IMG/VR virus record: IMGVR_UViG_3300030118_002654
Location: 9,038 to 30,640 of that record
Length of the DNA stretch: 21,603 nt
Source of the DNA: a virus
Strand: one strand, 5' to 3'
The notes under the pieces are model-generated. The model was given only the letters and a program-made list of their open reading frames with translations. It had not been told where the DNA came from and did not search any database. The position numbers and the translations under genes are program-made. This document shows, piece after piece, positions 1 through 21,603 of the stretch (its first letter is position 1; every line of letters begins with the position of its first letter).

Positions 1-1
1 C

Positions 2-100
2 GACGCAATAATAGGAAAGGCGTATAAGTTCATAGATGCACTTGCTCTTAATATACTAAAAGCTAAAGACAAAGCACCAAGCGCACCTACAGAGTCTTAG
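2..100 (+). CDS. 3' end of an unidentified gene (partial)
   Basis: An open frame runs in from the left edge and stops at TAG (98-100). It gives the last 32 residues of a protein, ending in a Lys/Ala/Pro-rich tail (KAKDKAPSAPTES). No start is inside the window and no domain is recognisable. The next gene starts two bases after the stop, so it is probably co-transcribed with the nuclease and lysozyme genes that follow. The late-gene setting suggests a structural or lysis-linked role, but this rests on position only. Confidence 0.5.
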   Translation, partial: DAIIGKAYKFIDALALNILKAKDKAPSAPTES

Positions 101-102
101 TA

Positions 103-498
103 ATGACTAAATCGCCTGATGCCTTTGTCTATAATGCATCCCTAGACAGGGTGGTTGATGGCGATACTATTGATGTAACTCTTGATCTTGGTTTTGACGT
201 TAAGCTACATAAGCAAAGAGTAAGACTGGCAGGCATAGACACACCTGAGAGTCGTACAAGAAACCTAGCAGAAAAGGCTCTTGGTCTTGCTGCAAAAGAA
301 AGACTAATACAACTATGCTCAGGTAAGTTTAGAATTAAATCGCTTGGTAAAGGCAAATATGGAAGGATTTTAGGCATTCCTTATACAGAAGATGGCAAAG
401 ATGTTTGCCAGAAACTTATCAAGGAAGGACACGCAGTTGAATACTGGGGTGGCACAAAGAAAGCTAAAGTCCGTGAAGATGGAACATGGGGAGAATAA
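103..498 (+). CDS. Staphylococcal-nuclease-like (SNase/TNase fold) nuclease
   Basis: A 131-residue protein with the SNase-like OB-fold signature. It has VVDGDTIDV (residues 17-25, Asp19 and Asp21), VRLAGIDTPES (40-50) and KYGRIL (85-90). By analogy with staphylococcal nuclease, Arg41, Asp46, Glu49 and Arg88 would be the calcium-binding and catalytic residues, and all are present. The family hydrolyses DNA or RNA phosphodiester bonds in a calcium-dependent way. It has no signal peptide, so it probably acts inside the host cell. Phage members are thought to help degrade host DNA or recycle nucleotides, but the role here is inferred. The start ATG lies two bases after the previous stop, and the lysozyme gene starts one base after its own stop. 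The length is close to the catalytic core alone. Confidence 0.88.
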   Translation: MTKSPDAFVYNASLDRVVDGDTIDVTLDLGFDVKLHKQRVRLAGIDTPESRTRNLAEKALGLAAKERLIQLCSGKFRIKSLGKGKYGRILGIPYTEDGKDVCQKLIKEGHAVEYWGGTKKAKVREDGTWGE

Positions 499-499
499 T

Positions 500-943
500 A
501 TGCAAATATCAGCAGAAGGATTATCGTTAATTAAGAAATTTGAAGGATGCGAATTGGAAGCATACCTTTGTCCTGCCGGTGTATGGACAATAGGGTACGG
601 TCACACTAAAGATGTTAAAGAAGGAGACAAGATTAATAAAGAGGAAGCAGAATATCTTTTACAAGAAGAAATGATTGAGTACGAAGGATATGTAAACGAT
701 TATGTAGAGGTTCCTCTTGAACAACACATGTATGATGCCTTAGTTTCGTTTTGCTACAATTTAGGAGGTGGTTCGCTAAAAAAAAGTACGCTCCTTAAGG
801 TTTTAAACGAAGGCAAGTACGAAGAAGTGCCTGCACAAATCCGTAGATGGAATAAAAGCAATGGTCAGGTTCTTGAGGGCTTAGTAAGGAGAAGAGAAGC
901 AGAAGCAATAATGTTTATGGGAGGGGATTGGTTCGCAGTCTGA
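500..943 (+). CDS. Endolysin, T4-type lysozyme (glycoside hydrolase family 24)
   Basis: A 147-residue protein that should cleave the glycan strands of peptidoglycan at the end of infection. The GH24 active-site pattern E-x8-[D/C]-x5-T is intact: Glu15 in KKFEGC, Cys24 in AYLCPAGVWT, and Thr30 before IGYGHT. The C-terminal half carries family-typical stretches such as ALVSFCYNLGGG and RRWNKSNGQVLEGLVRRREAE. I chose the ATG at 500 because a GGGGAG ribosome site sits just before it and the family homology begins here. A longer in-frame start at 392 would overlap the nuclease gene by about 100 bases. No signal peptide or SAR anchor is visible, so export would need a holin, and none is recognised nearby. 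Confidence 0.93.
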   Translation: MQISAEGLSLIKKFEGCELEAYLCPAGVWTIGYGHTKDVKEGDKINKEEAEYLLQEEMIEYEGYVNDYVEVPLEQHMYDALVSFCYNLGGGSLKKSTLLKVLNEGKYEEVPAQIRRWNKSNGQVLEGLVRRREAEAIMFMGGDWFAV

Positions 944-1167
944 TGGCTAAGTATAAAAAAGAAGATTTTGTTTCAGAATGGTATCGTATAAATGATAGGG
1001 AGTTACCTTTAATATGCGAGGCTTTGGATTTGCTTTTGGAGTCTGACTCTCTTAATGATTTTGAGACTTATGTTGCGGATGAGTTAAGAGCGGATTTGAT
1101 AAATGCAAAATCTGATAAAGTGGCAATGAAAAAATTGTTTAAAGAATGGGAAAATGGCTCTATCTAA
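943..1167 (+). CDS. Small acidic protein of unknown function
   Basis: A 74-residue protein rich in acidic residues, with an amphipathic, mostly helical look (LICEALDLLLESDSL). The ATG at 943 overlaps the lysozyme stop in a TGATG arrangement, which suggests translational coupling. A TTG start 15 bases upstream is possible but less likely. It has no membrane segment, so it does not look like a holin despite its place right after the endolysin. I do not recognise a family. Confidence 0.65.
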   Translation: MAKYKKEDFVSEWYRINDRELPLICEALDLLLESDSLNDFETYVADELRADLINAKSDKVAMKKLFKEWENGSI

Positions 1168-1384
1168 AAAACAAAATAAAAGACTAGGTGCTATTCTTTC
1201 TGTTATGTTTGATGAAGATACACCTAAAGAACATCTGCAAGAAATAGTCAAAGAAGGCTTTGTTACCAAAAATGGCGATAACTTTGATATTACACCAAAA
1301 GGTCTTGATGAAAAAAACAGACTTTGCACATTGGCAGGTTTAAATATTAAATATAGTAGTGAAAAAAATACTAACGCCAATTAG
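1154..1384 (+). CDS. Small protein of unknown function, possible winged-helix-like end
   Basis: A 76-residue, lysine-rich protein that overlaps the preceding gene by 14 bases. Residues 36-60 (FVTKNGDNFDITPKGLDEKN and onward) have the look of a short beta wing followed by a helix, as in small DNA-binding proteins, but this is a weak visual impression. Its last 14 bases overlap the convergent oxygenase gene tail to tail. No ribosome site stronger than GGGAAA is visible, so translation probably depends on the upstream gene. Confidence 0.6.
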   Translation: MALSKKQNKRLGAILSVMFDEDTPKEHLQEIVKEGFVTKNGDNFDITPKGLDEKNRLCTLAGLNIKYSSEKNTNAN

Positions 1385-1925
1385 GACCTTCATACCAACC
1401 AACTAATGAATATCTTTTTCCTTGTGTAACTGGCGTAACTCTATGGTATAAGAAAGAAGGAAATACTATAACAGTTCCTTTCTGTTTAATAATTTCTTGA
1501 CTTGGGGTTTCTATATCTTTAGTAAATAAAAATTCTCCGCCTATATATTCTTCTGGCTCTGAAAGTTGAACAGTAATACCTAGCTTTCTTACAGAAGATC
1601 TATTATCTATCCTCATATCTAAATGCTCATCATAATGTCCATTGTCTGTATACTCAGCTATCTGAAATTCTTTAAATCCATTTAGTTCAAATCCGAAGCA
1701 TTCACTATTTGCCAAGATTATATATTTTTCTATATATTTATTTATAGTATTATTGTTTTCAGTTCCATAAGGAAAACCTAATACATTAGATTTTCTTATG
1801 GAATTATCTGTAGAATTATTGCCAATCTTGCCTTCTTCTGTTGTCTCTGCCTTATATAAAGATTTTATATTTTCGCAATCTATATTTGAGATCTCAGCAT
1901 CCCAAGCGAACCACCAAGAATTCAT
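1371..1925 (-). CDS. 2-oxoglutarate/Fe(II)-dependent oxygenase (prolyl 4-hydroxylase-like)
   Basis: A 184-residue enzyme of the 2OG-Fe(II) dioxygenase superfamily. The iron ligands are visible as His101 and Asp103 in DEHLDMR, with His161 in PSFLYHRV. Arg171 in GKRYSLVGW is the expected 2-oxoglutarate-binding residue. IGGEFLF and GTVIVFPSF are typical strands of the jelly-roll core. The family uses 2-oxoglutarate, O2 and iron to hydroxylate proteins, nucleic acids or small molecules, and such genes are common in marine phages. The motif spacing is prolyl-hydroxylase-like rather than the TET/JBP type, so direct base oxidation is not supported. It is the last gene of the long minus-strand block, starts directly after the stop of the small gene before it (TAAATG), and ends tail to tail with the plus-strand lysis-side genes. 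Confidence 0.88.
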   Translation of the reverse strand: MNSWWFAWDAEISNIDCENIKSLYKAETTEEGKIGNNSTDNSIRKSNVLGFPYGTENNNTINKYIEKYIILANSECFGFELNGFKEFQIAEYTDNGHYDEHLDMRIDNRSSVRKLGITVQLSEPEEYIGGEFLFTKDIETPSQEIIKQKGTVIVFPSFLYHRVTPVTQGKRYSLVGWYEGPNWR

Positions 1926-2084
1926 TTATTTATCTAAGCCAAGCCTTTTTTTATTTTTATAAGCAATAAGTTTTTTTTGATAAAACTTTCTTGTACTTTC
2001 TTTTATAGTTCGTTTTCTTTGAATTATATGTTCTTCATCAGGGTTATTTATCTGCCAATTTTTATATGCTTTTTTTAATTCCAT
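1926..2084 (-). CDS. Small basic protein of unknown function
   Basis: A 52-residue, very lysine/arginine-rich protein (starts MELKKAYKNWQINNPDEEH; the second half is KKLIAYKNKKRLGLDK). The ATG at 2082-2084 overlaps the previous stop (TAATG), and a clear AGGAG lies about eight bases upstream. Its stop abuts the oxygenase start. The tight coupling on both sides and good ribosome site support a real gene. The high positive charge suggests contact with nucleic acid, but no domain is recognised. Confidence 0.6.
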   Translation of the reverse strand: MELKKAYKNWQINNPDEEHIIQRKRTIKESTRKFYQKKLIAYKNKKRLGLDK

Positions 2085-2290
2085 TAGCTATTCTCCTTTT
2101 CTCTCCATTCCATGTACCAATCTGCAACTTTTCCAATATCAGCCACGTCATTACTTATATCCCAATAATCAGCATTAGCAGAATATCCCATATCAATTTT
2201 TATCTGTTTTGCTTCTTCCTCGGTATCATCAATAGACTGTAATCTATTTAATTGTATAAGACGACATTCGTAAAAATCTTGAAATACCAT
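2084..2290 (-). CDS. Small protein of unknown function
   Basis: A 68-residue acidic protein with several aromatic residues (YWDISNDVADIGKVADWYMEW). The ATG follows a GGGGAG ribosome site and overlaps the stop of the upstream small membrane protein gene. No family is recognised and no membrane segment is present. The surrounding cluster of very short overlapping genes is typical of phage early-region accessory proteins. Confidence 0.65.
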   Translation of the reverse strand: MVFQDFYECRLIQLNRLQSIDDTEEEAKQIKIDMGYSANADYWDISNDVADIGKVADWYMEWREKENS

Positions 2291-2445
2291 TATTTTCTCC
2301 CCTTATTAATATACCAATTTTCATATCTTTGCCAAACTTCACGTCCTATATAATAAGGTAGAAAAATCAACGTAATCCAACCAAATATTATAATTACGCC
2401 TAAACCTACAAAAGTAAAAAAAATTATATCTCTTATTTTCTCCAT
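2290..2445 (-). CDS. Small single-pass membrane protein
   Basis: A 51-residue protein. Residues 7-32 form one long hydrophobic stretch (IIFFTFVGLGVIIIF and onward), followed by a polar tail with YIGREVWQRYENWY. It should sit in the inner membrane with the charged tail on one face. Its ATG overlaps the end of the upstream gene by 13 bases in a different frame, and its stop overlaps the start of the next gene (TAATG). No strong ribosome site is visible, so translation is probably coupled. The function is unknown; superinfection control or a membrane-active early role are possibilities without direct support. Confidence 0.6.
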   Translation of the reverse strand: MEKIRDIIFFTFVGLGVIIIFGWITLIFLPYYIGREVWQRYENWYINKGRK

Positions 2446-2603
2446 AGCTTTTTCATTAACTTTCTTGCAATAATCTTTTCTTCTTCTTTTAAATCAAAGT
2501 TTAGCAAAGCCATAGTTATTAAATCTTTTTCTTTTTCATCAATGTTTATGATTCCATCTATAGGTAATCCCCAGTGATCGTGTGGTTCGTTAGGTTCATA
2601 CAT
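2433..2603 (-). CDS. Small acidic protein of unknown function
   Basis: A 56-residue protein starting MYEPNEPHDHWGLPIDG, acidic in the middle and basic at the end (IARKLMKKLWRK). I chose the ATG at 2601-2603 because AGGAG lies seven bases upstream. A TTG start 30 bases earlier would overlap the preceding gene and lacks a ribosome site. No family is recognised. Confidence 0.55.
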   Translation of the reverse strand: MYEPNEPHDHWGLPIDGIINIDEKEKDLITMALLNFDLKEEEKIIARKLMKKLWRK

Positions 2604-2613
2604 ATCAATACTC

Positions 2614-2838
2614 CTATAATTCAAAGCCGTCAAATAAAAGACTGTCTAAAAACTCGGCAACTAATTTATCTGAACGTATATGTCTTAGATTTACCAAAGA
2701 TACAATAACTGCGCCACTTTCTTGAAAATCCTGAGCGTGACTTAATTTTCCAAACCAAGCCAACTTCTGCTCCTCATTCTCAAGATAAGTAATAGCTATT
2801 TTATTTCTATATTTTTTTAATAATTTGTCTTTACTCAT
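2614..2838 (-). CDS. Small protein of unknown function
   Basis: A 74-residue protein starting MSKDKLLKKYRNKIAITYLE. The ATG at 2836-2838 is preceded by GGAG at a six-base spacing and sits directly after the stop of the upstream membrane protein gene. The sequence looks like a small alpha/beta domain. No catalytic motif or family is recognised. Confidence 0.6.
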   Translation of the reverse strand: MSKDKLLKKYRNKIAITYLENEEQKLAWFGKLSHAQDFQESGAVIVSLVNLRHIRSDKLVAEFLDSLLFDGFEL

Positions 2839-2839
2839 T

Positions 2840-2965
2840 TTACTCTCCAAGTTGATATAAAAAGAACATTAAAAAGATTCCAATGACTAAGTAATAAATG
2901 CCTTGATGTAGATAATTAGTGAGTTGTGGAAATCTTGGTTTAGTTTTAGTTGCCATATTTTTCAT
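2840..2965 (-). CDS. Very small membrane protein
   Basis: A 41-residue protein with a polar, basic N-terminus (MKNMATKTKPRFPQL) and one hydrophobic segment at about 23-38 (IYYLVIGIFLMFFLYQL). The start has the block's standard initiation region, GGGAGAAATAAA before ATG, which is the best reason to accept it. It is a second candidate single-pass inner membrane protein in this cluster. The function is unknown. Confidence 0.6.
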   Translation of the reverse strand: MKNMATKTKPRFPQLTNYLHQGIYYLVIGIFLMFFLYQLGE

Positions 2966-2979
2966 TTTATTTCTCCCAT

Positions 2980-3003
2980 AGGAAGTGGCTTATGCCACCT
3001 CCT
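2980..3003 (-). other. Hairpin spanning the stop codon of the ArdC-like gene
   Basis: On the minus strand, AGGAGGTGGC and GCCACTTCCT form a 10-pair stem with one G-U pair and a four-base ATAA loop that contains the TAA stop. No T-run follows, so it is not a standard terminator. It could shield the mRNA 3' end, tune readthrough into the small genes downstream, or hide the strong AGGAGG it contains. Confidence 0.5.
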
Positions 3004-3874
3004 TATCTTCTAGTTGTTGTTTTTCTAAGAAGTCAATAGACTTCTGTGCTTGTGAAAATGCCCTAACCATTGCTTTTGAATCTTCTTTTATGAGTGAAAT
3101 CCAAGAGTTGAGATATTTAGCGTGATTCTCCCTAACAGTTTTCTCTACACCGAGAATTCTGCAAAGAAAAGCTGAACCAACTTCAGCAACTAATTCTTCT
3201 TTTGCATAATCTCTAATAGAATTACCTTGTAGGTCTCTATTACATCTGCTCTTATGACCAGTCCAATGTGTGAGTTCATGTAATAATGTAGAGTAATAAT
3301 CAACATCTGTATCAAAATCAGTCTTATTCGGCATACCAATGTAATCTCTTATTGGTGAGTAAAATGCTTGTGATTCGTCATGAAATATTTTTGCTTCTGT
3401 ATTGGCTACGAAAAGATCTACTGACTTTGATTTGCTTTCTGTAAGTTCTACTGAATGGACATTAGGTATAATATCAGATACAAAATCTTCTACTTGATCT
3501 CCGTTAAATACTGCATAATTTTTCCATAAAAAGTATTTAGGTAATTTGCCTGTGGATTTATAAAGAGCGAGTTCGTCATCTTTAAGCCATTCAGGTTTTT
3601 TATCTTTTACTTCACAGAAAACTACTCTGCTTGCTTTACTGCCTTTTTTGATTTGATAGCCTTTTTCTGACCATTGTTTGAAAGTAGCCCATTCGTGAGA
3701 TCTAAAATCTTGCACTGATAACCAAAAGCTATTCATACCTCTGTAAGGTTTTTTGCTTATATGGTTGATAGGTGCAGGTTTTGAAGTCCAAGGTTTGTGC
3801 CAATCAGTACCTTCTTTTTGCATAAGGTCTACAATCTTGTCTTGGATTTGTTCTAGTATTTCTTGTGTTTTCAT
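2990..3874 (-). CDS. ArdC-like antirestriction / ssDNA-binding protein with metallopeptidase domain
   Basis: A 294-residue protein with the two-part ArdC architecture. The N-terminal half (about 1-135) has family-typical PWTSKPAPINHISKKPYRGMN, GYQIKKGSKA and an aromatic region ending YAVFNGDQV, and is associated with binding single-stranded DNA. The C-terminal half has a zinc peptidase motif HELTH (His199, Glu200, His203), continuing WTGHKSR, and a following EELVAE helix (about 226-231) that would give the third zinc ligand. Plasmid ArdC protects entering DNA from restriction. In a phage, protection of incoming DNA or a replication role is the likely use, but this is inferred. It has its own copy of the repeated 19-base element and a roughly 80-base leader, so it may be transcribed separately from the block upstream. 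Confidence 0.88.
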   Translation of the reverse strand: MKTQEILEQIQDKIVDLMQKEGTDWHKPWTSKPAPINHISKKPYRGMNSFWLSVQDFRSHEWATFKQWSEKGYQIKKGSKASRVVFCEVKDKKPEWLKDDELALYKSTGKLPKYFLWKNYAVFNGDQVEDFVSDIIPNVHSVELTESKSKSVDLFVANTEAKIFHDESQAFYSPIRDYIGMPNKTDFDTDVDYYSTLLHELTHWTGHKSRCNRDLQGNSIRDYAKEELVAEVGSAFLCRILGVEKTVRENHAKYLNSWISLIKEDSKAMVRAFSQAQKSIDFLEKQQLEDKEVA

Positions 3875-3903
3875 TTTATTTTCCTTTAATTATTTTCAAT
3901 TTA

Positions 3904-3924
3904 AACAAGTTTTCTAAGCTTGTT
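3904..3924 (-). other. Inverted repeat in the leader of the ArdC-like gene
   Basis: AACAAG and CTTGTT form a six-pair stem around a nine-base loop, about 50 bases before the ArdC-like start. It lies inside the predicted 5' leader and may form a weak hairpin. It is AT-rich and short, so its meaning is uncertain. Confidence 0.3.
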
Positions 3925-3956
3925 AATATATAATTTTATATTGTTGTCAGAAAAAG

Positions 3957-3975
3957 TAAACCTTTTTTGGAATAA
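3957..3975 (-). promoter_or_regulatory. Copy A of the repeated 19-base promoter/operator element
   Basis: The minus strand reads TTATTCCAAAAAAGGTTTA, in the short gap between the HNH gene stop and the ArdC-like gene, pointing toward the latter. A TATAAA box follows GGTTTA after 16 bases, so the right part of the element sits where a -35 box would be. See the finding on the six copies. Confidence 0.65.
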
Positions 3976-3978
3976 TAT

Positions 3979-4278
3979 TTAATCTTTTTTTACCATAGAA
4001 TTAACCAGTTCAAGTAGTTCATACTCCGTACCATAGGCTTTTTCAAACCTAGCTTTGTATGGGTGACGACTTATAGGTTCCATATCACTACCCATTCTAT
4101 GATGCTCAAAGCATAAAGGCAGTACCTTAAAATGCGTATCAGGTTTTGTCTTGCCTTCAATATGGTGTATCTCTGCAGGAACTCCATAAAAGCCTTGTAA
4201 ATAACAAACAATACAACCTAGTTGACTAACCCTATCCATGTGTTTTTTTTCCTTAGAGTTAGGGTTTCTGCCTTTCAC
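3979..4278 (-). CDS. Ref-like HNH-type nuclease
   Basis: A 99-residue protein with the zinc and HNH-like pattern of the phage P1 Ref / DUF968 group. It has Cys22 and Cys25 (GCIVC), His38-His39 (EIHHIEG), then LPLCFEHHRMG with Cys56 and His59-His60. P1 Ref is a RecA-dependent DNA endonuclease, so a recombination-linked nicking or cutting role fits the neighbours (ERF, PD-(D/E)XK nuclease, GIY-YIG). The start is GTG at 4276-4278, overlapping the previous stop as GTGA. I keep it rather than the ATG at 4239 because the residues before that ATG (RNPNSKEKKHMDRV) look like the family's conserved N-terminus. It is shorter than P1 Ref and covers mainly the catalytic core. Confidence 0.82.
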   Translation of the reverse strand: MKGRNPNSKEKKHMDRVSQLGCIVCYLQGFYGVPAEIHHIEGKTKPDTHFKVLPLCFEHHRMGSDMEPISRHPYKARFEKAYGTEYELLELVNSMVKKD

Positions 4279-4730
4279 TTGTGTTTGTTATATATAGGTT
4301 GGTATCTTTCTATTAAAATCTTTTCCCAATATAGTTTTCTATCTTCTCTACAATGTAAGTATCTTACTCTATCAAATTTTTTATCTCTTATATGGCTATT
4401 TAATCTGTTATAAATATTTTTGGTTTGACCTACATATACAATGACATCTTCGTTATAAAGTACGTAAACACAATCTCTTATAATCTGATCAATGTAAAAG
4501 TCTTTTCTTACTTTACATCCACCTTCATATTTGTGTTTATATTTTGGTTTTTTTTCTATATATGCAGGTCTTGTTATTCCTGTTCCATACGAAACAGGCT
4601 CTAAAAAACCTTCGTTATTTGTAGCACAGTAAACGTACAACTTATCCCTATCCAAATCTGTAGCAAGTTTCATGCTCTTATTAAAATGATTTATATGGTC
4701 GTGCAGACGTAATATTAAATTATGCTCCAT
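4275..4730 (-). CDS. GIY-YIG nuclease-domain protein
   Basis: A 151-residue protein with a GIY-YIG nuclease domain at its C-terminal end, about residues 86-149. It has VYV (88-90) in place of GIY, YVG (99-101) followed by QTKN, the catalytic-type Arg109 in NIYNRLNSH, and the likely metal-binding Glu136 in YWEKILIERYQPIYN. The N-terminal 85 residues are not recognised and are basic near the middle. Such enzymes make single- or double-strand DNA cuts, as homing endonucleases or repair/junction nucleases. There is no intron or interrupted gene nearby, so homing is not indicated. The ATG at 4728-4730 has AGAGGA upstream; an in-frame start at 4790 would overlap the coiled-coil gene by about 70 bases. 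Confidence 0.85.
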   Translation of the reverse strand: MEHNLILRLHDHINHFNKSMKLATDLDRDKLYVYCATNNEGFLEPVSYGTGITRPAYIEKKPKYKHKYEGGCKVRKDFYIDQIIRDCVYVLYNEDVIVYVGQTKNIYNRLNSHIRDKKFDRVRYLHCREDRKLYWEKILIERYQPIYNKHK

Positions 4731-5058
4731 ATCTTTTTCTTTCCTCTCTAGCATTAACCATTTTGGTACGCCATTCTTCAAACCCAACATCTAATGATTT
4801 AAGTTCTATTTTTAGAGCAGATAAAGTGCCTTTTGCTACACCTTCTTTTAATCTAGCTTCATATAATTCATCACTATTATCTGCATAAGTCTTTTGGGCA
4901 GATATTGTTTTTACACCTTGAGACGTAGCCACCAATTCCAACTTTGCCTGTAGTTTCTTTATGTCAGCTTGTGATTTTAAAAGATTGTATTCTGCTTGCT
5001 GTATTTGTGGCGCCAGATCTCTAATCTTTTGTTGCCAAGATTCTACTTGTTCGTTCAT
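4720..5058 (-). CDS. Coiled-coil protein of unknown function
   Basis: A 112-residue, almost wholly helical protein with heptad-like patterns in residues 1-45 (QKIRDLAPQIQQAEYNLLKS) and again in 65-105. No enzyme motif is present. It lies between the SSB-tail protein and the GIY-YIG gene, with a two-base gap upstream and an 11-base overlap downstream, so it belongs to the recombination block and may be a scaffold or accessory factor there. That role is inferred from position. Confidence 0.7.
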   Translation of the reverse strand: MNEQVESWQQKIRDLAPQIQQAEYNLLKSQADIKKLQAKLELVATSQGVKTISAQKTYADNSDELYEARLKEGVAKGTLSALKIELKSLDVGFEEWRTKMVNAREERKRYGA

Positions 5059-5060
5059 TT

Positions 5061-5564
5061 TTAAAAGGGTATATCTGCATCAGACTCTGTTTTAGTTTTT
5101 ATAGGTGCATCTTCATCTTCTGGTGTCAGCTTGATGCTTGTATAAGAAGTGCCTTTTTCTGAAACATTTGCCCAACCGCCAAGTTTATAGACTTTTTCTG
5201 TCGTAACCTTTTCTAACGCATCTTGTAAACTTGTTTTTATATCACTTACATTTTGACCAATTTGTATACTTTCTATTGCATTTTTTATTGGATTTAAGTC
5301 AACTTCTGGTAAAGTTATTTTACCGCCAATATCAGGTGTACCTTCTTTAATTTTTTTCTCAGGCGGGTTGTAGTGCAATAATCCAAGAGAAACACAAAAC
5401 TCATATTTGTCTTTTTCTGTACCAGTATATTTTAAAATTGCGCCATATTTTTCCTCAGCCTTAGTACCCCACATCATTTTACATTTACCTTTTCTTGGCA
5501 CAGTCACTTTATTTTCAGTAAAAAAGTTTCCTCTGTTTTCTTTTAGTTCATATTTGTCAGACAT
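5061..5564 (-). CDS. Probable ssDNA-binding or recombination accessory protein with SSB-like acidic tail
   Basis: A 167-residue protein that ends in ESDADIPF, which closely matches the acidic DDDIPF tip that bacterial SSB uses to recruit repair proteins. Before the tail, YKLGGWANVSEKGTSYTSIK (about 125-145) looks like an OB-type beta hairpin of the kind seen in small phage proteins of the DUF736 sort. The N-terminus (YELKENRGNFFTENK) also resembles those proteins. The middle is not recognised. A single-strand DNA-binding role next to the ERF annealing protein is a good fit but unproven. The ATG has GGAG eight bases upstream and overlaps the previous gene by eight bases. Confidence 0.7.
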   Translation of the reverse strand: MSDKYELKENRGNFFTENKVTVPRKGKCKMMWGTKAEEKYGAILKYTGTEKDKYEFCVSLGLLHYNPPEKKIKEGTPDIGGKITLPEVDLNPIKNAIESIQIGQNVSDIKTSLQDALEKVTTEKVYKLGGWANVSEKGTSYTSIKLTPEDEDAPIKTKTESDADIPF

Positions 5565-5829
5565 TATTTTCTCCAGTTATTAATCGGTATTGATTACCTT
5601 TTTTATTTAGTATTTTTTTTCTAATGACTATTTCTCCGTTTAAAGGTAGTCCGTATTTTTTTCTTTGTTCAAACTTACGTAGTTCCCTAATAGATGCGCT
5701 TATGGTGGGCTCTCCGTAGAATTTACCAACATTAATTTTTATAATGTCCTGTAGTTCCCAAAAAGTCCACCATTGACCATCACGCATGGCTAGGTAAACG
5801 TAGTCCGTTACACTATTAGGTTTGCTCAT
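5557..5829 (-). CDS. Small winged-helix-like protein
   Basis: A 90-residue basic protein. Residues 5-60 read like a helix-turn-helix with wing: VTDYVYLAMRDGQWWTFWEL, then TISASIRELRKFE as a possible recognition helix, then EIVIRKKILNKKGNQYRLI as the wing strands. Similar small proteins occur in phage recombination and replication blocks. It could bind DNA as a regulator or accessory factor. It overlaps the ERF gene by 14 bases and the SSB-tail gene by eight, so it is part of the same operon. Confidence 0.65.
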   Translation of the reverse strand: MSKPNSVTDYVYLAMRDGQWWTFWELQDIIKINVGKFYGEPTISASIRELRKFEQRKKYGLPLNGEIVIRKKILNKKGNQYRLITGENNV

Positions 5830-6424
5830 ATACTTCTATAAGTCTTTCGTAACCTTCTTGGTATTTCAGAACTTTTGTAAGTTTTTTTGCTTTGTATATC
5901 TCTTTTGCGTTAATCTCATATAGATTTTTTGCATCTGTATCAGGATTTTCTGCAGGCAGATATTTTCCAAGTGATGTTATATATTTGGTAGGATCTCTTT
6001 CTTCTATAAGGATTTTACCTTCAACATCTTTGAAATAAAAAGTTGTAGTGGCTTTTTCTGCATCATCATCTTCTTCTACAGTAGCTAGACCACAAGCCAT
6101 TTGTAATGAGTACCTCTTTGCATAACTGAGCGCAGAACCGTAAGCCTGTGGATCAGTCTTAGGTGAAGGCATGTGCACTTTGCCTGTAGACAACTCTCCA
6201 CCATGACCAAAAAATACAGTTTCTACGACTGCGCCTGTATCAGATTCATGGCTTATTTGTTGTATATGTATGCCTTGATCTGCATAAGGTTGCTTAACAG
6301 TATCTAATACCTGTTTTAAAGAAGCATATTTGCTTTTAAAAAATGGGTTATCAGAATCATTTACTATGTGACTTAGATTTTCAGTTGCCTTAATCATGGC
6401 ATTTATTAACGCTTGGTTATTCAT
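5816..6424 (-). CDS. ERF-family single-strand annealing protein
   Basis: A 202-residue recombinase of the ERF superfamily, the group named after the P22 Erf protein. The hallmark blocks are present: NPFFKSKYASLKQVLDTVK (about 25-44), GAVVETVFFGHGGE, and the strongest one, DPQAYGSALSYAKRYSLQM followed by ACGLATVEEDDDAE. These proteins form rings on single-stranded DNA and promote annealing for phage recombination and end repair. The start is the ATG at 6422-6424 with GGAG nine bases upstream. An in-frame start at 6505 would overlap the nuclease gene heavily. The C-terminal 60 residues are variable. It directly follows a PD-(D/E)XK nuclease gene, the classic exonuclease/annealase pair. Confidence 0.92.
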   Translation of the reverse strand: MNNQALINAMIKATENLSHIVNDSDNPFFKSKYASLKQVLDTVKQPYADQGIHIQQISHESDTGAVVETVFFGHGGELSTGKVHMPSPKTDPQAYGSALSYAKRYSLQMACGLATVEEDDDAEKATTTFYFKDVEGKILIEERDPTKYITSLGKYLPAENPDTDAKNLYEINAKEIYKAKKLTKVLKYQEGYERLIEVYEQT

Positions 6425-6425
6425 T

Positions 6426-7217
6426 TTATATTCTCCATATTTGCTTAGCGAAATTGATTTCATCTTCCCCCCATTTCCAATCGTCAATGTTGGGATAGCA
6501 ACCATTTGCTAATTCATATTTATCATTTGAGTAGGACAAAAATTGCATAATTGAATATGCTATTTGCTCTACAGTTTCTATGTGTTTCTGTACATTTCTT
6601 ACAGTATGTGAAACTACCTTTTGGTCTTTGGCAGTCACGACAATGTAGTCAAGTATAGGAACACAATTCATAGCTTGCGCATAGACAGAAACCTGTCTTG
6701 CATGACCTTCAAATACTTTAGAAGGTGTTCTAGCAGTTGTCTTAATATCTCGTATAGTGTCACCATATTGGAGATCTATGAAGCCTATAATAGGCACAGG
6801 CAGATCAGGCAACTGTAACTCTATCTTCTTTTGATAATCTGTTGGTTGACCTAGATCGTCATAGAAATCTAATGCAGTTTTAAAATATCTTTGCAGTTTA
6901 GTTTTTTCCTCAAGATATTTATCAAGATTGATTTCTTGTTTAGGATAATTATATTCACATTCAGCTTTATATCCTGTGTACTGTGATTCTACAAGATGTA
7001 AGGACTGTTCTTCTGAATGTGGAGTTTCTTCATATCCAAAGTAAGCACCAATACCACGATCTACTGCACTTCCTCTCCACATGGCAGGACCACCACCATT
7101 TTTATAACCAAAAAGATAACGCATTATCCACATGGCTTTATCATCTAAGAATGAATTTATAGACGAGGGTGATAGATGTTCTATGCCGTGAACATCAAAC
7201 GGATTATTGCTATTCAT
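6426..7217 (-). CDS. PD-(D/E)XK exonuclease, RecB/Cas4-like
   Basis: A 263-residue nuclease. The catalytic core is visible: FIDLQYGDTIRDIKTTARTP gives Asp148 and the Asp157-Ile-Lys159 (D-x-K) motif, and RQVSVYAQAM gives the Q-x3-Y motif (Gln175, Tyr179) typical of RecB/Cas4-type nucleases. An RGSAVDRGI segment near residue 48 corresponds to the family's RG-x-x-x-H helix, with Asp where His is usual. No iron-sulfur cysteine cluster of the Cas4 kind is seen. It likely resects DNA ends so that the adjacent ERF protein can anneal the strands. The ATG at 7215-7217 overlaps the preceding stop (ATGA) and has no ribosome site of its own, so translation is probably coupled. Confidence 0.87.
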   Translation of the reverse strand: MNSNNPFDVHGIEHLSPSSINSFLDDKAMWIMRYLFGYKNGGGPAMWRGSAVDRGIGAYFGYEETPHSEEQSLHLVESQYTGYKAECEYNYPKQEINLDKYLEEKTKLQRYFKTALDFYDDLGQPTDYQKKIELQLPDLPVPIIGFIDLQYGDTIRDIKTTARTPSKVFEGHARQVSVYAQAMNCVPILDYIVVTAKDQKVVSHTVRNVQKHIETVEQIAYSIMQFLSYSNDKYELANGCYPNIDDWKWGEDEINFAKQIWRI

Positions 7218-7429
7218 TTTATTGTTGGAATAGTGCCAACAGCAAAGACATTGCACTGATTGGTTTGCTCTATAAAATCTATTAACTCTTGTTGTGATTT
7301 TTTAGACCAAAAATGTGGCCAATAATCAGTTATATCTTTGTAAACTTCATCACTTGTAAATCCTAAATTTAGTAGCTGAACTACTCTATCTACAATTTTA
7401 GTTTCATGTGTAATTTTAGGTTTTTTCAT
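7214..7429 (-). CDS. Small basic protein of unknown function
   Basis: A 71-residue protein starting MKKPKITHETKIVDRVVQLL, with a helical segment GFTSDEVYKDITDYWPHFW that could be a small helical DNA-binding fold, though I cannot assign a family. The ATG at 7427-7429 has the block's standard initiation region (GGAGAAATAAA). A copy of the repeated 19-base element lies 30 bases upstream, so this gene probably leads the recombination operon. A longer frame reaches back to 7516 but would override both signals. Confidence 0.65.
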   Translation of the reverse strand: MKKPKITHETKIVDRVVQLLNLGFTSDEVYKDITDYWPHFWSKKSQQELIDFIEQTNQCNVFAVGTIPTIK

Positions 7430-7458
7430 TTTATTTCTCCAATTTAGATTAACAATTA

Positions 7459-7477
7459 TAAACCTTTTATGGAATAA
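7459..7477 (-). promoter_or_regulatory. Copy D of the repeated 19-base promoter/operator element
   Basis: The minus strand reads TTATTCCATAAAAGGTTTA, followed at once by a TATAAT-like stretch (GTTTATAATTG). It points toward the small gene that leads the recombination operon, whose ATG is 30 bases downstream. It begins just after the stop of the preceding gene (7483). Confidence 0.65.
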
Positions 7478-7482
7478 GTATA

Positions 7483-7824
7483 TTAATCTGTTAAAGGTTT
7501 GAAGCCGTCCATCCAAGTAATCTTTTTTGGCTTAATATGTTCTCTAGCTTCTTCTTCTGTCATAAGACCACTAGCAACTTGACTTTCTACAAATTCTTCC
7601 GAATGTATATATTCAGTTTCTAGTTCTTCTACCCTTTTAAATGCGTCTTTTTTAAACTGAAATGCCTGTATAAACATAAAGCTATAATACAGATGTCCGT
7701 CATCTTTTTTTTGTAAGTAATTTTCATTGAGATACAATTCATACTTATCTATGTGACCTTTGGTTACCAAATAAGTACCTCTTGCGCCTCTAAAAGTTTC
7801 ACCTCGTTTAGTTAAGTTTTTCAT
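7483..7824 (-). CDS. Protein of unknown function
   Basis: A 113-residue alpha/beta protein. The first half is rich in aromatic residues (GTYLVTKGHIDKYELYLNEN, LYYSFMFIQAFQFKKDAF), and the second half is an acidic helix pair (SQVASGLMTEEEAREHIKP). No family is recognised. The ATG at 7822-7824 follows AGGAGAAAGTAAA. It is the first gene of the minus-strand block, is transcribed divergently from the Cro-like regulator, and has a copy of the 19-base element in the shared gap, so it is likely an early and regulated gene. Confidence 0.7.
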   Translation of the reverse strand: MKNLTKRGETFRGARGTYLVTKGHIDKYELYLNENYLQKKDDGHLYYSFMFIQAFQFKKDAFKRVEELETEYIHSEEFVESQVASGLMTEEEAREHIKPKKITWMDGFKPLTD

Positions 7825-7847
7825 TTTACTTTCTCCTATTTATTAGT

Positions 7848-7876
7848 TTGTAATTAAAAACTAAGTCCACTATAAT
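7848..7876 (+). promoter_or_regulatory. Predicted sigma70-type promoter of the Cro-like regulator
   Basis: TTGTAA (7848-7853) and TATAAT (7871-7876) are separated by exactly 17 bases. The predicted start of transcription is near 7883, about 20 bases before the ATG at 7904. The repeated 19-base element (7873-7891) overlaps the -10 box and the start point, a placement that would let a bound protein block this promoter. Confidence 0.6.
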
Positions 7877-7891
7877 TCATATTTGGAATAA
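7873..7891 (-). promoter_or_regulatory. Copy E of the repeated 19-base promoter/operator element
   Basis: The minus strand reads TTATTCCAAATATGAATTA, the most divergent right half among the copies. It points toward the minus-strand gene at 7824 and overlaps the -10 box and start point of the divergent regulator promoter. It could therefore serve one gene and repress the other. Confidence 0.55.
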
Positions 7892-7903
7892 TTAAAACAA
7901 ATT

Positions 7904-8107
7904 ATGCAGTTAAAAGAATATTTAAAATCTAACAACTATACACAAATGTCTTTTATACAAGAGATAGAAACTCAAAGAAATGTGCGTATACCGCAAGGCA
8001 CTTTAGCAAAGTGGATAACAGGTGTAAGAATACCAAGAAAAAAAGAAATGATTTTATTGGTTGAGGTTACAGATGGCAAAGTACAACCAAATGATTTTTA
8101 TATGTAA
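7904..8107 (+). CDS. Cro-like helix-turn-helix regulator
   Basis: A 67-residue protein with a small lambda-repressor-like DNA-binding domain. It has LKEYLKSNNYTQMSFIQEIE as helices 1-2 and GTLAKWITGVRIPRKKEMIL as the recognition helix and following helix, ending DGKVQPNDFYM, as in Cro/CI-type regulators where the last helix is followed by a short tail. It has no peptidase or dimerisation domain of the CI kind, so it resembles Cro or a small operon repressor. The ATG at 7904 has no clear Shine-Dalgarno site. The gene starts the plus-strand sugar/modification operon and lies next to a copy of the repeated element, so it is the best local candidate for binding it. Confidence 0.75.
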   Translation: MQLKEYLKSNNYTQMSFIQEIETQRNVRIPQGTLAKWITGVRIPRKKEMILLVEVTDGKVQPNDFYM

Positions 8108-8505
8108 TGAAGATAGGTTTTACTTGTGGTGCCTTTGATCTATTGCATGCAGGTCACGTAGTTATGCTAAAAGAGTGTAAGGAAAATTGTGAATATTTGA
8201 TTGTAGGTTTGCAAACTGACCCAACACTTGATAGAAAAGAAAAAAATAAACCAGTTCAATCTATGTATGAAAGGTATATGCAGTTACAAGCTATTAAGTA
8301 CGTTGATGAAATAATTCCTTACGACACAGAAGATAGCTTGGTAGATTTGCTTGAATCCACACCTATCAATATAAGGTTTATTGGCGAGGATTATAAAAAT
8401 ATTAGCTTTACTGGCGAGGGTTTGCATAAAACTTTTTACACAAGCAGACGTCATACATTTTCAACAACATCACTCAGAGAAAGAGTACAAAAACAGGATA
8501 TATAA
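8107..8505 (+). CDS. Cytidylyltransferase-like nucleotidyltransferase (TagD/RfaE-C type)
   Basis: A 132-residue enzyme of the HxGH nucleotidyltransferase superfamily. FTCGAFDLLHAGHVVML contains the nucleotide-binding HAGH (His14, His17). RYMQLQAIKYVDEIIPY (56-72) and STTSLRER (119-126) match the R-x3-L-x4-YVDE and [IF]STT-x2-R blocks of glycerol-3-phosphate cytidylyltransferase and related enzymes. These join CTP (or ATP in some relatives) to an alcohol or sugar phosphate, releasing pyrophosphate. The length equals that of TagD. The substrate cannot be read. In this operon it sits just before a glycosyltransferase and an epimerase, so making an activated sugar or polyol for that pathway is likely. 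The ATG overlaps the regulator stop (TAATG). Confidence 0.87.
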   Translation: MKIGFTCGAFDLLHAGHVVMLKECKENCEYLIVGLQTDPTLDRKEKNKPVQSMYERYMQLQAIKYVDEIIPYDTEDSLVDLLESTPINIRFIGEDYKNISFTGEGLHKTFYTSRRHTFSTTSLRERVQKQDI

Positions 8506-9117
8506 ATGGAAACACAAAATATAGATATAGAAAAATTAAGTCCATATAAAAACAATGCTAGAAAGCATACCGAGCAACAAATACAACAAATTGCTAATTC
8601 CATAGTTGAGTTTGGTTTTGTAAATCCAATTCTTATAGATGAAAACCAAATGATTCTTGCTGGTCACGGCAGATATATGGCGGCACGCTATTTGCAATTA
8701 CCTGAGGTGCCTATTATTGAAATTAAAGACCTAACAGATGCACAAAAGAAAGCATTTGTTATAGCCGATAATAAAATAGCCAATAATTCAACGTGGGACG
8801 AAACAGTGCTTTGGCAAGAAATACAAGAATTAAACAAACTTGGTTTTGATCTAAATATATTGGCTTTTAATGAAATGGAGATCTTGCCTATTACTGATCC
8901 TAATGTTGTAGATGATCCTTTAGCAGAGTGGGAAAATATGCCTGAATTTATATCAGAGGACAATACTGCTCATAGAACATTGTATGTACATTTTAATAAT
9001 GAAGAAGAAGTTCAAAAGTTTGCAGAATTGGTAGGTCAACAGATAACTGATAAAACCAAATACATCTGGTACCCTGAACAAACAAACATGAACACCGAAA
9101 GTAAAAGGTATGAATGA
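8506..9117 (+). CDS. ParB/Srx-fold nuclease-like protein
   Basis: A 203-residue protein with an N-terminal ParB-like domain, about residues 3-95. IDIEKLSPYKNNARKHTEQQ, then FGFVNPILID, then ILAGHGRYMAARYL with the signature GHGR (53-56), followed by KKAFVIADNKIAN. After an acidic linker, a second small domain (about 145-195) has LYVHFNNEEEVQKFAELVGQ and KYIWYPEQ, a combination I know from phage ParB-like proteins near terminases and DNA modification genes. It does not have the helix-turn-helix part of a partition ParB, so plasmid-type partition is unlikely. Phage members have been discussed as nucleases, NTPases or DNA-modification helpers. Its place between the cytidylyltransferase and the glycosyltransferase supports a DNA-linked role. 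Confidence 0.85.
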   Translation: METQNIDIEKLSPYKNNARKHTEQQIQQIANSIVEFGFVNPILIDENQMILAGHGRYMAARYLQLPEVPIIEIKDLTDAQKKAFVIADNKIANNSTWDETVLWQEIQELNKLGFDLNILAFNEMEILPITDPNVVDDPLAEWENMPEFISEDNTAHRTLYVHFNNEEEVQKFAELVGQQITDKTKYIWYPEQTNMNTESKRYE

Positions 9118-10759
9118 TCCTAAATTTCCACTTTATATACCAAGCAAAGGTAGATATGAATCAAGATTAACTTCTAAATGGCTTGATAAAATAAATCTAC
9201 CTTACAAGTTGGTTGTTGAGCCAGATGAGTATGATTTATACGCTAATCAAGTATCTGAAGATAAATTATTGGTTCTTGATATGTCTTACAAGGACAAATA
9301 CGAGTATTGCGATGATTTTGGAACAGAGAGGCCAACAGGAAGTGGTCCTGCAAGGAACTTTATATGGGATCATTCTGTAAGTCAGGGGCATAAATATCAT
9401 TGGATAATGGACGACAATATACGGTCTTTTAGACGTATGAATAAAAATGAAAAGATAAAGGTCAACAATGGTTCTATGTTTGCCGCAATGGAAGATTTTG
9501 TATTGCGCTATAAAAACGTGGCTATGGCAGGACCTCATTATACTTTTTTTAGATCTGCGCGAAGTTCAAGTCCTCCGTTTACTCTTAACTCAAGAGTATA
9601 TTCCTGCAATTTAATTAAAAATGACGTACCTTTTAGATGGAGAGGCAGATATAACGAAGATACGATTTTATCTTTAGATATGCTTAAACAAAATTGGTGC
9701 ACTATTCTTTTTAATGCTTTTTTACAAGAAAAAATGACCACACAAACAGTTAAAGGTGGTAATACAGACACCATTTATGTTGATGGAACTTTAGATAAAT
9801 CACAAATGTTGGTAAATGTTCATCCTGATGTATCTGAACTTAAATGGCGATATGGAAGATGGCATCATTCTGTTGATTACAAAGTTTTTAAAACAAAGCT
9901 TGTAAGACAGGACGATCATAAAGTTACAAAAGGGATTAATAATTTTGGAATGAATTTAGTTGTAAAAAAAAATGAAACTTTGGATTTTGGTATAAACATT
10001 GAAGGCTTTATAGAATCTTGTACTAAATATATAGACGTAGAAAAGAAAAAATTAAGAGATGAAATTGATATCAGTATTAAACAGTTTCGTAAGCAGGAAA
10101 AAGATATAGGTGAACTTGGTCGTTTAGAAAAAATTTGGTATGACTCACTAAATGACAAGATTGATTATTCAGTTTATGCGGATGATTTTTACTTTGCAGA
10201 AGTATGGAAGTGTTGGATTTTGTACTCAAGAAAATATCTCAAAGATATACAAAAACCAAATTCACTTTTTGACAAAAGCATTTACAAAGATATGTCTAAT
10301 GTGGATTCAGTTTTGGATCTCGGTTGCGGTATGGGCTATACAACAGCTTTTCTAAAAAAGTTATTTTCAGATGCAAAAGTTATAGGTACAAATCTTGAAA
10401 ATACATTACAGTTTAAATTGGCAAGTCAACTTGGTACTACTTACGATTTTAAAATTATGGAAGATCTACCAGACAGCAATATGGATTTAATTTTTGCTTC
10501 TGAGTATTTTGAGCATATAGAAAGACCGATTGAACATTTAAAAGAAGTTTTAGAAAAAAACAAACCAACACATCTTTTAGTTGCAAATACATTTAACCAA
10601 CCTGCTATTGGTCATTTCATTAACTATAAAGATGGCAGTGATGTTCTTAATGGAAAGGAAACATCTAAAAGATTTAATGAAACACTAAAAAATTACGGTT
10701 ACAAAAAAATTAAAACTAAATTATGGAACCAAAGACCTAATTATTGGAAATTTCAATGA
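9110..10759 (+). CDS. TET-associated-type glycosyltransferase fused to a class I SAM methyltransferase
   Basis: A 549-residue two-domain enzyme. Residues 1-285 match the glycosyltransferase family found beside TET/JBP base oxygenases in phages (TAGT, GT-A fold): LYIPSKGRYESRLTSKWL, VVEPDEYDLY, SGPARNFIWDHS, HWIMDDNIRSF with a DDN metal site (101-103), RWRGRYNEDTILSLDML, KGGNTDTIY and YGRWHHSVDYKVF. A helical linker (290-395) follows. Residues 398-549 are a Rossmann methyltransferase with motif I VLDLGCGMGY (Asp403-Gly409) and IFASEYFEHIERP after motif II. By family, the first half transfers a sugar from a nucleotide sugar, in known contexts onto modified DNA bases. The second half could methylate the sugar or the base. 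The gene overlaps the ParB-like gene by eight bases and the epimerase start by four (ATGA), so the products are made together. Confidence 0.85.
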   Translation: MNDPKFPLYIPSKGRYESRLTSKWLDKINLPYKLVVEPDEYDLYANQVSEDKLLVLDMSYKDKYEYCDDFGTERPTGSGPARNFIWDHSVSQGHKYHWIMDDNIRSFRRMNKNEKIKVNNGSMFAAMEDFVLRYKNVAMAGPHYTFFRSARSSSPPFTLNSRVYSCNLIKNDVPFRWRGRYNEDTILSLDMLKQNWCTILFNAFLQEKMTTQTVKGGNTDTIYVDGTLDKSQMLVNVHPDVSELKWRYGRWHHSVDYKVFKTKLVRQDDHKVTKGINNFGMNLVVKKNETLDFGINIEGFIESCTKYIDVEKKKLRDEIDISIKQFRKQEKDIGELGRLEKIWYDSLNDKIDYSVYADDFYFAEVWKCWILYSRKYLKDIQKPNSLFDKSIYKDMSNVDSVLDLGCGMGYTTAFLKKLFSDAKVIGTNLENTLQFKLASQLGTTYDFKIMEDLPDSNMDLIFASEYFEHIERPIEHLKEVLEKNKPTHLLVANTFNQPAIGHFINYKDGSDVLNGKETSKRFNETLKNYGYKKIKTKLWNQRPNYWKFQ

Positions 10760-11595
10760 GAATACTTGTAACAGGTGGCTGTGGGTTCATAGGTAAAAAC
10801 CTTATAAATAATTTGGTGGATAAACATTCTGTAATGTGTCTTGATAACAATTTAACAAGCACAATGGAAGACACTGTTGCAGGTTGCGAATATATCTATG
10901 GCAATACAAAAGACTGCATGATGCTTTCACATAATAATTTTGACCTTATCTATCATTTAGGAGAATACTCTAGGGTAGAAAGAAGTTTTGAAGATATAGA
11001 TATTGTGTTTGAGAATAATTGGAATTCTATTTACCAAGTTCTAAAACTAACTAAATATTGTAATGCAAAACTTGTATATGCAGGTTCAAGTACGAAGTTT
11101 GGCGATAATGATACCAACTATAAAGAAAGTCCTTATGCATTTACTAAATACTGTAATGCAGAACTTGTAAAAACATATTGTGATTGGCATAACCTAAGAT
11201 ATGCCATTACATATTTTTATAATGTGTATGGTGAAGGAGAGATAGATAATGGTCCTTATGCAACTGTAATAGGTAAATTTTTAAAAGCAAAAAAAGAAGG
11301 CAAAAAAGTTGATATTACTGGTGATGGAAAACAAGTTAGAAATTTCACACACATAGAGGATATTGTAGATGCACTTATGATTGTTGCCGAAAAAGGACAA
11401 GGTGATAGATTTGGTATTGGTAGTGATGTTTCATACAGCATTATACAAGTTGCAGAGTTGCTTGACCTTGATTACAGATTTACACCTGATCGCAGAGGAA
11501 ACAGAAAAATATCTAGCCTTATAACTAAAAATACAAGAGATTTAGGGTGGAAACCTAAAAAAGACTTACAAAATTATTTAAAAAAAGTGCGTTGA
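10756..11595 (+). CDS. NAD-dependent sugar-nucleotide epimerase/dehydratase (extended SDR)
   Basis: A 279-residue extended short-chain dehydrogenase/reductase. The NAD site is VTGGCGFIG (G-x2-G-x2-G, residues 5-13). The catalytic pair is Tyr127 and Lys131 in SPYAFTKY, with the partner serine/threonine in AGSSTKFG (110-116). Further family blocks are FYNVYGEGE and VRNFTHIEDIVDAL. It most resembles UDP-glucose 4-epimerase/UDP-glucuronate epimerase-type enzymes, but the exact sugar cannot be decided by eye. It is slightly shorter than typical GalE (about 330 residues). I start it at the ATG at 10756, overlapping the previous stop as ATGA; a TTG 12 bases earlier is not needed. It would process the nucleotide sugar used by the glycosyltransferase upstream. 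Confidence 0.88.
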   Translation: MRILVTGGCGFIGKNLINNLVDKHSVMCLDNNLTSTMEDTVAGCEYIYGNTKDCMMLSHNNFDLIYHLGEYSRVERSFEDIDIVFENNWNSIYQVLKLTKYCNAKLVYAGSSTKFGDNDTNYKESPYAFTKYCNAELVKTYCDWHNLRYAITYFYNVYGEGEIDNGPYATVIGKFLKAKKEGKKVDITGDGKQVRNFTHIEDIVDALMIVAEKGQGDRFGIGSDVSYSIIQVAELLDLDYRFTPDRRGNRKISSLITKNTRDLGWKPKKDLQNYLKKVR

Positions 11596-11596
11596 A

Positions 11597-11615
11597 ATAT
11601 TCCAAAAAAGGTTTC
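11597..11615 (+). promoter_or_regulatory. Copy B of the repeated 19-base element, with TATAAT downstream
   Basis: The plus strand reads ATATTCCAAAAAAGGTTTC, starting right at the end of the epimerase gene and pointing toward the gene at 11694. TATAAT lies at 11634-11639, 18 bases after GGTTTC, so this copy looks like a promoter with the element covering the -35 region. The leader that follows resembles that of the ArdC-like gene. Confidence 0.65.
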
Positions 11616-11693
11616 TTTTTTTTTAAAACAATGTATAATTATTACTTATAGAGGTTAATTAAAACTTCTTTAAATTGAAAAAAGGAAAATAAA

Positions 11694-11945
11694 ATGAAAG
11701 AAAAAATATTACAAGAACAATCAAAAGAAAGTTTTGAAGAATATATAACCAAGAAAAATAAGTCAGACCTTTTTTGCACAGGTCAAGTATTCTATGAAGA
11801 TGGTACTGTAGGAACTACATACCATAACGATAGCGGCTTGATTGGATTATGGCATGATAGATACTGTTACATAATACCCGAACACCTTCAAAAAAGAAGC
11901 AGTTCAGAGAAAAAATCTACAATAGCTTCATTAAACAGGTCATAA
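11694..11945 (+). CDS. Small protein of unknown function
   Basis: An 83-residue protein. The middle is a likely beta-rich unit (DLFCTGQVFYEDGTVGTTYH, then HDRYCYIIPEHLQ) and the tail is Ser/Lys-rich. No family is recognised. The ATG is preceded by AAAGGAAAATAAA, nearly the same initiation region as the ArdC-like gene on the other strand. It leads the short operon before the replication genes and has its own promoter-like element. Confidence 0.7.
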   Translation: MKEKILQEQSKESFEEYITKKNKSDLFCTGQVFYEDGTVGTTYHNDSGLIGLWHDRYCYIIPEHLQKRSSSEKKSTIASLNRS

Positions 11946-11947
11946 TT

Positions 11948-12103
11948 ATGGAAAATATAAAAGCACAAACTGTTAAAGTAGAACTTACATTACACGAACT
12001 AGTAACCCTTGGAGTAATGGTAGAAAAACAACTAATTCAAACCAAAGATGTTTATGAAAAAGAACATTTTATGGAAATCAATAACAAACTTAATCTTCTT
12101 TAA
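11948..12103 (+). CDS. Very small protein of unknown function
   Basis: A 51-residue protein starting MENIKAQTVKVELTLHELVT, with two likely helices and no membrane segment. It begins two bases after the previous stop, and its own stop TAA touches the next copy of the 19-base element. The pattern VELTLHELVTLGVMVEKQL resembles short phage proteins of the host-takeover type, but no family can be named. No clear ribosome site is visible, so it may be coupled to the gene before it. Confidence 0.55.
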   Translation: MENIKAQTVKVELTLHELVTLGVMVEKQLIQTKDVYEKEHFMEINNKLNLL

Positions 12104-12121
12104 TATTCCAAAAAAGGTTTA
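12103..12121 (+). promoter_or_regulatory. Copy C of the repeated 19-base promoter/operator element
   Basis: The plus strand reads ATATTCCAAAAAAGGTTTA, pointing toward the replication gene at 12171. A TATATT box follows GGTTTA after 16 bases, compatible with a -35/-10 layout. The 17 central bases are identical to copy B. Confidence 0.65.
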
Positions 12122-12170
12122 TTAATTTTATATTTGATATATTATCTCTTTTAATTGTAAAGGAGATAAT

Positions 12171-12809
12171 ATGTCAATAGAATTTGTAAATAAAGTAAAA
12201 AAGCTACAAGGCTTAAAACCCACAGAAAAATATATTCTACACATCATGGCAGACTATGCTGATGAAAAGGGTAGTTGTTACCCCTCACACAGTCATATTG
12301 CACAAATAGTTGGCTTGCAGACAACTAAAAGCGTAAAGGTAGCCATAAAAAAGTTTGTTGATCTCGGCTTGGTTATTGTAAAACATAGAAGAAACGAAAA
12401 TGGAGGTTGTACAAGTAACAGATACTTTTTAAATCCAAATATGGTCACAGATTACCCTAGGGTCCTAGAGGTAACCACCCCTAGTACCTCCAAGACCTAC
12501 AATACTAAAGAAAATACTAAAGATATATATGGTGAAAAGTTTGAGATCTTTTGGAGAATATATCCAAGAAAGATTGCAAAGAAATCTGCATATAAGTCTT
12601 GGTCAAAGTTTGATGAAAAACATTATGACAAGATTCTTTATGGCGCACAGAGATTCGCCGAACAAAGCCAAAAAACAGAAGAAAAATATATTCCACATGC
12701 AACTACTTGGTTGAACCAAGAAAGGTGGTTAGATTTCTTTGAAACAGATAAATATGGTTGTGTAATAAAAGCAAAACCACAAAAGAAAATCAATAATTTA
12801 GCGGGATAA
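12171..12809 (+). CDS. Replication initiator-like protein with N-terminal winged helix
   Basis: A 212-residue protein. Residues 1-90 form a winged-helix domain of the type found in phage replication O-like proteins: LKPTEKYILHIMADYADEKG, CYPSHSHIAQIVGLQT, and VKVAIKKFVDLGLVIVKHRR. A Thr/Ser-rich linker (about 105-120) follows. The C-terminal part (EIFWRIYPRKIAKKSAYKSW, then YIPHATTWLNQERW) is a well-known block in phage replication proteins. It probably recognises the phage origin and brings in the helicase encoded just downstream. The ATG has AAAGGAG upstream. The gap to the primase-helicase is four bases. No iteron-like repeat was recognised by eye inside the gene, so the origin is not located. 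Confidence 0.8.
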   Translation: MSIEFVNKVKKLQGLKPTEKYILHIMADYADEKGSCYPSHSHIAQIVGLQTTKSVKVAIKKFVDLGLVIVKHRRNENGGCTSNRYFLNPNMVTDYPRVLEVTTPSTSKTYNTKENTKDIYGEKFEIFWRIYPRKIAKKSAYKSWSKFDEKHYDKILYGAQRFAEQSQKTEEKYIPHATTWLNQERWLDFFETDKYGCVIKAKPQKKINNLAG

Positions 12810-12813
12810 AGAA

Positions 12814-14511
12814 ATGAATAAAAGACCAGAAGAATATGGAATAAGGTTAAGATCACAAGAACATGGCTCACAAAAAATTAAATGTCCAGAGTGTCAGCCA
12901 CCACACAACCCTAGAGATAATCCACTTACTGTTACAATAAACTCTGAAGGTACGGTATGGTTTTGTCACCATTGTGAATGGAGAGGCAGTTATTTTGAGA
13001 AAGGCATGACACCTTTTTCTTTACCAAAGCAAACGTATACAAGACCAACCAAACCTATTGAAAACAGTACAGACAAGATGTACAAATTCTTTAAAAGGAG
13101 AGGTATATCTAAAACAGTAGTTGATAAATTCAAAATATTTGATGAAAAAGGTTGGTTTGGTTTTCAGTATTTTAATGAGAATAGTGAACTAGAAAATATT
13201 AAGTATAGAACCGCAGACAAAGGTTTTAAGCAAACAAAAGGAGCCAAACAGATACTTTATAACTACGATAATATTTATAAGAAAAAATCTATAGTATTTG
13301 TAGAAGGAGAAATGGATGTACTGTCTTGCGAAATGGTTGGATATGATGCAACTACATTACCAAACGGAGCACCAAAGGAAGCAAAGTTTAATGAGAATGA
13401 TGCAAGATTTAAGGCATTACAAAACTGTCCGCTAGAAGCTACCAAAATAATTATATTTACCGATACAGATAGTGCTGGCAGAGCCTTACACAAGGAACTT
13501 TTACATAGATTTGGAAAGGATATATCTTGGTTCGTTCGTTTACCAGAAGGATGTAAGGACGCAAATGATGTTCTTATGAAGCATGGCGATGTAAAGTTAA
13601 AAGAAATCTTAGAGAATGCAGAGCCTTATCCTGTGGATGGTTTATATACAGCTAATGATTACTATGGCAAATTACATGATCTTTATAACGGTAATTATGA
13701 AAAGCCATTAGAAATAGGAATACAAGGCTTAGATGATATATACAAGATTATGACTGGTACATTTCATACAATAACAGGTATACCAAACCATGGTAAGTCT
13801 TTATTTTTAGACCAAATACTTATAACTTTGGCAGAAAATCACGATTGGAAGTTTGCAATATTTTCACCAGAGCATAGTACAGAGTTCCACATAAGAAGAA
13901 TGGCGCAAATGTACACACAAAAAAGTTTTGATGAAGGCTTTGCAAGCAGAATGACAGAGCAAGAATTAAATACTGCCATAGACTTTATACATAAACATTT
14001 CTTTTTTATAGAAACAAAAGACCATGTACCAAGCATTGACCATATACTATCTATAACCAAGAGCAGTATATTTAAGCACGGCATAAATGGTTTGGTTATT
14101 GATCCGTTTAATGAGGTGAGCGCCAAGAGATCTGGTAATACAAGAGAAGATGAGCACATACGTGACTTTATATCTTTATGTAAAAGATTTAGTCGTATAT
14201 ACGAGATTGTTACGTGGATAGTTGCACATCCTACTAAACTACAGAAAGGGACAGACGGAAACTATGCACCACCCTCAGCATACGATATAAGCGGTGCGGC
14301 ACATTGGCATAATATGGCTGACGCAGTTCTTACAGTACATAGAGATTTTGACACAAGTACAACTAACGTAATAACAAGAAAGATAAGAGAGCAAGACTTA
14401 TATGGCAAGATTGGAGAAGCTACATTTCAGTACAACTTTGACAAACATAGATTCTTACCATTTAAGAAAAATAATGTATCTGATTGGGGTGGAGTTAATT
14501 TTAATGATTAG
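12814..14511 (+). CDS. Bifunctional DNA primase-helicase (T7 gp4/Twinkle-like)
   Basis: A 565-residue replication enzyme with all parts in order. The zinc-binding domain has Cys24, Cys27, Cys51 and Cys54 (KCPECQPP and WFCHHCEWRG). The TOPRIM primase domain has VFVEGEMDVL (Glu164) and IIIFTDTDSAGRALHKEL (Asp217, Asp219). The DnaB/RecA-like helicase domain has Walker A GIPNHGKS (322-329), Walker B GLVIDPFNE (Asp430) and the sensor-like WIVAHPTK. It should unwind DNA at the fork and make RNA primers. The length matches T7 gp4 (566 residues). It is the last gene before the terminator at 14583-14608 and pairs with the initiator-like gene four bases upstream. Confidence 0.94.
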   Translation: MNKRPEEYGIRLRSQEHGSQKIKCPECQPPHNPRDNPLTVTINSEGTVWFCHHCEWRGSYFEKGMTPFSLPKQTYTRPTKPIENSTDKMYKFFKRRGISKTVVDKFKIFDEKGWFGFQYFNENSELENIKYRTADKGFKQTKGAKQILYNYDNIYKKKSIVFVEGEMDVLSCEMVGYDATTLPNGAPKEAKFNENDARFKALQNCPLEATKIIIFTDTDSAGRALHKELLHRFGKDISWFVRLPEGCKDANDVLMKHGDVKLKEILENAEPYPVDGLYTANDYYGKLHDLYNGNYEKPLEIGIQGLDDIYKIMTGTFHTITGIPNHGKSLFLDQILITLAENHDWKFAIFSPEHSTEFHIRRMAQMYTQKSFDEGFASRMTEQELNTAIDFIHKHFFFIETKDHVPSIDHILSITKSSIFKHGINGLVIDPFNEVSAKRSGNTREDEHIRDFISLCKRFSRIYEIVTWIVAHPTKLQKGTDGNYAPPSAYDISGAAHWHNMADAVLTVHRDFDTSTTNVITRKIREQDLYGKIGEATFQYNFDKHRFLPFKKNNVSDWGGVNFND

Positions 14512-14513
14512 TG

Positions 14514-14610
14514 TATAATGTAACTACAGATAGTTCACTCAATCTGCAAGTTAATAAAATAAAATGAAAGTTATTAAAAATTAAAGGGGAATTCCGTAGT
14601 TCCCCTTTTC
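14514..14610 (+). ncRNA. Possible small transcript ending at the terminator
   Basis: TATAAT at 14514-14519, just after the primase-helicase stop, and the strong terminator at 14583-14608 would bound an RNA of about 85 bases. Inside are a small stem (CAGAT with ATCTG, 10-base loop) and a six-codon reading frame (MKVIKN) behind an ATAAAATAAA stretch. No convincing -35 box is present, so this may only be the 3' end of the operon mRNA. Confidence 0.25.
14583..14608 (+). terminator. Strong, probably bidirectional intrinsic terminator
   Basis: AAAGGGGAA and TTCCCCTTT form a perfect nine-pair stem around an eight-base loop (TTCCGTAG), followed on the plus strand by TTCTATTATTT. It lies between two converging genes, the primase-helicase and the UDP-sugar dehydrogenase, and the A-rich side serves as a weaker T-run for the minus strand. 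It separates the replication operon from the sugar dehydrogenase unit. Confidence 0.88.
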
Positions 14611-14612
14611 TA

Positions 14613-15443
14613 TTATTTAAAACGTATTTTATTTATTTTCTCTCTTTCGTCTAATTTGTATTGTTTTCTTATATTATTGTTAATATCTAATACAGTTTGC
14701 AGAAGAGACATATTATCTTGTGAAAATTTAAGAAAGGCTAAAGTGTCTTTTGGTAGACAAGCACCACCAAAACCACGTTTTAGATCATAACCTGGCACTT
14801 TTGTATGACTTGACCCTATACGTTTATCTAAAGTGACACCTTTCATAACAGAGTTGTAAGAACAGTTATTGTCTTGGCAAAGATCATATAACTGGTTGAA
14901 GAAAGAAACTTTGGTAGCAAGAAAAGAATTACAAGCATACTTAATAAAAGATGCTTCTTGCGGTGTAACAATTACATAATGTAATGCTTCACACATTGAA
15001 TATCGTTTGTATAGATTAATTAGCTTATCAGAGGCACTATAATTACCGCCCATTATATGGTATTCGGCACTAACAAATTCTTCATTCGCTGAGCGTTCAG
15101 TAAGAAATTCTGGATTATAAATTATATTAGGGTTGTTGTGACTTGTTATAAGATCTCCAACAATATCTGGTGTCACAGTAGATTTAATAACTATTAAATC
15201 TGTGTTGGTCTTTTGTACAAGATAGTTGACTGTTTCTCTTACTATAGAGGCATCTACAAAACCTGTCTCTGCATTTGTTGGTGTAGGTACAGTAACAAAA
15301 ACCACATCATGTGGAGTTTTGCTTAAAATGGATATGTCAGTGTTATAAACTGGATCAATGATTGTTTTCTCTATACTAGGGTGTGTAAATGCAAAGTCTA
15401 CCGCTTTACCAACGAAACCATGTCCGACTATTCCTAATTTCAT
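14613..15443 (-). CDS. UDP-glucose/GDP-mannose dehydrogenase family protein, lacking the C-terminal domain
   Basis: A 276-residue enzyme of the family that oxidises a nucleotide sugar to its uronic acid. The NAD site is GIVGHGFVG (4-12). Active-site blocks are VTVPTPTN, IKSTVTPDIVGD, IYNPEFLTERSA (Glu112), FIKYACNSFLATKVSFFN (Lys168, Asn172) and GFGGACLPKD with the catalytic Cys229. The central helix follows, and the protein ends about 45 residues after the cysteine. Full members have about 390-450 residues with a C-terminal UDP-binding domain, which is absent here. The frame ends cleanly at a stop just before the terminator, so this looks like a stable short form rather than a broken gene. 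It is alone on the minus strand with its own copy of the 19-base element. It is likely part of the same sugar pathway as the epimerase. Confidence 0.87.
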   Translation of the reverse strand: MKLGIVGHGFVGKAVDFAFTHPSIEKTIIDPVYNTDISILSKTPHDVVFVTVPTPTNAETGFVDASIVRETVNYLVQKTNTDLIVIKSTVTPDIVGDLITSHNNPNIIYNPEFLTERSANEEFVSAEYHIMGGNYSASDKLINLYKRYSMCEALHYVIVTPQEASFIKYACNSFLATKVSFFNQLYDLCQDNNCSYNSVMKGVTLDKRIGSSHTKVPGYDLKRGFGGACLPKDTLAFLKFSQDNMSLLQTVLDINNNIRKQYKLDEREKINKIRFK

Positions 15444-15481
15444 GTATAACCTCTGTTATTGATAGAATAATCATACAACAT

Positions 15482-15500
15482 TATTTCCAATTTGGAATGA
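15482..15500 (-). promoter_or_regulatory. Copy F of the repeated 19-base promoter/operator element
   Basis: The minus strand reads TCATTCCAAATTGGAAATA, pointing toward the dehydrogenase at 15443. This copy is nearly palindromic (TTCCAATTTGGAA), so it could also act toward the terminase operon. On the plus strand TTCCAA and TATTAT are 17 bases apart, ahead of the small terminase ATG. It is therefore a possible shared switch between the two directions. Confidence 0.5.
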
Positions 15501-15534
15501 TTTGGGATATTATCCTGAGAAATATTGAGAATAT

Positions 15535-16101
15535 ATGGTTAAAAAATCTAAATATGTAAAACTTACTGATGACCTAAAGGGTGAGATTAGAATACTATAT
15601 GTACAAGGTTTTGATGATGAATCAGGTAATAGAAAAACATATACACTAGATGAACTGGCTCTCAAATTCAATATAGCCAAGTCCACACTTTATAGAAACG
15701 CACAGCAAGATAATTGGAAAGCACAGCGTGAACAGTTTCAACAAGAATATTTAATTGGTCTTGATAAGCAAAGACAGAAAGATTTGACAGAAGAATCTAA
15801 AAAGTTTGACACAAATAGCATTAATCTAGCTAAAGCATTATTAACAACGGTAGGTCAAAACTTAGCTAGAAATAACCAAGAATTAAATGAAGGAAAGAAA
15901 GGTATGATACCTAGTCAGCTACACGCATTAGCCAATGCCGCATTATCTGCGCAAAGATTAGCTAAATTAGCACTAGGTGAAGTAACTCATAATGTGGAGA
16001 TAAATGGAAACTTACAAAACAACGCCTTCAGAGAAGCTATGGAACTGCTTGACACAGTTGCAGACAGACGCAGAGAAAGCGACGATCAGCCTGTACACTG
16101 A
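15535..16101 (+). CDS. Probable small terminase subunit
   Basis: A 188-residue protein directly upstream of the large terminase. Residues 35-62 form a helix-turn-helix (TLDELALKFNIAKSTLYRNA, then QDNWKAQREQF), the usual DNA-recognition part of small terminases. The rest is long helices suited to ring assembly, including a segment of alternating Ala/Leu (LHALANAALSAQRLAKLALG). It would recognise phage DNA and stimulate the packaging motor. The call rests on the N-terminal motif plus position. The ATG at 15535 has only a weak GAG upstream. Its 3' end overlaps the annotated large terminase frame by 98 bases. Confidence 0.78.
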   Translation: MVKKSKYVKLTDDLKGEIRILYVQGFDDESGNRKTYTLDELALKFNIAKSTLYRNAQQDNWKAQREQFQQEYLIGLDKQRQKDLTEESKKFDTNSINLAKALLTTVGQNLARNNQELNEGKKGMIPSQLHALANAALSAQRLAKLALGEVTHNVEINGNLQNNAFREAMELLDTVADRRRESDDQPVH

Positions 16102-17308
16102 TTGGTTAAAGACAGCAAGAACAAAACAATTACAACCAAAAGAACAACATTATATTTGGTTAATACTTGCAGGACGTGGTTGGGGCAAGACTAGAACAGG
16201 TGCGCAAGACATAGCTTTATACGCATTAAGAAATCCAAATACCATATCCGCAGTAGTAGCACCTACACACGGCGATCTAAGAAGAGTTTGTTTCGGAGGC
16301 CCTAGCGGTTTGATGACAATAATACCGCAAGAATGTTTTAGCAAGGAAAAGGATAGAAAAGGCTACTCACAAAGTACATCTGAGATACGTTTATTTAATG
16401 GCTCTAAGATTATAGGATATGCAGCATCAGAGCCAGAAAGGTTAAGAGGGCCGCAGTTTCACAGAGCATGGGCTGATGAACTTGCGGCTTGGAGATATTC
16501 AGAGGCATTTGACCAACTCATGTTTGGTTTGCGTCTTGGTGAAAACCCGCAGTGTGTCATAACAACTACACCAAAACCCACCAAAATTATAAAAGATCTA
16601 ATATTACGAAATGATGTGCGTGTAACAAAAGGCAATACTTTTGAAAATGCAGCCAACTTAGCAGATACAGCTCTAACCATGTTAAGAGAGAGATATGAAG
16701 GCACGACACTTGGTAGACAGGAATTATATGCAGAGGTAATAGAAGATTTGGAAGGCGCTCTGTGGAATACAAGGATGATTGATGAAACAAGAATATCTGA
16801 AGAAGATGAAAGAGAATTAGAAAAAATAATAATAGCTATTGATCCTGCGGTAACTGCCAATGAAAATAGTGATGAAACTGGTATTGTTGTGGTAGGTAAA
16901 GACCACCTTCAAAGATTTTACGTGCTAGAAGATATCTCAGGCAGATACACACCAGACCAATGGGGCAGAAAAGCTATCGGTTGCTTCTATGAGTGGGGTG
17001 CTGATAGAATAGTTGCGGAAGTCAATAACGGAGGCGACTTGGTAGAAAGACTTTTAAGGAGTATAGATAATAACATACCTTATAGGTCAGTTAGAGCCAC
17101 TAGAGGCAAGCTTACAAGAGCAGAGCCTATAAGTGCACTCTATGAGCAGAAGCGAGTCCACCACGTTGGATATTTCTCTGAACTTGAGTCACAGATGTGT
17201 TCTTATACAGGAGAATCAAGACCTTCCCCTGATAGGCTTGATGCTTTAGTATGGGGTTTAACTGAGTTAAGCAGATCAAGGGGAGACGTGAACTGGAGAA
17301 TAAGCTGA
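16004..17308 (+). CDS. Terminase large subunit
   Basis: A packaging ATPase/nuclease of up to 434 residues. The ATPase has Walker A AGRGWGKTRTG (56-66), preceded by the typical YIWLIL strand, and Walker B HRAWADELAAW (Asp158, Glu159), with the coupling-type motif VITTTPKPT (185-193). The nuclease domain has IIIAIDPAVT (Asp280), RIVAEVNNGGD (Glu339) and SPDRLDALVWGL (Asp413). It drives DNA into the prohead and cuts it. The start is uncertain: ATG 16004 gives a 98-base overlap with the small subunit, and TTG codons at 16049 and 16058 are alternatives; no other ATG lies before the Walker motif. The portal ATG follows as an overlapping pair (TGATG). Confidence 0.95.
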   Translation: METYKTTPSEKLWNCLTQLQTDAEKATISLYTDWLKTARTKQLQPKEQHYIWLILAGRGWGKTRTGAQDIALYALRNPNTISAVVAPTHGDLRRVCFGGPSGLMTIIPQECFSKEKDRKGYSQSTSEIRLFNGSKIIGYAASEPERLRGPQFHRAWADELAAWRYSEAFDQLMFGLRLGENPQCVITTTPKPTKIIKDLILRNDVRVTKGNTFENAANLADTALTMLRERYEGTTLGRQELYAEVIEDLEGALWNTRMIDETRISEEDERELEKIIIAIDPAVTANENSDETGIVVVGKDHLQRFYVLEDISGRYTPDQWGRKAIGCFYEWGADRIVAEVNNGGDLVERLLRSIDNNIPYRSVRATRGKLTRAEPISALYEQKRVHHVGYFSELESQMCSYTGESRPSPDRLDALVWGLTELSRSRGDVNWRIS

Positions 17309-19365
17309 TGGCATCAATACTAGATAATTTAAAAAATACATTTACAAAACTTCCTGAAAGAAAAGATACAGGAATGGTAGGGTATTTTGGGGTAGGTACT
17401 TCTCAAAGAAAAAAATACTCTTACCAAGAATTAGCCGAAGAAGGCTATATGAAAAACAGCATCGTATATAGATGCGTTAACGAAATAGCCAAAGGTGCTA
17501 GTTCTGTTCCTTACATGCTTAAGGCTGGAGATGTAGTGTTAGAAAGTCACCCATTGCTAACTCTTATTGATAGACCTAATCCTTTACAATCGCATAGTGA
17601 GTTTTTTAACAGCATCTTTGGTTTTCTTTTATTAAGTGGAAATGCTTATATTTTAAAAGTAGGTGCGGAGGTAGGCGCTCCAAAGGAGTTGCATTTATTG
17701 AGACCAGATCGTATAGAAATAAAAGGCAACAACAAACTTATACCTGATAGGTACGATTATAAACTAGGCGGACAAGTATCAGCATCTTACCCTGTGGATG
17801 AAACTACAGGTGGTAGTGATTTAAAACACGTTAAATTATGGAGCCCTTTAGATGATTATTATGGATTATCACCGATGTCAGCTGCAGCTATAGAGGTAGA
17901 TCAACATAACATGGCGGGTAAACATAATATAAATCTGCTTGGAAATGGCGCAAGACCAAGTGGTGCAGTAGTATTTAAGCCACAAGACGACTCAGGCATA
18001 TCAGTAAATCTATCGGAAAGCCAACGTCAACAACTTCTTACAGATCTTAATAATAGATTTAGTGGCACATCTAATGCAGGTAGACCTTTGTTGCTTGAAG
18101 GAGATTTTGATTGGAAAGAAATGGGACTGTCTCCAAAGGATATGGATTTTTTAAATTTAAAACACATGGCCGCCACAGATATAGCGTTATGCTTTGGAGT
18201 GCCTAGCCAACTGGTAGGCGTTCCTGATGCACAGACATACGCAAACGTGGCGGAAGCAAGGCTTGCACTATATGAGGAAACAATTATTCCACATCTTAGA
18301 AAATTAGAATCAGATATGAACGAATGGCTTACACCAATGTTCGGCGAAGGTCTAATGTTCTGTTTTGACATAGATAAGATACCTGCACTAGCAGAACGAA
18401 CTAGAAGAATATATGAGAATGTTACCATCGCAGTTAGAGAAGGAATAATGACAAGAAACGAAGCTAGAGAACAACTAGGATTATCGCCTATGAAAGGGGC
18501 AGATGACCTTTACATATCAGCTACATTATTTCCACTAGGTGCAGAAGAGACGCCGAAACCTGACATGCCAACAAAATCAGAGGAACTGGACGCATACTTC
18601 ACATCAGATTTAGATGACGACAATTTAGAAGATGACAAAGCCATAGCGGATATAGATCTCAGCCCGACCGATGGTATGGTTTCAGAAGCAATTAAAGGTC
18701 TTGAATGGAGAAAAGAGTTTGGCAGAGGTGGAACTGCTGTAGGGGTTGCAAGAGCAACATCTATAAAAAATAGAGAGAGGTTATCTGTGTCAACTGTAAA
18801 AAGAATGCATAGCTTTTTTTCAAGACACGAAGTAGATAAACAAGCAGAAGGTTTTAACTCTGGAGAAGAAGGTTATCCATCAGCAGGGAGAATTGCATGG
18901 GCTTTATGGGGAGGTGATGCAGGTCAAAGTTGGGCAAGAAAAAAACGTAACCAGATAGAACGAGAAGAAGAAAAAATATACAGCTTAGATGAGCATATTG
19001 ATGTAAATATCTATGAAGAAAAGGAACTTTCTAAAAGAGTAAAAGAAGGCTTGAAAAATAAAGTAGATAAACACAATGAAAAGTATGGTGATAATCCTAA
19101 AAAAAGAACTAATCTGCGCACCTTATCAGCAGTATTTCGTAGAGGTGTAGGTGCTTATAATACAAACCCCTCTAGCGTAAGGCCTTCTGTGAGAAGGCAA
19201 GGTGGTAGTGACAGGTGGGCTTATGCTCGTGTAAATTCTTACCTAGCCGCACTAAGAACAGGTAGGTTTAGAGGAGGTAAGCACGACACAGATTTATTTC
19301 CAGATGGACATCCTCTTAAATCAAAAGGGCCGACAGATTCCCAAGGTAGACCAAAGAAAAAATGA
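17308..19365 (+). CDS. HK97-family portal protein with two C-terminal extra domains
   Basis: A 685-residue protein. Residues 1-400 are an HK97-type portal: YMKNSIVYRCVNEIAKGASS, LLTLIDRPNP, FGFLLLSGNAYIL, ELHLLRPDRIEI, DYYGLSPMSAAAIEVDQHN, GVPSQLVGVPDAQTY and the clip/crown helix ending EQLGLSPM. After an acidic linker (about 410-455) comes a block at about 460-555 with KGLEWRKEFGRGGTAVGVAR, SFFSRHEVDK and GRIAWALWGGDAGQSWARKK. A second block at about 571-672 has TNLRTLSAVFRRGVGAYNT, YARVNSYLAALRTG and DLFPDGHPLK, resembling the DUF5824-type phage domain. Ordinary portals are near 400-450 residues. The portal ring is the DNA gate of the head; the extra parts probably contact DNA or other head proteins. 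Its end overlaps the next start by four bases (ATGA). Confidence 0.93.
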   Translation: MASILDNLKNTFTKLPERKDTGMVGYFGVGTSQRKKYSYQELAEEGYMKNSIVYRCVNEIAKGASSVPYMLKAGDVVLESHPLLTLIDRPNPLQSHSEFFNSIFGFLLLSGNAYILKVGAEVGAPKELHLLRPDRIEIKGNNKLIPDRYDYKLGGQVSASYPVDETTGGSDLKHVKLWSPLDDYYGLSPMSAAAIEVDQHNMAGKHNINLLGNGARPSGAVVFKPQDDSGISVNLSESQRQQLLTDLNNRFSGTSNAGRPLLLEGDFDWKEMGLSPKDMDFLNLKHMAATDIALCFGVPSQLVGVPDAQTYANVAEARLALYEETIIPHLRKLESDMNEWLTPMFGEGLMFCFDIDKIPALAERTRRIYENVTIAVREGIMTRNEAREQLGLSPMKGADDLYISATLFPLGAEETPKPDMPTKSEELDAYFTSDLDDDNLEDDKAIADIDLSPTDGMVSEAIKGLEWRKEFGRGGTAVGVARATSIKNRERLSVSTVKRMHSFFSRHEVDKQAEGFNSGEEGYPSAGRIAWALWGGDAGQSWARKKRNQIEREEEKIYSLDEHIDVNIYEEKELSKRVKEGLKNKVDKHNEKYGDNPKKRTNLRTLSAVFRRGVGAYNTNPSSVRPSVRRQGGSDRWAYARVNSYLAALRTGRFRGGKHDTDLFPDGHPLKSKGPTDSQGRPKKK

Positions 19366-19991
19366 CCTTAGCTACCAAACAAATAAGAAGGTTTACAAGA
19401 AATAGAATAAGTGTATCTAAGGAAGTAAGGTCACAATTAAGAATTAGAAACAATCTTGAAAGATCTTTTTTTAAAAGATTAACATCTTTATTCGGAAGAT
19501 TTATAAATACTCGTGCGTTTATCTATAAGGAATTTGGTCAGTACGACCAGAGTATAGCTTCAAGAGATTTATTAGAGGAATTATATCCAGCATTGCAAAG
19601 TCATTATCGCAGAGTTTACAAAACAATCTTTGAAACAAATAATGCAAAAAATAGTTTTCAAGAATTAAAAGACGATATTTTGGTCTTTGATAGAAATAAG
19701 GATTTAGAACCTTTTTTACAAGAATATTTTAAATCAAGAGAATTGATTTTGTCAGGCATAAGCGCAAGCATAGCAAGAAGAATTGATAAAATTATAAAAG
19801 ATGGTAGGGCAGAAGGTCTTACTTTAACACAGATAGCTAGAAACATAGATGTTAAGGTAAGACCTATAACAAGAACAAGGGCGGCTACTATTGCAAGAAC
19901 AGAAACGCATAATGCAGCAAGCCGCGCACACCACAGATACTACAAAGAAGTAGAAAAGGATTATGGTAAAAAGATGGGCGTCTACCAATGA
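19362..19991 (+). CDS. Head morphogenesis protein (SPP1 gp7/Mu gpF-like), N-terminal part before a frameshift
   Basis: 209 residues in this frame. The long helical N-terminus and the start of the MuF-like core are present, with ITRTRAATIARTETHNAASR followed by AHHRYYKEVEKDYGK. The family core should continue with a W-x-STNDARTR-x-SH block and a NCRC ending, but this frame runs into TGA after MGVYQ. The missing half lies in the +1 frame directly after (19963-20172). Joining GGT-AAA to AGA-TGG by skipping one A of the five-A run (19968-19972) restores a continuous family-like protein. Members are minor head proteins that sit near the portal and may enter the host with the DNA. The portal gene overlaps its ATG. 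Confidence 0.82.
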   Translation: MTLATKQIRRFTRNRISVSKEVRSQLRIRNNLERSFFKRLTSLFGRFINTRAFIYKEFGQYDQSIASRDLLEELYPALQSHYRRVYKTIFETNNAKNSFQELKDDILVFDRNKDLEPFLQEYFKSRELILSGISASIARRIDKIIKDGRAEGLTLTQIARNIDVKVRPITRTRAATIARTETHNAASRAHHRYYKEVEKDYGKKMGVYQ

Positions 19992-20172
19992 CGCAAGAAC
20001 AAGATCTGCACATTCCTTAGCTAATGGACAGATAAGAGATATGAACGAAGATTTTTTAGTAGGTGGCGCTTTGATGTCACATGCAGGTGATCCAAGAGGT
20101 GGCGCACGTAATGTTATAAATTGTAGATGTGTAATAATCTATGTGGATGAACAAGATGTTGTGCTTAATTAA
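19963..20172 (+). CDS. Head morphogenesis protein, C-terminal part in the +1 frame
   Basis: 69 residues holding the second half of the MuF-like domain: KRWASTNDARTRSAHSLANG, FLVGGALMSHAGDPRG, and the hallmark GARNVINCRCVI. On its own it lacks the N-terminal helices and the ARTETHNAAS motif, so it is very unlikely to be a whole family protein. An ATG (19963) with AAAGGA just upstream could allow separate translation. The other readings are a one-base indel in the A-run, a sequencing or assembly error there, or a programmed +1 shift. The sequence is otherwise intact on both sides with no decay, which favours a recent change, an error or a real recoding event. Confidence 0.8.
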   Translation: MVKRWASTNDARTRSAHSLANGQIRDMNEDFLVGGALMSHAGDPRGGARNVINCRCVIIYVDEQDVVLN

Positions 20173-20198
20173 TCAATCAGATACTATATGTTGACATA

Positions 20199-21278
20199 AT
20201 GCCAATACCAAAGCCAAAATCAGGAGAAAGTAGAAGCAAATTTATGAGTCGTTGTATGGGGGACAAAACTATGACCGATGAATACGATAACAACCAAAGG
20301 CTAGCAGTCTGTAGTTCAAGCTACAATTCCAAAGGGAACGATGAAAAAAGACAAATACGTAAAGATGTATTTACAACAGAAGAAGAGGCATCAGAAAGAG
20401 CAAAAGAGATAGGTTGCTCTGGTACACATACACACGATGAAGATGGTAACACCGTTTATATGCCTTGCAGTTCACATGCAGATTACACAAGACTTACAGG
20501 AGATGAGTTAAGTTCAGAAGAATCTGGTTATGGTTACGGCGGACCAATGAAGCCTAAGAAAAAGAAACCTAAGAAAAAAGACAGTGATTGTTCTTGTGTC
20601 TCTCAAACTGACAATGTAGAGGATTTTAAATCTTTCATTGATATTAAGACTGAACTAATAGCAACAGAAGAAGATGGTACCTTTGAAGGCTATGGCTCAG
20701 TGTTTAATAATACTGATTTAGGTAATGATGTAGTCGTAGACGGAGCATTTTCTAAGACATTGCGCCAAAGAGGTGTTAAAGGTGTAAAACTTTTATACCA
20801 ACACAAAACAGATATGCCTATTGGTGTATTTACAGATATTAAAGAAGATGACCACGGCTTATATGTAAAAGGTCAGCTAGCACTAAGTACAACAAACGGT
20901 AGAGATGCGTATGAACTTATGAAAATGGGCGCACTAGATGGCTTGTCTATAGGATTTAAAGTAAATCCAAAAGAGGTTGAGTATGACAAACGTACAGGCA
21001 AAAGAATTATAAAAGAATTAGATCTAATGGAGGTCAGCCTTGTGACCTTTCCTATGAATCCTAGAGCGACAGTCCGTTCGGTAAAGGGCGAGGAGATCTC
21101 CATTAGAGAATGGGAAAACGGAATGCGTGATGCCTTCGGACTTTCTCGTTCTGAATCTAAGCTTGCAGCAAAAGCTGTAAAGCAAGCATTTACTCAGCGA
21201 GAGGTTGATGATGATGCTGAACTCGTAGAAGCGATTAAAACATTAACATTAACCATTAATAAAACTGTAAGGAGTTAA
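20199..21278 (+). CDS. Prohead serine protease (HK97 type) with N-terminal Cys/His-rich extension
   Basis: A 359-residue protein. The HK97-type prohead protease core covers about residues 148-300: GTFEGYGSVFNNTDLGNDVV, GAFSKTL, KLLYQHKTDMPIGVF (catalytic His202), MGALDGLSIGFKV (Ser250) and ELDLMEVSLVTFPMNPRA with a likely third residue Glu279. It would trim the capsid subunits and scaffold during head maturation. The first 135 residues are extra. They hold a block with PIPKPKSGESRSKFMSRCMG and QRLAVCSSSY, then IGCSGTHTHDEDGNTVYMPC and SSHADY, then a Lys/Pro-rich linker. Cys and His pairs suggest a metal-binding unit. I know similar blocks from other phage head genes, though no function. The ATG has no clear Shine-Dalgarno site. 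The capsid gene follows after two bases. Confidence 0.92.
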   Translation: MPIPKPKSGESRSKFMSRCMGDKTMTDEYDNNQRLAVCSSSYNSKGNDEKRQIRKDVFTTEEEASERAKEIGCSGTHTHDEDGNTVYMPCSSHADYTRLTGDELSSEESGYGYGGPMKPKKKKPKKKDSDCSCVSQTDNVEDFKSFIDIKTELIATEEDGTFEGYGSVFNNTDLGNDVVVDGAFSKTLRQRGVKGVKLLYQHKTDMPIGVFTDIKEDDHGLYVKGQLALSTTNGRDAYELMKMGALDGLSIGFKVNPKEVEYDKRTGKRIIKELDLMEVSLVTFPMNPRATVRSVKGEEISIREWENGMRDAFGLSRSESKLAAKAVKQAFTQREVDDDAELVEAIKTLTLTINKTVRS

Positions 21279-21280
21279 TT

Positions 21281-21603
21281 ATGTCTGAAATAGATATAAA
21301 AAACGCTATGAATGATCTCGCAGAGTCACATGAAGAATTCAAGAAGGCTTATGATGAGAAACTTGAAGCGTTAGAATCTGGCAGAGGACACGACACTCTT
21401 TTAGATGACAAGATTGCAAATATAGAAAGCAAACTTGATAGTCTAGAAGATATTAACCAAGCCGTGACCAAAGCCCAACTCTCACAGGACAGCATCAAAG
21501 AGCAAGTAGAACAGCTTGAGACGGTTATGAAAAGACCAAACTCAGGTTTTGATACAAAGCAAATTGATGAGACCAGTGAGGCTTTTGATAAATTTGTGAG
21601 AAA
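21281..21603 (+). CDS. Major capsid protein, HK97 type, N-terminal part (runs off the right edge)
   Basis: The first 107 residues of a gene cut by the window end. The sequence starts MSEIDIKNAMNDLAESHEEF and is almost wholly helical and charged up to FDKFVRK, as in the N-terminal scaffold (delta) domain of HK97-family capsid proteins, which the prohead protease removes. A strong AAGGAG ribosome site lies seven bases before the ATG, fitting a highly made protein. The mature fold is outside the window, so the call rests on this region and on its place directly after the protease. Confidence 0.85.
   Translation, partial: MSEIDIKNAMNDLAESHEEFKKAYDEKLEALESGRGHDTLLDDKIANIESKLDSLEDINQAVTKAQLSQDSIKEQVEQLETVMKRPNSGFDTKQIDETSEAFDKFVR

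Follow-up and report, generated by a model that had tools for sequence, protein, structure and literature searches.

The window analysed here, a 21,603-nt stretch that forms part of a 30.6-kb IMG/VR viral record, contains six copies of a short element located in front of genes, and we propose that this element probably serves as operator for the Cro-like protein that the phage itself encodes, and that this protein would repress itself and several early promoters. Judged from their sequences, the six copies are best described as variants of one operator, ATTCC-N5-GGAAT. An earlier note on this DNA had suggested a phage-specific promoter class or operator that connects recombination, anti-restriction, replication and sugar genes. 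Our analysis supports a phage-specific operator or promoter element linking the first three of these groups, possibly read by the Cro-like protein; the connection to sugar genes is weaker, as only copy F lies before such a gene (UDP-glucose dehydrogenase) and its link to that gene is putative. The features of the window are as follows.

2990–3874: ArdC-like anti-restriction gene, downstream of copy A
3933–3938, minus strand: TAAAAT, -10 box of the promoter at copy A, 16 nt past TTTACT
3957–3975, minus strand: copy A, class I operator/-35 element TTATTCCAAAAAAGGTTTA, 0 mismatches, upstream of the ArdC-like gene
6426–7217, minus strand: PD-(D/E)XK nuclease (c7; PF12705), a conserved neighbour of the Cro-like gene, transcribed in the direction away from it
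7455–7460, minus strand: putative -10 box TATAAT after copy B, kept in L105
7459–7477, minus strand: copy B, operator TTATTCCATAAAAGGTTTA, centred at about -20, 1 mismatch, kept in L104 and L105
7848–7876, plus strand: predicted promoter of the Cro-like gene (TTGTAA at 7848–7853, 17 nt, TATAAT at 7871–7876), with the same layout in relatives; copy C overlaps its -10 box and start site
7873–7891, minus strand: copy C, a class II operator, intergenic between the Cro-like gene and the oppositely oriented operon
7875–7889, read on the plus strand: palindrome ATTCA-TATTT-GGAAT of copy C; nearly all relatives have one such site
7904–8107, plus strand: Cro-like regulator (c8), 67 aa, a single XRE-type helix-turn-helix (HTH) domain, the proposed reader of the element
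11597–11615, plus strand: copy D, class I element ATATTCCAAAAAAGGTTTC, preceding a small gene (11694–11945), kept in L103, L104 and L106
11634–11639, plus strand: TATAAT, -10 box of the promoter at copy D
12103–12121, plus strand: copy E, class I element ATATTCCAAAAAAGGTTTA, 0 mismatches
12140–12145, plus strand: TATTAT, -10 box of the promoter at copy E
15482–15500, minus strand: copy F, ATTCC-AAATT-GGAAA, a palindromic operator located between the UDP-glucose dehydrogenase gene (14613–15443) and 15535–16101

The sequences of all six copies were confirmed at these positions and strands. When the window was scanned with the strict consensus, allowing up to 3 mismatches, we recovered exactly four copies (A, B, D and E) against 0.10 expected from dinucleotide shuffles, and no more than 2 matches appeared in any of 100 shuffled sequences. 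Copies C and F are too diverged for this consensus test, and the support for both comes from relatives: copy C represents a separate conserved form, with a single site in each phage that precedes the Cro-like gene, and copy F has exact matches in L013 and L015, with a surrounding block that is invariant across a three-way alignment of contigs and flanks that are diverged in L013. The earlier note had seen no copy in coding sequence, and none of A, B, D and E lies inside a real gene; copy B falls within an open reading frame only by way of an upstream TTG start, the plausible ATG being at 7429. The note had also named equally good copies in coding regions, or loss of the element before orthologous genes, as findings that would speak against it. 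Neither was observed, as coding regions of the window and its relatives contain no such copies and the element is kept before orthologous genes in the relatives.

The sites precede the following genes. Copy A precedes the ArdC-like gene and has near-identical promoters in L007, L009 and L026, and an ArdC-like gene is also downstream of the element in G003 and G009. Copy B is followed by a small gene and then by the PD-(D/E)XK nuclease gene and Erf recombination genes. Behind copies D and E are small genes and, downstream of copy E, the replication initiator (12171–12809) and primase-helicase (12814–14511) genes.

Comparison of the copies revealed distinct operator forms that differ in their placement relative to the -10 box. 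The centre described earlier as CC-(A/T)6-GG is more accurately represented by ATTCC-N5-GGAAT, whose right half is modified wherever a -35 box overlaps it. Class I copies (A, D and E) have the sequence ATTCC-N5-[AG]GGTT and lie at about -40, so that the right half runs into the -35 box, and each has a -10 box 16 nt past the -35-like TTTACT. A/T-rich sequence upstream, a C-T-T extension (GGTTTACTT) and a hexamer resembling TATAAT were common to 37 distinct copies from IMG/VR when these were placed in register, and the logo showed the -10 position conserved at 16 nt after TTTACT. A clear TAnnnT at the expected spacing was present in 49 of 66 distinct class I copies, about a quarter being without one. 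Copy B is a class I sequence directly abutted by TATAAT, which places the operator between -35 and -10, and TATAAT abuts the operator in its counterparts in L104 and L105 as well. Class II, represented by copy C (ATTCC-AAATA-TGAAT), occurs once per phage, usually 3–17 bp upstream of the gene for the 67–77 aa Cro-like protein; at about -1.5, it overlaps both the -10 box and the start site of a TTGTMA-N17-TATAAT-like promoter that serves this gene on the opposite strand. The TATA-type box that had been reported 16–18 bases after copies A, B and C exists as described for A and not for B or C; the TATAAT at copy C is part of the Cro-like gene's promoter on the other strand. Copy F forms a near-perfect palindrome. 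Strong -35 boxes are retained in some relatives (TTGACA in L199; TTGTCA in L183).

Other arrangements were observed in the relatives. Three promoters of L187 (near 12, 1012 and 8760) carry an operator, ATCCC-GATTA-GGAAT, inside the promoter at about -30, together with a conserved GTCG before TATAAT. In L111, L112, L125, L127, L129, L135 and others, a class I copy is preceded at 50–51 bp, or roughly five helical turns, by a site of a third form (for example, bases 17579–17597 and 17630–17648 of the L001 contig), a spacing that suggests cooperative binding or looping. Many leaders downstream of class I copies (L003, L010, L017, L022, L032 and L039, for example) contain a small hairpin, with the sequence GCTC-ACA-GAGC or a close variant of it, immediately before the ribosome-binding site.

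The phage lineage that carries the element is uncultured and mostly marine. Exact 18-base matches were present in 46 stretches of IMG/VR viral contigs, almost always before genes. The larger records have about 3–6 copies each, mostly on one strand and before genes, and hardly any occurrence of the reversed pattern was seen. L008 and L030 were excluded from later motif sets, because their exact copies, which have no promoter context, are probable chance matches. A slightly extended pattern gave 5 isolated matches across 257 Gb of genomes from bacteria and archaea, roughly the number expected by chance; as these had no clear -10 box at the phage-type spacing, we ruled out the element as a host regulatory site. 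Among cultured phages, we found no close homologue of the Cro-like protein, only weak or partial matches (best, Mesorhizobium phage vB_MseS-P1 over 37 residues), and the neighbouring nuclease had one weak match. Pelagibacter phage HTVC034P was rejected as a cultured carrier, as its blastn match covers only the A/T-rich downstream stretch. The open-access literature contained no fitting report of a regulon of this kind in marine phages.

The Cro-like protein is a predicted small DNA-binding regulator. It matches PHROG 35 and 2967, the former annotated as a transcriptional repressor (E 1.5e-5), and scores 22.8 bits against Pfam HTH_3, where the cut-off is 23. Its AlphaFold2 model (pLDDT 92) is a compact all-helical HTH fold of five helices, with the HTH formed by helices 14–25 and 31–39. 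The top Foldseek matches were CI N-terminal domains and other XRE proteins, with E-values above 0.05; the closest folds were the N-terminal domain of TP901-1 CI (3zhm) and single-domain regulators of the XRE family, for example SinR and C-proteins (TM-score about 0.7 on the query), which share 16–17% sequence identity with the model and have different partners and operators. The Cro-like proteins of the lineage are 67–77 aa long and have one domain. In nearly all relatives the palindrome overlaps the predicted -10 box and start site of the Cro-like gene promoter, a position in which a bound protein would block it.

To look at the element independently of its own motif, we used the Cro-like protein and the neighbouring nuclease c7 as baits. 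A search of IMG/VR with the Cro-like protein yielded 49 contigs, and at least 10 of 12 palindrome positions were present upstream of the Cro-like gene in 33 of 37 distinct regions (chance about 0.6% per region). The search with the nuclease yielded 80 loci, partly on the same contigs. At a threshold of at least 8 of 10 palindrome positions (chance 4.4% per region), an operator at the own promoter accompanied 59 of 64 distinct cases with a PQ[GS]T-like recognition helix, in contrast to 0 of 12 others (Fisher p 2e-10, uncorrected for relatedness); L204, L132 and the KQATLARY type fell below the palindrome threshold used. Relatives with the helix [ST][IVT]HA[LV]AKW (IHALAKW type) have no ATTCC promoter elements, and in three of them we observed promoters with ACAA-N6-TTGT (ACAT in one copy) followed by TATAAT; L223 and L231 provide examples of ACAA-type promoters. 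The two types of element are mutually exclusive: PQ-type loci (828 kb) contained 80 ATTCC-type and 0 ACAA-type promoters, and IHALAKW-type loci (115 kb) contained 0 and 5, respectively, with 0 in reversed controls, although loci within these sets overlap and the counts are not independent events. The differing residues are located at the beginning of the predicted recognition helix (31–39), the second HTH helix in the AlphaFold2 model. A caveat is that few independent switches underlie the covariation, as the IHALAKW type possibly forms one clade. We consider binding of the element by the Cro-like protein to be strongly supported by these sequence comparisons.

From these observations we propose the following mechanism. 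The Cro-like protein, probably as a dimer, would read two ATTCC half-sites 5 bp apart, a gap that would put one helical turn between the half-site centres. By occupying copy C over the -10 box and start site of its own promoter it would switch itself off, and further operators would lie in early promoters (anti-restriction, recombination and replication), most often at about -40. At most of the dispersed operators the right half-site would double as the -35 box, and this merging would account for both the asymmetric appearance of the element and its constant orientation toward the gene. In the most likely order of events, host sigma-70 RNA polymerase would use the promoters first; the Cro-like protein would then accumulate and occlude them, and expression of the early genes would fall together. 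The element itself, where its copies lie, how it is conserved and how it covaries with the recognition helix are observed, whereas dimer binding, repression, timing and the earliness of the genes are all parts of this model that we infer.

We favour repression for two reasons: the position of the operator relative to the -10 box varies (about -40, -30, -20 and -1.5), and strong -35 boxes accompany it in L199 and L183. Against repression, activators that contact sigma region 4 also bind where the class I operators have their centre, near -40, and the -35 box of many class I copies is weak (TTTACT). The Cro-like protein could thus be a dual regulator that represses its own promoter at copy C and activates the class I promoters (A, D and E) from about -40 through sigma, as lambda CI does at PRM, an alternative that we regard as rather unlikely. 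The class I operators do occupy one fixed place, about -40 from the -10 box, at many promoters, and their overlap with the poor -35 box, about 2 bp, resembles that of the operator and -35 box at lambda OR2/PRM. This fixed place, however, may follow simply from a half-site serving as the -35 box; the strong -35 boxes of L199 and L183, which belong to the same system, speak against it, and activation is hard to picture at copy B and in L187, where the operators lie inside the promoter. Were it correct, a 67-aa single-domain autorepressor that also activates unlinked early operons, in phages with no detectable lysogeny genes, would constitute a one-protein timing switch whose DNA specificity was re-set at least once in the lineage, a picture we put forward only tentatively. 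It is very unlikely, in our judgement, that the element is instead a phage-specific promoter part (an extended -35 or UP-like sequence) read by RNA polymerase, a phage sigma-like protein or a host regulator, with the Cro-like gene as a bystander. The element is A-rich and includes the -35 box, and class I copies look integral to the promoter, but at the Cro-like gene the site overlaps the -10 box and start site rather than the -35 box, and the element covaries with the Cro-like recognition helix. Its near absence from 257 Gb of cellular genomes also speaks against this reading, although the host may be missing from that set.

A further alternative retains the same protein as the reader of the sites and differs from our preferred explanation in lifestyle. 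The protein could be a CI-type immunity repressor of a temperate phage, silencing the prophage through dispersed operators as in phage P1 or mycobacteriophage L5, which we consider quite unlikely. P1 C1 controls unlinked promoters through many dispersed operators, as proposed here, and maintains a plasmid prophage; in our contigs, we found no integration or partition genes, and the Cro-like protein is far smaller. No tyrosine integrase (PF00589) was found in 15 contigs, and neither serine recombinase (PF00239) nor ParA (PF13614) in 20, all of them IMG/VR 'linear' records that may be fragments with an integration gene outside, although several are 45–54 kb long. This lack of integrase, serine recombinase and ParA makes a lytic lifestyle likely. 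Dispersed, transcription-oriented operators are typical of immunity systems, and the L5 stoperators resemble our sites in being multiple, asymmetric, oriented with transcription and located in short intergenic gaps (PMC9283540), as class I copies face the next gene. The L5-type repressor, however, is a two-domain monomer of about 183 aa with some 26 sites, many outside promoters (PMC9283540); here the protein has 67 aa and no second domain, the parent site is palindromic, and the few sites per contig (about 3–7) lie mostly in recognizable promoters. Our preferred reading resembles lambda Cro and related lytic repressors, for example Cro of phiKO2 (PMC4997575), which are likewise small single-domain HTH proteins with an operator in their own control region, and the predicted shut-off of early promoters is also shared with lambda Cro. 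It differs from lambda Cro in that the operators are spread across several operons instead of two control regions and have one half-site fused to the -35 box. Among the genes adjoining the sites, moreover, we noticed no CI-type partner prophage repressor.

This analysis defines a regulator, its operator and a likely early regulon for a whole uncultured phage lineage from sequence alone, and it describes a natural change of specificity between PQ[GS]T helices with ATTCC sites and IHALAKW helices with ACAA sites. The element provides a motif for locating promoters in phages of this lineage, and it prompts one to ask why a dispersed repressor network should be kept by a phage that has no detectable integration genes. 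Sugar-related genes are located between the operator sites (window 8107–11595 and 14613–15443) and encode an HldE-like adenylyltransferase, a glycosyltransferase, a nucleotide-sugar epimerase and the UDP-glucose dehydrogenase. In the portal open reading frame (window 17308–19365), the N-terminal part matches portals, and the C-terminal part (residues 453–682) shares 60% identity with a segment that carries the annotation 'major capsid protein' in Roseobacter phages CRP-831 and CRP-821.

Follow-up and report, generated by a model that had tools for sequence, protein, structure and literature searches.

The TET-associated glycosyltransferase (TAGT) of phage T6 acts on glucosylated hmC DNA (PMC13216743). 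It is the sole TAGT with a described product in the literature cited here. Solitary TAGTs were reported for 288 of the 753 phage genomes having these glycosyltransferases (PMC13216743). ParB-like proteins are also known from DNA modification: ParBc domains are often fused to DNA methyltransferases (PMC12783734), and DpdB, a ParB-like ATPase, drives base insertion (PMC12839542).

The locus described here lies in a window of 21,603 nucleotides, which covers bases 9038-30640 of a 30.6-kb contig (IMG/VR record IMGVR_UViG_3300030118_002654). The phage is of marine type. Set against a complete relative, the contig lacks about 20 kb of structural genes; it is a fragment. The preliminary description had proposed a tightly overlapping operon for a cytidylyltransferase, a ParB-like protein, a TAGT fused to a methyltransferase and a sugar-nucleotide epimerase. 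All of these genes were recovered as ORFs that overlap or abut, with verified family matches, and the gene calls hold. The rightward operon is opened by a small Cro-like HTH protein (7904..8107, plus strand; phrog_35, 1.5e-5), whose gene abuts that of the cytidylyltransferase and is kept at the slot edge in TAGT-positive and TAGT-negative relatives. We consider it likely that this operon encodes a cassette for post-replicative DNA glycosylation, placed in a slot for exchangeable DNA-modification modules.

The fusion of glycosyltransferase and methyltransferase was confirmed by HMM search of the protein encoded at 9110-10759. The TAGT domain (9110..9967, plus strand) matched PF20691 at residues 6-217 (E 1.7e-42) with 146 bits, above the curated cut-off of 27.5. 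It shares 45-53% identity with the TAGTs of Kuja, Aeh1, phiAS5 and PTm1, and at least 594 relatives are present in IMG/VR. The DDN and RWRGRYNED motifs are invariant in the TAGT alignment. The acidic metal/nucleotide-binding motif of GT-A enzymes is intact: D101-D102-N103 is invariant among 13 aligned members, and among 47 members D101 and D102 are invariant and N103 is kept in at least 90%. The predicted structure reached a pLDDT of about 90 or higher across most of residues 1-210. With the whole fusion protein, the best 50 Foldseek matches were all methyltransferases, leaving the GT-A fold unconfirmed by this search. The C-terminal class I SAM methyltransferase domain (9968..10759, plus strand) matched Methyltransf_31/23/11 at residues ~399-498 (~1e-7), and the methyltransferases matched by Foldseek were of class I. 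In one relative (L006, 96%/90% identical) the domain is missing and the flanks are joined; elsewhere the methyltransferase is a gene of its own, upstream or downstream of the TAGT. By this comparison the domain is an optional decoration, inserted exactly.

For the ParB-like protein (8506-9117) the earlier assignment was right as to the N-terminal domain, but a second, undescribed C-terminal domain had gone unnoted. The ParB_N domain (8506..8772, plus strand; PF02195, 1.8e-9) matched phrog_620 (7e-50) and the ParB part of the DNA methyltransferase phrog_498 (4e-46), and Foldseek assigned it to the ParB/Noc CTPase fold (4e-8). The central HTH centromere-binding domain of ParB partition proteins is absent. 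The C-terminal half, with no other Pfam match, is a module which we named WM (8914..9117, plus strand, delimited by alignments). It comprises the final ~65 residues, with the consensus W..MPEF....TL.VHF..EE.V..F..L..Q..T.KTK.IWYP. No match was obtained for WM in Pfam, PHROG or NCBIfam; the structure model of the tail was of limited confidence, and no fold match was specific to it. WM loci were located by a DNA motif scan, and WM adjoined or was fused to a TAGT in all 116 motif-selected loci. Conversely, 132 of 143 TAGT loci had a paired WM. It is fused N-terminally to the TAGT in Kuja, 1.124.O, 1.076.O, Aeh1, avDM6, POP12 and PTm1. A triple fusion ParB-WM-TAGT (L125) and a GT32-like-ParB-WM fusion were also found. 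By this comparison WM marks the TAGT clade of the window in an exclusive partnership, and it offers a sequence signature for this clade and a candidate obligate partner. Possible prophage loci were found in named bacterial genomes, e.g. of Pantoea, Erwinia and Chryseobacterium; Chryseobacterium gambrini and Rhodovulum euryhalinum are among the candidate prophage carriers.

Relatives with conserved synteny carry other enzymes in this slot. ParB was found together with Tet_JBP (+ GATase; Amidoligase_2 gave a weak match under the cut-off), with a C5-cytosine DNA methylase, with an N6/N4 methylase, and with DpdA-like, QueC and FolE proteins (L319). A Mom-like GNAT (GNAT/ABC protein) was a further partner of ParB there. 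The ParB tail tracks the partner: WM occurred with TAGT in 14/14 cases and an alternative tail, TETc, with TET in 17/17, a few contigs being counted twice. Homologues of the cytidylyltransferase, the epimerase and the UDP-glucose 6-dehydrogenase-like enzyme (UGD) were found in none of 25 TAGT-less slots. By comparison, the slot shows itself as a site of module exchange for DNA modification in this phage lineage, with TAGT and TET as mutually exclusive alternatives. The reading as "TET-associated" is thus not supported for this slot. The preliminary description had centred a DNA-modification cassette on the TAGT, a view supported here, and left the class of acceptor open. Because the ParB slot of syntenic relatives holds known DNA-modification enzymes, DNA is now strongly favoured as the predicted acceptor; the sharing of the slot, together with the match of tail and partner, gives the best evidence for it. 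An ArdC-like protein, formerly taken as corroboration, is equally frequent in TAGT-less relatives and was ruled out as a member of the system, since it occurs in those of the syntenic group. The partner-matched tails suggest a general rule, by which ParB-type adaptors would correspond 1:1 to phage DNA-modification enzymes. Such a rule would make the unexplained association of ParB with these enzymes testable.

The proposal that the phage makes its own activated sugar is borne out by the UGD and epimerase of the window and by UXS or UDP-glucuronate-4-epimerase-like enzymes in relatives. The UGD gene (14613..15443, minus strand) lies 3 kb from the cassette on the opposite strand. Its product was recognised as UDP-sugar dehydrogenase (PF00984 (UDPG_MGDP_dh), 1.4e-20; PF03721, 1.9e-13; TIGR03026, 7e-43), but it is short (276 aa), and the C-terminal UDP-binding domain PF03720 was missing in the Pfam scan, as likewise in a homologue of 294 aa (L010). 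The catalytic Cys in GFGGACLPKD, Lys/Asn in IKYACN and the NAD-binding GHGFVG are all kept. UGD is coupled to an epimerase in three TAGT-bearing relatives (L164, L170, L256) and adjoins one in L210. The window epimerase (10756..11595, plus strand) is an extended SDR enzyme, and its family was confirmed (PF01370 (Epimerase), 7.1e-38); its start is more likely ATG 10756, giving an ATGA overlap with the preceding stop, than the TTG 10744 assumed before. It carries the motifs GGCGFIG, SSTKFG and YAFTK, and in relatives epimerases also stand directly 3' of the TAGT. Assignment to UXS was rejected on account of SSTKFG in place of the catalytic signature TSEVYG, and by signature the canonical UDP-glucuronate 4-epimerase was not matched either. 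UXS directly follows the TAGT in L233 (identified by comparison with the PDB) and L020 (by signature), with TSEVYG/TSEIYG, and UDP-glucuronate-4-epimerase-like enzymes are present in related cassettes. Since UGD is joined by UXS or by epimerases in related cassettes, a donor sugar derived from UDP-glucuronate is suggested with weak to moderate confidence. An epimerised uronic acid, as formerly proposed, is plausible, but by signature the window epimerase is neither a UXS nor a canonical UDP-glucuronate 4-epimerase. The cytidylyltransferase-like nucleotidyltransferase (8107..8505, plus strand; phrog_7878 type; PF01467 (CTP_transf_like), 8.7e-17) accompanies TAGT at many loci, where it takes either of two positions. 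Assignment to TagD (glycerol-3-P) or HldE/rfaE_dom_II was not reached, both scores lying below the NCBIfam equivalog cut-offs (67 and 71 bits; cut-offs 165 and 181). Additional sugar-tailoring genes stand downstream of the TAGT in the slot, encoding a methyltransferase, a GT32-like enzyme and a putative glycosyltransferase.

The UGD, epimerase and cytidylyltransferase families are usual in surface polysaccharide synthesis. Together with the GT32-like enzymes in the slot, they would fit a cassette altering the host surface (LPS or capsule) for receptor change or superinfection exclusion. We regard this as improbable. A membrane or polyprenol-linked glycosyltransferase was not recognised in the cassette, a ParB-type adaptor is fused or coupled to the TAGT (and to the GT32-like enzyme in the fusion mentioned above), and the sharing of the slot with TET, DpdA and C5 methylase would be left without reason. 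Still less probable is a protein acceptor, by which the TAGT would glycosylate virion or tail-fibre residues hydroxylated by a phage 2OG-Fe(II) oxygenase, comparable to the glycosylation of collagen hydroxylysine. The window encodes such an oxygenase at 1371-1925 (PF13640, 1e-15; not Tet_JBP), and G001, a complete relative of 53 kb, has a collagen-repeat fibre (PF01391, 5e-126), after which come genes for a PF13640 oxygenase, an FkbM methyltransferase and a GT25 + GT_PLOD glycosyltransferase. However, this fibre cluster brings its own glycosyltransferases, and the TAGT is tied to ParB/WM and not to structural genes, in a slot common to DNA-modification enzymes. The window oxygenase sits 6 kb from the TAGT, adjoining lysis genes; with homologues in TAGT-less syntenic relatives, it was rejected as a member of the system.

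With DNA as acceptor, the state of the base has to be considered. As a non-exclusive sub-case, the base could carry a hydroxymethyl or hydroxy group that comes from the host or from an enzyme encoded in the missing ~20 kb; this is possible, though on the unlikely side. It would agree with the action of the T6 TAGT on glucosyl-hmC (PMC13216743) and with the thymidylate-synthase-family proteins encoded by Aeh1, avDM6, PTm1, POP12, Kuja and 12B8 of the same TAGT clade. Against it, a recognisable base-hydroxylating enzyme was found neither in the contig nor in G001. In agreement with the preliminary description, which saw no TET/JBP oxygenase, cytosine methylase or hydroxymethylase in the window, profile searches over the fragmentary 30.6-kb contig yielded no TET/JBP or thymidylate-synthase-like gene, and C5 methylase was unmatched among the window proteins scanned. 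Both of the former genes were also absent from G001 and from Vibrio phages 1.124.O and 1.076.O. Among 49 TAGT records, Tet_JBP occurred in none, C5 methylase in 4 and the thymidylate-synthase family in 7 (six isolates with genomes >100 kb and one contig). As positive control, Tet_JBP was detected in 5/5 carriers, and it was absent from all 7 TAGT carriers searched alongside. A speculative and rather doubtful alternative is that the WM-TAGT with its ParB-WM adaptor couples its sugar, a uronic acid or a pentose, straight to a canonical base, at an exocyclic amine for instance, independently of hydroxylation, the C-terminal ParB tails forming an enzyme-specific adaptor code. If true, direct base glycosylation would be a way of modifying DNA that the literature cited does not describe.

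For the favoured DNA-glycosylation cassette the following course is proposed. The ParB protein with its WM tail may, with moderate confidence, serve as a DNA-loading adaptor, bringing or licensing the TAGT on phage DNA. A sugar probably made from UDP-glucuronate by the phage UGD and epimerase would then pass through the TAGT to a DNA base, and the cytidylyltransferase-like enzyme would activate another precursor. The methyltransferase might then cap the sugar; modification of the base is the less likely option. By analogy, the product may shield the phage DNA against restriction.

The T6 TAGT (beta-glucosyl-HMC-alpha-glucosyltransferase) belongs to PF20691 like the window enzyme, and its sugar goes to phage DNA (PMC13216743). 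In contrast, it has 279 aa, lacks WM and ParB and is encoded beside a dCMP hydroxymethylase. The window clade includes small phages without hmC source, and for a T6-type hydroxymethylase no thymidylate-synthase-family protein was found in the incomplete contig or in G001. Since the T6 enzyme is very distant (E 0.005 only against the profile of the window clade), function would be transferred by family only. In Mosigvirus arabinosylation (RB69) phage-encoded nucleotide-sugar synthesis is likewise combined with a DNA glycosyltransferase; it uses a 5-hodCMP synthase of the thymidylate-synthase family, not found in the window phage, and a ParB/WM partner is not mentioned in the passages considered (PMC6024577, PMC13390438). 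In TET/JBP hypermodification clusters, e.g. of Rhodococcus phage Tonitrus (PMC11955845), a ParB-like protein is coupled to a base-modifying enzyme as observed here, and in syntenic relatives clusters of this type use the same genomic slot. The window cassette differs by a TAGT in place of TET, another ParB tail, and nucleotide-sugar genes instead of amidotransferase/kinase genes. In the 7-deazaguanine system Dpd, the ParB-fold DpdB partners the base-modifying DpdA (PMC12839542), comparable to ParB and TAGT in the window, and the Dpd-like cassette of L319 occupies the slot of the window TAGT. Dpd exchanges the base, whereas glycosylation is predicted for the window cassette.

The gene reading of the preliminary description was borne out. 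On the linear viral contig of 30,640 bases, of which the window covers bases 9038-30640, four plus-strand open reading frames between 8107 and 11595 abut or overlap one another, and the Pfam families agree. A cytidylyltransferase-like protein (CTP_transf_like, 8107-8505) is followed by a ParB_N protein (8506-9117), a TAGT glycosyltransferase with a class I methyltransferase (9110-10759) and an NAD-dependent epimerase (10744 or 10756 to 11595). The profile search proposed for 9110-10759 identified both the methyltransferase and TAGT, the latter with 146 bits (Pfam cut-off 27.5); the TAGT domain is 45-53% identical to those of the phages Kuja, Aeh1, phiAS5, PTm1 and others. For the short nucleotide-sugar dehydrogenase on the minus strand (14613-15443, Pfam), GxGxxG, Lys/Asn and catalytic Cys motifs are present, but Pfam detected no C-terminal PF03720 domain. 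Among the sets compared, a small protein of unknown family behind the epimerase (11694-11945, plus strand) was confined to relatives with TAGT (L006, L007, L283, L286). Next to the lysozyme gene, and without linkage to TAGT, lies a PF13640 2OG-Fe(II) oxygenase (1371-1925, minus strand) whose HxD...H motif is intact.

The final ~65 residues of the ParB-like protein had no match in Pfam, PHROGs or NCBIfam and were named WM after their W..MPEF motif. WM was present in 132 of 143 TAGT loci, most others being cut at contig ends; 93 loci encode ParB-WM, 29 WM alone or with another N-terminus and 8 a WM-TAGT fusion. WM without ParB_N adjoins TAGT in L014 and L015. Fusion to the TAGT N-terminus was observed in 1.124.O, both Kuja enzymes, Aeh1, avDM6, POP12, PTm1 and 1.076.O (the last five with profile E 6e-15 to 2e-20), and L125 encodes a triple fusion ParB-WM-TAGT. 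To avoid selection on TAGT, a degenerate DNA pattern encoding KTKSIW[YF]P was run against IMG/VR. Among the 120 loci found, four lacked WM by profile; the 116 with WM all carry TAGT (86 within 60 bases, 23 within ~1.1 kb, 7 fused). We regard WM as an undescribed partner domain of TAGT.

Three side observations concern such loci. In L233/L307 a 435-aa protein (3218-4525) with a GT32-like N-terminal region fused to ParB-WM lies upstream of TAGT and UDP-xylose synthase. The TAGT frame of L016 (3629-3982) stops after 117 aa beside an intact ParB-WM, so that either the copy has decayed or the sequence contains an error. WM-TAGT-type genes also occur on contigs of named isolates of Pantoea, Erwinia, Chryseobacterium, Rhodovulum, Marivivens and Xenophilus (L104, L107, L111, L112, L103, L129, L114); these may be prophages and could then serve as starting points for experiments.

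Relatives were fetched by two flanking genes, a primase-helicase and a PD-(D/E)XK gene, and the content between them was compared. Both flanks without TAGT were found in 31 loci, or 25 after dropping contigs fetched twice. Most of these slots encode a ParB_N protein whose C-terminal tail and coupled partner differ from WM and TAGT. The occupants were a Tet_JBP dioxygenase with GATase (L310, PF12851 3e-22), a C5 cytosine methylase (L348, PF00145 3e-45; also L326, where an endonuclease is added), in L319 a queuine-transglycosylase/DpdA-like protein alongside QueC and GTP cyclohydrolase I, in L281 an ABC/GNAT protein that we read as Mom-like, an N6/N4 methylase (L323) and, weakly, a glucosyltransferase-like protein (L313); an Amidoligase_2 match in L322 was weak and below cut-off. 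Homologues of the cytidylyltransferase, epimerase and UDP-glucose dehydrogenase (UGD) were detected in none of the 25 slots; ArdC and 2OG oxygenase occur there. Among the slot relatives WM accompanied TAGT in 14/14 cases and a second tail Tet_JBP in 17/17, with fewer independent cases, since a few contigs were fetched twice; the latter count holds partly by construction, because that profile was made from nine of the same 17 proteins (the WM profile also from other loci). Partner-specific tails were seen beside TET, DpdA, C5 methylase or GNAT enzymes (L310, L285, L292, L319, L326, L348, L281). Such tails suggest a general adaptor rule beyond TAGT.

Regarding sugar supply, the cytidylyltransferase-like gene precedes ParB in the window, L006, L010, L028, L241 and L248, and follows TAGT with a 4-base overlap in L036, L041, L076-L078 and L083. 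The TAGT loci L164, L170 and L256 couple UGD to an epimerase; in L210 the two genes are adjacent and the cytidylyltransferase follows. L233 encodes a true UDP-glucuronate decarboxylase directly after TAGT (PDB UDP-xylose synthase, 7e-119), and L020 has the same signature. The epimerases of L256 and its kin carry the signature GLRFFTVYGPWGRPDM, which we read as the UDP-glucuronate 4-epimerase type. In the PDB the L256-type enzyme matched 6zl6 (4.6e-42), presumably a UDP-glucuronate 4-epimerase, and best 5u4q, deposited as dTDP-glucose 4,6-dehydratase. The window epimerase, with SSTKFG, corresponds to neither of these types by signature. As the UDP-xylose synthases and 4-epimerase-type enzymes are expected to act on UDP-glucuronate, this is likely the common intermediate.

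The methyltransferase is an optional cassette. In L006, 96% and 90% identical to the window on the two sides, it is absent and TAGT continues into the epimerase; in other loci it is a separate gene immediately before or after TAGT. On a quick tree of 221 TAGT sequences its presence switches at least 11 times, a count that contig truncation can inflate. In L008, L009 and L011 its position is instead taken by a DXD glycosyltransferase, and in L237 by a putative glycosyltransferase, as would be expected if an attached sugar is tailored.

Of the possible acceptors, DNA has the best support, since the other slot occupants are recognised DNA-modification enzymes. TET and TAGT are mutually exclusive: Tet_JBP was detected in 5/5 records chosen as carriers, in 0/7 TAGT records of the same search and in 0/49 other TAGT records. 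The lack of TET/JBP noted in the preliminary description extends to the whole contig of 30,640 bases, where neither Tet_JBP nor a thymidylate-synthase-family (TS) gene was found. The 53-kb relative G001, probably complete as its ends share a ~136-base repeat, showed no TS, Tet_JBP or C5 methylase; 1.124.O and 1.076.O showed no TET or TS, and 1.124.O a weak C5-methylase match. TS-family proteins occur in six large isolates carrying the window TAGT clade, so a hydroxylated pyrimidine is possible there. For the small phages, either direct glycosylation of a canonical base or a hydroxylase of unrecognised type may apply. Separately, G001 (L277, 3139-10877) encodes a collagen-repeat fibre that ends in an S74 chaperone; behind it lie genes for a 2OG-Fe(II) oxygenase, an FkbM methyltransferase, a cupin and a GT25 + GT_PLOD protein. 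This arrangement looks like a phage-encoded cluster for collagen hydroxylation and glycosylation.

Most likely, ParB-WM would load onto phage DNA and present TAGT, which would transfer a sugar derived from UDP-glucuronate, and the methyltransferase would cap it. The TAGT puzzle is already known at family level, as solitary TAGTs were flagged as potential novel transferases (PMC13216743). No earlier description of WM as a partner, of the slot or of the match between tail and partner was found in the literature searched, most subscription journals lying outside it. In contrast to the window clade, the T6 TAGT is without WM, and its match to the clade profile is no better than E 0.005; the window TAGT thus belongs to a deep clade of its own within the family. 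The nearest precedents for ParB-WM with TAGT are DpdB, a Dpd-system ATPase that resembles ParB (PMC12839542), and the fusions of ParBc to DNA methyltransferases, which are frequent and of unknown function (PMC12783734).

Follow-up and report, generated by a model that had tools for sequence, protein, structure and literature searches.

A Phage Glycosyltransferase–Methyltransferase Fusion as a Candidate Two-Step DNA Hypermodification Enzyme

A single viral open reading frame joins a TET-Associated Glycosyltransferase (TAGT) to a class I SAM-dependent methyltransferase (MTase), and both catalytic domains are complete and conserved in one chain. The ORF (9110–10759, + strand; 549 aa) lies in the window, that is, the whole 21,603-nucleotide stretch of DNA analyzed here (G000:C1:9038-30640, from a 30,640-base virus record); the 9 kb upstream of the window carry ORFs that, read by eye, are of phage structural type. 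TAGT and MTase constitute a recurring module, split or fused, and the fused protein may be a two-step nucleic acid hypermodification enzyme performing sugar transfer and sugar O-methylation, most likely on phage DNA. Taken as a whole, we consider this interpretation to fall just short of an even chance.

The reading frame is open without interruption across 549 codons. Residues 6–217 match PF20691 (TAGT; E = 1.7e-42) at 146 bits against a curated cut-off of 27.5, covering the full profile (positions 1–205 of 205), and the glycosyltransferase (GT) half is assigned to phrog_842, beta-glucosyl-HMC-alpha-glucosyltransferase (E = 2e-45). The GT-A type TAGT domain extends over residues 6 to about 270 (9125–9919, + strand). 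Residues 399–498 match Methyltransf_31, _23, _11, and _25 (E = 1e-7 to 2e-6), each above its gathering score; the complete MTase module, N-terminal helices included, occupies residues 290 to 549 approximately (9977–10756, + strand) and contains DLGCG (403–407), SEYFEHI (464–470), and WNQRPNYW (539–546). The initial annotation had proposed a glycosyltransferase and a methyltransferase in a single polypeptide, and the Pfam matches to both in this 549-aa ORF, with copies in three lineages, bear this out; the DDN (101–103), YNEDT (181–185), and LDLGCGMG (402–409) motifs it reported are each found exactly at those residues. Within the TAGT domain, D101, D102, N103, and N182 and D184 of YNED are invariant among 22 sequences, and again among 21.

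Full-length homologues exist in three other contigs. A second IMG/VR contig (L001) carries the identical gene, with 0 mismatches over 1650 bases, while divergent full-length fusions occur in L002 (553 aa, 70% identity) and L015 (559 aa; about 60% identity in the GT half and 56% in the MTase half). The identical copy and the two divergent fusions together indicate that the fused ORF is no assembly accident. In comparison with L002, the MTase half has a dN/dS of 0.23 and the GT half one of about 0.16 (its dS approaches saturation), which places both halves under purifying selection.

The helical linker of about 100 residues originally placed between the two domains was not recovered, and a role for it as a structural spacer is ruled out. 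In stand-alone MTases, mostly 250–290 aa long, these helices are also present, and the protein starts at the equivalent of residue 290–300 or so; what follows residue 290 or thereabouts is therefore reassigned to the MTase module, with the helices as its N-terminal part. The so-called linker is part of METHYLTRANSFERASE, and the true connection between GT and MTase is about 15–20 residues (approximately 272–290). A model of residues 286–549 built with the 27-member family alignment has a mean pLDDT of 94.9; helices from residue 297 pack ahead of the Rossmann domain, and the former linker stretch scores above 92 except for its first ten residues. In a model of the full chain, both halves are well predicted, and pLDDT drops between residues 270 and 360 or thereabouts, where only three fused sequences inform the alignment. 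Because of this sparse coverage, a pTM of 0.58, and the misplacement of about 10 residues per row in the underlying full-chain alignment (A4), this model is uninformative on the relative placement of the domains. Two other full-chain alignments (A2, A5) were excluded because they placed stand-alone MTases over GT columns. In a PDB search with the full chain, the best 50 matches were all to MTases.

The MTase half appears to represent a previously undescribed, TAGT-linked phage family. Nothing in a set of 50,697 named phages matches it, while 22 records of that set contain relatives of the GT half at 39–53% identity. A search of IMG/VR with the MTase half, a query blind to TAGT, identified 36 loci, corresponding to 27 distinct MTases after near-duplicate reduction (window counted), and a scan of bacterial genomes with one pattern, from MTase alignment A1, confirmed nothing. 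The DxGCG sequence of motif I is present in 27/27 distinct MTases, and SEYFEHI, N493, and the WNxxPxxW region show complete or almost complete conservation among them. The Rossmann fold, modeled at the pLDDT given above and with matches of Z up to 13.7, and the glycine-rich motif I together identify a class I SAM-dependent methyltransferase. At the end of strand 2, 26 of the 27 members have an asparagine (Asn428) and not an acidic residue; an acidic residue holding the SAM ribose at this position is common in class I enzymes, though not universal, and its absence is no bar to membership. The C-terminal half is neither an inactive-looking nor an unrelated Rossmann fold, a concern that the initial annotation had raised.

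The best fold matches of the MTase model are mostly small-molecule O-, N-, and S-methyltransferases at 8–15% identity, and include an rRNA-assembly methyltransferase-like chain. The MTase half lacks the [DNS]PP[YFWC] motif and any PF01555-type Pfam match expected of a DNA N6-adenine or N4-cytosine methyltransferase, as well as the PCQ motif and profile match of a C5-cytosine methyltransferase (PF00145). Named sugar O-methyltransferases likewise score below their cut-offs (NanM TIGR04371, 16.7 vs. 44 bits; Pse methylase TIGR03587, 18.5 vs. 112 bits), and FkbM (PF05050) gives no match; sugar O-methyltransferase chemistry is thus putative, no named model of that kind having been reached. With small-molecule and sugar O-methyltransferases (Methyltransf_11/23/31; UbiG, MmcR, COMT-like folds) the family has in common DxGCG, a Rossmann fold with N-terminal helices, and EH after strand 4; it differs from them in its low identity, its own N-terminal helical region, the asparagine in place of the strand-2 acid, and its own C-terminal WNxxPxxW, and fits no named family. 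Of the two products originally considered, an O-methylated sugar is the best fit, in keeping with the small-molecule O/N-methyltransferase fold and the linkage to a glycosyltransferase, fused or split; methylation of a neighboring base finds no base-methyltransferase family or motif in its favor.

MTase and TAGT are closely associated across the 27 distinct MTases. Three are fused to TAGT, 18 adjoin a TAGT gene or are parted from it only by a ParBC/ParB gene, and a further four have a TAGT 2.4–8 kb away; the two without TAGT include one (L039) that ends at a contig edge. The MTase is thus fused to, or one or two genes from, TAGT in 21/27 cases, and TAGT is in the same locus in 25/27. Both gene orders occur, with the MTase gene upstream in most split loci, and in one locus (L019) TAGT, stop, ATG, and MTase follow in one frame, a single stop codon short of fusion. 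In a maximum-likelihood tree of the 27 MTases, the three fused members form one clade with 99/99 support, for which one fusion event suffices; the fusion appears to have arisen once. An independent sample of 140 loci, of which 80 are viral and 60 come from genome assemblies, was gathered by TAGT-only patterns and contained 0 fusions and 4 loci with the MTase nearby. Fused and split versions thus comprise three fused lineages, that of the window included, and 18 split arrangements next to TAGT or one ParBC/ParB gene away, and the fusion itself is rare rather than common (0/140). The only MTase-bearing locus among the 60 genome-assembly loci is on a Bacteroidetes MAG contig, in the order MTase-ParBC-TAGT (L173:3229-5069). 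Cultured bacteria with a TAGT locus include Rhodovulum euryhalinum DSM 4868, Chryseobacterium gambrini DSM 18014, and Marivivens donghaensis KCTC 42776. As for whether the pairing is a described enzyme, no description was found in the open-access literature; Iyer et al. 2013 (NAR), outside that scope, is said to have described TAGT and may mention a pairing with a methyltransferase.

The usual third partner of TAGT is a small conserved domain of about 85 aa, here termed ParBC, found no more than 1.2 kb from TAGT in 126/140 loci (75/80 viral, 51/60 genome). In the window it forms the C-terminal part (residues 120–203; E = 6.7e-38 to a profile built in the present analysis) of a ParB_N protein (8506–9117, + strand; PF02195, E = 1.8e-9, 38.0 bits vs. 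a cut-off of 26.3) whose gene runs 8 bases into the fused ORF. ParBC can stand by itself, follow ParB_N, or form an N-terminal fusion with TAGT; the fusion is seen in L025, L037, and named Vibrio and Aeromonas phages, among them Kuja (two copies), avDM6, and Vibrio 1.124.O. Among the loci examined, it was found only with TAGT. The ParB of Vibrio 1.213.O, where a ParB_N of the same kind is fused to an N6/N4 DNA methylase, and that of the TET-like operon in MED4-184 lack it; the idea that ParBC is common to such systems was accordingly rejected, only ParB_N being shared.

Several genes near the fused ORF could act in sugar-nucleotide metabolism. Immediately upstream of the ParB gene is a cytidylyltransferase-like protein (8107–8505, + strand; PF01467, E = 9e-17; phrog_7878), a candidate sugar or polyol phosphate activator for the donor. 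Downstream, an SDR-family NDP-sugar epimerase/dehydratase (10756–11595, + strand; PF01370, E = 7e-38) begins with an ATG overlapping the fused-ORF stop as ATGA, and a short UDP-glucose/GDP-mannose dehydrogenase homologue (14613–15443, − strand; PF00984, E = 1e-20; PF03721, E = 2e-13), with 276 aa and without a C-terminal domain match, is a possible sugar-donor enzyme. Such genes are absent from most MTase loci. In a set of 105 TAGT loci, 11 have a cytidylyltransferase and 7 an SDR within 2.5 kb of TAGT. The commonest same-strand neighbors over that distance are terminase large/small subunit-like, replication, and portal-like genes, the terminase and portal identities being by reading of representative sequences. 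The window also encodes an ArdC-type anti-restriction protein (ArdcN and zincin metallopeptidase; 2990–3874), a further counter-defense gene of the same phage.

Closely related phages vary at one precise place, the interval from TAGT to the epimerase gene that follows it. The MTase is fused in frame after ...LVVK in the window and in L001; in L003 and L004, whose TAGTs are 98% identical, this slot is empty, and in L003 the stop of TAGT and the start of the epimerase share an ATGA, an overlap with the epimerase common to L003, L005, and the window. L006 ends before the epimerase. The slot looks like a site where a decorating step is exchanged while the core stays the same, and the two close relatives without an MTase suggest that methylation is optional. 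In L005:1683-2597 and L008:2798-3712, the slot is held by a separate 304-aa glycosyltransferase-like protein with a DxD-like LDMDxxCLR motif (LDMDCVCLR); the L005 copy has no Pfam match.

In the mechanism we favor, the TAGT domain would move a sugar from an activated donor to a hydroxyl of a modified base in phage DNA or, alternatively, to a hydroxyl of a sugar already on the base, as with the T2/T6 TAGT. The C-terminal MTase would then O-methylate the transferred sugar with SAM, the fusion setting glycosyl transfer and methylation in sequence. Placing the enzyme on DNA is probably the task of ParB/ParBC, and supplying the sugar donor probably that of the neighboring cytidylyltransferase and SDR genes; the product would protect phage DNA against restriction or against enzymes recognizing plain glycosylated bases. 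DNA is probably the substrate, given three lines of evidence: the T2/T6 TAGT adds glucose to alpha-glucosyl-hmC in phage DNA (PMC13216743; PMC13390438), ParB_N recurs in the context of DNA-modifying enzymes, and terminase and replication genes are neighbors. ParBc genes, for instance, adjoin CmoX, a proven phage DNA cytosine carboxymethyltransferase family, in a set of 1660 ParBc sequences (PMC12783734). If the substrate is DNA, placement of the methyl group on the transferred sugar is slightly favored over placement elsewhere; the lack of a base-methyltransferase motif or family, the small-molecule-methyltransferase fold, and the linkage to a glycosyltransferase rather than a nucleotide enzyme point to sugar O-methylation as the second step.

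The weakest step of this explanation is the source of the acceptor hydroxyl. No thymidylate-synthase-type hydroxymethylase (PF00303) was found in 30 related records, mostly fragments; TET/JBP (PF12851) was also not found in these 30, a profile that gave no match in positive-control genomes either, and no C5 methyltransferase was found in 16. ThyX was rejected as a source, being present only in contigs of 178, 149, and 105 kb and no consistent partner, as were 2OG oxygenases as a consistent source, these occurring in G000, G002, G003, and G028 only. The sole hydroxylase candidate of the window is a 2OG-Fe(II) oxygenase (1371–1925, − strand; PF13640, E = 1e-15) also present in G002 and absent from most MTase contigs; its tie to the module is speculative. 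G002 (the L007 contig; 53,004 bases) is probably complete, its ends overlapping by about 136 bases with few mismatches, and encodes TAGT and three 2OG-Fe(II) oxygenase matches, one of them below cut-off. The acceptor hydroxyl is left unexplained by the lack of a hydroxymethylase match even in this near-complete genome: it may come from a 2OG oxygenase or from a host or other enzyme, or the TAGT acceptor may differ. In L012, a 2OG-Fe(II) oxygenase (PF13759; 3536–4174) directly follows ParBC-MTase-TAGT and is a candidate source.

A reading that we consider unlikely is that the module instead builds or modifies a glycan of the virion or cell surface (capsid, tail fiber, or host polysaccharide); the missing hydroxymethylase counts in its favor. 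Sugar-nucleotide genes beside a glycosyltransferase may also serve surface glycans or virion glycosylation, which counts against DNA as the substrate, and the cytidylyltransferase, SDR, and UDP-sugar dehydrogenase genes near the fused ORF fit such a role, as does the virion region of G002. There, a 1398-aa virion-type protein is followed by an FkbM methyltransferase, a cupin-like ORF, and a GT25/PLOD-type glycosyltransferase (L056:10117-12877). Similar cyanophage nucleotidyltransferase-GT clusters have been proposed to alter outer polysaccharides (PMC7824862). However, DNA is the acceptor for the TAGT family in T-even phages, most MTase loci are without sugar-nucleotide genes, and TAGT has ParB/ParBC, terminase, and replication genes as its conserved neighbors rather than tail or surface genes.

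Gene order raises a different alternative, in which the module does act on DNA, but the MTase works before TAGT or on another atom, methylating (or adding another SAM-derived group to) a base, base hydroxyl, or carboxylate and so making or capping the acceptor. The predominance of split loci with the MTase gene first is consistent with this, and the order ParB, FkbM-type MTase, TET-like protein, terminase in cyanophage MED4-184 suggests that MTases and base hydroxylases can be direct partners; moreover, phages use carboxy-SAM for C5-carboxymethyl-C (PMC12783734), and the asparagine at the SAM-ribose position leaves room for an unusual cofactor. Set against these points, TAGT comes first in the fusion, no DNA base-methyltransferase motif or family is matched, and the best fold matches are mostly small-molecule methyltransferases; on balance this alternative seems somewhat unlikely. 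Chance read-through joining two functionally unlinked genes is very improbable and largely refuted already: rarity of the fusion and the L019 genes one stop codon apart are compatible with it, but the MTase-TAGT association in 25/27 distinct loci, in both orders, and the retention of the fusion in three divergent phages, under purifying selection, are not.

The N-terminal half is a clear member of the family of beta-glucosyl-HMC-alpha-glucosyltransferases of T2 and T6 (PF20691, phrog_842), with a full-model match and DDN and YNED kept. However, the TAGTs of T2/T6 operate alongside a dCMP hydroxymethylase pathway, not found in the present related records, and the system described here has a C-terminal MTase and a ParBC partner in addition. 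TAGT is carried by phage contigs in the hundreds and by numerous prophage-like loci, with ParBC as its usual companion and terminase as a frequent neighbor, yet a thymidylate-synthase-type hydroxymethylase was found in 0/30 tested contigs; TAGT thus seems separable from the T4-type hydroxymethylase pathway. ParB-linked modules (ParB-N6/N4 methylase; ParBc-CmoX, the C5-carboxymethyltransferase of Synechococcus phage S-B43) and, likewise, the ParB modification operon beside terminase in MED4-184 have the same ParB_N next to a modifying enzyme, which here is instead TAGT plus an MTase without DNA amino-methyltransferase motifs. Another two-domain phage protein with an N-terminal GT is Thanatos TH1_060 (561 aa), thought to be a DNA pentosylation enzyme; its second domain is a phosphotransferase rather than a methyltransferase, and Thanatos encodes a hydroxymethylase (PMC12838424).

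The fusion provides a lead to function for an MTase family otherwise unmatched in the named phage genomes. The predicted modification, a methylated sugar on a base, is plausible as a product; if the prediction is true, some viruses carry methylated sugars on their DNA, hiding it from bacterial defenses. The more specific proposition that the DNA of some phages contains O-methylated glycosyl bases made by a TAGT and MTase module without a phage hydroxymethylase, and in the window's phage by one bifunctional enzyme, is advanced tentatively, as possible but rather doubtful.

Some further arrangements were observed in these searches. In MED4-184 (L053, 2911–5035), the order ParB, FkbM methyltransferase, "queuine tRNA-ribosyltransferase", terminase is possibly another DNA modification operon; the protein annotated as queuine tRNA-ribosyltransferase matches Tet_JBP below cut-off (E = 3e-6) and is perhaps misannotated. 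L009 and L010 each contain two TAGT genes close together, and in L077:693-2411 two tandem TAGT domains share one 573-aa open frame. In L113:1838-4231, TAGT and an apparent SNF2/DEAD-type helicase lie in one open frame of 798 codons.
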